Origin: an uncultured Lachnospiraceae bacterium
GTDB taxonomy: Bacteria > Bacillota > Clostridia > Lachnospirales > Lachnospiraceae
Assembly: GCA_902793995.1 (NCBI GenBank)
Contig: CADBFP010000010.1
Coordinates: forward strand, 1 to 60,654
Reading direction: 5' to 3'
DNA: 60,654 bases
Under the pieces are notes generated by a model. That model was not told where the DNA came from. It saw only the letters and a program-made list of their open reading frames with translations, and searched no databases. The position numbers were made by a program, and so were the translations under genes. This document shows, piece by piece, positions 1-60,654 of this stretch (positions are counted from its first letter, which is position 1; each line of letters opens with the position of its first letter).

Positions 1-1
1 T

Positions 2-217
2 CCCAACGGTGAATCCGGCCTGACCCTCATCAAGGGTAACCTGTACAAGGGCGAAAACATCGCCATGGGTCAGAAGACCTGCGCCGCCGTCATGAGCGCC
101 TGGTTCAACTCCGCCAGCCACAAAGCCAACATGCTGGGCAAGAACTACACCAAGGTTGGGGTAGCCGGCTACGAAGTAAACGGCACGATCTACTGGGTAA
201 TGGTATTCTCCTCCTAA
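2..217 (+). CDS. CAP/SCP-domain secreted protein, 3' end only
   Basis: The open frame enters from the left edge and gives the last 71 residues of a protein. The segment KGENIAMG followed by AWFNSASHKANML and a C-terminal YWVMVFSS is the conserved second half of the CAP (SCP/PR-1, YkwD-like) fold, including the GENIA and W..S..H..NML motifs. Clostridial members are usually secreted or wall-attached; their biochemical role is poorly defined. The N-terminus, with any signal peptide or binding repeats, lies outside the window. A hairpin terminator follows about 100 bases downstream. Confidence 0.8.
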   Translation, partial: PNGESGLTLIKGNLYKGENIAMGQKTCAAVMSAWFNSASHKANMLGKNYTKVGVAGYEVNGTIYWVMVFSS

Positions 218-312
218 TAGAGACTGAAAACGAAAACAACAAGTCAGACAGACTGAAGAAATAAAACAAAATTAGCCAACTCGAAGAACTATTGTCCTTC
301 CCTATCCATAGG

Positions 313-349
313 CCCCGCTTGGAAGTAAAACCCCAAACGAGGCTTTTTT
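313..349 (+). terminator. Rho-independent terminator of the CAP-domain gene
   Basis: Arms at 313-322 and 333-342 pair with two mismatches around a ten-base loop and are followed by a run of six T. It is placed to end the transcript of the CAP-domain gene. Confidence 0.5.
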
Positions 350-381
350 ATGGCGGGGGGACAATTGCAGCAGAGTGCGTT

Positions 382-541
382 GGGGCGATTATCAATCGCC
401 CGCGGGCGGGCCCTAAAGGACTAGGCGCTGCGCGCCGTCGCAATGCCCGCCCCTACGCGGACAATTTGCGAGCGTAGCCCGCAAATTGACGGAATAAAAA
501 TCCGCCTGCGGCGGATAAAAGGCGGCTGATAGCCGCCCCTA
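382..541. repeat. Dispersed palindromic repeat cluster
   Basis: This fills the gap before cca. It is a string of short GC-rich palindromes: GGGCGATTATCAATCGCC, then a GCGGGCGGG...CCCGCCCCTACG block, then GGCGGCTGATAGCCGCCC. The same modules recur at 21999-22170, 26641-26845, 52852-52970 and 60454-60487, always between genes. I see no gene in it. Confidence 0.75.
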
Positions 542-1879
542 CAAAAACCTCCTTGCCAGATCCAATAAATACTCCCTGGTATTATGCTCCGGCTCCCGCT
601 GCACATCCTCTAACAAATGCTTCAAAACTTCCCCCATGCCAGGCCCCGGCTTAAATCCCGCGGCAATCAAATCCCCGCCGCGGATGGCCAAATCCCCTAT
701 GGCCACCGGGTCGCCGGCTTCCAGTATCTGCCGGTACATGGCACAGGTCTCCTCATAAAAAGGAGCAAATTCCTCCTGGGAAAGCCGGGATTTCCCTTTA
801 TTATCCGCCTGCAAAAACGCTAGATAGTCCGGGAAAAGATCCTTTCCTACCTGCCCTAGCAGACGGCGGATATTATAAGCCGTGGGGGGAATGCGTACAT
901 CATGCACCCGAATCAGGCGCAGCACATAATCACTGGTTTTGTTGTCGTAGCGGTATTCTTTCAGGAATTCTTCTGCGTAGGCAGCACTTAGAAGCTGATG
1001 CCCCTTAAAATGGTCTGTGCCGGCCTCATCCGTGGTTTTGGCAGGGATTTTCCCGCTGTCATGCAGCAAGGCGGTCAGACGCATCGGCAGCCGCGCAGGA
1101 ACCGCAGTCATTACTTTCAATGTATGCTGGCCCACATCATAGCAGTGATATTGATTATTCTGGGAGGTGGAGAGCATCTCATCGAATCGGGGCATAATCA
1201 CGGATGTAATGCCGCATTCCGCCAGCTTCTCGAAATATTCCGGATGGTCGGAGAGGAGCAATTTGTTGATCTCATCCCGGATGCGCTCCTTACTGACCAT
1301 AGCCAGACGAGGGGAAAGAGGCCGGATAGCGGCAAAGGTTTCCGCTTCTATTTCATAACCAAGCTGCGCGGAAAAACGAACCGCCCGAAGCATACGCAGA
1401 GCATCTTCCGTAAAACGCTCTGCAGGGTCTCCCACGGCCCGGATGGTGTGCTTCCTCAAGTCAGTTAGGCCGTCGTATAAATCCACCACCCCTTTATCCG
1501 GAGCGTATGCCATGGCATTGATTGTAAAATCCCGCCGTGCCAGATCCTCGGCCAAAGAGGAAACAAAATTAACAGAATCCGGATGCCGGCCGTCACTGTA
1601 AAAACCATCTGTCCGGTAGGTGGTAATCTCGTAGGCCTCATTTTTTACCATCACGGTAACAGTCCCATGCTGCAGGCCCGTATCGATGGTGCGGCGAAAG
1701 AGGGCTTTTACCTCTTCCGGCCGGGCGGAAGTGGTGATATCCCAATCCCCCGGCCTGCGGCCGATGAGGCTGTCTCGCACGCAGCCACCCACAATAAAGG
1801 CCTCAAATCCGGCCTGACGCAGGGTATTTAGAATAAACTCCGCCCCTTGAGGCAGGGAAATAACAATGGATTTTTCCAT
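539..1879 (-). CDS. cca: CCA-adding tRNA nucleotidyltransferase with HD domain
   Basis: This 446-residue enzyme adds or repairs the 3' CCA end of tRNAs from CTP and ATP. The N-terminal nucleotidyltransferase head carries GGCVRD and DWDIT, which hold the metal-binding acidic residues. Near residue 270 an HD-domain motif, LLHDSGKI, marks the HD-containing class II type. The start chosen is the MEKSI methionine, with GGAG about ten bases upstream; an in-frame start 14 codons earlier has no better site. It is divergent from the tRNA-Ala gene next door, which has no encoded CCA and therefore needs this activity. The 3' end abuts the palindromic repeat. Confidence 0.93.
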   Translation of the reverse strand: MEKSIVISLPQGAEFILNTLRQAGFEAFIVGGCVRDSLIGRRPGDWDITTSARPEEVKALFRRTIDTGLQHGTVTVMVKNEAYEITTYRTDGFYSDGRHPDSVNFVSSLAEDLARRDFTINAMAYAPDKGVVDLYDGLTDLRKHTIRAVGDPAERFTEDALRMLRAVRFSAQLGYEIEAETFAAIRPLSPRLAMVSKERIRDEINKLLLSDHPEYFEKLAECGITSVIMPRFDEMLSTSQNNQYHCYDVGQHTLKVMTAVPARLPMRLTALLHDSGKIPAKTTDEAGTDHFKGHQLLSAAYAEEFLKEYRYDNKTSDYVLRLIRVHDVRIPPTAYNIRRLLGQVGKDLFPDYLAFLQADNKGKSRLSQEEFAPFYEETCAMYRQILEAGDPVAIGDLAIRGGDLIAAGFKPGPGMGEVLKHLLEDVQREPEHNTREYLLDLARRFL

Positions 1880-1989
1880 GGAAAGGTCTCCTTGCGGGGG
1901 CAAGAAACATGCACCCCGCAAGTATTATAGCATAAAGTTAAAAAAAGTGCTTGCATTTTCGCCAGACTGTGCTAAAATAGCATTCGTTC

Positions 1990-2062
1990 GGGGCATTAGC
2001 GCAGCTGGGAGCGCGCCACACTGGCAGTGTGGAGGTCAGGGGTTCAAGTCCCCTATGCTCCA
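1990..2062 (+). tRNA. tRNA-Ala (anticodon GGC)
   Basis: The 73-base cloverleaf has a seven-pair acceptor stem (GGGGCAT with ATGCTCC), a five-pair anticodon stem around CTGGCAG giving anticodon GGC, and a T arm with TTCAAGT. CCA is not encoded. The last 21 bases (2042-2062) recur exactly at 7216-7236 and with two changes at 4435-4454, as expected if this gene serves as an integration site. Confidence 0.96.
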
Positions 2063-2106
2063 TGAAAAGGAAGAGCCGGTGCGAAAGCATCGGCTCTTCC
2101 TTTTCA
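2063..2106 (+). terminator. Terminator hairpin behind tRNA-Ala
   Basis: A near-perfect 20-pair stem closed by a GAAA tetraloop directly follows the tRNA discriminator base. A nearly identical copy lies at 7237-7280 behind the duplicated tRNA 3' end. Confidence 0.8.
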
Positions 2107-2275
2107 ATGAAATTCGCCCCTTCGGGGCGAGTGAAAGGCTGCTGCGCAGCATGAAATGGGCTTTGCCCATGAAATGCTGACGCATGATGATGGGCGGATT
2201 TCATTTCACATTCGGCGCAGCCGAATATTTCATATCGAGCGTAGCAAGATAATTCATTCTTCACTTTTTGACGGA
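2105..2275. repeat. Modular hairpin repeat (copy 1)
   Basis: About five different small hairpins (CGCCCCTTCGGGGCG, GCTGCTGCGCAGC, GGGCTTTGCCC, CGGCGCAGCCG and a CGAGCG type) are separated by short spacers resembling TGAAAT or TTCATTTC. No coding signal is visible. The whole array is repeated at 7279-7445, and a fragment lies at 2703-2735. Confidence 0.65.
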
Positions 2276-2308
2276 ATCTAACCCGCAAAAGCATAATACA
2301 GGAGATGT

Positions 2309-2653
2309 ATGCTGATGAAGGAAAACAAACTCCAGGAGCTTTCCTTAACTTTTTCCGTGGAGATCATCAGGCTTTGCAAATCCATTAAGGGACATATTTC
2401 CTTGGTCAATCAACTGGAATGGTCTGCTACCTCCGTCGGAGCCAATATCCATGAGGCTAACTATGCCCACAGTCGGGCGGATTTTGTGGCTAAACTACAG
2501 ATTGCCCTGAAAGAGTGTTTTGAGACCGAGTATTGGCTAAAGCTGTTTCAGAAAACAGAGATAGGAAATGCAGAAATAGAGGAAGAATTGCAAAGTATTT
2601 GCGGAAGCTTGCGTCGGATGCTTATTGCGTCCATCAATACAGCCAAGAGATAA
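2309..2653 (+). CDS. Four-helix-bundle protein, 23S rRNA intervening-sequence (IVP/S23) family, copy 1
   Basis: This 114-residue protein has the family pattern: amphipathic helices with SVEIIRLCKSIKG, Q.E.SA.S.GANI.EA.YA.S..DF..KL.IALKE and ETEYWL. The family was first seen as ORFs inside 23S rRNA intervening sequences but also occurs alone; the Avd subunit of diversity-generating retroelements shares the fold. Two start codons lie behind the same GGAG: ATG 2309 at four bases and ATG 2315 at ten. The second spacing is the more usual one. A second copy at 7478-7822 differs at 13 residues by my count, and a third 3' fragment lies at 12166-12231. Its function in this locus is unknown. Confidence 0.85.
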   Translation: MLMKENKLQELSLTFSVEIIRLCKSIKGHISLVNQLEWSATSVGANIHEANYAHSRADFVAKLQIALKECFETEYWLKLFQKTEIGNAEIEEELQSICGSLRRMLIASINTAKR

Positions 2654-2669
2654 AACGAGGTGCTCCTGG

Positions 2670-2696
2670 AATAGTCGACACAGTGTGTCAACTATT
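2670..2696. other. Dyad in front of cassette A
   Basis: AATAGT-C-GACAC, a three-base loop, then GTGTC-A-ACTATT form an 11-pair stem with one mismatch. It lies between the four-helix gene and the cassette promoter and could be a protein-binding site or a weak terminator. Confidence 0.4.
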
Positions 2697-2755
2697 GTTC
2701 ACATCGAGAGCAGTGAGATATTTCATTCTTCACATTTTACTCAGCTTTTTCTAAA

Positions 2756-2784
2756 TTGAATATGAGCCGATTCTATGGTATGCT
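2756..2784 (+). promoter_or_regulatory. Cassette A promoter, conserved with cassette B
   Basis: The boxes are TTGAAT, 17 bases, TATGCT. The surrounding bases (CTAAATTGAA..TGAGCCGATTCT.TG.TATG.TTA) are almost the same at 4558-4603 in front of the other cassette gene. The predicted start near 2791 gives a leader of about 200 bases before the nuclease gene. The leader contains the shared GCTGACACAATT at 2867-2878. Confidence 0.6.
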
Positions 2785-2990
2785 TACCAACAGATGTTGA
2801 GTTTACGGTGCGTTTTGCGCTCTTTGTTTCCTGCAAGGAAGCGGTATTTGGAAAAGTGTAAGCACCGCTGACACAATTGGTGCAAGGGTATAATGCGAAC
2901 GATACGGTAGTAGTGATTAATCATATTGAGATTGATAGGGAATGTTCTACTCTGTTATTAGACTATCACTGGTAATTGAGGTAATTATCG

Positions 2991-4271
2991 ATGGGGGAAA
3001 GTAGATACTTAATAAGGGTTAGGTTTTACCAATCGCGATCAAGGTTGTTAAAGCGTGCTATAAGTCTAGCTAAGTCTTTTCCCACATTTGAGGATCGAGA
3101 AGGGTTGTTTTTCTGTGCTATTGATAATATCTATGATTACTGTAGATTACAGTTATCGGCTTATGAACTTATACAAATAATTGAGAAGTGGAAAGATAGT
3201 GAGATATGGCTCTATGATACTCAATACAAAAATAGAGCAGATTATCATGACTTCTTGACGGTTCTTAAAGGTAGCGCAGGAAAGTATACGCAATTAATAA
3301 ATGAATCTAACTCGCGTGTCTCACTTGGTCAAATATCAATAGAAGATCTACCGTATCCAATCGTTTATTATCCAGAGCATTATGGAGCGTTTTTTGGCTT
3401 TTCAATGGATATAGGGAGTCCAATATGTTTTTGTGAATGCGAACGTCTTGCTATAGATAATTACATCAAATTGCGAAAGCGCACCCCGATATCAGGGTTT
3501 ACAAATGATAAAAGCAATCCACTTGGGAGCGATATGTTTCCCATCACTGTTTCTAGAATCAGTAAAGGACATTCCGACCCATTATCACTGTTTGAATTTA
3601 AAGAAGGAATATGCTTTCGTTGTAACAAAAAGGTTCCCAATTATACATACTGTCATCCCATGTATGGAGGTGCTTTTAAACAGCATTATGGTTGGTATAT
3701 TCAACAGGAATACTATAAGCTGGGAATAGATAAAAACCAGCATAAGGAATTGAGTGTTTTGGAAGACACTTGCGACCCGGATATATATGATTCTTTAAAT
3801 CGTTTGTTCGAATTACATAAGATGGCATATTCTAACCTTAACATTGATGAGACAAGGGAACAATCAGAGATAAGGTCGAAGATAGATCGGGTGATTGAAA
3901 ACTCTGTGAGGACTCAGCTTGGTTTTAGAAAGATTGGAGATATTTGGATAAGTGAAACCATCCTCTATGAAATTGTGTGTCAGATTTTTGAAGGAAGTGA
4001 AGTTAAACGTCATTATAGACCTTCTTGGTTAGAAGGTCTCGAATTGGACATTTTTGTTCCTGCATATAATATTGCTTTTGAATATCAAGGTATTCAACAT
4101 TTTCAAGCGGTAAAGCACTGGGGCGGAGAACAGCAACTGAAAAAACAAAGAGATAATGATGCTCGAAAAAAAAGGATATGTTTGGAACGGAATATACATT
4201 TAATTTGCATTAACTACTATGATCCTCTCACTACGGAATACGTTGTGAAATGTATAAATAGCCGAGAATAA
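2991..4271 (+). CDS. Putative PD-(D/E)XK-like endonuclease with Cys-rich middle domain
   Basis: This 426-residue protein does not belong to a family I can name with certainty. The C-terminal 110 residues look like the PD-(D/E)XK/Vsr-like fold: E322 in ISETILYEIV, D353 in LELDIFVP, then E364 and Q366 in IAFEYQGIQHF, followed by a Lys/Arg-rich helix and ERNIHLICINY. Q in place of the usual K is seen in some branches. The middle has a CFCEC segment and CFRCNKK...YCHP, a possible metal site. Start ATG 2991 has GAGG about ten bases upstream. The gene is AT-rich compared with its surroundings and stands alone in its cassette. A nuclease of this sort in a mobile cassette could be a defence or a selfish function; this is inference. 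Confidence 0.65.
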   Translation: MGESRYLIRVRFYQSRSRLLKRAISLAKSFPTFEDREGLFFCAIDNIYDYCRLQLSAYELIQIIEKWKDSEIWLYDTQYKNRADYHDFLTVLKGSAGKYTQLINESNSRVSLGQISIEDLPYPIVYYPEHYGAFFGFSMDIGSPICFCECERLAIDNYIKLRKRTPISGFTNDKSNPLGSDMFPITVSRISKGHSDPLSLFEFKEGICFRCNKKVPNYTYCHPMYGGAFKQHYGWYIQQEYYKLGIDKNQHKELSVLEDTCDPDIYDSLNRLFELHKMAYSNLNIDETREQSEIRSKIDRVIENSVRTQLGFRKIGDIWISETILYEIVCQIFEGSEVKRHYRPSWLEGLELDIFVPAYNIAFEYQGIQHFQAVKHWGGEQQLKKQRDNDARKKRICLERNIHLICINYYDPLTTEYVVKCINSRE

Positions 4272-4324
4272 TTGTATTGATAGAGCTTGCGGATAGCGTG
4301 GCAAAGTTGCCAAGAGGTATAGGC

Positions 4325-4454
4325 TGTTACCTTCTCCAATTACCCCGGAAAAGAGCCCAATCGCCGACACCGCCTTTCCGTTGATATATCTACATTTTTG
4401 GATAATGCCAAAACGGGTCGAACGAACGTTCCTTGCTCAAGCCCCCTATGCTCC
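4325..4454 (+). repeat. Cassette 3' end with tRNA-Ala 3' remnant (copy 1)
   Basis: This matches 7106-7236 over its length: a GTTACCTTC..CAATTACCCCGG start, the shared segment at 4380-4412, a GAACGAACGTTCC palindrome and finally the tRNA tail, here with two substitutions. On the minus strand it encodes part of a spurious ORF reading through RGLE. Confidence 0.75.
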
Positions 4455-4463
4455 TTCCAGGAT

Positions 4464-4486
4464 ACCACGCAATAGCGTGGTTTTTT
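4464..4486 (+). terminator. Terminator at the end of cassette A
   Basis: ACCACGC, AATA, GCGTGGT followed by TTTTT lies ten bases after the tRNA remnant. It would insulate the next cassette promoter. Confidence 0.75.
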
Positions 4487-4502
4487 GATGTCCCGACTAA
4501 AC

Positions 4503-4523
4503 TCTGACGAAACATTCGTCAGA
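4503..4523. other. Perfect 9-base-arm dyad
   Basis: Arms TCTGACGAA and TTCGTCAGA are separated by ACA. The site is between the cassette A terminator and the cassette B promoter and has the shape of an operator or recombinase accessory site. Confidence 0.5.
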
Positions 4524-4566
4524 ATGAATGCAGATAAGCCGATATTATTCCACGACATTTTCTAAA

Positions 4567-4595
4567 TTGAACGTGAGCCGATTCTGTGATATGAT
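4567..4595 (+). promoter_or_regulatory. Cassette B promoter
   Basis: The boxes are TTGAAC, 17 bases, TATGAT, in the same sequence context as 2756-2784. In the leader, GTGTCA and TGACAC (4661-4681) can pair just before the shared AATT, and the cassette A leader has the corresponding weaker hairpin. Confidence 0.6.
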
Positions 4596-4705
4596 TACTA
4601 TCGGATTCTATTGCGAATTATGACGCCCTCAGCCCTTAAACGAGGGTGAACTGTATAATAGTGTCATCACTGCTGACACAATTCATAGTAGGTAGGTGAG
4701 ATACC

Positions 4706-6247
4706 ATGACAATCAGTGAAGTCCTCGCTATGGAGGAAAAACAGATATTCGACCGCAAAAGCATTCAAATCAAGCCCGTGGATTTGTCTGACACAATCTG
4801 TGCGTTTGCGAATGCTGATGGGGGTACGATAGCTATTGGTATATCGGATAGACGACGGAGGATTGAAGGGGTCGATTATCACATTGAACTACTGAATGAA
4901 ATCCTGCGGACTCCTATAGATTTTTGCAATCCGACCGTTCCAATCACAATGGAGATGGTGGAATGCACTAATTTCCAGGGACAGCTGGATCATGTGCTGT
5001 TGATGAAAATAGAAGCCAGTCCGTTGCTTCATGCTAATCAAGCAGATGAGGTGTTCCTTCGAGTAGGAGACAAGAATAAAAAACTGAGTTTTAGTGATCG
5101 GATGACCTTGATGTATGCCAAGGGAGTACGTTACTACGAGGATGAGCCTGTGGCGGATGCTTCCCTAGAGGACCTTGACTTTGATTTTATTAAGGATTAC
5201 TGCAGACGGATTGGTTACTCAAAATCTCCGGAACAATATGTCCGTGAGAATAAGAGATTCGTCACGACAAAAAACGGAAGGGATCAGGTCTCTGTCGCCG
5301 CCATTCTGCTGTTTGGTAAAAACCCACAATTGTTTTTCCCTCGCGCCTCTGTTCGTTTCATCCGTTTTGATGGCACGGAGGCAAAAGTGGGCCAGAAAAT
5401 GAACGTGGTCAAAGACGTGGTTTTTGAAGGGCGTTTATTGGAACAAGTGAAGAAAGCTGTAGACTATATCAAGATTCAAATGAAGGAAAAAACCTACCTC
5501 GGGAAAGATAGTATTTTTGTCACAGATGAGGAATACAGCGAATTTGTTCGCACTGAAATAGTCGTTAATGCGATCACCCACCGTGACTATGCTATTAAGG
5601 GGACTGATATCCAAGTAAAGATGTTTGATGATCGCCTGGAAGTGGATAGCCCCGGTTCCTTTGCCGGAATGGTCAATAAACATAATATCCGGTATACGCA
5701 TTTTTCCCGGAATCCGACTATTGCGGCTTTTTTGAAAGATTATGGGTATGTGAAGGAGTATGGGGAAGGAGTTGATCGGATGTGCCTGGAATTACAGGCT
5801 CTTGGTTTGCCCGCCCCGGCTTTTAACGACAGCACTTTTATTCTTAAAACCACTGTGAAAAGTGCCGCATATAGAAACGAAACGACGCGAGGCGCGTCGA
5901 TTCAGGCTGAAAATGCGTCGATTGAGGGAAAGGACGCGTCGATTGAGGGAAAGGACGCGTCGATTCAGGGTGAAAGTGCGTCGATTCGCAGGAAAGAGGA
6001 GTTGCATCAAAAGCTTATACGAATGAAGAGCTCCGGAGAGTTATCTCCGCAAAATGCTGATGAGGCTCGGTTGATAGTCCAGGAAATGGATGTTATGCAA
6101 GTGATTACAAGCAAGGAAATAATGAGAGTATTATCCTGTCAAACTACCAAGGCCAGACGTGTGCTGAAAATGATGGAAGGCTGTGGATTTATTTTGCCTA
6201 TTCAGGGTAAGGGGAAAGGAAAGTATATTCTGAATACTACGGAATAG
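4706..6247 (+). CDS. AlbA_2 (Schlafen-like) domain ATP-binding protein
   Basis: This 513-residue protein has the layout of the bacterial AlbA_2 group often labelled 'ATP-dependent DNA helicase RecG-like' or 'putative transcriptional regulator'. Residues 10-130 hold the AlbA_2 domain (CAFANADGGTIAIGI). Residues 270-385 hold a GHKL-type ATPase-like domain (RTEIVVNAITHRDY, DDRLEVDSPG, YGEGVDRM), followed by a winged-helix-like C-terminus. Between them and the tail are five in-frame seven-residue repeats of the form ASIEGKD/ASIQGES (397-431). Start ATG 4706 has a GGTGAG site. Relatives occur in defence islands and mobile elements. It is followed after 12 bases by a second cargo gene. Confidence 0.75.
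   Translation: MTISEVLAMEEKQIFDRKSIQIKPVDLSDTICAFANADGGTIAIGISDRRRRIEGVDYHIELLNEILRTPIDFCNPTVPITMEMVECTNFQGQLDHVLLMKIEASPLLHANQADEVFLRVGDKNKKLSFSDRMTLMYAKGVRYYEDEPVADASLEDLDFDFIKDYCRRIGYSKSPEQYVRENKRFVTTKNGRDQVSVAAILLFGKNPQLFFPRASVRFIRFDGTEAKVGQKMNVVKDVVFEGRLLEQVKKAVDYIKIQMKEKTYLGKDSIFVTDEEYSEFVRTEIVVNAITHRDYAIKGTDIQVKMFDDRLEVDSPGSFAGMVNKHNIRYTHFSRNPTIAAFLKDYGYVKEYGEGVDRMCLELQALGLPAPAFNDSTFILKTTVKSAAYRNETTRGASIQAENASIEGKDASIEGKDASIQGESASIRRKEELHQKLIRMKSSGELSPQNADEARLIVQEMDVMQVITSKEIMRVLSCQTTKARRVLKMMEGCGFILPIQGKGKGKYILNTTE
5894..5998 (+). repeat. Five tandem 21-base repeats inside the AlbA_2 gene
   Basis: Units start at 5894, 5915, 5936, 5957 and 5978, each opening with GCGTCGATT. Units two and three are identical over 21 bases. 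Changes in copy number would keep the frame and lengthen or shorten the linker ahead of the winged-helix tail. Confidence 0.9.
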
Positions 6248-6259
6248 ACAGTATGGGAA

Positions 6260-7066
6260 ATGGAGAATAATCTAAAAGAATTGAAAGAATGTGGTGATAC
6301 AGACACAAGAAACAAACTGCTTTCGGAATGTAGCACGATTCTGAACTGTTGCGATGAAGATGTTCAGAAGTGTTCTGTTGTTGAAGAACAATCATACCGA
6401 TATGCGATAATACGAACCTATTGCAAGATATTACTGTCTTGCAAGGAGATACTATGTTTGTTGTTAAACGGTTTCCCCGATGGCGGAATGGCACTGACTC
6501 GACAAGTATTCGAGGGATGGGTCATCGTTCGAGCACTTTTGATCGGAATTCAACAAAATGATTGTGGCCTAATAGAGCGTTTTTTTGATTCGATTGTCAT
6601 TTTTGAGTTGAAACAATCCAAACGAATCTTGGAATATGTCATATCCCAAAAGGTAGATCAAAAAGAAACACAGGAGAAGTTGGACAATGTTGAATCGCAG
6701 GCTATGGCATATCTGACAAAATACAACAAAGAAAAACTACGTGATTTTAAAGATTACTGGTGGGCTGAATGCGATTCATTCCAAAACCTGAAAACAAAAG
6801 TCCATCTACCCGATGATTATATGTATTCATTTACTAGCAATAGGGTACATCTAAATATTGCTTCGATGTTTAATTATATGGATCAAACAGAAGAAGGAAT
6901 ACTTTTGGGTCCCAGCATTTCTGGATGGAAAATGCCATTGCAGTATATGCTTATATGCTTGAGATCAATTGTAGGAGAGATAAGTGCCTTTTACCCTGAG
7001 TTTACTTCTCCTGCAACAATTAAGAAGATTACAGATTTGGCCGAAAAGCTACGTGGATGCTTATAG
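6260..7066 (+). CDS. DUF5677-like protein of unknown function
   Basis: This helical protein of 268 residues resembles DUF5677 proteins, notably in YCKILLSCKEILCLLLNGFP followed by GGMALTRQVFEGWVIVRALL, the 'repertoire' helix pair of that family. No catalytic motif stands out. No strong ribosome binding site precedes ATG 6260, and it begins 12 bases after the AlbA_2 gene, so it is probably translated from the same message. The composition is AT-rich like the rest of the cassette. It may act with the AlbA_2 protein, but nothing in the sequence proves that. Confidence 0.6.
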   Translation: MENNLKELKECGDTDTRNKLLSECSTILNCCDEDVQKCSVVEEQSYRYAIIRTYCKILLSCKEILCLLLNGFPDGGMALTRQVFEGWVIVRALLIGIQQNDCGLIERFFDSIVIFELKQSKRILEYVISQKVDQKETQEKLDNVESQAMAYLTKYNKEKLRDFKDYWWAECDSFQNLKTKVHLPDDYMYSFTSNRVHLNIASMFNYMDQTEEGILLGPSISGWKMPLQYMLICLRSIVGEISAFYPEFTSPATIKKITDLAEKLRGCL

Positions 7067-7105
7067 GGATGGTTTTGGTTTGTATGCGCATTGATGCTCA
7101 TATTT

Positions 7106-7236
7106 GTTACCTTCCCCATTTACCCCGAAAAAGAGTTGGAATCGCCGACGCCTCCTTTCCGTTGATATATCTACATTTTTGGATGTTACTGAAACAGGCC
7201 GAACGAACGTTCCTCGTTCAAGTCCCCTATGCTCCA
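7106..7236 (+). repeat. Cassette 3' end with exact tRNA-Ala 3' copy (copy 2)
   Basis: This is the counterpart of 4325-4454. Its last 21 bases equal 2042-2062 of the tRNA. It is the likely right attachment half-site of the array. Confidence 0.8.
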
Positions 7237-7280
7237 TGAAAAGGAAGAGCCGGTGCGAAAGCAACGGCTCTTCCTTTTCA
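7237..7280 (+). terminator. Duplicate of the tRNA-Ala terminator
   Basis: This near-copy of 2063-2106 carries one loop-proximal change. It shows that the duplication extends beyond the tRNA end. Confidence 0.75.
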
Positions 7281-7445
7281 ATGAAATTCGCCCCTTCGGG
7301 GCGAGTGAAAGGCTGCTGTGCAGCATGAAATGAGCTTTGCCCATGAAATGCTGACGCATGATGATGGGCGAATTTCATTTCACATTCGGCGCAGCCGAAT
7401 AATTCATATCGAGCGCAGCGAGATATTTCATTCTTCACTATTTGA
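7279..7445. repeat. Modular hairpin repeat (copy 2)
   Basis: This is a near-identical copy of 2105-2275 with scattered substitutions, some of them compensating within hairpins or neutral. It is non-coding. Confidence 0.65.
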
Positions 7446-7477
7446 CTGAATCTAACCCCAAAAAATACAGGAGGCGT

Positions 7478-7822
7478 ATGCTGATGAAGGAGAATAAACT
7501 TCAGGAGCTTTCCTTATCTTTTTCCGTGGAGGTCATCCGCTTGTGCGAGTCTATCAAAGGACACAGTTCTTTGGTCAATCAATTGGAGCGTTCCGCCACA
7601 TCCATTGGAGCCAATATCCATGAGGTGAACTATGCCCACAGCCGGGCGGATTTTGTTGCTAAACTACAGATTGCCCTGAAGGAGTGTTTCGAAACGGAGT
7701 ATTGGCTGAAGTTGTTTCAGAAGACGGAGATAGGGGATGCCGACAAGGAAAAGAAACTGCAAAGCATTTGCGGCAGCCTGCGCAGGATGCTGATTGCCTC
7801 TGTCAATACAGCAAAAAGATAG
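7478..7822 (+). CDS. Four-helix-bundle protein, IVP/S23 family, copy 2
   Basis: This is a paralogue of the protein at 2309-2653, with the same length and 101 of 114 residues shared by my count. ATG 7478 follows AGGAGG; the second ATG six bases on is again possible. Charge-changing substitutions cluster in the last third (GDADKEKKLQ here, GNAEIEEELQ in copy 1). Conservation of reading frame and length suggests both copies are under some selection. Fragments of its 3' end and of the following 'GGAGATCATTG' sequence recur at 12166-12366. Confidence 0.85.
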   Translation: MLMKENKLQELSLSFSVEVIRLCESIKGHSSLVNQLERSATSIGANIHEVNYAHSRADFVAKLQIALKECFETEYWLKLFQKTEIGDADKEKKLQSICGSLRRMLIASVNTAKR

Positions 7823-7993
7823 GGAAGTGAGGAGATCATTGTCTAAAAGATTTCCCCGTTGCCAAATGCTGTGTATCGGTTCCGAAAGACTTTCCACAAA
7901 CTATTGTTAGAAAAAAACTTGAGTGGTACAATAAAACGGCCGTGCTATTGATATAGGCATAGGAGCTTTTTGTTTGGGTGTGAGGGATTTGCT

Positions 7994-8881
7994 ATGATCT
8001 ATGTTGTTTTGGTCATTATAGCCTTGCTTGTTTTGCTTCCGGTCCTGCTTTCCGTGTTTTTCTTCAAACCCTTCAAGTACACCGATAGGTGGAACCGCCC
8101 GACTCATGAGGATTATGCAGACGAGAATGAAGCGACTTCCTTTATGAGTCGAAGGAGCAGGCTTGCGGCTCATATTTACGGTGCGGATAATAAAAAGGGA
8201 ACCCTGATTTTTTCCCACGGGATGGGCGTCCCCTCAGACTATTATATCCCTGAGGCCCGGTATTTTGCGAAAGCCGGATACAGATCGATCCTGTTTGATA
8301 ATACGGGATACTGGAAAAATAAGGGGATATTCCTTGGATTCCCGCGTGCCGCTAAGGATCTTGCTGCTGCCATCCGGCATTTTGACAATGGTACGCCTCT
8401 TATCCTGTTTGGGCACAGTATGGGCGCTTACGCCGTCTGCACAACGCTTCCTGAGGCAGGAGAGAATGTAAAAGCCGTTGTAGCCTATTCCGGCTTTGAC
8501 AATGAGCCTGAGATGATTAAGGAATTTACAGAAACGAATCTTAAGAAATGTAAAGGCCTTGTTGCTTTTCTGTTCAGCGCGTCCCAGTGCATCCTTTTTC
8601 CGCATAGATTTTTCCGCTCATCGTGGAAATGTTTGAAAGAGTGCGGATGCAGGGCCATGATCATACACGGCAGCGCTGATGAGGAGATAGCTATCAACGG
8701 TGCGTCTCTGTATGCCCATGCGGTTCATGAAAAACCAGACATGACCGTGACATTTTCGCCGGACAAAGAAGGCCATAATACCCATATGGGCATTGTTCGT
8801 CCCGTAGATGCGTCCGGTGAGATCAATCAAGAGGTGCTTCCGAGGGTGCTTCAATTTATAGATGAACTTGCTGACAAGTGA
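7994..8881 (+). CDS. Membrane-anchored alpha/beta hydrolase
   Basis: This 295-residue protein has an N-terminal membrane anchor (MIYVVLVIIALLVLLPVLL). An alpha/beta hydrolase fold follows with TLIFSHGMG as the oxyanion region, the nucleophile elbow GHSMG, an acidic residue in the IIHGSADEEI strand and a late histidine in KEGHNTHMG. It resembles YqkD/FrsA-like serine hydrolases, and the substrate is unknown. The start is the ATG preceded by GAGGG seven bases upstream; an in-frame ATG eight codons earlier lacks a site. It sits between four-helix copy 2 and a broken cNMP-binding gene. Confidence 0.8.
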   Translation: MIYVVLVIIALLVLLPVLLSVFFFKPFKYTDRWNRPTHEDYADENEATSFMSRRSRLAAHIYGADNKKGTLIFSHGMGVPSDYYIPEARYFAKAGYRSILFDNTGYWKNKGIFLGFPRAAKDLAAAIRHFDNGTPLILFGHSMGAYAVCTTLPEAGENVKAVVAYSGFDNEPEMIKEFTETNLKKCKGLVAFLFSASQCILFPHRFFRSSWKCLKECGCRAMIIHGSADEEIAINGASLYAHAVHEKPDMTVTFSPDKEGHNTHMGIVRPVDASGEINQEVLPRVLQFIDELADK

Positions 8882-8942
8882 TAAAAGGATATCCATAACG
8901 AAGAAATATTGATATAGCCTGTAAGAAGATAGGGGAGTGTTT

Positions 8943-9213
8943 TGATCTACCATGATTATGGAACTGAAAACGAGTACCTCATAGGAATCAGCATGCAGGA
9001 CAAATGCTTTGGAGAGTATGGCTGCTTTCCGGCAATCTGAGCACCTATACCGCCCTGGCCAATGAGGACACGATTGTAATGGAGATACCAAAGAGCGATC
9101 TCCATCATTTCATCTCCCTCAATCCCAGAAATGCCGAAGAAATATTCGGCTCCATGGCAAAACAGATTGCCATGCTTTCAAAGAATATTGAGATGCTGAG
9201 AAATGAGGGTTGA
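8943..9213 (+). pseudogene. Crp/Fnr-type regulator remnant, frameshifted
   Basis: Reading from 8943 gives LIYHDYGTENEYLIGI followed by CFGEYGCF, the conserved core of a cyclic-nucleotide-binding domain. The frame then breaks near 9025 and continues in another frame as SGNLSTYTALANEDTIVMEI and EEIFGSMAKQIAMLSKNIEMLRNEG. Both the N-terminus and the helix-turn-helix C-terminus are missing. The last 74 bases are repeated at 12380-12453. An upstream start cannot be identified. Confidence 0.65.
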
Positions 9214-9270
9214 AGGGGCGGATAAGTTTCCGATGACAGGGAAACTACACATCCCCCAAATCCCCATCCC

Positions 9271-9975
9271 CTACCTTTTCAAACGTTTATCCGCCCGGGC
9301 GGCCAGGCGCGTGCCCAGAGACTGAAATAGCTGCACCAGCAGAATCAGCAGGAGAACGGCGCAAAGCATCACCAGGTAGCGGTAGCGGTAATACCCGTAA
9401 TTGATGGCGATTTTGCCCAGGCCGCCGCCCCCTATGATCCCGCTCATGGCAGAGTATCCCAAAATGGTGGTAACAGCGATAGTGCCGTTGGAGATGAGAG
9501 AAGGAATGCTCTCCGGAATCAGCACCTTTGCAATGATCTGCATGGGGGAAGCCCCCATAGACTGGGCCATCTCGAGGGTGTTGGGATCCACCTCCCGGAA
9601 ACTGCTCTCCGCCAGCCGCGCAACAAAGGGGAAGGCCGCTATGACCAGGGGAACGATGGAAGCGAAGGTTCCGACGGAAGTGCCGATTAAAAGCCTGGTA
9701 AGGGGGATGACCATAATCATCAAAATCAGGAAGGGCACGCTGCGGAGCAGATTGACGACTCCGTTTAGGAGCTTCATCAGCCAGGCAGGAAGAGGCAGGA
9801 TGCCTTTCTTTCCGCCTACGGCCAGCAGCACCCCCAGGGGCAGTCCCAGAAGGAAGGCAAACAAACTGGCCAGAAGCGTCACATAAAGGGTTTCCCAAAA
9901 GGCCAAAGGGAACTGGCTGATGATCACATCCCAGGCCTCGGCGGCCATTTCGGCATTGAAAATGTTCTTAAACAT
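9271..9975 (-). CDS. metI: Methionine ABC transporter permease
   Basis: This 234-residue inner-membrane permease has about five transmembrane helices and the cytoplasmic coupling loop EMAQSMGASPMQIIAKVLIPESIPS, typical of MetI (D-/L-methionine import, MetNIQ). It overlaps the 3' end of metN by eight bases and has its own GGAGG site there. It is the last gene of the leader-metQ-metN-metI operon. A Crp-type pseudogene lies downstream on the other strand. Confidence 0.92.
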   Translation of the reverse strand: MFKNIFNAEMAAEAWDVIISQFPLAFWETLYVTLLASLFAFLLGLPLGVLLAVGGKKGILPLPAWLMKLLNGVVNLLRSVPFLILMIMVIPLTRLLIGTSVGTFASIVPLVIAAFPFVARLAESSFREVDPNTLEMAQSMGASPMQIIAKVLIPESIPSLISNGTIAVTTILGYSAMSGIIGGGGLGKIAINYGYYRYRYLVMLCAVLLLILLVQLFQSLGTRLAARADKRLKR

Positions 9976-10978
9976 GGCGATTCACCTCCTCGGCAATTAC
10001 ATCCGGTATTTGTGTCATATAAGCCATTGCCCTCCGGGCCTGATCCTGTTCCGGAAAGGAAAGCAGCATGGAACCGAACATTTTGTCCGCCAGGCTCCGG
10101 GTGGAAGCGTAAGCAATATTGGCCATTATGCCCTTTTCCAGGGCCATTTGAGCAATGAGAGGCGTGGCGGTGGCTTTGGCTCCGTGGAAAACCACCCGGA
10201 TGAAATGCCGGTCGTCCGTGGCAATGACGGAGGATTCCGCCTCGCCCTCCGGAAAGACAAGCCGGCGGGCGGCAGCGGAGGCAGGTCGGGCAAAGATTTC
10301 GCTGACATCGCCCTGCTCGGCTACTCTGCCCTGATCCAGAATCGCCACATGGCGGCAAATGCTTTCCACCACGCTCATCTGATGGGTGATGATAATCACG
10401 GTGATCCCCAGCTTTTCATTGATATCCCGGATCAGGGACAAAATGGAATGAGTGGTCAGCGGATCCAGGGCGCTGGTGGCTTCATCGCAGAGGAGAACCT
10501 TCGGCTCTGTGGCCAGGGCCCGGGCAATGGCCACCCGCTGCTGCTGGCCGCCGGAGAGCTGGGCGGGAAAGCTCTGGGCCTTATCCGCAAGGCCCACTAA
10601 ATCCAAAAGCTCCAGGCTGCGCTGCCGGGCGGCGGCGCTGCTTTCCCCCGTAAGCTCCAGAGGAAAGCAGACATTTTTCAGACAGCTCCGCTGCATCAGC
10701 AGATTGAAGCCTTGGAAAATCATGGTGATTTCCCGGCGTTTTTTCCGCAGTTCCTCCTGGCTCAGGCGGGCAAGGTCCACCCCGTCCATCAGAACCTGGC
10801 CTTCGCTGGGCTTTTCCAGCCTATTGATGCAGCGGACCAGGGTGCTCTTGCCGGCCCCGCTCATGCCGATTATTCCGAAAATATCCCCGGTCTGAATGCT
10901 GAGGGAAACATCTCTCAGGGCCTTGGTTTCGCCCTCCGGCGAAAGGAAGGTTTTGGATAAATGCCGTATCTCAATCAT
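9968..10978 (-). CDS. metN: Methionine ABC transporter ATPase
   Basis: This 336-residue ATPase has Walker [10 protein letters not shown], the signature [15 protein letters not shown], Walker [13 protein letters not shown] and the H-loop in IIITHQM. The C-terminal ~95 residues form the ACT-like NIL regulatory domain, which in characterised MetN binds methionine and shuts the transporter. The start chosen is the MIEIRH methionine just after metQ; the longer frame would run back into metQ. Confidence 0.93.
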
Positions 10979-10997
10979 AATCCTTCTTTTCCCTTTC

Positions 10998-11834
10998 TTA
11001 CTTAAACACATCCAGACTGGACTGTTTGCCCCCGTAAAGGCTCATGGGTTCGATATGGATGCCGGCCACGCTGACAAGATGGGTGCCCCGGGATTCATTG
11101 AATTCATTCAGATAAGGGAGGTGCTGGAAGTAGTTGGCATCGATTTCTCCGTCCTCCACCACGGTGTTGGGCAGCACATAATCTTCAAAACTCTTGATTT
11201 CCAGGCTGATATTTTTCTCCGCCAGAATGGCCTTGGCCACTTCCAGAATGTCCACATGGGGGCTGGGAGACGCTGCCACGCTGATGCTTTTCCCCGCCAA
11301 AGCGCCGTAGTCCAGAGAGGGATCGAAGCCGTTGCTTTCCTTTTCCACCGCTGCCACGATTTGCCCGTCATATTTCTCCCGGATATGCTCCACCACCTGA
11401 TGGCTGGTCAGGGCGGCGGCCAAAGCCTTCACCAGGGGATCATTTTGCCGGCCCTCCTTCACGCAAAGGATATTCACATAAGGGGAGACGGCGCCTTCCA
11501 TATACAGGGCGTCCCGGCCGGGATTCAGGCCCGCAGCCAGGGCGTAATTGGTATTGATAACGGCAAAATCCACGTCCTTCAAAAGGTTGGGGAGCTGAGC
11601 CGCTTCGGCTTCTTTGAAGCTGATATGGTACGGGTTTTCCAGGATGTCCTGAAGCGTAGCGGTAAGGCCGGCGGTTTCTTTCAGCTTAATCAGCCCCTTC
11701 GCCTCCAAAAGCAGGAGGGCGCGGCCTTCATTGGTAGGGTCATTGGGCAGAGCAATGGTGAGTCCCTTTTGCCCGCAGGCAGAAAGAGAAATAAGGGCGG
11801 CCAGTGCAAGCAGAAGAGCAATGAGTTTTTTCAT
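10998..11834 (-). CDS. metQ: Methionine-binding lipoprotein
   Basis: This 278-residue NLPA-type binding protein has the signal peptide MKKLIALLLALAALISLSAC with a lipobox ending at the cysteine. It captures methionine outside the membrane for MetNI. Conserved NLPA stretches include LPNDPTNEGRALLLLE and FAVINTNYALAAGLNP. AAGGATG precedes the start by eight bases. A terminator sits about 40 bases upstream of the start and a Met-rich leader peptide precedes that, so expression is probably attenuated. Confidence 0.93.
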   Translation of the reverse strand: MKKLIALLLALAALISLSACGQKGLTIALPNDPTNEGRALLLLEAKGLIKLKETAGLTATLQDILENPYHISFKEAEAAQLPNLLKDVDFAVINTNYALAAGLNPGRDALYMEGAVSPYVNILCVKEGRQNDPLVKALAAALTSHQVVEHIREKYDGQIVAAVEKESNGFDPSLDYGALAGKSISVAASPSPHVDILEVAKAILAEKNISLEIKSFEDYVLPNTVVEDGEIDANYFQHLPYLNEFNESRGTHLVSVAGIHIEPMSLYGGKQSSLDVFK

Positions 11835-11872
11835 GGTAATCATCCTTTCGTTTTTTGTTTTCCCGTCAGACA

Positions 11873-11910
11873 AATAAAAAAGGGGAGGCCTCCGATGAAG
11901 CCTCCCCTTT
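11873..11910 (-). terminator. Attenuator terminator upstream of metQ
   Basis: Read on the minus strand, 11910-11900 (AAAGGGGAGGC) pairs perfectly over 11 bases with 11889-11879 around a ten-base loop. TTTTATTT-like sequence follows. It lies between the leader peptide and metQ in the same transcript, which is the position of an attenuator and not of a gene-end terminator. Confidence 0.8.
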
Positions 11911-11928
11911 CAGGCTGCAGGCAGCCCC

Positions 11929-12036
11929 TTATGATTTACAGGAAGAGGGATCGGAAGAAAAAGCACAGCAGGAAACGCACATACCCATAGGCATGTGCAT
12001 AAGCATCTCCATCATCATGGTTCGAGCTGTCTTCAC
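11929..12036 (-). CDS. Met-rich leader peptide of the metQNI operon
   Basis: This 35-residue ORF starts at GTG 12036, with GAGGAG seven bases upstream. After MKTART it reads MMMEMLMHMPMGMCVSCC, so eight methionine codons fall within thirteen codons, followed by a Cys-rich end and a stop at 11931. An ATG start at 12018 is also possible. A consensus promoter lies 42 bases upstream of the GTG, and the attenuator terminator 19 bases downstream of the stop. Within the ORF, 11950-11957 can pair with 11889-11896 in the terminator, a candidate antiterminator. The layout fits ribosome-mediated attenuation by methionine (or Met-tRNA) supply. I found no S-box or T-box consensus. The peptide itself may have no function. 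Confidence 0.7.
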   Translation of the reverse strand: MKTARTMMMEMLMHMPMGMCVSCCAFSSDPSSCKS

Positions 12037-12077
12037 CGAATCTCTCCTCGTTTGTTTATTTGTTGCGGGTTGCGGCA

Positions 12078-12106
12078 ATAGTAGCACAGAGGCGGCAGGG
12101 TGTCAA
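12078..12106 (-). promoter_or_regulatory. metQNI operon promoter
   Basis: On the minus strand TTGACA, 17 bases, TACTAT. Transcription would start near 12071 and run through the leader peptide and attenuator into metQ. Confidence 0.75.
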
Positions 12107-12165
12107 GAACTTCTTTCCTTGAGTATATTCCAGACGGATTTTTGTCAGACGCTAATAAAAAAAAA

Positions 12166-12231
12166 GTGCAAAGTATTTGCGGAGGTCTGCGCAGGATGCT
12201 GATTGCCTCTGTCAATACAGCAAAAAGATAG
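12166..12231 (+). pseudogene. Fragment of a third four-helix (IVP) gene copy
   Basis: Only the last ~20 codons remain, reading QSICGGLRRMLIASVNTAKR and a stop, nearly the same as the ends of 2309-2653 and 7478-7822. The upstream boundary is a run of A. It marks a rearrangement junction. Confidence 0.75.
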
Positions 12232-12745
12232 GGGCATTGCCAAAAGAGCGCAGGCTTTTGATCTCGACTCCTGCCAGCGGCAAATGACTTTTTCTGCGCT
12301 TTATCAAAACGCTTATCGGAAGAAAAGATTGGGTATGATTGCTCTTTTAATAGGAGATCATTGACTATTATTATGTTATCCATGCTTTCAAAGAATATCG
12401 AGATACTGAGAAATGAGGGTTGAAGGGGCGGATAAGTTTCCGATGACAGGGAAGGTGTTTTGATCCCGACTTAGAGGAACATCAGAAGAGCAGAACGGGC
12501 TGAAAAATGGAGCAGCGCACCCCAGGAGACCCGTCTCAATGTCATTTAGTTAAGAAAAATAGTGTCATCCTGAGCACAGACTCTCCCCTGCAGGGGAGAG
12601 ATGGCCCGAAGGGCCAGAGAGGGGAACACGAAGGATCCCATCCCTCCGATCCTGTCCTAAAATTATGGGATCCTTCGGCTTTAAGGTCTCAGGATGACAG
12701 GCTTAACCTAATGACAGTGGACCCATCTCCCTGGTGCACTGTTTG
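12232..12745. other. Intergenic mosaic of duplicated fragments and a long palindrome
   Basis: There is no gene here. It holds a TAGGAGATCATTG match to 7829-7844 (12351-12366), a 74-base duplicate of the cNMP-gene 3' end (12380-12453) and a long palindromic element (12563-12699). Confidence 0.6.
12563..12699. repeat. Nested palindromic repeat, TGTCATCCTGAG type
   Basis: The ends TGTCATCCTGAG and CTCAGGATGACA are inverted. Inside, CGAAGGATCCCAT (12629-12641) pairs with ATGGGATCCTTCG (12665-12677), and CTCTCCCCTGCAGGGGAGAG and GGCCCGAAGGGCC are further hairpins. It is non-coding. Confidence 0.75.
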
Positions 12746-13447
12746 TTACGGCAATAACTGGTTGGAGATGAAGCGCCAGCCATCCGCGTTCCTCTCCATG
12801 ACGGCGGTTCCGTGCCAGCCTCGTATCGTATCCTCCCAATCTATTTGGGCCAGATGCTCTTTCTCCAGCCAGTGGGCTTTGATCACCTGCGGCAACATGG
12901 GTTCGCTGTCTCCGTAAAAGCTGTAGTAGGCGTCATATTCTTCCAAATAAATGCCGGCAGGCGGACTGTTTTCAATCAGTGTCAAAATGGCTTCCTCCGA
13001 CAAGGCGGTATATTTCTTTAAAATAGAGATTACCTTAGCCCGGGGACGCTTCTGAGGCTTCAGGCCAAGATTGTCAAATCCCAGGGCCTGTACGGCGGCA
13101 GCAAGTTCTTCGGCATCCACCGTTTCGTTTAGATCGGCTATGCCGGAGGAGCTGGTTCCGTTAAAAAATACCATACTCAGATCCAGATCCTCGGCCTTTT
13201 CATAGGAGCAGATCAGGAACATGCCGGGAATGCGGTCCCGTTTGCGGCTCAGGAAAAAGTCCAATTCCTTTACTTCTTCCTGGGTAAAATCCCGGGATTG
13301 CTTCGGAGAGCTTACGGAAGCGCTTTCCTTCGTCTCCTGGGACAAAATAGTGCTGCCTTCGGCTTTTTTGCTGCAGGCGCTTAGAAGCAAAAGACCGGCA
13401 ATCAGTACGATGAGCAGGGATGCGGGGGAACAGATTTGTTTTTTCAT
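12746..13447 (-). CDS. Hypothetical lipoprotein of the sigma-factor operon
   Basis: The 233 residues start with a signal peptide and the lipobox LLLLSAC, so the protein is probably anchored on the outer face of the membrane. The rest (DLDLSMVFFNGTSSSGIADLNETVD, AGIYLEEYDAYYSFYGDSEP) matches no family I can name. It overlaps the upstream anti-sigma-like gene by four bases and is the last gene of a three-gene operon. It may monitor envelope state for the sigma system; this is inference from position only. Confidence 0.75.
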   Translation of the reverse strand: MKKQICSPASLLIVLIAGLLLLSACSKKAEGSTILSQETKESASVSSPKQSRDFTQEEVKELDFFLSRKRDRIPGMFLICSYEKAEDLDLSMVFFNGTSSSGIADLNETVDAEELAAAVQALGFDNLGLKPQKRPRAKVISILKKYTALSEEAILTLIENSPPAGIYLEEYDAYYSFYGDSEPMLPQVIKAHWLEKEHLAQIDWEDTIRGWHGTAVMERNADGWRFISNQLLP

Positions 13448-14151
13448 GGGGATATCCTCCTTTTTGTCTTTTCACTTACTAAACGAATGAGGGTCGCGGA
13501 ATCAGACACACTTTTTCCCGAATTTTCCATAATTTCTGCAGAAAGCTGATGAATGATTTTTTGGTTGGTCTCTGCATCAAAGGTGCTCCAAATTAGAAAA
13601 TAAAGCTTTTCCTCCTCATCCATCCAGACATACTGGTAGTCGTCTTGACTGCCCCGGCGATAGACATCCACGGTTTTCCCACCCTCCTCCATCTGCTCCA
13701 GGTTTAAGCTGGAGCCCAGGGATTCCGGCTTGTAGCTGACGGGAGCCTTATATTTCCCGCAGCGGATATTGAGTTTATGATCATCCTGAAAGAGGATGGA
13801 CAAACTATACCAGCCCTCCCGGCTGCCCCCCTCTTCCCAGCGGACCAGTTCTTCCCCTTCCGGCAGCCAAAGGGTTTGGCGGATGGGGGCGGCCGGCCTT
13901 AACGCAAACCAGGTGAGAAGCGCCACCAGAATCATGGCGATGGCTGCCAGAGCCGGTTTGAAGGACAGGATTCGATGCTTCTTCGCAGCCGTCTCTCCCC
14001 GCAGGAGGGCCTCCATCTTTTTCTGAAAGGCGGAAGACGGGGTGGGAGTGCCCTCTGTTTCCAGGGCCTTTTCCGCCTCCGCCACCCATTGTCTGGCCAA
14101 CAGGGCGCTTGCCTTTCGAAGACTGTTCTCATCAACTGGATTCTTCCTCAT
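13444..14151 (-). CDS. Anti-sigma-factor-like membrane protein
   Basis: The 235 residues comprise a cytoplasmic N-terminal ~60, one transmembrane helix around 67-85 (LAAIAMILVALLTWFAL) and an extracellular domain reminiscent of DUF4367 (VDVYRRGSQDDYQYVWMDEEEKLYFLIWST). It overlaps the sigma gene by four bases and is translationally coupled to it. That arrangement is standard for an ECF sigma factor and its membrane anti-sigma factor. No classical zinc-binding HxxxCxxC is seen, so the sigma-binding surface is not identified. Confidence 0.7.
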   Translation of the reverse strand: MRKNPVDENSLRKASALLARQWVAEAEKALETEGTPTPSSAFQKKMEALLRGETAAKKHRILSFKPALAAIAMILVALLTWFALRPAAPIRQTLWLPEGEELVRWEEGGSREGWYSLSILFQDDHKLNIRCGKYKAPVSYKPESLGSSLNLEQMEEGGKTVDVYRRGSQDDYQYVWMDEEEKLYFLIWSTFDAETNQKIIHQLSAEIMENSGKSVSDSATLIRLVSEKTKRRISP

Positions 14152-14675
14152 AGAGCCTCTCCTTTCATAGTTTCCCCGATGTTTTGCCTAAGGCGGGACA
14201 CGGTTCGCTGAACAGCACCGGCTTTTTTTCCGATCAGCTTTCCGATTTCCGCATATTTCAGTCCCAAATGGTAATGCAGAACCAGGATTTCCTGTTGTTG
14301 CAAGGGAAGCCGGGCAATGGCTTCCGTCAGGCGGAGGATGTCATCAGGCTCATCCGGCGCTTCGTAAACCTGTCCCGCCAAAGCCTCCTCATAAGAAAAG
14401 TCGGCCATATGCTTCCGCTTTTTCAGCATATCCAGAGCCTGATTTTGCACACAGACCAGCAGAAACGCTTTTTGTTCGTTGTCCGGCAGATGACGCAGGC
14501 GCTCGGGGCTGTCCATCAGACGGAGAAATACATCGTGCACGGCATCCTCCGCATCGGCCTGATTCCCCAACAGCTTTTGCCCGCGGCTTAAGAGCAGCGG
14601 CAAATGCTCCTGGTAGAGCCGGCTGAATAGCTCACGGTCTTCCGGGTTTGCAAGAGTCATGAAGCAAAGTAGCAT
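14148..14675 (-). CDS. ECF-type RNA polymerase sigma factor
   Basis: The 175 residues contain sigma-70 region 2 (LLGNQADAEDAVHDVFLRLM) and region 4 (LPLQQQEILVLHYHLGLKYAEIG, ending in SRLRQ), with no regions 1 or 3, as in group IV factors. The first ATG has GGAG nine bases upstream. It heads an operon with a membrane anti-sigma candidate and a lipoprotein, so it probably answers an envelope signal and may autoregulate. Confidence 0.88.
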   Translation of the reverse strand: MLLCFMTLANPEDRELFSRLYQEHLPLLLSRGQKLLGNQADAEDAVHDVFLRLMDSPERLRHLPDNEQKAFLLVCVQNQALDMLKKRKHMADFSYEEALAGQVYEAPDEPDDILRLTEAIARLPLQQQEILVLHYHLGLKYAEIGKLIGKKAGAVQRTVSRLRQNIGETMKGEAL

Positions 14676-14756
14676 AAGCGAAATCTCCTTTTTTCACTTC
14701 CTATACTATAAACGATTGGGCAGGTAAAAAACAGACAGGAGAAATGAAAAAAAGTT

Positions 14757-14789
14757 GTAAAAAGCGATCCTTGAATCATCAGGGATCGC
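14757..14789 (-). terminator. Terminator after the MATE gene
   Basis: On the minus strand GCGATCCCT and AGGATCGC form a stem around nine bases, followed by TTTTT. It ends the transcript of the gene at 14862-16232. Confidence 0.75.
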
Positions 14790-14861
14790 AGAGAGGATTT
14801 CCAGAACAAAGGGAAAGCAGTTTTCGGAGGGTGTTAAGGTCTTTTCCCTCCCGTCCCGCTT

Positions 14862-16232
14862 TTATTCTGCCTCCGCCTCCTTTTTATCAAAGCCATGGAG
14901 CCAGTCGGAGCGGTGATAGTAGATGATATAAATCAGGGAGCTGATGCCCCAGGTAAGGGGGTAGGCCCAGTAGAGCAGGACGATATCGTGACGGATCTGC
15001 ATGGCCACGGTGATATATACAATCCGCAGCAGACACCAGATAAGCAACATCACAATCATGGAAACGAAGGCCTTGCCGGCCCCGCGGAGCACTCCGGCGA
15101 TGCAGTTGGAAAAGGCCAGCAGGCAGAAGAACAGGGCCACGGTGCGGCAATGCTCGATCCCCCAGGCCACCGCTTCCTGGCCGCTCAGGAAGAAACGGAT
15201 AAAAGGCTCCGCAAAAAGGAAGATAATCAGGCCGATGAGTTCTGCCAGAAGGACCGAACTGGTCAAACCGAAGCGGGCGCCCCGGCGGGCTCGTTCATGC
15301 TCCCCGGCCCCCAGATTCTGACCGATAAAGGTAGACAGGGCCATGGAAAAGCTGCCAATGGGCAGGAAGGCGAAGCCCTCGATCTTCGAGTAAGCCCCCC
15401 AGGAAGCCATGCCCACCTCTCCGAAGGTATTGACATTGGACTGCACCAGCAGGTTGGCAAAGGAGATGACGGAGTTTTGCACTGCCGTGGGTACGCCGTA
15501 GCGCAGAATCTCCTTCAGCAGGGACCAGTGGATCCTGAGTTTCCCCAGAGAGAGGCGGTAAACCGTGCCCTTCCGGCTCAGCTGGATCAGACATAAAATG
15601 GCGCTGGCGCCCTGGGAAATGGTGGTAGCAATGGCGGCCCATTCCACGCCCTTGCCCAAAAGCCCCACAAAAAGCCAGTCCAGAAAAATGTTGAGCAGGG
15701 ATGAAAAAATCAAATAGTACAGAGGCCGGCGGCTGTCCCCCACCGCATTCATCACGCCCTTCAGGGAATTGTACATGATCATGGCCAAAGAGCCGGCGAA
15801 ATAGTAGCGGAAATACTTGGTGGACAGGGGCAGGACGGTTTCGTTCAAATTGATCCAGCGCAGCAGGGTGGGGGTCATAAGTACCCCGAAAATGGTTACT
15901 GCCAGGCCGCAGAGGAAGGAAAGCATTACATTGGTATGGACGGCCTGGGAGACTTTCTCCATATCCCTGGCCCCGAAATAGCGGCTGATGACTACGCCTG
16001 CTCCCATGGAGGCGCCCACGAAGAAGCTGATGACCATAAAGATCAGACTGCCGGAGGAACTGACGGCGGCAAAAGCATCGTCCCCCAGGAAACGGCTCAC
16101 CATCCAGGCGTCGGCGGTATTATAAAGCTGCTGAAAGAGCTGGCTCAAAAAGATGGGGGCCGCAAAGCTGAGTATCAGCTTTTTCGGATCCCCCTCTGTC
16201 ATCAGGACGGCTGACTTTTTATTCTGAAGCAT
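14862..16232 (-). CDS. MATE-family multidrug/metabolite efflux transporter
   Basis: The 456 residues form twelve transmembrane helices in two homologous halves. Family features are FAAPIFLSQLFQQLYNTADAWMVSRFLG at the N-terminus, GVVISRYFGARD in the first half and STFIGQNLGAGEHERARRGA in the second. It exports substrates in exchange for Na+ or H+, and the substrate is not predictable. It stands alone, with a terminator downstream. Confidence 0.9.
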   Translation of the reverse strand: MLQNKKSAVLMTEGDPKKLILSFAAPIFLSQLFQQLYNTADAWMVSRFLGDDAFAAVSSSGSLIFMVISFFVGASMGAGVVISRYFGARDMEKVSQAVHTNVMLSFLCGLAVTIFGVLMTPTLLRWINLNETVLPLSTKYFRYYFAGSLAMIMYNSLKGVMNAVGDSRRPLYYLIFSSLLNIFLDWLFVGLLGKGVEWAAIATTISQGASAILCLIQLSRKGTVYRLSLGKLRIHWSLLKEILRYGVPTAVQNSVISFANLLVQSNVNTFGEVGMASWGAYSKIEGFAFLPIGSFSMALSTFIGQNLGAGEHERARRGARFGLTSSVLLAELIGLIIFLFAEPFIRFFLSGQEAVAWGIEHCRTVALFFCLLAFSNCIAGVLRGAGKAFVSMIVMLLIWCLLRIVYITVAMQIRHDIVLLYWAYPLTWGISSLIYIIYYHRSDWLHGFDKKEAEAE

Positions 16233-16339
16233 GATGGAACCTGCTTTCTTTGTTTTTCCCTTAGGCAGTACGGAAGTATTATACCCTCCTTCCCCGGGCT
16301 TCGTCCAGCGGTTTTTGCACCGGAGGGACAGGTCCCTTG

Positions 16340-16419
16340 GCGCATTTTTTGCATTTCACCCCCTGATTTTTGCCACTTAGCGCATTTTGCGAGACAAAAG
16401 CCCCGGAATGCTATATGAT
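16340..16419 (+). promoter_or_regulatory. Promoter and direct repeats of the LytTR-DUF3021 operon
   Basis: GCGCATTTT begins at 16340 and again at 16380, exactly 40 bases apart. A GAGACA (16391-16396), 17 bases, TATGAT (16414-16419) promoter follows. Spaced direct repeats are the usual target of LytTR domains, so autoregulation is likely. Confidence 0.5.
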
Positions 16420-16456
16420 GCAATCAGCCGAGGCTAAAAGGAAAGGAGGAGACAGG

Positions 16457-16891
16457 ATGAAAGCAAAACTGGAACTGTCCCCGGAGTATCAGACCCCCTA
16501 CGCTGTCATTTATGCCAACGCCGTCACGGAAGAGGTGAAGCAGGCCATGGATTTCTTCAGCGGGCCGGACAATGTCATCATCGCCCAGAAGGGCGAGAAG
16601 ATGCAGGTGCTGAGTCCCGGAGAAATCTACATGGTACGGGTAGAAGAGGGAGAAAGCATTATTTACACGGCAAAGGACAGGCTGTATTCCCGCAGACGGC
16701 TGTATGAGCTGTTGGGCCAGCTGGGCGGCGGCTTTATGCAGACCTCCAAGTCCTGCCTGGTGAACCTGAAGGTCTTAGACAGCGTGGAGAGCAGCTTCGG
16801 CGGCGCCTTGATGCTGAAACTGAAAAACGGTCTGACGGATTATGTGTCCCGGACCTACCTGCCGGCCTTCAAACAGTATTTGGGATTATAA
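16457..16891 (+). CDS. LytTR-domain DNA-binding regulator
   Basis: This 144-residue regulator has no receiver domain. The C-terminal LytTR fold is seen in YMVRVEEGESIIYTAKDRLYSRRRLYELLGQL and FMQTSKSCLVNLKVLDSVESSFGGALMLKLKNG. The start is the ATG with AGGAGG eight bases upstream. It forms an operon with a DUF3021 membrane protein 12 bases downstream, a recurring pair in Firmicutes in which the membrane protein is thought to restrain the regulator. Confidence 0.88.
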   Translation: MKAKLELSPEYQTPYAVIYANAVTEEVKQAMDFFSGPDNVIIAQKGEKMQVLSPGEIYMVRVEEGESIIYTAKDRLYSRRRLYELLGQLGGGFMQTSKSCLVNLKVLDSVESSFGGALMLKLKNGLTDYVSRTYLPAFKQYLGL

Positions 16892-16903
16892 AGGAGAAGG
16901 AAA

Positions 16904-17335
16904 ATGAAGAATAAGCGTTTTTTACTGGAAAGCCTCAAAAGAACCCTGGGCGTTTCCGCCTGGATTTTTATCGTGTGCACAGCCATTCGGGACTTGAGCC
17001 GGGGCGGGGAGACCATCTTTGAGCATTATGACTTTTCAAAAATGGCCTTGGGCGTACTGGCCATCGGTCTGGGCTACGGACTGCCCGCCATGGTTTATCA
17101 AAGCCGGAAGCTGTCCTATTACATGAAGATGTGGATTCATATGGGGATTGGCGGCCTGGTGACCCTGGCGACCGGCTTTTTTGTGGGCTGGTTCCCCCGA
17201 GGGGATGCGCTGCGGATCATTTTGTGGTTTGCCGCTACCCAGATAGTGGGCTGGGGACTCTGGGCCTTTTCCTACTTCCGGAATAGGAAACAGGCGCAGG
17301 AAATGAATGCAAAAATACAGGAGATGAATCGCTAA
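16904..17335 (+). CDS. DUF3021-family membrane protein, LytTR partner
   Basis: These 143 residues have four predicted transmembrane helices and a basic, Gln-rich cytoplasmic tail (NRKQAQEMNAKIQEMNR). Size, topology and position directly behind a LytTR regulator match DUF3021 proteins. AAGGAGAAGG precedes the start. Confidence 0.8.
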   Translation: MKNKRFLLESLKRTLGVSAWIFIVCTAIRDLSRGGETIFEHYDFSKMALGVLAIGLGYGLPAMVYQSRKLSYYMKMWIHMGIGGLVTLATGFFVGWFPRGDALRIILWFAATQIVGWGLWAFSYFRNRKQAQEMNAKIQEMNR

Positions 17336-17341
17336 ACCCAC

Positions 17342-18550
17342 TCAAAGCATATTCAAAGTCAGGGAAATCAGCAAGCTGTTGATGATGTCCGTAAAAACGC
17401 AGCCCACCAGGGGCAGCAGGAACAGGGCTTTGGGGGAAGGCGCGTATTTTCCGATGAGAACCCGGGCATTGGCCATGGCATTGGGGGTGGCTCCCATGCC
17501 GCAGCCGCAAAGACCGGCGGCCAGGATGGCGGCGTCATAATTCCGGCCCAGCAAGGGAAATACCGCAAAGCGGGCATAGAGCAGCATCAGCAGGGTCTGG
17601 CCCAGCAGCATCAGGATGAGGGGCAGGGCCAGGCTGGCCAGCTGCCAAAGCTTCAGAGAAATCATGGCCATGCCTAAAAAGAGCCCCAGGCAAATGTCGC
17701 TGATGCCGCTGATTTCCTCTAAATACACTTCGTACTTCCCGCTAAGGACGCCGGCATTGCGTATCACTGCTGCGGCCAGCAGGGAGCCGATATAAACCGG
17801 GAAGGGCAGGCCGGTGGTGCGCAGGAGATAATTGAAAAGGGTGCCGATGCCTATGGCAATCAGCAGCTGGAATACTGCCAGGGTGACCCGGTTACCGTAG
17901 CGGGAAGGGGCAGAGGTAGGCTTTACGGCAGATACCTTCGGCCCTTTCTCCTCCGTTAGCGGAGAGGCCGTGGCCAGCAGCTGTTTCTTCCTGATCAGGG
18001 AATTGCCCAAAGGCCCCCCTATGAGGCTCCCGGCAATCAGGCCGAAGGTGGCGGAGGCAGAGGCAATGGCATTCCCGCCCAGGAATCCTTTCTCCTCCAG
18101 CAGGGGGCCGAAGGCCGCTGCCGTGCCATGGCCTCCCACCATAGAGATGGAACCGGCTCCCATGCCCGTTAAGGGGCTTTGGCCGCTGAGCACCGCCAGA
18201 CCGATGGAGGTCCCGTTCTGCAGAATAATCAGAACGGTGACCGCCAGGATTAATAACAAAAGGCTCCGGCCGCCGCTTTTCATCTGCCGCACATCTGCCT
18301 GAAAGCCCATGGAGGTGAAGAAGAGTACCATGCAGACTTCCTGAAGGGTAGCGTCAAAACTCACCTCCGCAATGCCGAGAACATAAAGCAGGCAGGTGAT
18401 GAGGGCAAAGACCAGCCCCCCCACCACCGGCGAGGGAATGCAAAAGCGTTCCAGAAACTTGATTTTCTGGCGCAGCAGACTGCCCAAAAGCAGGGCCAGC
18501 ACAGCCATACAAATGCTTTGATACATATCCAGATGCAGAGGCGGAATCAT
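17342..18550 (-). CDS. gltS: Sodium/glutamate symporter
   Basis: This 402-residue protein imports glutamate with Na+ (GltS family). It has ten or more transmembrane helices in two inverted halves, with GSISMVGGHGTAAAFGP in the first re-entrant loop region and GLCGCGMGATPNAMAN in the second, the two conserved pore segments of the family. AAGGAG lies seven bases before the start. The gene converges with DUF3021, with only six bases between them. Confidence 0.92.
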   Translation of the reverse strand: MIPPLHLDMYQSICMAVLALLLGSLLRQKIKFLERFCIPSPVVGGLVFALITCLLYVLGIAEVSFDATLQEVCMVLFFTSMGFQADVRQMKSGGRSLLLLILAVTVLIILQNGTSIGLAVLSGQSPLTGMGAGSISMVGGHGTAAAFGPLLEEKGFLGGNAIASASATFGLIAGSLIGGPLGNSLIRKKQLLATASPLTEEKGPKVSAVKPTSAPSRYGNRVTLAVFQLLIAIGIGTLFNYLLRTTGLPFPVYIGSLLAAAVIRNAGVLSGKYEVYLEEISGISDICLGLFLGMAMISLKLWQLASLALPLILMLLGQTLLMLLYARFAVFPLLGRNYDAAILAAGLCGCGMGATPNAMANARVLIGKYAPSPKALFLLPLVGCVFTDIINSLLISLTLNML

Positions 18551-18622
18551 AGTTTGCTCCTTTCGGCAGAGTCTTTGGCCGGTGGGTCAGGGCGACCCAT
18601 TATCGCCCTTAGGGTCTTGGCA

Positions 18623-19909
18623 TCATGCTCCCCGTTTGCTTTCGATCCGCACCCGTTCTTCGTGGATATTCTCTTTAAAGAAATCCTTCACCGAGCAGCC
18701 TGCCCGGCCGGAGGAGGCGCAGGCACAGGCACAGGCGCAGGAGGAGGCGCAGGCACAGGAGGAGGCGCAGGACGAAGCACAGGACGAAGCGCAGGAGGAA
18801 CGGCGGGAGGATCCGCCGGAAGACCGGCTGCTGCCCGTGCTGCGGGAATGCCGCACCGGTACATTGATTACATTCACCCGGATATAGGTATTGGGGGAAT
18901 CCCCGTAACGGTAGGTGCCCGCCAGCCGGTATTTTTCCGGCTTTTCAATCTGGCTTTCCTCCACCACTTCTTTCTTTTTAATCATGCTGCGGCCGCAGTA
19001 AGCGCAGTCATCCTTCCCTTCCTCCCGGGGGGATCCGCAGCCGGGGCACTGATCGTAATACTCGATTTTCGTGCGGGTAATCTTTTTCTCCGTGGTCTCT
19101 TCCGAGCCGAAGCCCAGGCCCCTCATCATCCACTTCACAAAGCGGGTAAAGAGAAAGATGGGAATGCCGATAAACATAAGCAGGCCCACCAAGCCCACAA
19201 GCAGATCCCGGAGATCATGGGAGTCTTGCCAGTGGATGACACCGGGATCGCTCCCGCCGTTTTCGGCCTCAATGCCTTGCCGGTCCACGGCAAAGCCGAA
19301 AGCATCGTTGGGGTAGGTCACGCTCATGGTATAATGGCTGCCGGGCGCCATGTCTGTTTGCCGGAAGACCAGGTATCCCTTATCCTGGGTGCAGTCCGGC
19401 TGCCAGGCTCCGGCCCGATCCGCCTTCCAGCGGATGGTCAGCTGGTCCACGGAAAAATCATCAAACCAGGCAGGGGTCAGGGTATAAACCGTTTCCCCGG
19501 CCACGTATTTATCAATCTGGTACATATGATCCTGCACCATGGAAAACTGAAAACTCACGGTTTCGTTCTTCCCGTAGCCCCTGTCCAGATAAATTTCCAA
19601 AGTGCTGCCCTTGTCTTCAATCCGTTTGATGGTCTGGCTTAAGGGGGTGATTTTTTCGTGGTACTGATTCGGTACCCCCAGATTCACCCAGGTAAGTTTC
19701 TCCGAACCGCCCCCGTCATAAAGCACCTTCCAATCAATGGAATAGGTCATGGTCAGGGAGGCGTCCTCATTCACATCCACCGTAATGGTAAAATCCAGTA
19801 TCTCGTCTGTAGGCGCTGCCTGGGCGGGTTGTTTTGCCATAAGGCAGCCCAGCAGCAATAAAGCCGCCAGTAGCCAGAGCCGCAAAGTTTTCAAAACAGG
19901 CTTTTTCAT
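18623..19909 (-). CDS. Membrane protein with zinc ribbon and ten-cysteine tail, radical-SAM partner
   Basis: These 428 residues start at the MKKPVLK methionine (AGGAGG eight bases upstream; a longer frame runs into the previous gene). The order is: signal peptide ending near QPAQAAP; a ~200-residue exported beta-rich domain somewhat like DUF2207 N-domains; a transmembrane helix near 245-270; a cytosolic zinc ribbon with CPGCG...CAYCG near 300-318; a Ser/Arg linker; and a tail with Cys at 373, 377, 381, 385, 387, 391, 393, 395, 397 and 405 separated by Ala/Ser. The end is GRAGCSVKDFF plus 17 residues. It overlaps the radical SAM gene by four bases. The tail would lie in the cytosol with that enzyme and is a plausible substrate; this is inference. 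The DNA of the tail is itself repetitive (18715-18815). Confidence 0.75.
   Translation of the reverse strand: MKKPVLKTLRLWLLAALLLLGCLMAKQPAQAAPTDEILDFTITVDVNEDASLTMTYSIDWKVLYDGGGSEKLTWVNLGVPNQYHEKITPLSQTIKRIEDKGSTLEIYLDRGYGKNETVSFQFSMVQDHMYQIDKYVAGETVYTLTPAWFDDFSVDQLTIRWKADRAGAWQPDCTQDKGYLVFRQTDMAPGSHYTMSVTYPNDAFGFAVDRQGIEAENGGSDPGVIHWQDSHDLRDLLVGLVGLLMFIGIPIFLFTRFVKWMMRGLGFGSEETTEKKITRTKIEYYDQCPGCGSPREEGKDDCAYCGRSMIKKKEVVEESQIEKPEKYRLAGTYRYGDSPNTYIRVNVINVPVRHSRSTGSSRSSGGSSRRSSCASSCASSCASSCACASSCACACACASSGRAGCSVKDFFKENIHEERVRIESKRGA
18715..18815 (-). repeat. Low-complexity repeat encoding the Cys/Ala/Ser tail
   Basis: Alternating six-, nine- and twelve-base units such as GGCACA and GGAGGCGCA occur here. 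In-frame slippage would change the number of Cys units. Confidence 0.8.
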
Positions 19910-21306
19910 AAGCAGTACCTCCTTAAGGGACACTGGCCCGTCATTTCGGCGGAATAGGTCCTGTATTCCAGACACAAGGGGCTTTCCCAAATCTTTTTCC
20001 AATTATCCCGCAGCATATTGCCCAGGGGCGCATCGGAGAGCCAGCTTTGGCAGGGCACCACATTGCCGCCGGGGGTGATAGCCATATTGGAGAGGCAGGC
20101 GCCGCAGCTGGGAGCGGGGATATTCAGTTCGTCAAAGACCGCCTGGGGGATCCAGCCGGGGGAAGTAAAAGCATTTTCCATGCCGTTGGCGTGGCAGTAG
20201 GCTACCGCTTCCCGGAGAATCTGCTCCAGTTCCGTCTCCTTCAGCTGCAGCTGCTCCGAGGCCTCCTCCGCCGCATTTCCGGTGGTGATAAGGCCGGAGC
20301 AGGTGACATAAATCACGCCTTTGGCGTGCAGGTATTCCAGGGTTTTTACATAATCCCGGTTCAGGCTGCATAAGGGGGTATTGATGCTGACGGACAGGCC
20401 CTCCGCCAGGGCATTGTCTATGCCTGCGGCAGTGGCTTCAAACTGCTCCATCCCCACCAGCTTGTTGTGCACCGCCGGGTCGGAAGAGTAGAAGGTGATC
20501 TGCACGCTGTCCAGCTCCGCTTCGTGGAGTTTTTTGCAGTAATCCGCCGTCAGCTTGATACCGTTGGTATTCAGCCGGGAAATAAACCAGCGGGCTTCGT
20601 GGATCAGCTCGCACAGATCCTCCCGCATGGTGGGTTCTCCTCCGGTAAAGGTGACCTGGGGAATTCCAGCTTCCCGGCATTTGGCCAGGATCTTTTTCCA
20701 ATCCTCCGTGGAGAGTTCCTCTTCGTCGGAAAGGGTCTGGCCTGCGGCATAGCAGTGGATGCACTTCTGGTTGCAGTGCCATTTTCCGTCTTTGGTCATG
20801 GCACTAACCATCAGATCCATGCGGTGGGGGGCACTCATCAGCTCCGCGTAATCCCCCAGACTCATGTTGTGAATCTCGGTGGTTACCGGTTCTCGCAGGG
20901 CCAGCTGCTTCATGGTGGTATACAGCTTCAGCATATCATTCCGGATCCGTTTTTGAGAGAGCAGGGGGAGGATGCCTTTGACATTGGCGCAGGTATGATC
21001 CAGAATGCTCTGCACCTCTTTTTCTCCGATTTCCCGGCCGTCGTACTGATTGGCCTCCCGTATCATTTCTGCCAAAATGATGGCGGAAACAAAGTTCACG
21101 GGGATGATATCGCTGCCGTTGACAATGGCAATGCTGGGGTTAAAGGCTCCCTCCTCTTTTTTGGGAGGAATCAGATGCAGGCGGATGGCGCCCGGCCCGT
21201 CCGGGTTTAAGGTGGTATGGAGGACTTCATGGAAAGTCCGGTCCATATAGGCCTGAATCTGCCGAACGGTCTTGGTTTTCTGAAACAGTTTCGGTATGGC
21301 GGTCAT
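19906..21306 (-). CDS. Radical SAM/SPASM-type maturase
   Basis: The 466 residues have an N-terminal ~160-residue region including a winged-helix-like stretch (FVSAIILAEMIREANQYDG) that could act as a PqqD/RRE-type recognition domain. The radical SAM core has C178, C182 and C185 in CNQKCIHC, binding the 4Fe-4S cluster, and the TGGEPTMRE motif for SAM. The C-terminal SPASM-like region has CGAC, VVPC, LC and CPLRRYC cysteines for auxiliary clusters. Such enzymes install thioether or C-C links in peptides. It sits between a Crp-like gene and the Cys-tail membrane protein, overlapping the latter, so that protein is the obvious candidate substrate. GGAG precedes the start. Confidence 0.85.
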   Translation of the reverse strand: MTAIPKLFQKTKTVRQIQAYMDRTFHEVLHTTLNPDGPGAIRLHLIPPKKEEGAFNPSIAIVNGSDIIPVNFVSAIILAEMIREANQYDGREIGEKEVQSILDHTCANVKGILPLLSQKRIRNDMLKLYTTMKQLALREPVTTEIHNMSLGDYAELMSAPHRMDLMVSAMTKDGKWHCNQKCIHCYAAGQTLSDEEELSTEDWKKILAKCREAGIPQVTFTGGEPTMREDLCELIHEARWFISRLNTNGIKLTADYCKKLHEAELDSVQITFYSSDPAVHNKLVGMEQFEATAAGIDNALAEGLSVSINTPLCSLNRDYVKTLEYLHAKGVIYVTCSGLITTGNAAEEASEQLQLKETELEQILREAVAYCHANGMENAFTSPGWIPQAVFDELNIPAPSCGACLSNMAITPGGNVVPCQSWLSDAPLGNMLRDNWKKIWESPLCLEYRTYSAEMTGQCPLRRYCL

Positions 21307-21326
21307 AAGGCTCTCCTAAGTTGAAT

Positions 21327-21974
21327 TTACAAAAGCTGAAAGCTTCTTCTTTGTGATGTGAGCAGGCCGTCCTCCTGCATGGCCTTGATTTCCCGGCTCA
21401 TGGCGGAGCGGTCCACCCGGAGGTACTCCGCCAGTTGAGAGAGGGTCAAAGGAATCTGGAATGGCGCGGCTCCCTCTGCCCCGGCCTGGGAGCGGGCAAA
21501 ACGCAGGTAGGCCAGGAGCTTCTCCCGGGTGGAGGGCTGGTTGAGAAGGGATAAATGGAGGGACAGTTCCTGGGTGCGCTGGGCCGTCATCAAAAAGAGA
21601 TTGCTGATGAGCTGGGTATGATGGGGGCAGCTTTCCTCGCAGGGGGTGATGATATGCTGGTAGTCAATAAAGACCACCTGGGAAGGTTCCAGGGCCGTTA
21701 CCAGATAGGCGGCGCTGTCCAGGGCCAGGGTGAAGAGTTCGCCGAAGACATCCCCTTCCTTGTATTGTTCCAATAAAAAGGCATCCCCCTCCGTATTAAT
21801 AACCTCCAGCTGGGCGCTGCCCTTCAGCAGCACTGCCACATAGGTGGGGGCCCCGTCTTCGTAAGAGAGGATGGTTTCTCCCTTGCCGTAGCGTTTGATG
21901 AGGGGCTTGAAGCAGGGAATCATTTTTTGCAGGGATTCCGGGGTAATCCGGTCCAATAAGCTGGCTTTTTGCAT
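21327..21974 (-). CDS. Crp/Fnr-family transcriptional regulator
   Basis: This 215-residue protein has an N-terminal cNMP-binding beta-roll (LLKGSAQLEVINTEGDAFLLEQYKEGDVFGELF) and a C-terminal winged helix (TLSQLAEYLRVDRSAMSREIKAMQEDG). CEESCP in the middle could bind a metal or cluster but is not the Fnr pattern. It is the first gene of the operon with the radical SAM enzyme and Cys-tail protein. A perfect TGTGAC-N4-GTCACA site lies 246 bases upstream, in the divergent promoter of the acyl-CoA dehydrogenase fusion, so that gene may be a target. Confidence 0.9.
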   Translation of the reverse strand: MQKASLLDRITPESLQKMIPCFKPLIKRYGKGETILSYEDGAPTYVAVLLKGSAQLEVINTEGDAFLLEQYKEGDVFGELFTLALDSAAYLVTALEPSQVVFIDYQHIITPCEESCPHHTQLISNLFLMTAQRTQELSLHLSLLNQPSTREKLLAYLRFARSQAGAEGAAPFQIPLTLSQLAEYLRVDRSAMSREIKAMQEDGLLTSQRRSFQLL

Positions 21975-21998
21975 CTTCTTATCTCTTAATGGGTTTTA

Positions 21999-22170
21999 CG
22001 GGCGGGCCATGCCAGGTTTTGCGGGCGGGCCCTAAAGGACTAGGCGCTGCGCGCCGTCGCCATGCCCGCCCCTACGCAGCAGACTTCACGCATCCTCGTA
22101 GGGGCGATTATCAATCGCCCGAGGGATGGCAGCTTGCCAGAGATCTAAGGCGGCTAGTAGCCGCCCCTAC
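21999..22170. repeat. Dispersed palindromic repeat cluster
   Basis: This has the same three modules as 382-541, with the block GCGGGCGGGCCCTAAAGGAC nearly identical. It fills the upstream region of the Crp-like gene and codes for nothing. Confidence 0.75.
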
Positions 22171-22219
22171 GGCAGCTACACAATCATTTCACATATTTCG
22201 TAATAAATATAACACAGAT

Positions 22220-22262
22220 TGTGACATAAGTCACATATTTTTTTTATCAATCTGGATACAAT
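22220..22262 (+). promoter_or_regulatory. Crp/Fnr-type box and promoter of the ACAD fusion
   Basis: TGTGACATAAGTCACA (22220-22235) is a perfect inverted repeat of the TGTGA-N6-TCACA type. A TACAAT -10 box lies at 22257-22262. A start near 22269 would place the site centre at about -41.5, the position of a class II activator, with no good -35 box needed. Confidence 0.7.
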
Positions 22263-22317
22263 TAGTACAGAATCAATATCGTGCGAATCATAGACCCACT
22301 TTAAAGGAGGACATGCT

Positions 22318-24249
22318 ATGTTGTTTCAAACCACAGCGGCCCATGAAGAACTCCGGGCCCAGATCAGAACCTTTGCAGAAAAGGAAATCGCCCCCATTGC
22401 CTTCCAGCTGGATCAGAATAACGAATTCCCCACGGAAGCCGTGAAGGAAATGGGCAAGAGAGGCTGGATGGGGATTCCCTATCCCAAGGAATACGGCGGC
22501 ATGGGGCTGGATGTCATCAGCTATGCCATCGCCGTGGAAGAATTGGCCCGGGTGGACGGCGGCGCCGGCGTGATTTTGTCCGCGCACACCTCCCTTGGCG
22601 CATATCCTATTGCTGCTTTCGGCACGGAAGAACAGAAAAAGAAATTCCTCACGCCTCTGGCTAAGGGCGAGAAGATCGGCGCCTTCGGCTTAACGGAGGA
22701 AAATGCGGGCTCCGACGCCGGCGGCACGGAGACCACCGCTGTGGATAAGGGAGATCATTATCTCTTAAACGGCGGCAAAATCTTTATCACCAACGCCCCC
22801 AAGGCGGATATTTTTGTGGTATTTGCCGTTACCACACCGGATATCGGCACCCGGGGCATTTCCGCCCTGATTGTGGAGAGGGGCATGCCCGGCTTTGAAG
22901 TAGGCGACCATTACGACAAGATGGGTATCCGTTCCAGCGCCACGGCAGAACTGATTTTCAATGATGTAAAGGTGCCCAAGGAGAACCTTTTGGGCCAGGA
23001 AGGCCAGGGCTTTAAGATTGCCATGGCTACCCTGGACGGGGGCCGTATCGGCATCGCCGCCCAGGCTCTGGGCATTGCCCAGGGGGCTTATGAGAAGGCT
23101 CTGGATGAGGCTAAAGAACGGGTTCAGTTCGGCAATCCCATCGGCGTGAACCAGGGGATTTCCTTCAAACTGGCGGATATGGCCACCAAGCTGCGCTGCG
23201 CCAGATTCCTCATTTACTCCGCGGCGGAGCTGAAAGAAAACCACGAAGACTACGGCATGGAATCCGCCATGGCCAAAATGTATGCCTCGGATATGGCGGT
23301 GGAAGTCACCAACCAGGCCCTGCAGATCTTCGGCGGCAGCGGCTATATCAAAGGTATGGATGTGGAGCGGGCTTATCGGGATGCCCGGATCACCACCATT
23401 TACGAAGGCACCAACGAAATCCAGCGGGTGGTCATTGCCGGGAAGCTCTTGGGCAAGATCGGCAAATCCGCTGGCGGCGGCGCCTCCCGCAGCGTAGCCA
23501 AGAAGCCCGCCCCCGTTACCGGCATCCGGAAGAATGTGATGTTCAAGGAAGGGGATGCCAAGGCTAAGGTTCAGGCTCTGGTAGCGGCTCTGAAAGCGGA
23601 TGGATATGATTTCACCGTGGGCATCGCCCAGGATACGCCTATTGTGGAGGCGGAGCGGGTGGTTTCCGCCGGCAAGGGCATCGGTGACAAGAAGAATATG
23701 AAGCTGATAGAAAACCTGGCCAAGGCCGCCGGCGCGGCCATCGGTTCCTCCCGGCCGGTGGCGGAGACCCTGCAGTACCTGCCTCTGAACCGCTATGTAG
23801 GGATGTCCGGCCAGAAATTCACCGGTAATCTGTATATTGCCTGCGGCATTTCCGGCGCCAAGCAGCACTTAAAGGGTATCAAGGATGCTTCCACCATCGT
23901 AGCCATCAACAAAAACGGCAACGCCCCCATTTTCAAGAATGCGGACTACGGCATCATCGGGGATGTGAAAGAGATTCTGCCGCTGCTGGCGGAGGAGCTG
24001 GGTTTGGAAGAAAAGAAGCCCGCGGGCCCTATGATCAAGATGAAACGGCCGCTGCCTAAGAAGCCGGATCCCATCGGACCCAAGTTCGTCTGCAATGGCT
24101 GCGCCTATGAGTATATTCCGGAATTCGGCGATGAGGATGCGGATATCGCTCCCGGCACCCAGTTCAAGGATCTGCCGGAAGATTGGGTATGCCCGGAATG
24201 TGCCGAGCCGAAGGAAAACTTTATCGATATGTCCATCAGGGGACTGTGA
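22318..24249 (+). CDS. Acyl-CoA dehydrogenase-ETF alpha-rubredoxin fusion
   Basis: This 643-residue protein combines three redox modules. Residues 1-385 are an acyl-CoA dehydrogenase (FGLTEENAGSDAGG; catalytic Glu363 in YEGTNEIQR). Residues ~415-545 match the FAD-binding C-domain of electron-transfer flavoprotein alpha (GSSRPVAETLQYLPLNRYVGMSGQ, YIACGISGAKQHLKG). Residues ~588-643 are a rubredoxin, with C592/C595 and C625/C628 binding Fe. A short-chain acyl-CoA such as butyryl-CoA is the likely substrate, with electrons passing through the attached carriers. The start follows AAAGGAGG. A flavodiiron protein lies downstream, a fitting electron acceptor partner. ETF beta is absent from the window. 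Confidence 0.9.
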   Translation: MLFQTTAAHEELRAQIRTFAEKEIAPIAFQLDQNNEFPTEAVKEMGKRGWMGIPYPKEYGGMGLDVISYAIAVEELARVDGGAGVILSAHTSLGAYPIAAFGTEEQKKKFLTPLAKGEKIGAFGLTEENAGSDAGGTETTAVDKGDHYLLNGGKIFITNAPKADIFVVFAVTTPDIGTRGISALIVERGMPGFEVGDHYDKMGIRSSATAELIFNDVKVPKENLLGQEGQGFKIAMATLDGGRIGIAAQALGIAQGAYEKALDEAKERVQFGNPIGVNQGISFKLADMATKLRCARFLIYSAAELKENHEDYGMESAMAKMYASDMAVEVTNQALQIFGGSGYIKGMDVERAYRDARITTIYEGTNEIQRVVIAGKLLGKIGKSAGGGASRSVAKKPAPVTGIRKNVMFKEGDAKAKVQALVAALKADGYDFTVGIAQDTPIVEAERVVSAGKGIGDKKNMKLIENLAKAAGAAIGSSRPVAETLQYLPLNRYVGMSGQKFTGNLYIACGISGAKQHLKGIKDASTIVAINKNGNAPIFKNADYGIIGDVKEILPLLAEELGLEEKKPAGPMIKMKRPLPKKPDPIGPKFVCNGCAYEYIPEFGDEDADIAPGTQFKDLPEDWVCPECAEPKENFIDMSIRGL

Positions 24250-24263
24250 TACCGTGTTATTAT

Positions 24264-24334
24264 GCGGGCGCATGAGGGCATGCGCCCCTACGAGCAAGAC
24301 CCTGTCGTAGGGGTCGATGCCTTCATCGACCCGT
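24264..24334. repeat. Palindromic repeats between ACAD fusion and flavodiiron gene
   Basis: GCGGGCGCATGAGGGCATGCGCCC and GGGTCGATGCCTTCATCGACCC are hairpins with CCTACG/CGTAGG edges, related in style to the family at 382-541. Confidence 0.65.
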
Positions 24335-24374
24335 CAAATCAACATTGTGTAATAACATAACGGAGGATTATTAT

Positions 24375-25607
24375 ATGCATTGCGTAAGAGAAATTACGGA
24401 AAACTTATACTGGATCGGGGCCAACGATCACCGGACCCACTTGTTTGAAAACATTCATCCCATCCCTTACGGGGTGTCCTACAATTCCTACCTGCTGCTG
24501 GGGAAGGAAACCGCCGTCTTTGATGCGGTGGACTGGACCGTGACCCGCCAGTGGGTGGAGAATATCGAGTATTTGCTGAAGGGCCGGAAGCTGGATTGGT
24601 TCATCTGCAACCACCTGGAGCCGGACCACGCCGCCGGCATGTGGGAACTGCTGGTGCGCTACCCGGAATGCAAGATCGTGTCCACGGAAAAATGCTTCAT
24701 GATGATGCATCAGTACGGCTACAAAGTGGACGGCCATGAAATCATTAAAGTCAAGGAGGGGGATACCCTGGAAGTATCCGGCCATACCCTGGCCTTCGTG
24801 GAAGCCCCCATGGTCCACTGGCCGGAAGCCATGGTGACCCTGGATGTAACCAACGGCGTGCTGTTCTCTGCAGACGCTTTCGGCTCCTTCATCGCCCTGG
24901 ACGGCAAGCTCTTCAACGACGAAGTGAACTTCGACCGGGATTGGCTGGATGAGGCCCGTCGCTACCTCACCAATATCGTGGGCAAGTACGGCCCGCATGT
25001 GCAGCTGCTTTTGGGCAAGGCCGCCACGGTGCTGGACAAGATTAAAATCGTATGTCCTCTGCACGGCCCGGTGTGGCGCAGCGATTTGATGTATATCATC
25101 GACAAATATAATCACTGGTCCACCTATACCCCGGAAGAGAAGGGCGTGATGATTGTGTACGCTTCCATGTACGGCGGCACGGAAAATGCGGCCCAGTGCC
25201 TGGCCTCAAAGATCGTGGAAAAGGGCTTCACCAATGTGAAGGTGTATGATGTCTCTGCCACCCATCCTTCCTACCTGGTGTCCGACGCCTTTAAGTATTC
25301 CCACATTGTGTTTGCGTCCGTGACTTACAATCTGAACATTTATCCTGTGATGCATGCCTTCCTGGATGAGCTGCGGATGCTGAACCTGCAGAACCGGGTC
25401 TGCGCCATTGTGGAGAACGGCACCTGGGCCTGCAAGAGCGGCGACCTGATGCAGAAGTTTATTGAGGACAATATGAAGAATATGACCATCCTCAACGAGC
25501 GGCTGTCCCTGGCCTCCACCCTGCAGGACGATAAGGAGCACGAACTGGACGCTCTGGCCCAGGCCATCGTGGAGTCCATGGATCTGGTATCCACGGAAGT
25601 GAAGTAA
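24375..25607 (+). CDS. Flavodiiron protein (FprA family)
   Basis: The 410 residues comprise an N-terminal beta-lactamase-like domain with the diiron ligands HLEPDH, the His in MVHWPEAM, the Asp in FSADAFG and the His in CPLHGP. From about 255 a flavodoxin domain starts at VMIVYASMYGGTENAA (FMN phosphate loop). These enzymes reduce O2 or NO to water or N2O with electrons from rubredoxin. The rubredoxin module of the preceding gene is therefore a possible donor. Start ATG 24375 has GGAGG eight bases upstream. Confidence 0.93.
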   Translation: MHCVREITENLYWIGANDHRTHLFENIHPIPYGVSYNSYLLLGKETAVFDAVDWTVTRQWVENIEYLLKGRKLDWFICNHLEPDHAAGMWELLVRYPECKIVSTEKCFMMMHQYGYKVDGHEIIKVKEGDTLEVSGHTLAFVEAPMVHWPEAMVTLDVTNGVLFSADAFGSFIALDGKLFNDEVNFDRDWLDEARRYLTNIVGKYGPHVQLLLGKAATVLDKIKIVCPLHGPVWRSDLMYIIDKYNHWSTYTPEEKGVMIVYASMYGGTENAAQCLASKIVEKGFTNVKVYDVSATHPSYLVSDAFKYSHIVFASVTYNLNIYPVMHAFLDELRMLNLQNRVCAIVENGTWACKSGDLMQKFIEDNMKNMTILNERLSLASTLQDDKEHELDALAQAIVESMDLVSTEVK

Positions 25608-25619
25608 AATAGAAAATGT

Positions 25620-25651
25620 ACCAGGGGACAGGTCCCTTGGTGCATTTTTTT
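25620..25651 (+). terminator. Terminator after the flavodiiron gene
   Basis: ACCAGGGGAC and GTCCCTTGGT form a stem followed by GCATTTTTTT. A second inverted pair, GGTGCA/TGCACC, surrounds the T run. A similar GGGACAGGTCCC core is at 16324-16337. Confidence 0.65.
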
Positions 25652-25712
25652 GCCCAAAAGTGCACCAAGGGGGGGCTTGTTCCTATGGTGCACTTTTTCT
25701 TGCGGAAAAGAA

Positions 25713-25741
25713 TAGACAAAATACGATCTATATCGTATATT
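25713..25741 (+). promoter_or_regulatory. Promoter with dyad in the spacer
   Basis: TAGACA, 17 bases, TATATT. The spacer and -10 hold the inverted repeat ATACGAT-CTAT-ATCGTAT (25721-25738), so a bound repressor would cover the promoter. Confidence 0.6.
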
Positions 25742-25765
25742 GATTAACAAAAGGAGGACGTGACC

Positions 25766-26482
25766 ATGGGTTTGTTATCGAAGTTTATTAAGCAAGTGGT
25801 AAATACCACGGCAGAGAATGTGGCGGAAAAGGAAGCCGATAAGGTGGCGGCGAAGCTGGCGGATGCGGTGGAGCAGAAACTAAGTCAGGCAGCCAAGGAT
25901 GCCAAGGAAGCGGAGGCCTCTTTGGCGGAGGCCGCGGCAGGCATGAAGGAAGCGGAAGAGGCGCTGAAGGAGGCGGAAAAGGACGGAAGCCTGGAGCAGG
26001 CATTTTCCTTCCTGGGGGCTCTGGCTGGCGCCGCCAAGGCCGAAGGGGAAAAGCAGGAGAGTGCTGCGGTGCAGACGGCGGCCCAGGCGGAAGCGGCGGT
26101 CAGCGAGGCATTGCAGGAGGAAGTGACCATCCCCGGTCAGTCTTGGGGACCCACCATGCCGGCGGAGGAGAATCAATACAATTTCCCCGGCACGCCGGTA
26201 CAGTATTTTGAGAAGATACTGGCCGAGGATTTTCCTGCCTGCCGTCTGGAAAAGGAAGAGCCGGCGGACAGCAAGGCCACGGTTTTCACGCTGTGGCAGG
26301 GGGATCAGCAGGCTGCGGTGATCGAATTGCTGAATAAGAATTCAGTGCGGAACAAACTGCGGCGGGATTGCCGCCAGGCGGGGATTCCCTATACCCGATT
26401 TTATTACGATGCCCCCGGCTGGTGGAACACCCGGGCCTATGTGAAGGAACGGGTTACAAAGGCCATGGCCGGAGAGATTTAA
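25766..26482 (+). CDS. Unknown protein: Ala/Glu coiled coil plus conserved C-terminal domain
   Basis: These 238 residues were not recognised. Residues 1-110 form an Ala/Glu/Lys-rich coiled coil (AKDAKEAEASLAEAAAGMKE). Residues ~125-238 look like a compact domain with AAVIELLNKNSVRNKLRRDC, GIPYTRFYYDAPGWWNTRAYV and a basic end. The AVIEL...C...GIPY pattern recalls small nuclease-like folds, but no full active site can be assigned. The start is the ATG with GGAGG eight bases upstream, two codons after an alternative. The 3' end runs into the structured RNA candidate at 26499. Confidence 0.6.
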   Translation: MGLLSKFIKQVVNTTAENVAEKEADKVAAKLADAVEQKLSQAAKDAKEAEASLAEAAAGMKEAEEALKEAEKDGSLEQAFSFLGALAGAAKAEGEKQESAAVQTAAQAEAAVSEALQEEVTIPGQSWGPTMPAEENQYNFPGTPVQYFEKILAEDFPACRLEKEEPADSKATVFTLWQGDQQAAVIELLNKNSVRNKLRRDCRQAGIPYTRFYYDAPGWWNTRAYVKERVTKAMAGEI

Positions 26483-26498
26483 TACCAGATTTTCCTTT

Positions 26499-26641
26499 GC
26501 GGAAAGAGAAGGCAGCAGCTGCTGCGCCTGGGGCGGACCCGGCACGGACCATTTTTAGAGCTTCCCAGGCAGCGGGTTCGTGTACGGTCTTGTACATCCA
26601 AGAATTTTCTTGGATTTAATGATTTCTCTTTCCGCTTTTTT
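26499..26641 (+). ncRNA. Candidate structured RNA
   Basis: GCGGAAAGAGAA (26499-26510) pairs perfectly with 26624-26635, and six T follow. Inside are three further helices: 26521-26532 with 26564-26573 (GCCTGGG/CCCAGGC core), 26581-26585 with 26592-26596 (TGTAC/GTACA), and 26597-26603 with 26608-26614 (TCCAAGA/TCTTGGA). It reads as a multi-branched RNA closed by its own terminator. It starts 17 bases after the stop of the preceding gene and no separate promoter is evident. It matches no RNA class I know. Confidence 0.5.
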
Positions 26642-26888
26642 GCGGGCGGGTCATGCCCGCCCCTACGCACCCCCCGAGGGATGGCAGCCAGTGGAGATGA
26701 AAGGCGGCTGATAGCCGCCCCTACGGGCCTTCCTCGCCGGATGGTTGCAAACTACCGGCGCTCCCGCCTCGTAGGGGCGATTATCAATCGCCCGAGGGAT
26801 GGCAGCCGGTGGAGATGGAAGGCGGCTGATAGCCGCCTACGGGGTTGATGCATCAAAATGGGACGGAAAGAACCGTCCCCGTGTCCCA
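26641..26888. repeat. Palindromic repeat cluster upstream of the reverse transcriptase
   Basis: It holds the GCGGGCGGG...CCCGCCCCTACG module, two GGCGGCTGATAGCCGCC modules, one GGGCGATTATCAATCGCC module, and a GGGACGG...CCGTCCC hairpin (26857-26879) that nearly touches the reverse transcriptase start. There is no gene. Confidence 0.7.
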
Positions 26889-28085
26889 ATGTCACTTTTA
26901 AATCAGATCTCGGACCCTGTGGTCTGGGAAAAGTTTTATGAATACAAATGCTCTCTGGCCTGCCCGAAGGATTTTGCCAAAGAACTGCGGCGCTTTATAG
27001 ACGAAAAGGCCTATGAACCCGTGTGTGAAGGCATCCTCCGGGAAGCCTCTTTTCCCTTGCCGAAAAAAGCTGTCATCGGCAAACAATACTCTCAAAAAAA
27101 GCGCATCGTCTATACCTATCCCCCGGCGGAAAACATTGTTTTGAAGCTTCTGACTTATTTGCTGCTGCGCCGCTATGACGGCCTTTTCAGCCCCGGTCTG
27201 TATTCCTTTCGTCCCGGACGCAGCGCCAAGGATGCGGTGCGCATGCTCCGGCGGAAGACGGGGAAGGGCCGCTGGTATGTCTACAAAGCGGATATCAGCA
27301 ACTATTTTAATTCCTTGCCCATAGAGGGCTTTCTGCCTGTGCTGCAGGAGGCGCTGGCAGAGGACGAGCACCTACTCCGTTTTCTGGCAGGACTGCTTAC
27401 GGAGCCCCGGGTGCGGGAACGGGGGAAAATCATAGAAGAGAAAAAAGGCATTATGGCCGGCACACCCCTGGCTTCTTTCTATGCCAATCTTTATTTGAAG
27501 GACCTGGATGCGGCCATGGAGGCCCGGGGCCTTCCCTATGCCCGCTATTCCGATGATATCATCCTCTTTGCCCCCGGCCGGCAGGAGGCGGAGGAGGCAG
27601 CGGCCTTTATCCGCCGCTTCCTGGCAGAGAAGGGCTTAAGCATCAACCCGGAGAAGGAAAACTTCTTCGCCCCCGGGGAACCCTGGATTTTCCTGGGCTT
27701 TATCTGCCGGGATGGCGTGATGGATATCGCCCCGGTGTCGGTACAAAAACTGAAAGCCAAAATGCGGCGGAAAACCAGGGCCTTAAAGCGCTGGCAGGAG
27801 CGGAACGGTCTGGAAAAAGAAAAGGCCGCCAAGGCCTTTATCCGGGTATTTAACCGGAAGCTGTTTGAAAGCCCCGGAGACCACGAACTCAGCTGGAGCC
27901 GCTGGTTTTTCCCAGTGATCGGAACAGATCAGAGCTTGAAACAAATAGACCGCTACGCCCAGGAATGCCTGCGCTATCTCTTAAGCGGCAAACGCAGCAA
28001 GGGCCGCTACCGGATCCGTTACGAAGACCTGAAAAAACTGGGCTACCGGAGTCTGGTGCACGCCTATTATCAAAGGGAAGATTAG
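26889..28085 (+). CDS. Stand-alone reverse transcriptase
   Basis: The 398 residues contain the RT palm. Motif A is YKADISNYF with D135, motif B GIMAGTPLASFYANLYL, motif C YSDD at 220-223, preceded by YSFRPGRSAKDAVRML as in group II intron-type enzymes, then GEPWIFLGF. The C-terminal ~120 residues are basic and helical (KLKAKMRRKTRALKRW) and end in YEDLKKLGYRSLVHAYY. There is no HNH endonuclease, and no intron domain V can follow because birA overlaps the 3' end convergently by four bases. So it is not an intron, retron or DGR enzyme by its motifs. No ribosome binding site is clear. Function unknown; possibly a domesticated or defence RT. Confidence 0.8.
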   Translation: MSLLNQISDPVVWEKFYEYKCSLACPKDFAKELRRFIDEKAYEPVCEGILREASFPLPKKAVIGKQYSQKKRIVYTYPPAENIVLKLLTYLLLRRYDGLFSPGLYSFRPGRSAKDAVRMLRRKTGKGRWYVYKADISNYFNSLPIEGFLPVLQEALAEDEHLLRFLAGLLTEPRVRERGKIIEEKKGIMAGTPLASFYANLYLKDLDAAMEARGLPYARYSDDIILFAPGRQEAEEAAAFIRRFLAEKGLSINPEKENFFAPGEPWIFLGFICRDGVMDIAPVSVQKLKAKMRRKTRALKRWQERNGLEKEKAAKAFIRVFNRKLFESPGDHELSWSRWFFPVIGTDQSLKQIDRYAQECLRYLLSGKRSKGRYRIRYEDLKKLGYRSLVHAYYQRED

Positions 28086-29059
28086 CCCCTTCGTTCCAGA
28101 GAAATCTCCCCGGCGTAAACCGTTTCCCGGCGGCCGTCCGGGTAGCGTACCATCAAGCCGAAATCCTCGGAAATCCCCTCTGCGAAAGCGGGGATTTTTT
28201 CTGGGCCGCTTAAAAGCACCACTTCCCGGTTCAGGGTGGCGCAGTGGCAGATATAATCCTGCAGCCAGAGGGGATCTTCCTTTAAAAAGGCCTCGTAAGC
28301 CTCGTCCAGGGCGTTAATCAGGGCGGCGCAAAGGAGGTTCCGCGGCGGCGTCTGGCCCGTGGCCATGCGGAGACTGGCGGCCAGGTCCCGGAACGCCTCC
28401 GGAAAATCTTCCGGCTGCTGGCTCAGGTTGATGCCCATGCCGCAAATCATATATTGAATGGCGCCGCTTTCTCCCTCCAAAGCCATTTCCGTCAAAATGC
28501 CGCAAAGCTTTTTCCCTTGCCAGAGAATGTCGTTGGGCCATTTGATTTCGGCTGTAAGGCCGCAGACTTCCTGCATGGCCCGGCAGACTGCCACCGCTCC
28601 GTAAGCGGTGAAGCGGGAGGCCCGGGCCGGGGGCACCTCCGGAAAGTAAAGGCCCGTGAGATACAAACCCTGGCGGGCAGGAGAGTAAAAACTCCGCCCC
28701 CGGCGTCCCCGTCCTCCGGTCTGCTCCTCCGCCGCCAAATAATAGTTTTGGCTTTTATCCGGCACCGCCAAAGTTTTGGCGTAGTCATTGGTAGAAGAAA
28801 TGGTAGGAAAACATAGGAGACTCTCCCGGTGGTCCCGGCTTAGATAGGGCAGGAGATTGCCGGGGGAGAGCCGATCCGTCTTTTCCGCCAGGCGGTAGCC
28901 CCGGCGGGTGACGGCTTCTATGGCAATGCCCTCATTCTCCAGGGCCTGCACCGCCTTCCAAACGGCGGCCCGGCTGACTCCCAGGGCTTCGCTGATGGCC
29001 TGGCCGGAGAGATATTCCCCGGCGGCCCGGTTTAATAATTCCAAAATTCGTTCTTTCAT
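28082..29059 (-). CDS. birA: Biotin-protein ligase and biotin repressor
   Basis: This 325-residue bifunctional protein has an N-terminal winged helix (YLSGQAISEALGVSRAAVWKAV) that binds operator DNA. The catalytic domain has SSTNDYAK, the biotinoyl-AMP loop GGRGRRGRSF and KWPNDI, then GMGINL, with an SH3-like C-terminus. It attaches biotin to carboxylases and represses biotin genes when charged. The start is MKERIL; a longer frame adds 13 residues. A matching operator lies upstream of bioY, which is divergent from it. Confidence 0.93.
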   Translation of the reverse strand: MKERILELLNRAAGEYLSGQAISEALGVSRAAVWKAVQALENEGIAIEAVTRRGYRLAEKTDRLSPGNLLPYLSRDHRESLLCFPTISSTNDYAKTLAVPDKSQNYYLAAEEQTGGRGRRGRSFYSPARQGLYLTGLYFPEVPPARASRFTAYGAVAVCRAMQEVCGLTAEIKWPNDILWQGKKLCGILTEMALEGESGAIQYMICGMGINLSQQPEDFPEAFRDLAASLRMATGQTPPRNLLCAALINALDEAYEAFLKEDPLWLQDYICHCATLNREVVLLSGPEKIPAFAEGISEDFGLMVRYPDGRRETVYAGEISLERRG

Positions 29060-29096
29060 ATTTCTATCATAGCGGAAGCGAAGAGAATTGTAAACC

Positions 29097-29260
29097 AAGG
29101 AAGCACTAATTAAATCCTATGTGCTGCAGCTGTGAGATAGAATCGCTTTCAAAAAGGAAGTTTTTCGCAGGAATAGCAGCGCTATTTCAAGAAAAAGTGA
29201 CGAATTTGAAAGCGATTATAGCCGCAGAAGCAGTGCATGAGGATTAATTAGTACTTCCTT
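29097..29260. repeat. MITE-like 164-base palindrome
   Basis: Ends AAGGAAGCACTAATTAA and TTAATTAGTACTTCCTT are inverted with one mismatch. The arms continue inward past TGTGCTGC/GCAGTGCA and ATCGCTTTCAAA/TTTGAAAGCGAT, with a smaller hairpin AATAGC/GCTATT in the middle. It encodes nothing and sits between birA and the bioY promoter. Confidence 0.8.
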
Positions 29261-29265
29261 ATATC

Positions 29266-29321
29266 TTGACAAGGATAAACAATTGGAGTATTGTTAACCG
29301 AGATAATAAATGAGTTTACAA
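29266..29321 (+). promoter_or_regulatory. bioY promoter and BirA operator
   Basis: TTGACA (29266-29271), 17 bases, TATTGT (29289-29294). TTGTTAACC (29291-29299) and AGTTTACAA (29313-29321) are the inverted half-sites of a BirA operator 13 bases apart, overlapping the -10 box and start site. Confidence 0.8.
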
Positions 29322-29335
29322 TAGGAGAAGCAAAA

Positions 29336-29890
29336 GTGGCCAACAAAAAAGTCTCTCTCATGGTTTTAACCGCCCTCTTTACGGCCCTGACGGCAGTGGG
29401 GGCCTTCATTCGGATCCCTACTCCCACGGTGGCTTTCACCTTGCAGATCCTTTTTGTGTTTTTGGCGGGGATTCTGCTGGGACCGGCCTGGGGGGCCCTT
29501 TCCCAGCTGCTTTATGTGCTGCTGGGGTTGATGGGGGTGCCGGTTTTCACCGGGGGCGGCGGCCTGGGCTATGTGTTCCAGCCCAGTTTCGGCTTCCTGC
29601 TGGGTTATATCGGCGGGGCGGCCATGACAGGATGGATTGCCCGGGCCGGCCGGCCCACCCTGCTTCGTCTGGCTCTGGCCTGCGGGGCGGGACTGGCGGT
29701 GATTTATGCCGTGGGCCTGCCCTATATGGCCTGGGTCTTGAATGTTCATTTGGAGAAAAATCTGTCGGCTTCTTATATCATCACCAACGGCTGTCTGATT
29801 TTCCTGCCCTGGGACGGGGTGAAGCTGGCAGCGGCAGTGGCCCTCAGCAAAGCTTTGCCACAAAAACTCTTGTCAAACGGATCTTTTTAG
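29336..29890 (+). CDS. bioY: Biotin transporter substrate-binding subunit
   Basis: The 184 residues have six transmembrane helices and the BioY features TALFTALTAVGAFIRIP near the N-terminus, GPAWGALSQLLYVLLGLMGVPVF, GGLGYVFQPSFGFLLGY and the end LPWDGVKLAAAVAL. It is the S component of an ECF-type biotin importer; the A/A'/T module is not in the window. The start is GTG 29336 with AGGAG eight bases upstream, and a longer reading frame would begin inside the operator. Repression by the neighbouring BirA is expected. Confidence 0.93.
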   Translation: MANKKVSLMVLTALFTALTAVGAFIRIPTPTVAFTLQILFVFLAGILLGPAWGALSQLLYVLLGLMGVPVFTGGGGLGYVFQPSFGFLLGYIGGAAMTGWIARAGRPTLLRLALACGAGLAVIYAVGLPYMAWVLNVHLEKNLSASYIITNGCLIFLPWDGVKLAAAVALSKALPQKLLSNGSF

Positions 29891-29929
29891 CGTACAATGC
29901 AGGGCGTATCCCCTTGGAAGGAGACGCCT

Positions 29930-30463
29930 ATGAAAATCGCTGTTTTTTTGTCCTCCCGCATGGGGAAGTCCCCGGCATACCGGACGCTGACGGAGGAACT
30001 GGGCCGCTGGCTGGCCTCGGAAGGCCATGAACTGGTTTACGGAGGCGAAAACTACGGTCTGATGGCAGTGCTGGCGGATACGGTGGTGGAAGCCGGAGGT
30101 CGGGCCGCCGGGGTGATTCCCCAGCGGGAGCCCATGCTGTCCTGCGCCCATCCCCGCCTGCAGGAGTACCATTATGTGAAATCCATGGCGGAGCGCAAGG
30201 AGCGGATGATTGATCTGGCGGACGGATTTATCGCCCTGCCCGGGGGGATCGGCACCCTGGATGAGTTTTCCGAGGTCCTGTGTCTCAACGCCATCGGGGC
30301 CCTGGACAAACCACTGGTTCTGCTGGGGACCGGGGGATATTATGAGGCATTCCGCCGGGTGATAGAGACCTTCCTGGAGGAGGGCATGGCGGATGAGGCG
30401 GCCTTCAAGCGGCTGCTGATTACGGAAAGCATAGAGGAAGCCGGAAGGTTTCTGAAAAAATAA
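29930..30463 (+). CDS. LOG-family (TIGR00730-type) nucleotide phosphoribohydrolase-like protein
   Basis: These 177 residues form a Rossmann-like fold with the LOG motif PGGIGTLDEF and the upstream SMAERKERMIDLADGFIALPGG. Family members release a base from nucleoside 5'-monophosphates such as cytokinin precursors, and many bacterial ones act as general nucleotide hydrolases. GGAAGGAG precedes ATG 29930. It begins 39 bases after bioY, probably in the same transcript. Confidence 0.85.
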   Translation: MKIAVFLSSRMGKSPAYRTLTEELGRWLASEGHELVYGGENYGLMAVLADTVVEAGGRAAGVIPQREPMLSCAHPRLQEYHYVKSMAERKERMIDLADGFIALPGGIGTLDEFSEVLCLNAIGALDKPLVLLGTGGYYEAFRRVIETFLEEGMADEAAFKRLLITESIEEAGRFLKK

Positions 30464-30493
30464 AATCTTTAAGGAGAATTGGGGGATCACAAA

Positions 30494-32302
30494 ATGAAAC
30501 GTACCCGTTTTCTGTTCCTGACCTGGGCCTTGGCCCTGGTTCTTTCTGCCTGTGGGAGCGCCAGTCAAAACACCACAGAGCAGCCTGGCGGCAATACGCT
30601 GCCTCTGGTCACGGAGGCCGGCACGGAAGCTGCCCCGGTAGTGAAGCATCTGCGGATGCCGGACGGGGAGTGTCAGACCTTTAATCCCTACTTGGCCAAT
30701 ACCCAGGATGAAATGATGAACGACTTTGCCCAGGCAAGGTTGTATCGCCGTTTTGCCAAAGAGGACCGGGAGACCCTATATATGCGGCCGGAGCTGGCGG
30801 CAGAGGAACCCCGGCAGATGGATCAGGAGGGTCTGGTCTGGCAAATCAAAATCCGGCCGGGGCTGTTCTTCACGGACCATACGGGGAAACTGACGGATAA
30901 GCCCATCAACGCGGCGGTTTTTGAGCATTCCTTCAAAATGGCCCTGGATCCTGCCTTGAAACAGCGGGCCGGGGACAATATGTCCATTTATATCACCATA
31001 AAAAATGCCAAGGAATATTTCCAGCAGACGCCGGAGGCTCCGGTGAACTGGGAGGATGTGGGCATCAAAACCCTGGATGATCTGACCCTGGAGCTGACCC
31101 TGGCTACCCCTTCGAATGCCCTGAACGTGATGCAGCAGTTTACCGGCTATGGTACGGTGCCCACGGATCCGGAACTGTTTACTTCCCTGATGCGGGAGGA
31201 GGGCACCGCCTACGGCACGGATCATACCAAAACCCTCTATTGCGGGGCCTTTTATGTGACGGATTGGGTGAAATCTTCGGCTATCAGCCTGAAAAAGAAT
31301 CCCAACTATATTTTTGCGGATGAAATCAAAATCACGGATGCCACTTTGTACTATGTGGAGAATTATCAAACTCAGCTGGAAATGTATCTGAAGGGGGACC
31401 TGGATGCCACGGCGCTGGATGCGGCCATCGCGCCGAATTATGCGGAGCGGGAAGACTATTTAAGCTATCCCGCCCGGTATTTGATGCAGATCGAAATCAA
31501 CCGGGGCAATTGGGAAAAGCCTATTCTGGACAACAAGAATTTCAAGGATGCTCTCTGGTATGGAGTGGACCGGGTGGCCCTGGCCAAACTGGAGGCCGGG
31601 ACCCCCGCCAATTATATCATACCGGATACTTCTCTGGCGGACTCTGCCACGGGACTGCTGTTTAAGGACACGCCTACAGCCAAAAGCTACCGGGAAGAGA
31701 TGAATGCCAGCTATGACCCGGCCAAGGCCAAGGAGTGCTTCTACCGGGCCTTGCAAGAGGAGGGCATCAGCGATAAGCTGACACTGAAACTGATGATTTC
31801 TCCCGCCAATCCGGAGCAAAGCGTTTGCGCCCAGTTCCTGCAGCAGCATCTGGCGGAGATTTTCGGAGAAAACCGTTTTGAGCTGAAGATTGAGGAGGAA
31901 ACGGACCGGGCCAATTTGATGAAGACCTGGCGGGATAATCCCAATGCCTATGAACTCTGCCTCTCCAACTGGAGCCGGGCGGTGACGGATGACAGTCCCT
32001 TCAATGTATTTGATAAATACAGCGAAGTGTACGATATGAAGGTGAATTCCCCCTATGGCAACGCCTTTATCAACGAGACCATATTCCTGCAGACCACGGA
32101 TCCCCGGGTGAAGACCGACCAGGCCTACAATGTGGAACTGGCGGGGCAGATGGAGAAGGCGGCCCTGGAAAACAGACTGGTGATTCCCCTCTTTGAACGG
32201 AGCTTCCAGTACCTGATCAGCCCTAAACTGCTGCTGCCCCTCAAGGAGCCGAACCCCTCCATGGGCTTTACCTTAAGGCCCTGGCTGGGAGATTTGAGGT
32301 AG
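30494..32302 (+). CDS. Oligopeptide ABC transporter substrate-binding lipoprotein
   Basis: These 602 residues are of the SBP_bac_5 type, with signal peptide and lipobox LVLSACGS. Family segments include RPGLFFTDHTGKLTDKPINA, YCGAFYVTDWVKSSAISLKKNPNY and a C-terminal RNPF-like region. It captures peptides for the permeases encoded just downstream. The start is MKRTRF, with AAGGAG 15 to 20 bases upstream. An ~85-base palindromic repeat separates it from the permease genes. Confidence 0.9.
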   Translation: MKRTRFLFLTWALALVLSACGSASQNTTEQPGGNTLPLVTEAGTEAAPVVKHLRMPDGECQTFNPYLANTQDEMMNDFAQARLYRRFAKEDRETLYMRPELAAEEPRQMDQEGLVWQIKIRPGLFFTDHTGKLTDKPINAAVFEHSFKMALDPALKQRAGDNMSIYITIKNAKEYFQQTPEAPVNWEDVGIKTLDDLTLELTLATPSNALNVMQQFTGYGTVPTDPELFTSLMREEGTAYGTDHTKTLYCGAFYVTDWVKSSAISLKKNPNYIFADEIKITDATLYYVENYQTQLEMYLKGDLDATALDAAIAPNYAEREDYLSYPARYLMQIEINRGNWEKPILDNKNFKDALWYGVDRVALAKLEAGTPANYIIPDTSLADSATGLLFKDTPTAKSYREEMNASYDPAKAKECFYRALQEEGISDKLTLKLMISPANPEQSVCAQFLQQHLAEIFGENRFELKIEEETDRANLMKTWRDNPNAYELCLSNWSRAVTDDSPFNVFDKYSEVYDMKVNSPYGNAFINETIFLQTTDPRVKTDQAYNVELAGQMEKAALENRLVIPLFERSFQYLISPKLLLPLKEPNPSMGFTLRPWLGDLR

Positions 32303-32392
32303 GGGGAGAGTCGCCCCCTACCGCCCCTGACGGGGCACCCTCCCCCGCGTCCGGGGGAGGGCAAGGGGGAAAAGCCGCCCCTCCCAAGGAGG
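32300..32392. repeat. GC-rich hairpin cluster within the peptide-transport operon
   Basis: TAGGGGG...CCCCCTA, GCCCCTGACGGGGC and CCTCCCCC...GGGGGAGG form three successive hairpins between the binding protein and first permease. They may lower downstream expression or protect the upstream message. Confidence 0.6.
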
Positions 32393-32397
32393 TATCT

Positions 32398-33354
32398 GTG
32401 GGTCGTTACATTGCCAAACGAATCGGCCTGATGGTTTTAACGCTCTTTGTGATACTCACACTGGGCTTTATTGTGATACGCCTCATGCCTGGCAGCCCCT
32501 TTGACGACCCCAATTATTCTGCGGAAATGATCCGGATGCTGGAGGAAAAGCATCATCTCCACGAATCCATCCCCCGGCAGTATCTCACATACCTGAAGGG
32601 GATTTTTACCGAGGGTTACTGGGGCGTTTCCCTGAACCTGGAGCCCATGACGCCGGTGTGGCAGGTCATCGGCCGGCGGATTCCCGTGACTCTCACCATC
32701 AATTTCCTCTCACTGCTTATTGCCCTGCCTCTGGGACTTTTAGCCGGCACCTGGGCCGCTTTGTACCGGAACCAATGGCCGGATCACCTTATCAGCCTGC
32801 TGACGGTGCTCTTTATTTCCGTGCCTTCTTTTGTGATGGCCTCCCTGCTCCAGTATTTTCTGGGCTTTAAGGGGGGGCTTTTCCCTTTGATTTACGACCC
32901 CGCCGGCAGCGAGGCCACCCGCCTGGCGTCTCTGGTGATGCCGGTGCTGGCCCTGAGCGTTCATCCCATAGCCATGATTTGCCGCCATCTCCGGGGAGAA
33001 CTGGGGGAAAACATGCAGGCGGCCTATATGATCACCGCTCAGGCCAAGGGACTGAGCCTGCGGAAAGCGGTGCTGCGCCATGCCTTCCGCAATTCCCTGA
33101 TTCCGGTGATGCATATCATTGTCCCCCTTTTTACCAATATCCTGGCGGGATCCCTGGTGATTGAGCGGATATTCGGCATTCCCGGCGTGGGAGGCCTGCT
33201 GACCCGTTCCATCAATGCAAAAGACCATTGGCTGACCGTCACGGTCCTGATTTTTTATGCCGCCATCCATGTGGTGACGGTGCTGATAACGGATATTTCC
33301 TACGGGCTGATCGACCCGCGGATCCGTCTGGGAGGAGGCCGCCATGATACTTAA
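32398..33354 (+). CDS. Oligopeptide ABC transporter permease (DppB-like)
   Basis: These 318 residues have an N-terminal transmembrane helix (IGLMVLTLFVILTLGFIVIRLMPGSPF) and the typical DppB/OppB core. The EAA-like coupling loop is MITAQAKGLSLRKAVLRHAFRNSLIPV, and the end is ITDISYGLIDPRIRLG. The start is GTG 32398, directly behind AAGGAGG. It overlaps the second permease by eleven bases. Confidence 0.92.
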   Translation: MGRYIAKRIGLMVLTLFVILTLGFIVIRLMPGSPFDDPNYSAEMIRMLEEKHHLHESIPRQYLTYLKGIFTEGYWGVSLNLEPMTPVWQVIGRRIPVTLTINFLSLLIALPLGLLAGTWAALYRNQWPDHLISLLTVLFISVPSFVMASLLQYFLGFKGGLFPLIYDPAGSEATRLASLVMPVLALSVHPIAMICRHLRGELGENMQAAYMITAQAKGLSLRKAVLRHAFRNSLIPVMHIIVPLFTNILAGSLVIERIFGIPGVGGLLTRSINAKDHWLTVTVLIFYAAIHVVTVLITDISYGLIDPRIRLGGGRHDT

Positions 33355-34387
33355 AGCCTTATGGCAGAAAAAAGCCTCCCGGGGGGCAGCCATATTGCTT
33401 TTGCTGCTGGGACTGATGGCCTTGCTGGGCCCGGCTCTTTCCCCTTACTCATATAAAGAGCAACTGAAAAACGGGGAGGGGGAGATTCTCAGTCACATGC
33501 CCCCGAAAATCCCTGCCCTCCGTTTCCTGGGCATTGCCCAGGGCCGCAGCACCTTGACAGACAGGCGCCTGGACTATCTGGAGGATGAGAGCCGCTATCC
33601 GGCGGGTTCGGTGCTTGAGGTGCAAAACCGCCGGGTGAGTGAAAGCGGCCTGGCTTACGGGGATGTAGTGGTGGATTATTACCGCTATATGAAGGTGGAA
33701 GAGGGCCGCAGTTTCTGGTTCGGCACGGATCAGCTGGGCCGGGATTTGTGGACAAGACTCTGGCGGGGGGCCCGGATTTCCCTGCTGATGGCTTTCTTAG
33801 CGGTGGCCATAGATTTGCTGATCGGGATTAGCTACGGGGCCCTGGCCGGATATTTCGGCGGCAAAACGGATTTGATTTTAATGCGGATCGGCGAGGTAAT
33901 TCAATCGATTCCCAATGTGATTCTCTGCACCTTGCTGATTTTGCTGATGGGCCGGGGAATCGCTGCCATGATCCTGGCTCTGGCGCTGCGGAACTGGGTG
34001 GAGACCGCCCGGCTTTCCCGGGCTCAGTTTTTGCGTTATAAAAACCGGGAGTTTGTGACGGCGGCCCAGGCCCTGGGCGTGGGGGACGGGCGGATGATTT
34101 TCCGCCATATCCTGCCCAATGCCATGGGCCCCCTGATTACCAGCGCCACCCTGGCGGTGCCCGGAGCCATTTTTATGGAGTCCTTTTTGTCCTTTATCGG
34201 TCTGGGAATTCCCGCACCGGAGCCTTCTGTCGGCACGCTTTTGTCCGATGCGCAGTCATTTTTGCAAACTCAGCCCCACCAGGTGCTGCTGCCGGCGGCA
34301 GTCATCGCCCTTTTAATGCTGTCGTTTCACTTTTTGGCAAACGGTTTGCGGGATGCCTTTGATAAGAAAGAGGAAGCGGAAAGTTAG
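33344..34387 (+). CDS. Oligopeptide ABC transporter permease (DppC-like)
   Basis: The 347 residues open with the usual DppC N-terminal helix and a periplasmic-type insert enlarged to about 80 residues (PPKIPALRFLGIAQGRSTLTD..DRRLD..). The core contains FGTDQLGRDLWTRLWRGARISL and the coupling loop FVTAAQALGVGDGRMIFRHILPNAMGP. It pairs with the preceding permease. No DppD/DppF ATPase genes follow; the next gene is on the other strand, so the ATPases must be supplied from elsewhere. Confidence 0.92.
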   Translation: MILKALWQKKASRGAAILLLLLGLMALLGPALSPYSYKEQLKNGEGEILSHMPPKIPALRFLGIAQGRSTLTDRRLDYLEDESRYPAGSVLEVQNRRVSESGLAYGDVVVDYYRYMKVEEGRSFWFGTDQLGRDLWTRLWRGARISLLMAFLAVAIDLLIGISYGALAGYFGGKTDLILMRIGEVIQSIPNVILCTLLILLMGRGIAAMILALALRNWVETARLSRAQFLRYKNREFVTAAQALGVGDGRMIFRHILPNAMGPLITSATLAVPGAIFMESFLSFIGLGIPAPEPSVGTLLSDAQSFLQTQPHQVLLPAAVIALLMLSFHFLANGLRDAFDKKEEAES

Positions 34388-34410
34388 TAATAGAAAGTCA
34401 GTTATCCGGG

Positions 34411-35475
34411 CTATTTTCCTTTGGCCTGCCGTCGGGCCTTGAGTTTTTCCTGGGTATATTCCGTGGCGGTTAAAATGATGCCGCCCAAAATATAAATGTA
34501 ATCGCCGAAAAAGCGCCAGACCAGCATAGCCCAGAACACCAGGCCGGAGTCCGGCAGATCCGCAAATACCAGATAAAAAGAAGCCTCCGCCGCGCCGGCG
34601 CCGCCGGGGGTAGGGACGATGGTAATGGCTGCGTAAATGTACAGGGTGGCCACCGTAACCACCAGCCAGTTTACATGGCCGCCGAAAGCCTGGAGAATAA
34701 AGAAAGGCATGCTGGCCCGCCCCAGATGATACAGAATCGAGAGCAGGAACATTTCCAGAGTCAGGCTGCGGTGGCGGTTGATATAGTTGATGGCCTGGCT
34801 GTATTCCTGCAGCTGCCGCAGGACCTTTTCTCCCAAGGCTTCCGGATTTTTAATGATACGGATGGCCGCCAGCCCCCGGATGAGAGCCATAATCATCTTG
34901 CCGACGGCCTTGGGAAAGGCGGCAGACAGGATGATGAAAAAAGGTACCAGGGAGAAGAAAACCAGACCGATGTATGCGGTGACTTTCAGAGCCGATACCT
35001 GAAACAGGTGGCCAAAGAAGGCAAAGAAAAGGACGGCCACCACCACAAAGCTGATTTGCTGCAGCAAAAAGGCATAAACGGGGATAGCCAGGGCGGCGCC
35101 GTCCGTCATGCCCCGGCGCTTTAAATACAGGATCTGAAAGGGCTGCCCGCCGGCGCCGGAGGGGGTAATATTATCGTAATAATGGCCGTATATGGTCACC
35201 TTCAGGGAGGTGGACCAGTCTTTTTTATTGGTGAGCTGTTTGATGAGAGAGTAAAACTTGCCGCTTTCCGCCACCAGCGTGGTAATAAAACAAAGGGCGG
35301 CCAATACAAAGAAGATCCATTGAATCTCCACATCCTGCAAGTCTGCGGCGCCGGAGTTTTTCCGCTTTAATTCCGAAAGGCCGGTCCAAAGCAGAATCCC
35401 CACATTCAGTATAATAAAAAGGACCGTCCAGATCCAGGATCGTTTCTTTTTCTGCTGTGCCCCTGCCTCTGCCAT
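34411..35475 (-). CDS. Flippase-like membrane protein (UPF0104/LPG synthase TM family)
   Basis: The 354 residues have about eight transmembrane helices and the UPF0104 signatures YYDNITPSGAGGQPFQILYLKRRG and PTPGGAGAAEASFYLVF. The family includes the flippase part of lysyl-phosphatidylglycerol synthase and stand-alone relatives. There is no catalytic MprF domain. AAAGGAAAG precedes the start. Confidence 0.85.
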   Translation of the reverse strand: MAEAGAQQKKKRSWIWTVLFIILNVGILLWTGLSELKRKNSGAADLQDVEIQWIFFVLAALCFITTLVAESGKFYSLIKQLTNKKDWSTSLKVTIYGHYYDNITPSGAGGQPFQILYLKRRGMTDGAALAIPVYAFLLQQISFVVVAVLFFAFFGHLFQVSALKVTAYIGLVFFSLVPFFIILSAAFPKAVGKMIMALIRGLAAIRIIKNPEALGEKVLRQLQEYSQAINYINRHRSLTLEMFLLSILYHLGRASMPFFILQAFGGHVNWLVVTVATLYIYAAITIVPTPGGAGAAEASFYLVFADLPDSGLVFWAMLVWRFFGDYIYILGGIILTATEYTQEKLKARRQAKGK

Positions 35476-35606
35476 CGCTTTCCTTTCAGTACAAAATGAC
35501 TGCCAAGCAGTCTGCGCACATCTTACACGCTGAAGTGATTTTTGTCAATGGGAAGGGGGACGCCGCCGGAGGCTGTTTCGGGTGGCTTCCCCCTTCGTAT
35601 TATGTA

Positions 35607-36941
35607 TTACGGAGTCAGACGGTTCGGGCTGCGGAAGAGGAACATGCACTCCTTAATGGGCAGGCCCATCAGCAGCATGGTCAGCCGGTCCACGCCCAGG
35701 CCAAAGCCGCCGTGGGGAGGGCAGCCGTATTTAAAGAACTCCAGATAGAACTTTACATCATCAGCCAGGCCCTTTTCCTCTGCTTGTTTTTTCAGCTGTT
35801 CATAGCGGTGCTCCCGCTGGGCACCGGTTGTGATTTCCGTGCCCCGCCAGATCAGGTCATAGCCTAAAGGCATGCCGGCCTCATCCCGCATATGGTAGAA
35901 CGCCCGCTTTTCCGGCTTGTAATCCGTTACAAAGAGGAACTCGTGATTATAATGCTTCTTTACCCAATCATAACTTAAATGCTCGGCTTCCGTGGTTAAA
36001 TCCCCTTTTTCTTCCTCCGGCACGCTGTAGCCGAATTCCTTTTCCAAACCCTCGTACAGATCTGCCAGTTTCACCTCCGGGAAAGGCAGAGAGGGAACCA
36101 CCACCTCCAGGCCGAACATCTCCTGAATCTGGGCGCCGTATGTATCCTTCACCTTGCCCAGGGCGTAGGCCAGAATTTCCGCCTCCATCTGCATCACATC
36201 CCGGAAGGAGCTGATATAACTCATTTCCAGATCGAAGCCGGTAAACTCGGTGGTGTGCTTATTGGTGAAGGACTTCTCTGCCCGGAAGACGGGACCCACC
36301 TCGAAAATCCGCTCGAAGCCGCTGGCCATGGCCATCTGTTTGTAGAACTGAGGGCTCTGAGCCAGATAGGCATTGCGGTCAAAGTATTTCACTTCAAATA
36401 CATCCGCACCGCTTTCCGAGGCCGCCCCAATCAGCTTAGGGGTATGGATCTCCAGGAAATCCTTCCCCAGCAGGAACTCCCGCATGGCGCCCACCAGACA
36501 GGTCTGTACCTTGAAAATCAGCTGGTTTTCATCGGTTCGTAAATCGATCCAGCGGTAATCAATGCGCTGGTCGATGGAAGAACGCTCCACCGCCTGTTTT
36601 TTCTTGGTGGCGGGGATGCTTTTCCGGGCGATGGGCAAGGCCTCCGCCAAAGACTCCACCGTGATGGAATCCGGAATCAGCTCCAGGCCGCCCAGCTTTA
36701 CATATTCGTTTTCAATAACGGTGCCGGTGGCGCTGATGACGCTGTCCGGGGTGAGATTGGCAATGGCTTCTGCCACCTCCGGCAGCTTTTCCTTTTCCAC
36801 GGTGATCTGCAGACGGCCGCTGATATCCTTCAAAACGATGAAGGCCATGGCCTTGGAATCCCGGTAATTGTCCACAAACCCCTGGACTTTAACCGTTTGC
36901 CCTAAATGTTCCTTGATGTCCTTAATCATGCAGCGATTCAT
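35607..36941 (-). CDS. aspS: Archaeal-type aspartyl-tRNA synthetase
   Basis: This 444-residue class II enzyme has an OB-fold anticodon domain at 1-110 (VKVQGFVDNYRDSKAMAFIVLKD), motif 2 around FEVGPVFRAEKSFTNKHTTEF and motif 3 GGFGLGVDRLTMLLMG. At ~444 residues it lacks the ~120-residue GAD insertion of the bacterial AspRS (about 590 residues) and matches the archaeal/eukaryal form, which in bacteria is often non-discriminating and makes Asp-tRNA(Asn) for GatCAB. Whether that holds here cannot be decided from the window. AAGGAG precedes the start. Confidence 0.9.
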   Translation of the reverse strand: MNRCMIKDIKEHLGQTVKVQGFVDNYRDSKAMAFIVLKDISGRLQITVEKEKLPEVAEAIANLTPDSVISATGTVIENEYVKLGGLELIPDSITVESLAEALPIARKSIPATKKKQAVERSSIDQRIDYRWIDLRTDENQLIFKVQTCLVGAMREFLLGKDFLEIHTPKLIGAASESGADVFEVKYFDRNAYLAQSPQFYKQMAMASGFERIFEVGPVFRAEKSFTNKHTTEFTGFDLEMSYISSFRDVMQMEAEILAYALGKVKDTYGAQIQEMFGLEVVVPSLPFPEVKLADLYEGLEKEFGYSVPEEEKGDLTTEAEHLSYDWVKKHYNHEFLFVTDYKPEKRAFYHMRDEAGMPLGYDLIWRGTEITTGAQREHRYEQLKKQAEEKGLADDVKFYLEFFKYGCPPHGGFGLGVDRLTMLLMGLPIKECMFLFRSPNRLTP

Positions 36942-36979
36942 AATGTCTCCTTATGTGATGATAGTTATACTATATGGAA

Positions 36980-37085
36980 TCCTTGCTCTCTCCCTGACGA
37001 GGGAGAGGGTGGCACGGTTCCTGAGCACCCCTGAGCGGTCCCTGAGCTTGTCGAAGGGCCGTGACGGGTGAGAGGGGCTTGTAAT
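36980..37085. repeat. Palindromic repeat between trkH and aspS
   Basis: CTCTCCCTGACGAGGGAGAG and a CCCTGAGC...TTGTCGAAGGG module are hairpins of the same general class as 12563-12699. There is no gene. Confidence 0.55.
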
Positions 37086-37090
37086 CATTC

Positions 37091-38578
37091 CTAACTATGA
37101 CTCCAGGTGCTGCGGGAGAGCAGCGCCAGAATGGGGAAAATCTCCAGACGGCCAATCAGCATATCCAGAATCAGTACCAGCTTGGCCCCCACACTGAAAC
37201 TGCCGAAGTTTCCGGCGGGCCCCACCACCTGGCCCAGGCCGGGGCCCACATTGTTAAAGCAGGTAAGCACCGAGGTAAAACTGGTGGTGCCGTCCTGGCC
37301 GTCCAGGCTTACCAGCAGATAGCTGACAAAAAGCAGGAATACATAAGCCGCCAGATAGGTATTCAGATTGCTGAGCACCCCTTCGTTCACTACCCGGCCG
37401 TTTACCCGCACATTGGCCACCCGGCTGGGACGCACCAATTGCTTCAGGTTCCGGAACAGATTTTTCACAATCAGAATCAGCCGGATTACCTTGGCGCCGC
37501 CGCAAGTGGAACCGGCGCAGGCACCCATAATGGTCAGGAACACCACCACCGCCCGGGTTACATTGGGCCAGAGATTAAAATCCGTGGTGGCATAGCCGGT
37601 GGTGGAGGCTAAAGATCCCACCGTAAAGGCTGCATCCTTAAGGGCCAGGCCGCTGCTTTTATACTGAGGGACGATGGAGACGGTAAAAACAACCACGGCA
37701 ATCAGGGAAATTCCCAGGAATACCCTGAGTTCCTCGTCCTTCCATACCGATTTGAAATCCCCCCGCAGAATCAGAAAATAGCAGCTGAAGTTGATGCCGA
37801 AGAGGAACATAAAGAGGGTGGTCACCAGCTGGGTAAAAATCGAATAGCCTCCCAGGCCGGCATTGATCACCGCAAAGCCTCCGGTGCCGGCGGTGCCCAC
37901 GGCGATGCAAAAGGCATCAAATACCGTGGTGGGGTGGGCTCCGTCATGGAAAAACAGACCGCCGATGGCCAGGGCCGCAAAATCCAGCAGCGTCAGACCT
38001 ATATAAATCAAATACAGAATCCGGGCGGTCTTCCGAATCTGGGGCACCAGCTTGCCCACGCTGGGACCGGGGCTTTCCGCCCGCAGCAAATGCAGGGTAA
38101 AGCCGGAGCCCTTATTGCCCCGGGGTACCAGGGCCAGCAGGAACACCAGCACGCCCATGCCGCCGATCCAGTGGGTAAAGCTCCTCCAGTACAAAATGCT
38201 CTTAGGCATATGCTCCACGGCGCCTAAAATAGAAGCCCCGGTGGTGGTAAAGCCGGAGACGGATTCGAAAAAGGCATCGATATAGGCCGGAATCTCCCCG
38301 GAAAGGAAAAAGGGCAGGGCGCCGGTGAGCCCCATGATGATCCAGGAAAGGCCGGCGCAGGCCAGGCCTTCTTTTTCATAAAAGTCTCCGGCCCGTTCCC
38401 CCCGGCTCAGGAGGAAAAAGGCGCCGCCCAAAAGGACAATGATCAAAATGGATTGCCAGTAGGCATTGGTGGCGCCGGATTCATGAAAAACCAGGGACAG
38501 CAGAAGAGCGGGCAGCATAAGGCCTGCTTCTATCCATAAAATCAGGGAGATAAAACGGGACAGCGATTTGTAGTTCAT
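37091..38578 (-). CDS. trkH: Potassium uptake channel subunit TrkH
   Basis: The 495 residues contain four M1-P-M2 repeats of the Trk/Ktr/HKT family, with pore loops such as ESVSGFTTTGAS, AVGTAGTGGFAVIN, SLASTTGYATTDF and TCFNNVGPGLG. It carries K+ across the membrane under control of TrkA, encoded ten bases upstream in the same operon. Confidence 0.93.
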   Translation of the reverse strand: MNYKSLSRFISLILWIEAGLMLPALLLSLVFHESGATNAYWQSILIIVLLGGAFFLLSRGERAGDFYEKEGLACAGLSWIIMGLTGALPFFLSGEIPAYIDAFFESVSGFTTTGASILGAVEHMPKSILYWRSFTHWIGGMGVLVFLLALVPRGNKGSGFTLHLLRAESPGPSVGKLVPQIRKTARILYLIYIGLTLLDFAALAIGGLFFHDGAHPTTVFDAFCIAVGTAGTGGFAVINAGLGGYSIFTQLVTTLFMFLFGINFSCYFLILRGDFKSVWKDEELRVFLGISLIAVVVFTVSIVPQYKSSGLALKDAAFTVGSLASTTGYATTDFNLWPNVTRAVVVFLTIMGACAGSTCGGAKVIRLILIVKNLFRNLKQLVRPSRVANVRVNGRVVNEGVLSNLNTYLAAYVFLLFVSYLLVSLDGQDGTTSFTSVLTCFNNVGPGLGQVVGPAGNFGSFSVGAKLVLILDMLIGRLEIFPILALLSRSTWSHS

Positions 38579-38587
38579 AGCCCCTCC

Positions 38588-39952
38588 CTACGCGAAAATG
38601 TCGTTAAAGCGCTGAATATTTTTGCCCGCCGTGGAAATCACAATGACGGAATCCCCCTGGAGATAGCGGGAGGAGCCGTTGGCAATGGTGAGAGCGCCCC
38701 GGTGCACAATGGCGGCAATCAGAATGCCGGGCTTCATTTTCAGCTCCAAGAGCGGCGTGTCCTGATGCTGGGCCGTGGGCGTGATAATGAACTCCGCCGC
38801 CTCTACCTGGCCTCCGGCTACGGACTGCACGGTAATGGCCGTATCTCCGGTGGTATCCCGCATGGAGCGGACATAGCGCACCACAATATCGCTGCACAGC
38901 TCCTTGGGCGAAATGATGCTGCCCAGGGACAAACCGCTGACAATATCCTTCAGCTCATCAATATGCCCCTGCTTGGTAATCACGATGGGCACCTTCTGGC
39001 TGATGGCATAGAGGGACATGACGATATTCAGCTCATCCATGCCCGTTAAGGCCACGAAGGCATCTGCGGAAGATAAGCCCTCCCGCTCCAAAACGGAGGG
39101 GATGGTGATATCCCCGTGGGACACGCTGACGGTGGGCAGCTGCCGGGCCAGATCCTGGCAGCGCTCCAGGTTGTTGTCTATAATCTGGGTCTGAATGCCT
39201 TCCCGCTCCAGCAGCTGCGCCAGATAATAACTGACCCGTCCGCCGCCGCCTAAAATCACCCGCTTCACCTTGTGGGAAATCACCCCCAGATCCCTCAGCA
39301 AGGTGCCCAGGGCGGTGGCCGGGGCGGTCATATAAATCCGATCCCCTGCCTGCAAGGCGAAATCGCCGGTGGGCAGAATTACGGATCCGCCCCGCATGAC
39401 GGCGCAGATCAGCACCCGGGTATGCAGCACGCTGGGCAGATTCCGCAGGGTGATATCCTTTAAGGGGCTGTCCTCGTTGATGCGGAACTCTACCAGCTCC
39501 ACCCGGCCCTTGGCGAAGGATTCCCGCTTCAAAAAGCCGGGGAAGCGCAAAAGCCGCTCGATTTCCACGGCGGCGCTCCGCTCCGGGTTCACAATCAAAG
39601 AGAGTCCGAAGACTTCCCGCATTTCTATGATCTGCTGGGCATATTCCGAATCCCGGATCCGGACGATGGTATGAATGCCGGGATTGATTTGCCGGGCGGT
39701 GACGCAGCAAAGCAGATTCACTTCGTCCGCATCCGTCATGGCGATCAAAAGATCCGCCTCCGCGGCGCCGGCGTCCCGCAGGGTCTGGGCCGTGGCGCAG
39801 TTGCCCTCCAGCCCCATCACATCATACTGGGAGCATACCCGTTCAATCCGGGAATCCTTCCGGTCGATAACGGTGATATCGTGGCCGTCAGCTGCCAGCT
39901 GGGCCGTTAAGGTGGTGCCCACCTTTCCTATGCCTGCAATAATGATCTTCAT
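38588..39952 (-). CDS. trkA: Trk potassium transporter regulatory subunit TrkA
   Basis: The 454 residues hold two tandem RCK units, each an NAD-binding Rossmann domain followed by a TrkA-C domain. The glycine motifs are IIAGIGKVGTTLTAQLA and ILGGGGRVSYYLAQLL. It binds nucleotides and gates TrkH, encoded just downstream. GAGGAAG precedes the start. Confidence 0.93.
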   Translation of the reverse strand: MKIIIAGIGKVGTTLTAQLAADGHDITVIDRKDSRIERVCSQYDVMGLEGNCATAQTLRDAGAAEADLLIAMTDADEVNLLCCVTARQINPGIHTIVRIRDSEYAQQIIEMREVFGLSLIVNPERSAAVEIERLLRFPGFLKRESFAKGRVELVEFRINEDSPLKDITLRNLPSVLHTRVLICAVMRGGSVILPTGDFALQAGDRIYMTAPATALGTLLRDLGVISHKVKRVILGGGGRVSYYLAQLLEREGIQTQIIDNNLERCQDLARQLPTVSVSHGDITIPSVLEREGLSSADAFVALTGMDELNIVMSLYAISQKVPIVITKQGHIDELKDIVSGLSLGSIISPKELCSDIVVRYVRSMRDTTGDTAITVQSVAGGQVEAAEFIITPTAQHQDTPLLELKMKPGILIAAIVHRGALTIANGSSRYLQGDSVIVISTAGKNIQRFNDIFA

Positions 39953-40006
39953 ACTGCTTCCTCAAACAGATCAGTTCTTGCCGAACCGGATTTAGTCTAA
40001 AAAACC

Positions 40007-40034
40007 ATTATAGCAGAAACGGGGCAAAATACAA
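40007..40034 (-). promoter_or_regulatory. trkA-trkH promoter
   Basis: On the minus strand TTGTAT, 16 bases, TATAAT, about 55 bases upstream of the trkA start and back to back with the moxR promoter. Confidence 0.55.
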
Positions 40035-40060
40035 GCAAAAGCCTTCGCCGGCGGCTCATC

Positions 40061-40089
40061 TTGTGCAAAACCCTTCCTTTGTGTATAAT
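40061..40089 (+). promoter_or_regulatory. Promoter of the MoxR operon
   Basis: TTGTGC, 17 bases, TATAAT, about 30 bases before the moxR start. Confidence 0.65.
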
Positions 40090-40119
40090 ATGGCGCAAGG
40101 AAACCAGAGGAGGCGTATC

Positions 40120-41064
40120 ATGGACGTTCGTCAATTTCAAGATATACGGGACAAGGTGGTAGACAATGTATCCCGGGTGATAGTAGGGAAAAATGAGCAG
40201 ATCCAGCTGGTATTGACGGCCTGCATCTGCGGGGGGCATGTGCTTTTGGAGGATGTGCCCGGCACCGGGAAAACCATGCTGCTTCGGGCCTTTGCCAGGA
40301 CTTTGGGGGGCGAGTTCAAGCGCATCCAGTTTACCCCGGACCTTTTGCCTTCGGATCTGACAGGCATCAATTATTACGATCAAAAAGCCGGAGAATTCCG
40401 CTTCAGACCCGGGCCCCTCTTTGCCCATATCATTCTGGCGGACGAAATCAACCGGGCTACCCCCCGGACCCAGTCCAGTCTGCTGGAGGCCATGGAAGAA
40501 AAGCAAATCAGCGTGGACGGGGAAAGTTATTCCCTGGAGGAGCCTTTCCTGGTGATGGCCACCCAAAACCCCCTGGAATCCTACGGCACCTTCCCTCTGC
40601 CGGAAGCCCAGCTGGACCGCTTCTTTATGCGGCTGAGCCTGGGTTATATGAGCCGGGTTCAGGAAATGCAGGTGATGGCACGGCCTTCCACCTTAAGTCT
40701 GGTGGAGGCCCTGGAGCCGGTGGTGGAGCGTCAGGAGATCCTGGCCTTAAGAGCCGCGTACCCGGCAGTGGCGGTGCAGGAGCCGGTGCTGAAATATATG
40801 ATGGATATCGTGGAAATAACCCGTCAGGAAGCCCGGATGGGGGCCGGGGTCTCCACCCGGGGCGCCATGGCTTTGTATAGGGCTTCGCAGGTGACGGCGG
40901 CCCTTTCCGGCCGGGATTTTGTGATCCCGGAGGATGTGCAGGCCCTGGCCCGGCCGGTGCTGGCCCATCGCATGGGCGCTGGCAGCAGCGTGAACCTGAT
41001 TGAGGCGGAAGGACTCATGGGCAAGATGCTGGAACGGATCCCGGTTCCTTTGGAAAAAAGATGA
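40120..41064 (+). CDS. MoxR-type AAA+ ATPase
   Basis: These 314 residues have Walker A in EDVPGTGKTMLLRAFA, Walker B IILADEINRATPRTQSSLLEAMEE, sensor 1 at ATQNPLESYGTFPLPEAQLDRF and a lid domain. MoxR ATPases act as chaperones, often together with DUF58/VWA proteins. AGAGGAGG precedes ATG 40120. It overlaps the DUF58 gene by four bases, heading a three-gene operon. Confidence 0.92.
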   Translation: MDVRQFQDIRDKVVDNVSRVIVGKNEQIQLVLTACICGGHVLLEDVPGTGKTMLLRAFARTLGGEFKRIQFTPDLLPSDLTGINYYDQKAGEFRFRPGPLFAHIILADEINRATPRTQSSLLEAMEEKQISVDGESYSLEEPFLVMATQNPLESYGTFPLPEAQLDRFFMRLSLGYMSRVQEMQVMARPSTLSLVEALEPVVERQEILALRAAYPAVAVQEPVLKYMMDIVEITRQEARMGAGVSTRGAMALYRASQVTAALSGRDFVIPEDVQALARPVLAHRMGAGSSVNLIEAEGLMGKMLERIPVPLEKR

Positions 41065-42152
41065 TTCTGGCGGCGCTAATCCTTGCTTTGATTATGATAG
41101 CCCTGCTGCAGCGGGAAACTGCGGCCCGGGGTCTTAAAAGCCTGCGGGAAGAGCATGATTTCTCGGAGCGGGTGACGGAACCTTTGAGCCCCGTGGAGCT
41201 GATTCTTCGCTTTTCCAACCGATCCCGCTTGCCTATCCCTTTTTTGCGTTATGAAGAGCGGTTGCCGGAGGGGGCGGAGCTGACGGAGCAGACCGGGGCA
41301 GAGCGGAATCACGGGGGGGCAGATCCGAATCATCGAGGCGGAGCTTATGCCAGCGGAACCCTCTGGCTGGGCCCCCGGAAAAGCCGGGAACTGCATATCC
41401 CCCTGCGCTTTGAGAAGCGGGGCCGCTATCTCCTCAGCGACCTGAAAGTGTATTGCGGAGATTTCCTTGGATTGACGGAAGAGGGCCGCCGGCTGGAGAC
41501 GCTGCGGGAGATCGTGGTATTTCCCCAGGCCTATCCCCAGGGGGATTGGGAAAAGCTGCTGGGAGATCATTTGGGGGATGTATCCGTCCGCCGCTTTATT
41601 TTCGAAGATCCGGTGCTGACCCTGGGCTTTCGGGAATATACCGGGCGGGAACCCATGAAGATGATATCCTGGACCCGCAGTGCCCAGAACAACGCTTTGA
41701 TGGTAAAACAATATGATTACACCACGGATCCCTCCGTGACGGTGATGCTGAATGCGGAATATGAGGGGGACGATAAGGAGGATCTTTTTGAGCTTTGCTG
41801 CCGGCTGGCCCGCAGCCTCTGCCGGCAGCTGGAGCAGCAGGGGATTCCCTACGGATTTGCCATGAATGCCTTTCCCCAGGGGGCCCATCACCCGGCCTGT
41901 TTTTTGCCCCCGGGACTGGGACAGTGGCATTTTTTGACGGTTCTGGAGTACCTGGGACGGGCTTTGCCGGAAACGGTATGCAGCTGCCGGGAGATGCTGC
42001 AGAAAAGCCTGGAGGGCCAGGGCGGCGGCAAAGGCGTCTTTCTGATTACCCCCGCCCGGGACGAGGTTTACCGGCAGGCGGAGCAGCTGGCCCGGGGAAG
42101 TTACGGATGTTTTATGAGCAGTCTGACTGCCCGGGAGGTAAAGGCCGAATGA
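41061..42152 (+). CDS. DUF58-domain protein
   Basis: This 363-residue protein has a short N-terminal membrane segment, then the DUF58 region with REYTGREPMKMISWTRSAQNNALMVKQYD and a VWA-like fold after it (SVTVMLNAEYEGDDKE). It is commonly paired with MoxR ATPases and membrane transglutaminase-like proteins, possibly in envelope assembly. It overlaps both neighbours by four bases. Confidence 0.85.
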   Translation: MILAALILALIMIALLQRETAARGLKSLREEHDFSERVTEPLSPVELILRFSNRSRLPIPFLRYEERLPEGAELTEQTGAERNHGGADPNHRGGAYASGTLWLGPRKSRELHIPLRFEKRGRYLLSDLKVYCGDFLGLTEEGRRLETLREIVVFPQAYPQGDWEKLLGDHLGDVSVRRFIFEDPVLTLGFREYTGREPMKMISWTRSAQNNALMVKQYDYTTDPSVTVMLNAEYEGDDKEDLFELCCRLARSLCRQLEQQGIPYGFAMNAFPQGAHHPACFLPPGLGQWHFLTVLEYLGRALPETVCSCREMLQKSLEGQGGGKGVFLITPARDEVYRQAEQLARGSYGCFMSSLTAREVKAE

Positions 42153-43348
42153 TGTGTTTTCTCAAACTTTTTTCGGATATCTGCCTCCTGATGGGCGGGG
42201 GCTCCTTGCTGGCGGCTGTGCCTCCGGCAGGGGTAGCGGTCTTTTTTGGCGCCGCCGCCCTGTGCGCCCTGGTTTTCGCCTTAAGCGCCCTCCTGGCCGA
42301 AAAGGGCTGGCTGCGCTTTCTGCCCGTCGGCCTGCTGGGGGCTTTATGCTTCCTGCCGGGAATGGATACCGCGGGGCTGATTCTTTTGTTGATAGCGGCT
42401 GTCTATACCCTTTTGTGTATCATCCGGGGCGCCTTCCGGCCGGAGTGGGAGGAGCAGATCAGGCTGTTTTCCTATGCCTGGAAAATTGCTTTATGCCTGT
42501 CCTTTTTCGCCTGTCTTCTGAACTGGGAGAAGGCTTTATTGCTCACCCTGCCTCTTCTGGCAGCCTCCCTTTTAAGCGGCATTTTGCTGAACCGCTCTCT
42601 TCGGCACGAGCCGGCGGTTCGCAGCAGCCCGGGCTTCCAGCTGATCAACGGCCTGAGCCTGGGAGTGCTGGTTCTGGGGGCTTTGCTTTTGGGATCCCCG
42701 GAGGTGATGGCCTGGCTGAAGAAGGTCCTGGGATTTTTGTACGAAAAAATCATTCAGCCGGTGCTGATGGCTTTTGTTACCCTGGTGATGGCTTTGCTGG
42801 AGGGTTTAAAACGCCTGGGGGGACTGCTGGGCATCGGCAAGCCGGACATTAAGCCCCAGCCCACCACCGCACCAATAGGAGAGCCGGGGACGGAGCTGCT
42901 GATAGAACCGGGAACCCGCTCCGTTTTGGAGCTGGGGGTGGTGCGGGCTATTCTGATTCTGCTGGCGGCAATCATCGTCTGTGCTGTTTTATGGAAATTG
43001 GCCAGGACCCTGCGCAGAAGGACGAAGCGGCAGGGGGAAAAGGCTGATTCCAGGGGATATTCCCTGCCGGCAGAAGAAGAGGAGACCAAGGACAAAGGGC
43101 CCATCAGGCGGATACGGGAGACATACCGCAAATATCTGAAGCTGTACCGGGACTGGGGCATCCGCTTGGAGGCTTCCGATACCAGCCGCAGCGTGGAGCA
43201 GAAGGGAAGCGAGGTCTTTGACCAGGAGGCTATGAAGGAGCTAAGGGAGATTTATATCCGTGCCCGTTACGGGAAACAGGGAGAAAGCCGGGATGCGGAA
43301 AAAGCCCGCTCCCTGTTAAAGCAAATCAGGAAAGCGGACCAATCATAA
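42149..43348 (+). CDS. Membrane protein of the MoxR-DUF58 operon, DUF4129-like C-terminus
   Basis: The 399 residues comprise an N-terminal half with about seven transmembrane helices, another helix near 265-285, and a cytosolic C-terminal ~110 residues (RETYRKYLKLYRDWGIRLEASDTSRS, ELREIYIRARYGK) similar to DUF4129. In related operons this place is taken by TgpA-like transglutaminase proteins, but no catalytic Cys-His-Asp core is seen here. ATGATG overlaps the DUF58 stop. A much longer upstream frame is only the shadow of DUF58. Confidence 0.75.
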   Translation: MMCFLKLFSDICLLMGGGSLLAAVPPAGVAVFFGAAALCALVFALSALLAEKGWLRFLPVGLLGALCFLPGMDTAGLILLLIAAVYTLLCIIRGAFRPEWEEQIRLFSYAWKIALCLSFFACLLNWEKALLLTLPLLAASLLSGILLNRSLRHEPAVRSSPGFQLINGLSLGVLVLGALLLGSPEVMAWLKKVLGFLYEKIIQPVLMAFVTLVMALLEGLKRLGGLLGIGKPDIKPQPTTAPIGEPGTELLIEPGTRSVLELGVVRAILILLAAIIVCAVLWKLARTLRRRTKRQGEKADSRGYSLPAEEEETKDKGPIRRIRETYRKYLKLYRDWGIRLEASDTSRSVEQKGSEVFDQEAMKELREIYIRARYGKQGESRDAEKARSLLKQIRKADQS

Positions 43349-43382
43349 GTCAGGAATAGGATGAATCAAACCGGGGCGGCTC

Positions 43383-44219
43383 CTATGCCAGCAGCTGTTT
43401 TAGGAAGTTTTCCACCCCGTTTTCTTTGCAGTCCGCCACCTGGCAGGTAGCCACAGCCTTCACCTCCGGCTCCGCGTTGGCGGGAGCCAAAGAGACGGCG
43501 GCCGTCTCCAGCAAGGGAATGTCGTTGATATTATCCCCTGCCGCTAAGATCTGGTGCCGGCCAAAGCCCAGCTTCTCCGCCAGCCAGAGGGCCGCAGCAC
43601 CTTTGTTGGCCCCGGCGGCATTGACTTCCACATTCCAGAAACCGGAGGTGCAAACGAAAAGCTCCGGATAGCAGGCCAGGGATTGGATGTCCTCCCGTAC
43701 CTGGCGCCGGGCGGCCTGGTCATAGGTGGAAAAGCCCATCTTGTCCAGCCAGGCGCTGTCTTCCTCTTCCAGAAAGATGTCAAAATCCATAGGCACCACC
43801 GCCTTCAGCCAGGCCTGCAGAGAAGGTTTGTCCGACTGGGGAAGGCTTTGCCCCGCCCGCACATCCAGATAGTGCTGACCCCGGCGGTAGGCGTAGGTCA
43901 GGCCGTTATAAGGCCGCAGAAAGTCCGTGACCTGCCGGGCCAGAGAGCGGGCCAGACGCCTTTCGTACAGAACCTCCCCGCTTTCCAAGTCCGTGACCAG
44001 GGCTCCGTTGGCTGTAATGACATAGCGGATGCCGGGGATTTCCTTGATTGCCCGGGGGATATTGCCGGTGCCCCGGCCGGTACAGGGGATAAAAGTATAG
44101 CCGGCCTCCATCAGGCGGCCTATCAGGGCGGCGGTGGGTGCTAAATCCTTCCCCTCGAAGGGGAGGAGGGTGCCGTCTATATCGCTGAAGATAATTCGAA
44201 TATCTTTGAGATCCTGCAT
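43383..44219 (-). CDS. HAD-superfamily Cof-type phosphatase
   Basis: These 278 residues have the nucleophile motif FSDIDGTLLPF, a C2-type cap domain and the final AAGDNINDIPLLE metal-binding motif. Cof-type enzymes dephosphorylate sugar phosphates, FMN or pyridoxal phosphate; the substrate is not predictable. It converges with the MoxR operon and lies upstream of the csp terminator. Confidence 0.9.
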   Translation of the reverse strand: MQDLKDIRIIFSDIDGTLLPFEGKDLAPTAALIGRLMEAGYTFIPCTGRGTGNIPRAIKEIPGIRYVITANGALVTDLESGEVLYERRLARSLARQVTDFLRPYNGLTYAYRRGQHYLDVRAGQSLPQSDKPSLQAWLKAVVPMDFDIFLEEEDSAWLDKMGFSTYDQAARRQVREDIQSLACYPELFVCTSGFWNVEVNAAGANKGAAALWLAEKLGFGRHQILAAGDNINDIPLLETAAVSLAPANAEPEVKAVATCQVADCKENGVENFLKQLLA

Positions 44220-44270
44220 GACAAAGTTTGCCTTTCTTTGGTATACTCCCCTTATACCGCATTATGTTCT

Positions 44271-44311
44271 AAAAAACAAGAGCGCGGCAGGGAAGAACCC
44301 GCTGCCGCGCC
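44271..44311 (-). terminator. Terminator after the cold-shock gene
   Basis: GCGCGGCAG and CTGCCGCGC form a GC-rich stem. On the minus strand it is followed by CTTGTTTTTT. Confidence 0.8.
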
Positions 44312-44329
44312 AGGAAGGGTTTTGGATGC

Positions 44330-44527
44330 TTAAAGTTTTACCACATTGATGGCCTGGGGTCCCTTTTCGCCGTCCGTGACCTCGAATTCTACCGCAGCGC
44401 CCTCTTCAATGGATTTGTAGCCTTCCATTACCAGACCGCTGAAATGTACGAAAACATCCCGGCCGTCCTCGTCCGTGATGAATCCATAACCCTTTTGGTT
44501 ATTGAACCACTTGATAGTACCTTTCAT
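44330..44527 (-). CDS. Cold-shock protein
   Basis: This 65-residue single OB-fold protein has RNP1 KGYGFI and RNP2 VFVHF, which bind single-stranded RNA or DNA. The start is MKGTIKW with GGAGGGAG upstream; a longer frame would begin upstream of the promoter start. A consensus promoter gives a leader of only ~35 bases, so the long structured cspA-type leader is absent. Confidence 0.95.
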
Positions 44528-44568
44528 AACTCCCTCCAAATTGTCGGTTGAAGACTTAATCTGGAGGC

Positions 44569-44597
44569 ATAATAGCAAAAATATGTTTCTTTGTCAA
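44569..44597 (-). promoter_or_regulatory. Cold-shock gene promoter
   Basis: On the minus strand TTGACA, 17 bases, TATTAT, a near-consensus sigma-A promoter. Confidence 0.75.
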
Positions 44598-44685
44598 TGG
44601 ATGACTTAATATAATTAACTAATTTTATATAGTGTAGGCGTATTATAATTATTTATGTTATAGGGGCGGAGAGAAAGGATTTTTT

Positions 44686-45864
44686 ATGACGGCAGCAGGC
44701 ATTGTGGCGGAATATAATCCCCTTCATTTGGGGCATTGGCAGCAGATAAAAGAGGTAAAAGAAAGGCGGGGGGCAGAGCTGGTTTTTGTTGCCATGAGCG
44801 GCAGCTTTGTTCAGCGGGGAGAACCGGCTCTGGTGGATAAAAGCCGCCGCTGCGCCATGGCCCTGGAAGCGGGGGCGGATCTGGTGCTGGAAATCCCGCC
44901 TGCCTATGCAACCGGCGGGGCGGAAGCCTTTGCCCGGGGGGGCGTGGGGGTCTTAACGGCCTGCGGCTGCGTGGAAGAGCTGGTATTCGGGGCTTCCTGC
45001 CCGGATACGGCCCGGCTCGCTGACCTGGCCCGGCTGACGGAGGAGGAATCAATCAAACCCGCTCTGGATGAGGGTTTGCGCAGCGGCCTTTCGTATCCGG
45101 CAGCCCTGGGAGAGGCCCTAAAATCCATAGACCCGGAAGGAGCGGCTTTGCTGGAGGATCCCAATCATGTATTGGGAATCGAATATATAAAAGCCATCGA
45201 AAAACAAAACTCCCCTCTGAAAGCGGTGGCTTTGGAGCGGAAGGGAGACGGCCACAGAGCCCTGGATCTGCCCCGGGAAGGCTTTGCTTCCGGCAGCGCC
45301 ATCCGCCGGGCTTTAAAGGAAGGAGAGAGGGCCGCCGAAGCTATGGCCTTTCTGGCGCCGGGGGTGGCGGAGAAGCTAAGCTACACGCTGTGGCCGGAGG
45401 ATATTTCCGCAGCCCTTTCCGCGGTTTTACTGGAGAAAAGCCGGACGGGAGCGCCGGCTCTTTGCGGCTATGCGGATGTTTCCGAGGATCTGGCAGCCCG
45501 GATTTTGCAGCAGGCGCCTTTCGCCCTTTCCTTCCCGGAATTGGTGGAGCGCATCGGCAGCCGGGCCTATACCGCCGCCCGTATCCGCCGGGCGCTGCTG
45601 CACATCCTGCTGGATATCAAAAAGGAGGACCAGGCGGGGCTGCCCCGTTCTCTGAAAATCCTGGGGATGCGCCGGGACTCCCGGGCCGGAGCATTGTTAA
45701 AGGAGAAGGCGAGGCTGCCTGTTATTACCAAAACGGCGGACGCTCCGGCGGCGCTGAGTGAGGCCTATGCCTACGCCCAGCGGGTTTATAATCAGGCGGT
45801 TTATTTCAGACACGGGATTACCTTGCCGGAAGATTATGCTCAAAGCCCGGTGATGCTCTTGTAA
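44686..45864 (+). CDS. tmcAL: tRNA(Met) cytidine acetate ligase
   Basis: The 392 residues open with AGIVAEYNPLHLGHWQQI, whose HLGH is the nucleotidyl-transfer motif, followed by MSGSFVQRGEPALVDKSRR. TmcAL (YlbM) uses acetate and ATP to make N4-acetylcytidine at the wobble base of elongator tRNA-Met. The C-terminal helical part (GSAIRRALKEGE, AYTAARIRRALLHILL) matches the family. Confidence 0.92.
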   Translation: MTAAGIVAEYNPLHLGHWQQIKEVKERRGAELVFVAMSGSFVQRGEPALVDKSRRCAMALEAGADLVLEIPPAYATGGAEAFARGGVGVLTACGCVEELVFGASCPDTARLADLARLTEEESIKPALDEGLRSGLSYPAALGEALKSIDPEGAALLEDPNHVLGIEYIKAIEKQNSPLKAVALERKGDGHRALDLPREGFASGSAIRRALKEGERAAEAMAFLAPGVAEKLSYTLWPEDISAALSAVLLEKSRTGAPALCGYADVSEDLAARILQQAPFALSFPELVERIGSRAYTAARIRRALLHILLDIKKEDQAGLPRSLKILGMRRDSRAGALLKEKARLPVITKTADAPAALSEAYAYAQRVYNQAVYFRHGITLPEDYAQSPVMLL

Positions 45865-45945
45865 TCTTGCCTTCCATATGGTAAAATGAACCATCCGGCT
45901 TGTCGGATAGTTTTGATATGTGAAAAAGGACTGCGAAAAACATTT

Positions 45946-47955
45946 ATGCAGAAACTTAAATCTATAATTGCAAAGTGGCCCTGGCTGTGGATGGCTTTTG
46001 TGCTTCTCTGTGTAGCAGCCTTTTTTCTCCTGCGCTTTTTCCTGCCGCCCTACGAGTTTATCCCGCCCATTGTGGCGGCTTTGGGCAGCATTGCCTTTGT
46101 CCTGTTCTGGCATTTGTCCACCCGGCGTAATATCCAGCAATATGTGGTGGAAATGGGTATGAGTCTGGACAAAGGCCTTTCCCAGAAGATGGACAGCCTG
46201 GCTCTGCCCTATGCAGTGCTGGATGACAAAGGCCGCCTGCTGTGGAAAAACAGTGCTTTCCGGAACATGCTGAAGGAAAACGGCCGGCCGGATCAGTTCA
46301 AGGCGGCGGATATCAAAGAGCTTTTTCCGGATATCCGCATAGGCGATAAAGCCGCAGACGGCACCCCTTCTTCCAAATCCGGCGGCTATGTTTCCCTGGG
46401 GGATCGGATATTCGCCGTGCGCCAGCAGCCCGGGGAGGAAGGCGGCCTCACGGCCCTGCTCTTTATTGATGAAACGGAACATGTGGCGGTGAAAGAAACC
46501 CTGGAAAAAGAGCGGGGCGTAGCCGGCATTCTGTATATTGATAATTACGAAGAGCTCCTGAAGCATACCGAGGTCAATGAACACAGTCTGCTGGGGGCCT
46601 TGATCGAACAGCAGATTCAGAAATATTTCCAGCCGGTGCACGGCATCGTCTGTAAAACGGAACGGGACCGCTTTTATGTCTTCATGAATCATGAAGGTTT
46701 GGGGCGCTGCATGGAGGACCGCTTCTCCCTGCTGAACCAGGTGCGGGAAATAAAAGCAGGCAATACCATTCCTGTGACCGTCAGCATTGCCTTCGGCCAG
46801 GATGGCAAGGATTATTCGGAAAACCTGGATCTGGCCCAGGCGGCCATGGACCTGGCTCTGGGCCGGGGCGGCGACCAGGCGGTGGTAAAATACCCGGACA
46901 AAGTGGATTACTTCGGCGGCAAGTCCCAGGGAGAAACCGGGCTGACCCGGGTCAAGGCTAGGGTCAAAGCCCAGGCGCTCCGGGAACTGATGGCCCTTCA
47001 CGAGAATATTTATATCATGGGCCATGCCCGGGGGGACAACGATTCCTTCGGTGCTTCCGTGGCCATTTACCGGGCGGCGGTGTCTTTGAACCAGCGGCCG
47101 CATATCGTGCTCAATACCGTGTCCTTCTCCGTGCGGCCCCTGTGGGAGCGTTTCCAGGCCTCGGCGGATTATCCCCGGGATATGTTCCTTTCCGGTGAAG
47201 AAGCCCTGGCCCAGATCCAGAGCAATGCCCTGGTGATTGTGGTGGATACAAACCGGGCCGCCATGGTGGAATGTCCGGAATTGCTGGAGAAAACAGAGCA
47301 TATCGTGGTGTTCGACCATCACCGGCAGGCCGAGGGAACCATCCGGGCCGCCTTCAGTTATGTGGAGCCATACGCCTCCTCTTCCTGCGAGATGGTGACG
47401 GAGATCCTTCAGTATTTCGGAGAGGGGGTCTCCCCCCTGCCTTTAGAGGCGGAAGCCATTTACAGCGGCATATTGGTGGATACCAACAGCTTTAACGACA
47501 GGACCAGCTTCCGCACCTTCGAAGCCGCCGCCTTCCTAAAGCGCAGCGGCGCGGATCTGATAAAGGTCAAAAAGATGCTGCGGGAGGATTTCCGGGAGTA
47601 CAAAGCCAAGGCCCAGTCCATGCAGTCCGCGGTGATCCGGGACGAGCATTATGCCTTTGCCGTCTGTCCGGCGGAGGGTCTGGACAGCCCCACGGTGGTG
47701 GGATCCCAGGTGGCCAACGACTTGCTGAACATCTCTTCCGTAAAGGCCAGCTTTGTGTTTACGGAGGCGGAGGGCAGGATTTATGTGAGTGCCCGGGCTA
47801 TTGATGAAATGAATGTACAGCTGATTATGGAGCAGCTGGGCGGAGGCGGCCATTTAGGCTCCGCCGGGGCGCAGCTGGATGGCATCAGCCTGGAAGAAGC
47901 CCAGGCCAAGGTGCTTCAGACTATTCGGGATATGATTCAGGAGGGAAAGATTTAA
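45946..47955 (+). CDS. gdpP: Cyclic-di-AMP phosphodiesterase GdpP
   Basis: These 669 residues comprise two N-terminal transmembrane helices, a PAS-like domain (~70-165), a degenerate GGDEF domain (GVAGILYIDNYEELLKHTE) and the DHH/DHHA1 phosphodiesterase with GHARGDNDSFG, DTN, FDHH and GGGGHLGSAG. It degrades c-di-AMP to pApA and so adjusts K+ and wall homeostasis. ATG 45946 has AAGGA 14 bases upstream; in-frame TTG codons upstream are possible but less likely. It is followed immediately by rplI and dnaB, the classical Firmicutes order. Confidence 0.92.
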   Translation: MQKLKSIIAKWPWLWMAFVLLCVAAFFLLRFFLPPYEFIPPIVAALGSIAFVLFWHLSTRRNIQQYVVEMGMSLDKGLSQKMDSLALPYAVLDDKGRLLWKNSAFRNMLKENGRPDQFKAADIKELFPDIRIGDKAADGTPSSKSGGYVSLGDRIFAVRQQPGEEGGLTALLFIDETEHVAVKETLEKERGVAGILYIDNYEELLKHTEVNEHSLLGALIEQQIQKYFQPVHGIVCKTERDRFYVFMNHEGLGRCMEDRFSLLNQVREIKAGNTIPVTVSIAFGQDGKDYSENLDLAQAAMDLALGRGGDQAVVKYPDKVDYFGGKSQGETGLTRVKARVKAQALRELMALHENIYIMGHARGDNDSFGASVAIYRAAVSLNQRPHIVLNTVSFSVRPLWERFQASADYPRDMFLSGEEALAQIQSNALVIVVDTNRAAMVECPELLEKTEHIVVFDHHRQAEGTIRAAFSYVEPYASSSCEMVTEILQYFGEGVSPLPLEAEAIYSGILVDTNSFNDRTSFRTFEAAAFLKRSGADLIKVKKMLREDFREYKAKAQSMQSAVIRDEHYAFAVCPAEGLDSPTVVGSQVANDLLNISSVKASFVFTEAEGRIYVSARAIDEMNVQLIMEQLGGGGHLGSAGAQLDGISLEEAQAKVLQTIRDMIQEGKI

Positions 47956-48405
47956 ATGGAAGTGGTATTATTGGCAGATGTAAAATCCTTAGGCAAGAAA
48001 GATGCCATTGTAACGGTGAGCGACGGCTATGCCCGGAACTTCCTGTTTCCTAAAAAGCTGGCGGTGGAAGCCACCAAAGCCAATCTGAATGTGCGCAAGC
48101 AGCAGATGGCGGCGGCCCAGCGCCAGGCGGATGAGCAGCTGGCCCAGGCCAAGCTGCAGGCCATGGATATGGAAAAGATCCGGGTGGTGATCCCGGTGAA
48201 AACCGGCGCTGCCGGCAAGCTCTTCGGGGCGGTTTCCAGCAAGGAAATTGCAGAGGCCATTAAAGAACAATTCGGCTACGATATTGATAAGAAAAAGATA
48301 CTGCTGGACGAGCCTATCAAATCCATAGGAGAGGAAAGCGTAGCCATCAAACTGCACCGGGATGTGAACGCCCAGATCAAAGTGGCGGTGGTAGAAGCGG
48401 AATAA
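47956..48405 (+). CDS. rplI: Ribosomal protein L9
   Basis: These 149 residues have the N-terminal L9 signature ([32 protein letters not shown]), a long connecting helix and the C-terminal RNA-binding domain with [16 protein letters not shown]. It begins at the base following the gdpP stop, with GGAGGG inside gdpP. Confidence 0.96.
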
Positions 48406-48409
48406 TCCT

Positions 48410-49810
48410 ATGGAAAACAAGGAACTGCAGGTAAAACAAATCAAGCCCCATAACCGGGAAGCGGAACAAACCGTGCTGGGCTCCATGCTGCTGGATAACG
48501 AGTGTATCCGGGAGGTGGAGGATGTGGTTGCGGGGCAGGATTTTTATACCCCTATGTACGGCCTGATCTACGACACCATGCTGGAGCTGTACAACGAGGG
48601 GCAGCCCGTGGATGTGGTAACCCTTCGGAACCGGCTGCTGCAGAAGAATGTCACGCCGGAAGTGGGCAGCGCAGACTTTATCGCCTCCCTGATTGCTTCG
48701 GTGCCTGTCTCTGCCAATGCCAAGTATTACGCGGAGATTGTGGCGGAGAAGGCCATGCTGCGCCGCATTATTAACGTAACGGAAGAGGTGGCAGGGCTTT
48801 GCTATGCGGAAAAGGACAAGGTGGACGAGATTGTGGAGGAGACCGAGAAAAAGGTCTTCGATGTGCTGAACCGCCGGAAACAGTCGGAGTTCGTTCCCAT
48901 TGATGAGATTACCCGCGCCACCCTGGCCATCATCAACGAGGCGGCTTTAAGCCGCAATCCTATCACCGGTCTGCCTACGGGCTTTAAGGACCTGGATGAG
49001 ATGCTGACGGGGCTCCACCCGGGAGAACTGGTACTGATCGGCGCCAGGCCTTCCATGGGTAAAACCGCCCTGGTGCTGAATATCCTGCAGCATATCGCCG
49101 TGGAGCAGAATCATTGCTGCGCCTTTTTCTCCCTGGAAATGTCCCGGGAGTCCATTATGAACCGTTTGCTTTCCATGGAGTCCCGGGTGGATGCCCAGCG
49201 CTTAAGAAGCGGTGAATTAAGCGATGAGGACTGGGATAATCTCTTTGAGGCGGCGGAAAAAATCAGCCAGTCCGAACTGGTGATTTTTGATGCCTCCACC
49301 GTGACTGCCAGCGTTTCCGAGCTTCGAAGCAGATGCCGGAAATTAAAGCTGCAAAAGGATTTGAAGCTGGTGGTTATTGACTTCCTGCAGCTGATGCGGG
49401 GCTCCGGCAAACGGATCGAAAGCCGGCAGCTGGAAGTAACGGAAATCTCCCGTGGCCTGAAATTCATGGCCATCGAGCTGGGGGTTCCGGTGATTGCTCT
49501 GTCCCAGGTTTCCCGGGCGCCGGACGCCCGGAAGGAAGACCATCGCCCCATGCTTTCGGATCTGAGGGAATCCGGCGCCATCGAACAGGACGCGGATGTG
49601 GTCATGTTCATCTACCGGGACGAGTATTACAACAAAGAAAACAGCAAATCCAAGGGTATTACGGAATTGATTGTGGCCAAGCAGAGAAACGGCCCTATCG
49701 GCACCGTGGAGCTGGCCTGGATTCCCCAGAACCTGCGTTTCGGCAATATTTCCAAGGAAATGCGGGAGAGACTGGAGAGAGAAGCCAGAGCCGCCCGGGA
49801 AGAGACATAA
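48410..49810 (+). CDS. dnaB: Replicative DNA helicase
   Basis: This 466-residue protein has the N-terminal primase-binding helical domain (PHNREAEQTVLGSMLLDNE) and the RecA-like motor with Walker A GARPSMGKTAL, DFLQLMRG as Walker B, and SDLRESGAIEQDADVV. It unwinds DNA at the replication fork as a hexamer. No intein or insertion interrupts it. It is the third gene of the gdpP-rplI-dnaB operon. Confidence 0.96.
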   Translation: MENKELQVKQIKPHNREAEQTVLGSMLLDNECIREVEDVVAGQDFYTPMYGLIYDTMLELYNEGQPVDVVTLRNRLLQKNVTPEVGSADFIASLIASVPVSANAKYYAEIVAEKAMLRRIINVTEEVAGLCYAEKDKVDEIVEETEKKVFDVLNRRKQSEFVPIDEITRATLAIINEAALSRNPITGLPTGFKDLDEMLTGLHPGELVLIGARPSMGKTALVLNILQHIAVEQNHCCAFFSLEMSRESIMNRLLSMESRVDAQRLRSGELSDEDWDNLFEAAEKISQSELVIFDASTVTASVSELRSRCRKLKLQKDLKLVVIDFLQLMRGSGKRIESRQLEVTEISRGLKFMAIELGVPVIALSQVSRAPDARKEDHRPMLSDLRESGAIEQDADVVMFIYRDEYYNKENSKSKGITELIVAKQRNGPIGTVELAWIPQNLRFGNISKEMRERLEREARAAREET

Positions 49811-49850
49811 AAAGGGACGGGGGGGCGGAAAGAACCGTCCCCCCGTCTCA
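49811..49850 (-). terminator. Terminator after the DUF1858 gene
   Basis: On the minus strand GACGGGGGGACGG and CCGCCCCCCCGTC pair around TTCTTT and are followed by CCTTTTT. The core resembles the GGGACGG...CCGTCCC element at 26857-26879. Confidence 0.65.
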
Positions 49851-49869
49851 AACCAATTTCGGAGCCGTA

Positions 49870-50073
49870 TCAGCCTTTCGCGGCGAAATACTCGTTCAGA
49901 GCATTGACCAGCTGCTCGCTGTCCATGCCGTGGACCATGCAGGCTTCCTCAATGGTCTCCATCTGAGAGGCCGGGCAGCCCACGCAGTGCATGCCGGCCC
50001 CCATCAAAATAGAGGAGCAGGCAAAATCTTCCATCAACAGTTCTCCGATTTTGGTATCTTTTGTTACTTCCAT
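49870..50073 (-). CDS. DUF1858-domain protein (hybrid-cluster-protein-associated redox disulfide type)
   Basis: These 67 residues include KIGELL...F.CSSILMGAGMHCVGCPAS. The CVGC pair and the preceding ACS match the small DUF1858 proteins seen near hybrid cluster proteins. A redox role is assumed in the family but unproven. GGAGG precedes the start. Its own terminator makes it monocistronic. Confidence 0.88.
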   Translation of the reverse strand: MEVTKDTKIGELLMEDFACSSILMGAGMHCVGCPASQMETIEEACMVHGMDSEQLVNALNEYFAAKG

Positions 50074-50143
50074 AATACATCACCTCCCATATTTGGCGTT
50101 GCTTGCAGTATAGGGGTTTATCCGGAAAAAAGCAAGAGGAAAG

Positions 50144-50172
50144 TTGACGGAAAGAGGCGGGCGTGATATTCT
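50144..50172 (+). promoter_or_regulatory. Promoter of the yhbY-nadD/yqeK-rsfS operon
   Basis: TTGACG, 17 bases, TATTCT, about 37 bases before the yhbY start. Confidence 0.6.
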
Positions 50173-50209
50173 ATTTTGGGAAAGTAATCAGCTGAAAGAG
50201 AGAAGTTTT

Positions 50210-50506
50210 ATGGCAGAACTAAACAGCAAACAGCGCAGTTACCTGATGAAACTGGCGGCCTCGGAAAACCCCTTGTTTCAAATCGGCAAGGCAGGGCTTA
50301 CGCCGGAGGTTTGCAGCGCAGTCAGCGAGGCGCTGGAGGCCCGGGAATTGGTTAAAATCGGCCTGTTAAAGAACTGTTTTGACGATATCCGCAATGTGGC
50401 AGAGGCCCTGGCCGGCCGCACCCGTTCCCAGGTGGTGACGGTAATCGGCCGGAAAATCGTGCTGTACCGCCCTTCCAAAACGAAGAAAGTGATTGAATTA
50501 CCGTGA
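50210..50506 (+). CDS. yhbY: Ribosome-assembly RNA-binding protein (CRM domain)
   Basis: These 98 residues form a single CRM domain, with SKQRSYLMKLAASENPLFQIGKAGLTPEV and GRKIVLYRPSK. YhbY-type proteins bind pre-50S particles. The start is MAELNSKQ, with GAGAGA upstream. Its stop overlaps the GTG start of the next gene. Confidence 0.92.
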   Translation: MAELNSKQRSYLMKLAASENPLFQIGKAGLTPEVCSAVSEALEARELVKIGLLKNCFDDIRNVAEALAGRTRSQVVTVIGRKIVLYRPSKTKKVIELP

Positions 50507-51717
50507 ATGCTACCCAGGAAAAACATATTGCCGTAGTAGGGGGTACCTTCGACCCCATCCACTACGGTCATATTAATCTGGGCCGGGCGGCTCTGTCGGC
50601 CCTCCACTTGGACGAAGTGTGGTTCATGCCTTCCGGCTCCAATAATTATCGTTCCGATATGGGCATCCGGGCGGAAAAGCACCACCGAGAAGCCATGGTG
50701 AAAATGGCTATTGCGGGAGAGGAGCGCTTTGCTTTCTCGGACTGGGAATGCGCCCAGCCGGGCTCTACCTATACCTCCCGCACCTTTGCCCAGCTCAATG
50801 CCACCTTCCCGGAGGTGACCTGGTATTATGTGGTGGGGGCGGATACGCTGCACAGCCTGAAATACTGGGAGGAACCGGAACTGATCTGCAATTCCGTGGT
50901 GCTGCTGGCGGCAGGCCGGGGGGAGCAGGTGACAAGCGGAGAACTGCAGGCCACGGCCCAGACTCTAAGAACCAATTACGGGGCGGACATCCGCTTCATT
51001 CCCTGGGAGGATATGCCCGTTTCCTCTACCCAGGTCCGGGCCAGGTACCGGGAAGGCAGCTTCGCCCGGGAGGACCTGCCTCCGGGAGTTTATGATTATA
51101 TGACATCCCATCATCTTTACCAGTCCCTGGAGTGGCTTTCGGATCAGGAAATCCTGGACCGCTGCGACGCCACCCCGGAGGAGCGGGGGTATTATGAGCG
51201 GCTGGCCACCATGCTGACGCCCCGGCGCCTCAGACATTGCCTGGGAGTGATGCACATGGCCATGCTGCTGGCGGACGGGTATCGGAATGTGTCCATGGAG
51301 CAGGCCCGGCTGGCGGGACTGCTGCACGACTGCGGCCGCACGGAGAACAATGCCTTAAATGCCCTGGGCCATGCCCCGGCGGGGGCTCAGGTGGCCCGGC
51401 GTCTTTTCGGAGTGAAGGATGAATCCGTCCTCAGCGCCATCCGCTGGCACACCACCGGCCGCCCCGGCATGACGGAACTGGAAAAAGTGATATTTGTGGC
51501 GGATTATATCGAGCCCTTCCGGGGCCATATGCTCCATTTGGACAAGGCCCGGCGGATTGCCTATACGGATCTGAACCAGGCGGTGACCTTTATGGGGGAA
51601 AGCACCGTCCGCTATCTGGAATCCCGGGGAGAGGATATCGATCCTATCACCCTGGAAACCGTGAATTATTACCGGGGACTGTTAAAGAAGCAGCCCATTC
51701 CCGGTCAGTATCAATAA
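50503..51717 (+). CDS. nadD: NadD-YqeK fusion: nicotinate-nucleotide adenylyltransferase and HD hydrolase
   Basis: These 404 residues join two enzymes that most Firmicutes encode as adjacent genes. Residues 1-200 are NadD (GGTFDPIHYGHINLGRAAL with the HxGH-type motif, then SSTQVRAR), which makes nicotinate adenine dinucleotide. Residues ~225-404 are YqeK, an HD-domain hydrolase of Ap4A-type dinucleotides (RHCLGVMHMAMLLA, LLHDCGR, HTTGRPGMTELEKVIFVADYIEP). The start is GTG 50503, overlapping yhbY. rsfS follows, as in the unfused order. Confidence 0.9.
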   Translation: MNATQEKHIAVVGGTFDPIHYGHINLGRAALSALHLDEVWFMPSGSNNYRSDMGIRAEKHHREAMVKMAIAGEERFAFSDWECAQPGSTYTSRTFAQLNATFPEVTWYYVVGADTLHSLKYWEEPELICNSVVLLAAGRGEQVTSGELQATAQTLRTNYGADIRFIPWEDMPVSSTQVRARYREGSFAREDLPPGVYDYMTSHHLYQSLEWLSDQEILDRCDATPEERGYYERLATMLTPRRLRHCLGVMHMAMLLADGYRNVSMEQARLAGLLHDCGRTENNALNALGHAPAGAQVARRLFGVKDESVLSAIRWHTTGRPGMTELEKVIFVADYIEPFRGHMLHLDKARRIAYTDLNQAVTFMGESTVRYLESRGEDIDPITLETVNYYRGLLKKQPIPGQYQ

Positions 51718-51729
51718 AAAGGAGTTTCT

Positions 51730-52095
51730 ATGGAATATAGCTCGAAAGAACAAATGGAACGCCTGCATCATGTTTTGTCCGAAAAACAGGGGCAGGAGAT
51801 CAGTGTCATCGATATCCGGGAAATCAGTACCCTGGCCGATTATTTCATCATTACCCACGGGAATAATACGCCCCATGTGGACGCCCTGGTGGATGCCGTG
51901 GAGGAAGAGATGGATAAGATGCAGGTGCCCTGCCGCAGCCGGGAAGGCCTTAGAGGCGGCCGCTGGGTGCTGCTGGACTACGGCGATATTGTGGTAAATG
52001 TTTTCTCCAAGGAAGACCGGATGTGGTATGATCTGGAACGCCTGTGGCGGGACGGCAAATTGGTGAATCCGGGCCAGCCCGGAGAAGAGGCGTGA
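51730..52095 (+). CDS. rsfS: Ribosome silencing factor
   Basis: These 121 residues have the Iojap/RsfS pattern LADYFIITHGNN and GGRWVLLDYGDIVVNVFSKEDRMWYDLERLW. The protein binds L14 and keeps 50S and 30S apart under starvation. AAAGGAG precedes the start. It overlaps the next gene by four bases (GTGA). Confidence 0.94.
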   Translation: MEYSSKEQMERLHHVLSEKQGQEISVIDIREISTLADYFIITHGNNTPHVDALVDAVEEEMDKMQVPCRSREGLRGGRWVLLDYGDIVVNVFSKEDRMWYDLERLWRDGKLVNPGQPGEEA

Positions 52096-52853
52096 GCCCC
52101 GCAGCGGCTCGCAAAAGACCCCGTCCGAAAAGAGGACGGAAAGACAGGGAGCGTCAGCTGGCCTGGCTTTGGCCGCTGCTGCTCCTGCTTTTGGCTATGC
52201 TGACGGCCTTTCTGGCTGTTTCCTGTGGGAAACAAAGCGGCGCCGTGGCCGAGGCGCCCCGCTCCACCCAGCGGCGGGCCAGGCTGGAAAGCGGCAGCGT
52301 GCGGGAGACGGCCTATATCACGGATCGTCTGGGCTGGCTGGAGGAAAACCGGGGACCGGCGGAAGCGGGTCTCAGGTACTTTTACCGGCAAAGCGGGGTG
52401 CAGCCTCATCTGTATTTGCGGGGGGCCCAGCCCTCTGCCGGCAGCGTTGACCGGGACAGTATGAACGGCTATGCCGCCGCTCTGTACGGCAGCCTTTTCA
52501 GTGACGAGGGCCACCTGCTGATATTTTTGGAAGAAGAGGAGCGGAGCGGAAGTCTGCGCTGGGGCTTTGCCTGGGGAAAGCAGGCGACGGCGGTGCTGGA
52601 TGCGGAGGCCCAGGAGATTCTGCGGGCTTATTGGGACATTCTGCTGGCGGACAGCGCGGAACTGGCAGACGGCCAGAAAGCGGCTGCCATAGAGGAGGCG
52701 CTGAAACGGAGCGCGGATAATATTATGATGGTGCAAAATACCGGGGGGTGGATTTGGTTCCTTGGGATTTTGCTGGGAGGAATCCTGCTGCTGGGAGCCT
52801 GGGAATTCCGGAAAAATTGGGTCAGATTGAAAACCGAAGACAAAAACCCGTAG
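52092..52853 (+). CDS. Unknown membrane protein downstream of rsfS
   Basis: The 253 residues begin with a strongly basic stretch (AARKRPRPKRGRKDRERQ), then a transmembrane helix (LLLLLLAMLTAFLAVSCG). An exported domain of ~160 residues (SGVQPHLYLRGAQPSAG, LLIFLEEEERSGSLRWGFAWGK) and a second helix near the C-terminus follow. The exported part faintly recalls TPM domains but I would not assign it. GTG 52092 overlaps the rsfS stop, so it is coupled to that operon. Confidence 0.65.
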   Translation: MSPAAARKRPRPKRGRKDRERQLAWLWPLLLLLLAMLTAFLAVSCGKQSGAVAEAPRSTQRRARLESGSVRETAYITDRLGWLEENRGPAEAGLRYFYRQSGVQPHLYLRGAQPSAGSVDRDSMNGYAAALYGSLFSDEGHLLIFLEEEERSGSLRWGFAWGKQATAVLDAEAQEILRAYWDILLADSAELADGQKAAAIEEALKRSADNIMMVQNTGGWIWFLGILLGGILLLGAWEFRKNWVRLKTEDKNP

Positions 52854-52970
52854 GGGGATTATCAAATACCACGCATCCCCGTAGGGGCGATTAATCGCCT
52901 CAGGGAATCTCGTAGGGGCGATTATCAATTGTTTCGTAGGGGCGATTATTAATCGCCCGAGGGCGTTTAA
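52852..52970. repeat. Dispersed palindromic repeats upstream of pspA
   Basis: Three GTAGGGGCGATTA..AATCGCC-type modules in various states of decay lie in tandem. The rest up to 53144 holds the pspA promoter and no gene. Confidence 0.7.
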
Positions 52971-53048
52971 CAAGCCGGAACAAAAAGTTGACGGCTACCC
53001 ACCCCCACAAGCAGCACCTACAAAACTTCAATCCGTTTGCACTGGGAC

Positions 53049-53077
53049 TTGATTTTTCGGCATGGGTTTTTTACAAT
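53049..53077 (+). promoter_or_regulatory. Candidate pspA promoter
   Basis: TTGATT, 17 bases, TACAAT. The leader to the pspA start would be about 60 bases. Confidence 0.5.
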
Positions 53078-53144
53078 AGGGGTTAGGAATTAGGCAGTAG
53101 GTAACAGGGATTAGATTATTATTTATAATACAAAGGAGAACAAA

Positions 53145-53831
53145 ATGGGTATTTTATCGCGTTTCAAGGACATCATTTCTTCCAACATCAACGCCATGCT
53201 GGACAAGGCGGAGGATCCGGAAAAGCTGATTGAGCAGTATCTGCGGGAGCTGACCGGAGACCTGGCGGAAGTGAAGCGGGAAACCGCCTCCGTGATGGCG
53301 GACGAAGCTAAGGCAAAACGGAACCTGGTAGCCAATCAGGAAGAAGTGGAAAAGTACACCTCCATGGCTAAAAAGGCTCTGGCCGCCGGAGATGAAGAAT
53401 CTGCCAAGATCTTTATCAAGAAGAAACAGTCTCTGGAAGAGGTGGGCGAGTCCCTGCAGCAGATGTATGATGTGGCGGCCTCCAACTCTGCCAAGATGCG
53501 CCAGATGCACGACAAGCTGGTGAAGGATCTGCAGGAGCTGCAGCAGAGAAAGGCTGTCATCCAGGCCAAGATTAAGATTGCCAAGGCCCAGGAGAAGGTA
53601 AACGAAGCGGCCAAGAACTCCGCAGCCAACAAGGCGGAAGCTTCTTTAGGCGCCTTTGCCCGCATGGAAGAAAAGGTGGACCACATGCTGGATGCCGCCA
53701 ATGCCATGGCGGAGCTGCAGCTGGAGCCGGTGGACGAGACCATGGCCGCAGAAGCCCGGTATTACGAAGCCATTTCCAACAGCAAGGTGGATGCCGAACT
53801 GGAAGCCATGAAGGCGGAATTGGGACTGTAA
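53145..53831 (+). CDS. pspA: PspA/IM30-family membrane stress protein
   Basis: The 228 residues are almost wholly coiled coil. The N-terminal MGILSRFKDIISSNINAMLDKAEDPEKLIEQYLREL is diagnostic of PspA/IM30/LiaH. These proteins form ESCRT-III-like assemblies on damaged membranes. AAAGGAG precedes the start. It is monocistronic with a terminator shared with the convergent gene. Confidence 0.93.
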   Translation: MGILSRFKDIISSNINAMLDKAEDPEKLIEQYLRELTGDLAEVKRETASVMADEAKAKRNLVANQEEVEKYTSMAKKALAAGDEESAKIFIKKKQSLEEVGESLQQMYDVAASNSAKMRQMHDKLVKDLQELQQRKAVIQAKIKIAKAQEKVNEAAKNSAANKAEASLGAFARMEEKVDHMLDAANAMAELQLEPVDETMAAEARYYEAISNSKVDAELEAMKAELGL

Positions 53832-53850
53832 ACCCTTGTATTCAAACAAA

Positions 53851-53885
53851 AAAGCGGGGCGGCATCGGCCGCCCCATTTTTATGG
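53851..53885. terminator. Bidirectional terminator between pspA and the STAS-kinase gene
   Basis: GGGGCGGC and GCCGCCCC form the stem (53856-53863 with 53868-53875). T runs follow on both strands. Confidence 0.8.
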
Positions 53886-53888
53886 GAT

Positions 53889-55073
53889 TTAGAAATCCAG
53901 TCTGTCAACTCTCTGCAAGAGCTCGGTGATATGCTCCTTGCTGATGGCGATTAAGGCCCTGCCCTCCGCCTCGTCCATGCCGTGGCGGCGAATGGTGCGG
54001 CGCATTACCCGCATGGCAGCGATGAGTCTGGCCTGATCCTCCACATTCCGCTTTACCTTCTCCGAAAAACGATCCAGGTACAAATCAATGGTTCTGGCCC
54101 AGATACGCTCTGCGGATTTATGGGAGAAACCGTAGAACACCGGCGTTTTTTCCGGGGACAGCTCCGAATAGCCCAGATAAGCTGCGTAAATGGAGCCCAG
54201 CTCGAAAATGGGATGGCCCATGCTTAAGGTGTCCATATCGATCAGCAGGGTCTCCCCGTTTTGCAGCATCACATTTTTGAAATGATAATCCCCGTGGAGC
54301 ATATAAGGATGATCCGGCACGGCCTCTACCAGTTTTACCAGTTTGGTCCCTTCGTTTTCAGGCAGATAGGGCGTTAAAAACTTGGCCCAGCCCAGCACCG
54401 TCTCCCGCATATTGGGCATGTCACCGGGATTGACCCGGGTGCCGTGAATCTTGTTCAGCAGTTCCACGGACATTTCCACCAGTTCATCCACCCGGTGTTC
54501 GTCCTCCGCCAAAAGGGAGGCGAAGGAGCGGGCGTTCAGGAGCTCAAATACGGAACCGTAGGCATCCCCCACCTGCACTACATCATAAGGGATGGCAGTG
54601 GGTATGCCGGCTACAAAGGCTTTCCGGGCCAGTTCCCGCTCCCGCTTGATTTCCGGCAGAGCGTCCTGGTTCACATCATAAACCTTCACAATGGTATCCG
54701 GGTCTATACGGTACACTTTGCCGTTGGCGCCGCTGCCGATGACCTCGCAGCCCTCTATGGAAATCTGCCGGTAGGCCTTGTGCACATCCAGCATTTCCGT
54801 AAAACCGGTCATGTCCAAAATTTCATAGATTTCAGAGGAAACATTGACTACGGAAAAAGGCCCGAATTTTTTGCGCAGATGCAGCAGAATCCTTAGGCCG
54901 GCGCTGGAAATATAATCCAGAGCGCCGCAGTCTACCACTACCGTGGCCGGGGTGCTCTCCTGGATGGCCTGATTCACTTCTGCCTCCACGGCGGGGGCAT
55001 TGGTGGAATCGATATGGCCTTTGAAAAACAGGGTCAGTTTCTGGCTTTCTGTCTGATGTGTGACGTTTTCCAT
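53889..55073 (-). CDS. STAS domain-kinase fusion protein
   Basis: These 394 residues combine two domains. Residues 1-105 are a STAS domain of anti-sigma antagonist type, with VVVDCGALDYISSAGLRILL placing the phosphorylatable Ser as usual. Residues ~108-394 are a phosphotransferase/kinase of the aminoglycoside-phosphotransferase fold (IGSGANGKVYRI, IVKVYD, LHGDYHFKNVMLQ, LLIDMDTLSMGHP), like the TIGR02172 group. The PP2C-HATPase gene lies immediately upstream and would control the STAS Ser. What the kinase phosphorylates is unknown. Confidence 0.88.
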   Translation of the reverse strand: MENVTHQTESQKLTLFFKGHIDSTNAPAVEAEVNQAIQESTPATVVVDCGALDYISSAGLRILLHLRKKFGPFSVVNVSSEIYEILDMTGFTEMLDVHKAYRQISIEGCEVIGSGANGKVYRIDPDTIVKVYDVNQDALPEIKRERELARKAFVAGIPTAIPYDVVQVGDAYGSVFELLNARSFASLLAEDEHRVDELVEMSVELLNKIHGTRVNPGDMPNMRETVLGWAKFLTPYLPENEGTKLVKLVEAVPDHPYMLHGDYHFKNVMLQNGETLLIDMDTLSMGHPIFELGSIYAAYLGYSELSPEKTPVFYGFSHKSAERIWARTIDLYLDRFSEKVKRNVEDQARLIAAMRVMRRTIRRHGMDEAEGRALIAISKEHITELLQRVDRLDF

Positions 55074-55091
55074 AATTCATTCCTTTCTGCA

Positions 55092-57263
55092 TCAGATAGT
55101 TTTTTTCAGGGTCAGGATGTTTTGTCCGTCTTTGAAATCATAAAGAACCTCATCCATGGTCTTTTTCACCATGAAAATCCCCAGGCCGCCTATTTCCCGA
55201 TCTTCAGCAGGCAGATCAATATTGGGATCCTTGTTTTCCAGCGGATTATAAGGCATTCCCTGATCTTTAAAGACCAGCGTCATCATCCGGGTCTCCTCCG
55301 AAATGGCGATGCCCACCGTGGCGCTGCCCCCTGCCTCTCCATAGGCGTACTGGGCAATATTGCTGAAGACTTCATCAATGGCCACATCGATCTGCATCTG
55401 CACCTTCAGGGGGCAGTCTGCCGCCTCCAGCTCCGCGTTAACAAAATCCGTCACCGTCTCGATGTTAGGGATGGTGGCCTCTAAAGTCAGTTCTTTCATG
55501 GCCGGTTCCTCTTTCTTGTTTTCTTCCCTTGGGGCTGCCTGGGGCCCTAAATAATGCAGGCAAAGCATGGTTAAATCATCAAATTGCGGGGCCTGATCCA
55601 CAAAGTGCTCCACCGCGGCATTTACCCCCGCCAGAACCTGGCAAGGCTCCGCTTCCTCCAGCTGACTGAGAGCCGCCAGCATCCGTTCCGTGCCGAAGAG
55701 TTCCTCCCGGGCATTGGTGGCTTCCGGCAAGCCGTCGGTGTACAGAAACAGCTTGGTATCCGGCTCCATGAGGATTTCATATTCCTTATATTTCATGCCG
55801 GGCATTCCCCCGATCACAAAACCATGCTTATCCTTTACCAGCTCGTAGTCTCCGTCCGGTTTTTTCAGCACCGGGAACTCGTGGCCCGCATTGGCGGCGG
55901 TCAGCAAGCCGCTTTGAAGGTCCAAAATGCCGAACCAGACGGTCACAAACATTTCTTCCCGGTTATTGGAGCAGATCTGGTTGTTGACGATCTCCAGCAC
56001 TTCTGCGGGACTCTTGCCCGTTAAAGCAACATTCTGCACCAGAATCTTGGATACCATCATGAACAGCGCCGCCGGAATGCCCTTGCCGGACACATCCGCC
56101 ATTACCAGGCCCAGGTGGTTCTGATCAATCAGGAAGAAGTCGTAGAAGTCGCCTCCCACCTCCTTGGCGGGATCCATGGTGGCGTAAATATCGAACTCCG
56201 TCCGCTCCGGAAAGGCAGGATAGATGTTGGGCAGCATGTCCGCCTGGATCCGGGTGGCCAGGGCCAGCTCCGTGCCGATCCGTTCCTTCTCCGCCGTCAC
56301 CTGGGTCAGATTCCGTTCAAACTCGATCAGATCCTGCTCCATATCCTCCATGGTCAGGGCCAGATTCTCGATTTCATCCCCGGTATCGATTTTCAGCACA
56401 TTCCGGCTGAAATGATCCGTAACCGGGTTTCCTTCCCGCTTATCCTTCACATAAGCCGTGGCAGCTTCCGCAATCTCGTTGATGGGTTTTACCACCTTTT
56501 TCTTCATATGACGGGTGAAGAAATAAGCCACTAAATTGACTATGACCGTCATCACCACGGTAAACTGCAGCAGGAAAGATTTAATGCCGTTCCAAATCTC
56601 TTTTAAGGTTACATCCGCCAGGAAAAAGCCCAGGGTTTTTCCGCTGATGCCGTCTTTAATGGGAAAGCCGGTGGTGGCAATCCAGCCGTTATCTCCCACA
56701 TTGGAAATGTGATACAGCCGTCCTTCTCCGTTCCAGTGATTAAATTTCTGGGCTTCCTTGGGGTCTACGGCTTCATATTCCCCTATGCGGAGGGGCTCCT
56801 CCGTGTCAGGATCCGCCAGCATTACCAGCCGGGCATTGGCTTCGTCGTAGAAGCCTACATAAAAGGCATTTACATCGCTGCTTTCCCGAAACTCCTGAAG
56901 CATCTCCATCAGCCTTTTATAAGTCCCGTCCTCCGTCATATGGGCAAAGTGCCGATAGTATTCTTCACTGCCCACGGCGGCCAGTTCCTGGGGATTTAAG
57001 GACTCGTAAATCTGCCGGGTTTCCTCCAGATAGGGCTCTATCTCCAGACTCCGGGAAGCCAGATGGGAGGCAGTGCGGCTTAAGTTGAAGCCCTCGCCGA
57101 TATATTGCCCGCTCAGGGCATAGGCGTAAAGCCCCAGCCCGATCAAAAGGGATGCCAAGCCGAAGATGATGGACACCCAGATAATGGAATGGAACATCCG
57201 GGCGGCCAGAGAGTAGTGGAGCCGCTCCCATTTATTCAGTTCTCGGACGCTTTTTTCTGGCAT
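55092..57263 (-). CDS. Membrane sensor with PP2C (SpoIIE) phosphatase and HATPase kinase domains
   Basis: The 723 residues run: transmembrane helix ~26-50, extracellular sensor domain to ~205, second helix ~210-228, HAMP and coiled coil to ~330, PP2C/SpoIIE phosphatase ~340-560 (EVGGDFYDF, LVMADVSGKGIPAALFM) and a C-terminal RsbW-like HATPase ~595-723 (IDVAIDEVFSNIAQYAY, GGLGIFMVKKTMDEV). Phosphatase and anti-sigma-type kinase in one chain can set the phosphorylation of the STAS protein encoded next. GGGAGGGAG precedes the start. Confidence 0.9.
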   Translation of the reverse strand: MPEKSVRELNKWERLHYSLAARMFHSIIWVSIIFGLASLLIGLGLYAYALSGQYIGEGFNLSRTASHLASRSLEIEPYLEETRQIYESLNPQELAAVGSEEYYRHFAHMTEDGTYKRLMEMLQEFRESSDVNAFYVGFYDEANARLVMLADPDTEEPLRIGEYEAVDPKEAQKFNHWNGEGRLYHISNVGDNGWIATTGFPIKDGISGKTLGFFLADVTLKEIWNGIKSFLLQFTVVMTVIVNLVAYFFTRHMKKKVVKPINEIAEAATAYVKDKREGNPVTDHFSRNVLKIDTGDEIENLALTMEDMEQDLIEFERNLTQVTAEKERIGTELALATRIQADMLPNIYPAFPERTEFDIYATMDPAKEVGGDFYDFFLIDQNHLGLVMADVSGKGIPAALFMMVSKILVQNVALTGKSPAEVLEIVNNQICSNNREEMFVTVWFGILDLQSGLLTAANAGHEFPVLKKPDGDYELVKDKHGFVIGGMPGMKYKEYEILMEPDTKLFLYTDGLPEATNAREELFGTERMLAALSQLEEAEPCQVLAGVNAAVEHFVDQAPQFDDLTMLCLHYLGPQAAPREENKKEEPAMKELTLEATIPNIETVTDFVNAELEAADCPLKVQMQIDVAIDEVFSNIAQYAYGEAGGSATVGIAISEETRMMTLVFKDQGMPYNPLENKDPNIDLPAEDREIGGLGIFMVKKTMDEVLYDFKDGQNILTLKKTI

Positions 57264-57295
57264 AACTGCATCTCCCTCCCAAGGGGCCTTAACCC

Positions 57296-57856
57296 TTACT
57301 TAATCCCCTGGTAAAATTGGTCCAGAATGGCGGTCAATCCTTTGGATAAGCTTTGATCAAAACCATTGCCCTCCGTCAAAATGGCCACATACATCCGATC
57401 GCTCCGCAGGGTCTTTAAAATCTGCATAATGCCTTCGGCCGCTTTATCGGCAAAGATTTTGTTGAAGTATTGGTTGTCGCTTACGAAGCTGCCGTCTTCC
57501 TGCTTCTTTTCGGCGATGACATACACAAACAGCTGATCCGAGTTTTTGCCTTCTCCGCTTACTTCAAAGCTGCTGTCTTTGGTGAAACTTGCTTTTCCGG
57601 GTTTTTCCAGGGCCTTGCCGTCAATCTTCACGGAGAAATCTTTCAGAATGGCAGCATCTACTTTATAATCCACATAGATTTCGCCTTCCTTCAGGAAATC
57701 CAGCACCCCTTTAATGGACAGGGGGTTTTGCGCCTCCGTCTCCGGGGCGGCTACCGTGGTGGTAGGGGCGGCCGTGGTGGCAGGGGTGCTCCCGCCGCAG
57801 GCCGTCAGCATAAAAATCAAGATCAGCAGTACCGCCAGTGTTTTCGTTTGTTTCAT
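57296..57856 (-). CDS. Hypothetical lipoprotein upstream of the PP2C sensor
   Basis: These 186 residues have a signal peptide and lipobox FMLTACGG, then a Thr/Ala-Pro linker and a ~130-residue exported domain (EGEIYVDYKVDAAILKDFSVKIDGK, ILDQFYQGIK). I do not recognise the family. It is the first gene of the operon with the PP2C sensor, 32 bases away, and could be its extracytoplasmic partner. Confidence 0.75.
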   Translation of the reverse strand: MKQTKTLAVLLILIFMLTACGGSTPATTAAPTTTVAAPETEAQNPLSIKGVLDFLKEGEIYVDYKVDAAILKDFSVKIDGKALEKPGKASFTKDSSFEVSGEGKNSDQLFVYVIAEKKQEDGSFVSDNQYFNKIFADKAAEGIMQILKTLRSDRMYVAILTEGNGFDQSLSKGLTAILDQFYQGIK

Positions 57857-57892
57857 CAGAATACCCTCCGATAGGTGGTTTTTCTATGTTTC

Positions 57893-57921
57893 ATTTTAGT
57901 ACCTTCGGATAGGCTTGTAAA
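57893..57921 (-). promoter_or_regulatory. Promoter of the lipoprotein-PP2C-STAS operon
   Basis: On the minus strand TTTACA, 17 bases, TAAAAT. The sequence CCTATCCGAAGGTA in the spacer is repeated with two changes as CCTATCGGAGGGTA over the ribosome binding site. Confidence 0.6.
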
Positions 57922-57986
57922 GAAAAAACATCAAAAAAACACAGATTTGTTTCAGCTCTTGGGGCAAAAATCCAAAAGCAGGGGGC

Positions 57987-58015
57987 TTGACATGTTTCCG
58001 GTGGAAACATATACT
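57987..58015 (+). promoter_or_regulatory. S9 peptidase promoter with operator-like dyad
   Basis: TTGACA, 17 bases, TATACT. The inverted repeat ATGTTTCC-GGT-GGAAACAT (57992-58010) fills the spacer exactly and touches both boxes, so a repressor bound there would block polymerase. Confidence 0.75.
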
Positions 58016-58044
58016 GGTGATATCAGTTTTTTGGAGGCGTCCCT

Positions 58045-60012
58045 ATGAAAGCAATTCCCGTAGATGCATTTTGCCAATTCAAGTTTTTGTCTCAAATCAC
58101 CTATTCCCCCGAGGGCAGCAGCGCCTGCCTGGTGGTGACGGAGATTGACCGTAAAAAAGACGAATACCGCTCTTATCTGACCCTTTACCGGGATGGCAAG
58201 TTCCAGCGGCTTACTTCCTTCGGAAAGGAACGCAGCTTCCAGTATCTGGATGAGGACACCCTTTTATTCCCCGGGAACCGGGAGGGAGAAAAGCCGGAGG
58301 AGGGAGATATCAGCAGCCGTTGGTACTCCATATCCTTAATGGGCGGCGAGGCCCGGGAGGCCTTCCGTTTTCCCATTCCAGTCAGCAAGGTGATGCCCCT
58401 GGCCAATGGAGATTTGATTCTCCTGGGGTCCACCTTCCCTGGCCATGAGGACTTATATACCGGAGAACCCAAGCAGCTGGAAGCTTATCAAAAGCAGCGG
58501 AAGGAAAACAAGGACTATGAGATCATCGAGCAGGTGCCCTGGTGGTGGAATGGCTCCACCTATACCAAGGGGGCTTATACCTCTTTATATCGCTATGACA
58601 GGAAAAAGAAGAGCCTGACCCGGCTTTCGGCCTTAAACGAAAGCGTGACCCAGGCGGAATTGAGCCCGGAGAAGGATAAAGTCTATTTCACGGTTTATCC
58701 GGTGAAACCGCATTTAAAGCGGCAGGGGACGGCTCAGCTGAAATGTCTGGATCTGGGCAGCGGCAAGGAGAAGATCCTTTGCCGCAGCAAAAAGGATTTT
58801 GAACTGCGGGGCTTTGCCGTAGGCGCGAGCTTCCTCCTGGTGATGGGGGGCGAGCCGGTGCACGGCCTGAACACGGACGGCGATTTTTACAGGCTGGACT
58901 ATGCCACGGGCAAGCTCAGCCTCTATGCCAAGCACGGGGAGTCCCTTCATTCTTCCGTGGGGGCGGATGTGCGCTACGGCGGCGGCCGGAGCATGAAAAT
59001 GGCAGGAGATGTATGCTATTTCATTTCTACCCGTTTTGACTCTGCGCATTTGTACAAGCTGGAGGAGGGCGTCATCAGTCCGGTGTTTGAAAAGGAAGGC
59101 TCCGTGGACAGTTTTGACATCTGCGGCGGGAAGATTCTGATGATCGGCCTTTATGACATGAAGCCCCTGGAGCTTTATGACGGCAAGGGCAAGCAACTTT
59201 CCCGCTTCAACGAAAAGGCCCTGAGGGGACAGTATGTGGCCCGGCCGGAAATCCTGAATGTAAAGCGAAAGGGCTATGAGGTCCATGGCTTCGTGCTAAA
59301 ACCTATGGATTATGATCCGGAAAAGAAATATCCGGTGATTCTGGACATCCACGGAGGGCCTAAAACCGTTTACGGGCCGGTATTTTATCATGAGATGCAG
59401 TACTGGGCCGGCAAGGGCTATTTTGTGATATTCTGCAACCCCACCGGGTCCGACGGCCGGGGAGAATATATGGATATCCGGGGGAAATACGGCACTGTGG
59501 ACTACGAGGACATTATGGCCTTTACGGATGCGGCCCTGAAGGCGTATCCGGCCATGGATAAAAAGAATCTCTTTGAGACCGGCGGCTCTTACGGCGGCTT
59601 TATGACCAACTGGATCATCGGCCATACCAACCGCTTCAAGGCGGTGGCCAGCCAGCGCTCCATCTCCAACTGGTTTTCCATGTACGGGGTGTCGGATATC
59701 GGGGTTGGCTTCACCGAGGACCAGAACCTTTCCAGCCCCTGGGAGGATCCGGAAAAGCTGTGGTTCCACAGCCCCATGAAGTATGCGGACAAGGCCAAGA
59801 CGCCCACGCTTTTTATCCATTCTTTCGAGGATTACCGCTGCCCCATTGATCAGGGATATCAAATGTTTACCTCCCTGATTGCCCATGGAGTGGAGGCGAA
59901 GATGGTGTGCTTCAGGGGCGAGAACCACGAGCTCTCCCGCAGCGGCAAACCCTCCCACCGTTTGAAGAGATTAAATGAAATCACGGAGTGGTTTGAGAAG
60001 CACAGAGATTAG
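58045..60012 (+). CDS. S9-family (prolyl oligopeptidase-type) serine peptidase
   Basis: The 655 residues comprise an N-terminal ~390-residue beta-propeller and a C-terminal alpha/beta hydrolase domain with GGSYGGFMTNW (Ser515), probable Asp596 in SFEDYRCP and His628 in GENHELS. This is the acylaminoacyl-peptidase/dipeptidyl-peptidase branch, which trims oligopeptides in the cytosol; no signal peptide is seen. ATG 58045 has GGAGG upstream. It is monocistronic under the dyad promoter. Confidence 0.93.
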   Translation: MKAIPVDAFCQFKFLSQITYSPEGSSACLVVTEIDRKKDEYRSYLTLYRDGKFQRLTSFGKERSFQYLDEDTLLFPGNREGEKPEEGDISSRWYSISLMGGEAREAFRFPIPVSKVMPLANGDLILLGSTFPGHEDLYTGEPKQLEAYQKQRKENKDYEIIEQVPWWWNGSTYTKGAYTSLYRYDRKKKSLTRLSALNESVTQAELSPEKDKVYFTVYPVKPHLKRQGTAQLKCLDLGSGKEKILCRSKKDFELRGFAVGASFLLVMGGEPVHGLNTDGDFYRLDYATGKLSLYAKHGESLHSSVGADVRYGGGRSMKMAGDVCYFISTRFDSAHLYKLEEGVISPVFEKEGSVDSFDICGGKILMIGLYDMKPLELYDGKGKQLSRFNEKALRGQYVARPEILNVKRKGYEVHGFVLKPMDYDPEKKYPVILDIHGGPKTVYGPVFYHEMQYWAGKGYFVIFCNPTGSDGRGEYMDIRGKYGTVDYEDIMAFTDAALKAYPAMDKKNLFETGGSYGGFMTNWIIGHTNRFKAVASQRSISNWFSMYGVSDIGVGFTEDQNLSSPWEDPEKLWFHSPMKYADKAKTPTLFIHSFEDYRCPIDQGYQMFTSLIAHGVEAKMVCFRGENHELSRSGKPSHRLKRLNEITEWFEKHRD

Positions 60013-60044
60013 GCCATGCAGGGGCGGGCAGGGCCAGCCCGCAA

Positions 60045-60088
60045 AATCGCAGTCGACAACACTGAGGTGCTCAAATACCGACGCGATT
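60045..60088. other. Hairpin downstream of the S9 peptidase
   Basis: AATCGC-A-GTCG pairs with CGAC-GCGATT around a 23-base loop. It could end or stabilise transcripts from either side. Confidence 0.4.
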
Positions 60089-60098
60089 CCTTTTCTTG

Positions 60099-60127
60099 TT
60101 GACAAGAGAAACTGCTGGTGATATATT
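60099..60127 (+). promoter_or_regulatory. Strong promoter facing the small membrane ORF (antisense RNA candidate)
   Basis: TTGACA, 17 bases, TATATT, close to consensus. No ORF follows on this strand. A transcript from about 60134 would run toward the 3' end of the ORF at 60211-60342. Confidence 0.6.
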
Positions 60128-60168
60128 TGAATCGCAAAGGAAATATGATCCATATCATATGACATCAA

Positions 60169-60198
60169 AGACCCCCTGTAGAGGCTGCACTCTTCAGG
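60169..60198. other. Hairpin between the converging promoter and toxin ORF
   Basis: AGACCCCCTG and CAGGGGGTCT form a perfect ten-pair stem, with a further inner pairing. T runs are poor on both sides, so it is a weak terminator at best; it would lie in the overlap of the two transcripts. Confidence 0.5.
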
Positions 60199-60210
60199 GG
60201 GTCTCCCCAT

Positions 60211-60342
60211 TTACGGCGGGGCACCGTCGGGATAGTCGCTGCTGTTATCTCTGTCTAACCACTTGCAGATGTAGTAGGCAACTACACTTGCCGCAACAGA
60301 GATTGCAAAGGACAAGATCCATAACAATAGCAATATTATCAT
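60211..60342 (-). CDS. Small hydrophobic peptide, candidate type I toxin
   Basis: This 43-residue peptide has a single transmembrane helix (LLLLWILSFAISVAASVVAY) followed by YICKWLDR and a polar tail, the size and shape of Fst/TxpA-type toxins, though I cannot place it in a named family. The start ATG 60342 is preceded by a G-rich stretch that can pair with GCGCCCC just upstream (60344-60362), which would hide the ribosome binding site. A strong promoter on the other strand points at its 3' end. Longer frames would add an implausible His-rich N-terminus. Confidence 0.45.
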   Translation of the reverse strand: MIILLLLWILSFAISVAASVVAYYICKWLDRDNSSDYPDGAPP

Positions 60343-60654
60343 GTCGCCCCCCGCGTGGGGCGCGTGGATTGCTATTCCGTGCACATCATGTGTTACAACG
60401 ATTGAGGAGCATTTGCCTGGCGGCAAATGTTTGAAAAAGAATCGGCCTGACGCCCGATGGGGGCGATTGATAATCGCCCCTACGAAATGCGTTGCCGCTT
60501 ATCGGCCGTTTCCGGCGTCGCTTTCATTTTTGCTGTCATCTAAAAACTGCGTCCACCCGTAGACTAACTATTATAAGTCAAGCACATTTTTCAGATTGAT
60601 CGGGGGCCCGCCCCCGAACCCCTGGTACCTCACCGAACAAGTTCGGCGAGGCTC
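60343..60654. other. Intergenic end of window
   Basis: No gene is seen. It contains a CATTTGCC/GGCAAATG dyad (60411-60430), a GGGGGCGATTGATAATCGCCCC repeat module (60454-60487) and, near the right edge, a GGGGGCCCGCCCCC hairpin. Confidence 0.5.

Follow-up and report, generated by a model that had tools for sequence, protein, structure and literature searches.

A LexA-like box at the attachment core of integrase-less cassettes stacked behind a tRNA-Ala gene in a Lachnospiraceae bacterium

Introduction

How do cassettes that encode no recombinase come to be stacked behind a tRNA gene, and what might hold them there or set them free? The question is raised by a stretch of 60,654 nucleotides from an uncultured, rumen-type Lachnospiraceae bacterium (assembly GCA_902793995.1, contig CADBFP010000010.1; hereafter the window), in which two cassettes of unlike cargo stand in tandem 3' of tRNA-Ala(GGC), each closing with a common end block of ~130 bp that terminates in a copy of the tRNA tail [Table 1]. 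A preliminary description, made from the sequence alone, saw in them a modular array exchanging defence-type cargo between constant ends, perhaps moved in trans. Here, the locus is compared with genomes of the same genus.

Results

The integration target (attB/attL) is the 3' end of tRNA-Ala(GGC). An exact copy of the last 21 bases of this gene stands at 7216-7236, and a second copy, with 2 changes in 20 bases (3 of 20 in another frame), at 4435-4454. Identity between the end blocks closed by these copies (4325-4454 and 7105-7236) reaches 85% across 131 bp (E 8e-37), far beyond chance; on both points the preliminary description was accurate. It missed a duplication of ~600 bp carrying a Gut-1 RNA and a 23S_rRNA_IVP gene, one copy of which forms the start of cassette 1 while the other lies past the array (2063-2660 and 7237-7821; 87% identity over ~590 bp). 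Kin of the right-flank copy (69-71%) are found 3' of tRNA-Ala(GGC) in two relatives (G007 and G011); the term Gut-1 RNA was not found in our literature search. The two cassettes do share an opening block, with 84% identity between 2747-2795 and 4558-4606 and 85% between the leader motifs at 2852-2878 and 4657-4683, although cassette 1 opens with the duplicated segment and not, as had been proposed, with this block. A consensus promoter scan did not report the promoter-like element of cassette 1. A third cassette of the same genome lies on another contig, at tRNA-Ala(CGC).

Table 1. Features of the tRNA-Ala(GGC) array, in window positions
Feature	Position	Strand	Basis
tRNA-Ala(GGC)	1990..2062	+	ARAGORN; Rfam tRNA 64.5 bits
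Cassette 1 start: inverted repeat, Gut-1 RNA and 23S_rRNA_IVP gene	2063..2660	+	Duplicate of 7237-7821
Inverted repeat, cassette 1 start	2063-2106		Repeat search
Gut-1 RNA, cassette 1 start	2105-2180		Rfam
23S_rRNA_IVP gene, cassette 1 start	2309-2653		Pfam PF05635
Opening block, cassette 1: promoter-like TTGAAT-17-TATGCT (by eye) and leader motif	2747..2878	+	Direct repeats
Cargo 1: nuclease-like protein, 426 aa	2991..4271	+	PHROGs HNH/homing endonuclease matches
End block 1, attR-like: degenerate arm repeats, conserved ~60-bp half, core with tRNA tail	4325..4454	+	
LexA-like box CGAACGAACGTTCC, 3 bp before tRNA-tail copy of end block 1	4419..4432		
Terminator-like hairpin directly past tail copy of end block 1	4464..4481	+	
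Opening block, cassette 2: TTGAAC-17-TATGAT and leader motif	4558..4683	+	Repeats
Cargo 2a: SLFN_AlbA_2 and HATPase_c_4 protein, 513 aa	4706..6247	+	Pfam
Cargo 2b: DUF5677 protein, 268 aa	6260..7066	+	Pfam PF18928
End block 2, attR-like, exact 21-bp tRNA tail	7105..7236	+	
LexA-like box CGAACGAACGTTCC, 3 bp before core of end block 2	7200..7213		
Right flank: Gut-1 RNA and 23S_rRNA_IVP gene	7237..7821	+	

The cargo differs between the cassettes, as had been noted. The C-terminal part of cargo 1 (residues 322-412) matches a PHROG annotated as HNH endonuclease (E 4e-17); the protein has no match in Pfam or PADLOC and no relative of solved structure at E 10, and its structure predicted from the single sequence was unusable (mean pLDDT 33). 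Cargo 2a, which precedes the DUF5677 gene, also matches a PHROG annotated as 'DNA helicase' (E 7e-120). The array's lack of a recombinase was borne out: tblastn with the integrase of the relatives found nothing in the array, and family scans of four window proteins revealed neither a recombinase family nor a relaxase.

A profile search confirmed the end block in 8 of 16 genomes of the genus, at tRNA-Ala(CGC) as well as tRNA-Ala(GGC), beside cargo that includes AbiE, other AlbA_2 genes and a transporter-like gene; the label of defence-type suits some of the cargo. Eight tail copies share a contig with their tRNA, and all are of that isoacceptor's type, one with changes. Comparison of an occupied with an empty site in a relative revealed 96.1% identity across 2530 bp of flank, counted from the tail onward. 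The cassettes are integrated at tRNA-Ala, as had been supposed, and the block is neither confined to the window's genes nor part of a fixed region. In the genome_contigs collection, 20 stretches matched the end-block pattern, ten of which scored at least 40 bits by the profile (nine from Lachnospiraceae and one from a yak-rumen Clostridia contig, L122); the other ten (five at ~18-20 bits, five without a score) were taken as chance. The only exact match in viral contigs was rejected, its coding context being unrelated by eye.

The opposite end is a different matter. The promoter and leader block was seen only in the two window cassettes, and hence in one of the 16 genomes even with up to 3 mismatches allowed, whereas many other elements begin with GAGTTAC-type repeats, which lie near both ends of the relatives' elements. 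Left ends vary from element to element. The proposed exchange of modules between two constant ends is not supported by this comparison, only the tRNA-tail end being common across the genus; accretion of integrase-less islands akin to cis-mobilizable elements (CIMEs) fits better.

Four relatives carry intact tyrosine integrase ORFs beside the tRNA (G009, 439 aa; G004, 428; G008, 427; G014, 417), with the 3' end of the gene 63 bp from the tRNA. Residues R267, H375, R378, H401 and Y411, which we take to be the catalytic ones, are invariant in all four. In five integrase-less elements (G002_CGC, G004_GGC, G008_GGC, G014_CGC and the second element of G009_CGC) a stump of the gene is kept, the 49-97 bp that match comprising the left arm and the integrase 3' end (~31-79 bp of integrase). 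A tyrosine recombinase, which the preliminary description suggested looking for, thus exists in relatives. In the window's own genome, a 93%-complete draft with a total of five tyrosine recombinases, no close match to this integrase was found (the best has 26% identity). Phage and plasmid relatives (607 and 202 records) were all below 60% identity; of 73 viral-contig stretches picked up with an integrase peptide pattern, none was confirmed. Distant integrases at tRNA-Ser had no attR copy nearby in a search with exact tail words. Two of these (L194 and L197) have, by eye, a LexA-like box after a TTGACA.

The same end with other cargo, the integrases and their stumps, the empty site and the high identity of cargo described below together identify the ~130-bp block as the attR-type end of CIME-like cassettes. 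Each window cassette has a tRNA tail at both ends, as putative attL and attR, and has no integration or transfer genes of its own; the tRNA-adjacent Phage_integrase gene of the relatives' elements is absent from it. Are these cassettes then immobile fossils, left where tRNA-Ala elements lost their integrase, and the arrays relics of past accretion? We regard this as unlikely but not negligible. No GAGTTAC left arm and no trace of the integrase gene can be recognised in the window cassettes, the departures of the core at 4435-4454 from the tRNA tail and the missing close integrase point the same way, and end-block halves without a core lie inside the arrays G009_CGC and G004_GGC, as fusion or decay would leave them. 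However, integrase-less cargo is common to different species, also across GGC and CGC sites, and in all eight alignments of common cargo genes the identity (84.9-97.4%) exceeds that of the same pairs' recA loci (77.4-93.9%). Not every integrase region does so: identity falls below recA in G004_CGC versus G014_GGC (78.3% against 93.9%) and in the pairs of G001 with G004, G013 and G014. Also at odds with decay is a box at the core that is kept while the sequence before it diverges. Probably, the cassettes move in trans.

This box, which the preliminary description did not notice, is a palindrome of the form CGAAC-RNRY-GTTCG. Each of the 14 end-block cores examined has it, with an RNRY centre, just before the tail; the gap is 2 bp in 12 cores and 3 bp in both cores of the window. 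In form, all 14 match the LexA-like boxes that lie ahead of lexA at each of 15 loci and ahead of recA at each of 16 loci in the same genus. Only cores with a tail within 3 changes were counted, which leaves out G003_CGC (near a contig end), G008_GGC, G013_C20 and G010_C178, together with the internal halves in G009_CGC and G004_GGC. We note that the 14 cores are related to each other and not independent, and that the fourteenth (G013, L193) was noticed through a match to the box pattern and is therefore not an unbiased addition; among the remaining 13, all have the box and 12 reach 9 bits.

Scores were computed with a matrix of 39 lexA/recA boxes with at most one mismatch, built without those of one lexA and three recA loci at contig ends, all four of which have boxes. 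Nine of the 14 cores score at least 16.5 bits, and end-block cores take all of the top nine places among 338,597 scanned positions. The other five range from 7.9 to 12.3 bits: three at 11.2, 10.2 and 7.9 bits, and both window boxes, which are weak at 12.3 bits and joint third in the window after positions of 13.1 and 12.8. No promoter was recognised by eye at the core box. Across 397 genomes of the family, a pattern combining box and T-arm matched 5 genomes, against 11 for a reversed-pattern control, and thus revealed no enrichment; this pattern recovers just 5 of the 14 known cores, neither window core among them, which makes this family-wide test weak.

The palindrome could instead be bound by the integrase or its excisionase, with its likeness to SOS operators a coincidence, a reading to which we give rather little credence. 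It does lie beside the likely crossover region, the third base of its centre is A in 13 of 14 cores as compared with 23 of the 39 lexA/recA boxes, a stronger bias, and five of the boxes score no more than 12.3 bits. Yet a coincidence would have to account for a shape that matches the lexA and recA boxes of the same genomes, and for nine cores that outscore every other position scanned. Two integrase protomers would be expected to occupy a longer site. The tRNA attB, moreover, lacks the palindrome, all 26 tRNA genes scoring below 0 against the box matrix.

Discussion

Taken together, these observations make it likely that the array arose by tandem accretion of small tRNA-Ala-integrated elements, that its members are CIME-like cassettes, and that gating of recombination is the most probable role of the LexA-like box. 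It is very improbable that the system is integron-like, with cargo swapped between two constant ends by a dedicated recombinase: cargo stop codons do directly adjoin the end block of several elements and an end half recurs inside two arrays, but left ends vary, the internal end-halves have no core, element ends are tRNA tails, and the recombinase found is a Phage_integrase protein adjoining the tRNA and not an IntI with attC sites.

Under the accretion reading, each element would have been inserted by a member of a tRNA-Ala-specific tyrosine integrase family, directly seen in the relatives and presumed for the window, leaving on the attR side a block made up of repeats of the arm type, a conserved segment and the tRNA 3' tail that insertion displaced. 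Loss of the integrase gene from many elements would have produced CIME-like cassettes that carry short operons as cargo (AbiE, AlbA_2, nuclease-like and others) and could move only with a related integrase acting in trans or from a neighbouring element. We propose, from the likeness of the sites, that LexA binds the core box and gates recombination: most likely, bound LexA would block the integrase at attR and attP, so that DNA damage or phage attack, by triggering SOS, may lead to release or exchange of the cassettes. More tentatively, and with somewhat less than even confidence, we suggest that the SOS repressor gates recombination directly by occupying the attachment site, and that integrase-less defence cassettes thereby carry a DNA-only, damage-responsive release switch that any related integrase could use to mobilise them. 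Such a switch would need no regulatory gene in the cassette and suggests a simple answer to the question of how passive, integrase-less islands stay put and are then released; if LexA gating holds, the dissemination of defence genes would be tied to DNA damage or phage attack.

Mobility under LexA/SOS control is familiar from the SaPI operon and integron intI. Tycheposons, which belong to a different host group, are likewise tRNA-targeting tyrosine-recombinase elements with varied cargo, a resemblance of description and not of sequence. In the literature searched, no report of LexA at attachment sites was found by title or abstract. In SGI1, LexA senses DNA damage and acts at the sgaDC promoter, which serves activator genes (PMC9927553); in the cassettes, by contrast, the operator-like site abuts the recombination core. 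The ssrA islands of Dehalococcoides are, in the sections cited, also numerous in tandem and bounded by RNA-gene tails, with insertion in the T-loop, some having an integration module adjoining attL and 15 lacking one (PMC3146451). Our elements similarly stand in tandem, part with and part without such a module, but involve a tyrosine integrase and tRNA-Ala where Dehalococcoides has a serine recombinase and ssrA, and they carry a LexA-like box, a site that those sections do not mention. Also comparable are the streptococcal CIMEs, portrayed in the ICE/IME literature as having lost integration and transfer genes, kept attL and attR, and stacked at the end of a target gene (PMC5704250). The window cassettes and the integrase-less elements of the genus likewise lie at a target-gene end without integration genes of their own, in the window in tandem; they differ from that portrayal in being a few kb long, in carrying in some cases a single defence-type operon, and in the LexA-type box at the attR core. 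Integrase-less CIME-like cassettes at tRNA genes are thus a known kind; the LexA-type box at the attachment core is the new part.

Structure and setting of the window array

The two integrase-less cassettes following tRNA-Ala(GGC) in the window agree with the preliminary description: the 21-base copies of the tRNA tail are present at 7216-7236 and, altered, at 4435-4454, the ~130-bp segments that they close are 85% identical, and the promoter-like opening blocks and leader motifs are as reported there. Absent from that description was a duplication (2063-2660 and 7237-7821, 87% identity), each copy of which holds a Gut-1 RNA and a 23S_rRNA_IVP gene. Because a similar copy (69-71% identity) also trails tRNA-Ala(GGC) in the relatives G007 and G011, the copy at 7237 is probably, on sequence comparison, the old flank and that at 2063 a captured duplicate. 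Gut-1 RNA is preceded at short distance by a tRNA-Ala tail with an inverted repeat; in the window, and in the relative's stretch L035 as judged from sequence similarity, the 23S_rRNA_IVP gene comes next.

Upstream of this tRNA, the window, which derives from a 2.17-Mb draft genome of 64 contigs, aligns collinearly with G003, G007 and G011 at 70-71% identity. Past the tRNA, collinearity returns after ~24 kb in the window (~26,104-26,120), after 2.2-2.3 kb in G007 and G011, and after 7.8 kb in G003; judged from these very different distances, the stretch behind the window tRNA is highly variable. The described array makes up only the first 5.2 kb of it, and ~18 kb more (7822-26104) separate the array from renewed collinearity with G007 and G011. 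RT-5 RNA (RF03026; window 26522-26627, L035:12061-12166) keeps its collinear position in a relative.

Coordinates of features in the window and in fetched stretches (L)
Feature	Position	Remark
tRNA-Ala(GGC) gene	window 1990-2062	
Gut-1 RNA (RF01706)	window 2105-2180, 7279-7354; L035:9470-9546; L023:8215-8290	
LexA-like box after TTGACA sequence, distant tRNA-Ser integrase elements	L194:157-170; L197:2798-2811	by eye
Gene-less ~180-bp unit	L025:14519-14696(-); L097:17617-17799(-); L094:11198-11380(-); L029:9300-9484(+), 13056-13240(+); L027:181-358(+); L193:8606-8783(-)	
Shorter ~110-bp unit behind tRNA-Ala(GGC)	L034:9454-9562; L108:88-196; L035:9319-9428	

The end block at tRNA-Ala sites of the genus

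A DNA search with the attR-like end block gave matches, some through the tRNA tail alone, in 12 of 61 genomes; 11 of the 12 belong to the genus, the own genome among them. A pattern matched 9 of 16 genus genomes, and a profile confirmed the block in eight (the window's own genome G000, G003, G004, G008, G009, G010, G013 and G014). Among named records, it is carried by Lachnospiraceae assemblies, several with omasum or RUG in their labels, and by a single Clostridia contig from yak rumen. The preliminary description had asked whether its two constant ends bracket other cargo in related genomes; the end block does occur there with other cargo at tRNA-Ala, at CGC and GGC sites alike.

A tRNA-Ala(GGC/CGC) pattern located 26 genes in 15 of the 16 genus genomes. 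Sorted by hand, with an end block, a GAGTTAC-type left arm or an integrase counting as positive, 15 sites were positive (both sites of G000, G004, G008, G013 and G014; CGC of G001, G002, G003, G005 and G009) and seven with at least 7.9 kb fetched downstream were negative (GGC of G003 and G005, both of G007 and G011, and G012_CGC, where a degenerate left arm is possible); the other four, with fewer than 600 downstream bases, stand outside this call. All eight tail copies sharing a contig with their tRNA are of that tRNA's type, namely TCGATCCCCC at CGC sites and TCAAGTCCCC (one changed) or TCGAATCCCC at GGC sites. Comparison of an occupied with an empty site, G003 past its last tail (its tRNA being on another contig) and G011 past its tRNA, gave 96.1% identity across 2530 bp starting at the tail. 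End-block halves devoid of the tRNA-tail core occur inside elements (L024:5703-5756(-), L025:10994-11049(-)), suggestive of neighbouring cassettes fused by core loss.

Two further units were seen behind tRNA-Ala. The gene-less ~180-bp unit, present at both GGC and CGC sites, starts directly after one tRNA-Ala tail and closes in another, damaged in some copies. Its predicted fold is very strong (-90 to -101 kcal/mol, four copies folded), 15 of 40 consensus pairs are changed on both sides among seven sequences, several pairs also being broken in two sequences, and it had no Rfam match at gathering score; it may be a structured RNA, or else an integrated element of minimal size. The ~110-bp unit contains a GGACTAG-hairpin-CGTCGCAA type motif, seen by eye also at window 417-450.

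Integrases, stumps and arm repeats

Four elements retain an intact integrase ORF (G009, 439 aa; G004, 428; G008, 427; G014, 417) that is encoded on the opposite strand and has its 3' end at a distance of 63 bp from the tRNA; the G009 protein has a Phage_integrase domain. Further integrase genes are truncated by contig ends (G013, G001, L122). The own genome has five tyrosine recombinases in all; the nearest to the relatives' integrase, on contig C5 adjoining tRNA-Ser, is only 26% identical to it. GAGTTAC-type repeats just within both ends of many elements suggest arm-type sites.

In five integrase-less elements, 49-97 bp align with the left arm together with the 3' end of the integrase gene (79-94% identity), with differing cut points; the integrase share is ~31-79 bp, the shortest being weak evidence (G002_CGC, 53 bp, E 9e-6). 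At G005_CGC the stump is longer (137 bp), with the contig end close by. From these differently cut remnants, the integrase seems to have been lost repeatedly. Integrase or stump adjoins the tRNA at seven one-contig sites (CGC of G009, G008, G004, G001, G005 and G013; GGC of G014). A VapE-like protein beside the integrase in G013 and G014 (hmmscan on the G013 copy) raises the possibility of a satellite-like parent element.

Cargo and its sharing between species

The window cassettes carry a nuclease-like protein in one and AlbA_2 plus DUF5677 in the other; of these three proteins only AlbA_2 matched in PADLOC, pAgo-type models among others. Cargo at the own genome's CGC site includes AbiEii (PADLOC E 4e-122) and AbiEi (E 6e-79). 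AlbA_2 genes recur at G003_CGC and G002_CGC, and relatives also carry SUFU-domain and DUF4288 genes, an ion channel, several proteins without a Pfam name and, by eye, ABC-transporter-like genes (G010, G014). Five of ten cargo proteins in one scanned set had no PADLOC match; with only part of the cargo matched, defence-type cargo is therefore common but not universal.

Cargo-gene identity exceeded that of the recA locus, taken with some flank, in all eight shared alignments, including a 365-aa gene at different tRNA genes (G004_GGC and G009_CGC, 90.4% vs 77.4%) and cargo of G013_GGC and G014_C21 (96.1% vs 85.3%). Integrase regions deviated from recA both ways (G004/G008, 92.2% vs 78.8%; G004_CGC/G014_GGC, 78.3% vs 93.9%).

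A LexA-type box at the attachment core

Each end examined has CGAAC-N4-GTTCG ahead of its core, the form of the general Gram-positive SOS-box consensus. The same form lies upstream of lexA in 15/15 loci (up to 2 mismatches) and of recA in 16/16 (exact). SOS boxes of this form are tabulated in PMC8270828. A matrix built from 39 lexA/recA-type boxes found the box in 13 of 13 cores, and in 14 of 14 with an added core, these 14 being related by descent. The box centre is RNRY in all 14, and in their gapless alignment the arms hold 1.3-2.0 bits per column vs 0.57 on average across the 50 upstream bases. Cores take the nine top places among 338,597 scanned positions, all 14 fall in the top 0.03%, and elsewhere in the scanned array stretches (326 kb) no box reaches 15 bits. 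All 26 tRNA-Ala genes score below 0. The window boxes (12.3 bits) rank third and fourth in the window, and three further cores score only 7.9-11.2 bits. A divergent G013 element has, by eye, a changed spacer with arms, box and core kept.

An exact box + T-arm pattern matched 5 of 397 family genomes, vs 11 for a reversed control; since it recovers just 5 of the 14 known cores, this survey has little bearing on weaker boxes and gives no support outside the genus. Two distant tRNA-Ser relatives carry, by eye, a LexA-like box on promoter-like sequence instead; the gene downstream looks VapE-like by eye.

Proposed working and relation to known systems

We observe tandem elements with attR-like ends, an integrase in relatives and stumps of it elsewhere, cross-species cargo similarity above that of recA, and LexA-type boxes at the cores. 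The relatives' integrase would act in trans on integrase-less cassettes; LexA binding would mask attR and attP, and SOS would lift this masking. A possible side effect is that new elements would be directed to the tRNA end, which is left unmasked; this would agree with the position of integrase or stump beside the tRNA at the seven one-contig sites. The literature searches made listed, by title or abstract, no report of a LexA-type box at an attachment core. Cassette arrays of this sort are themselves already known, as described in two earlier papers (PMC5704250, PMC3146451).
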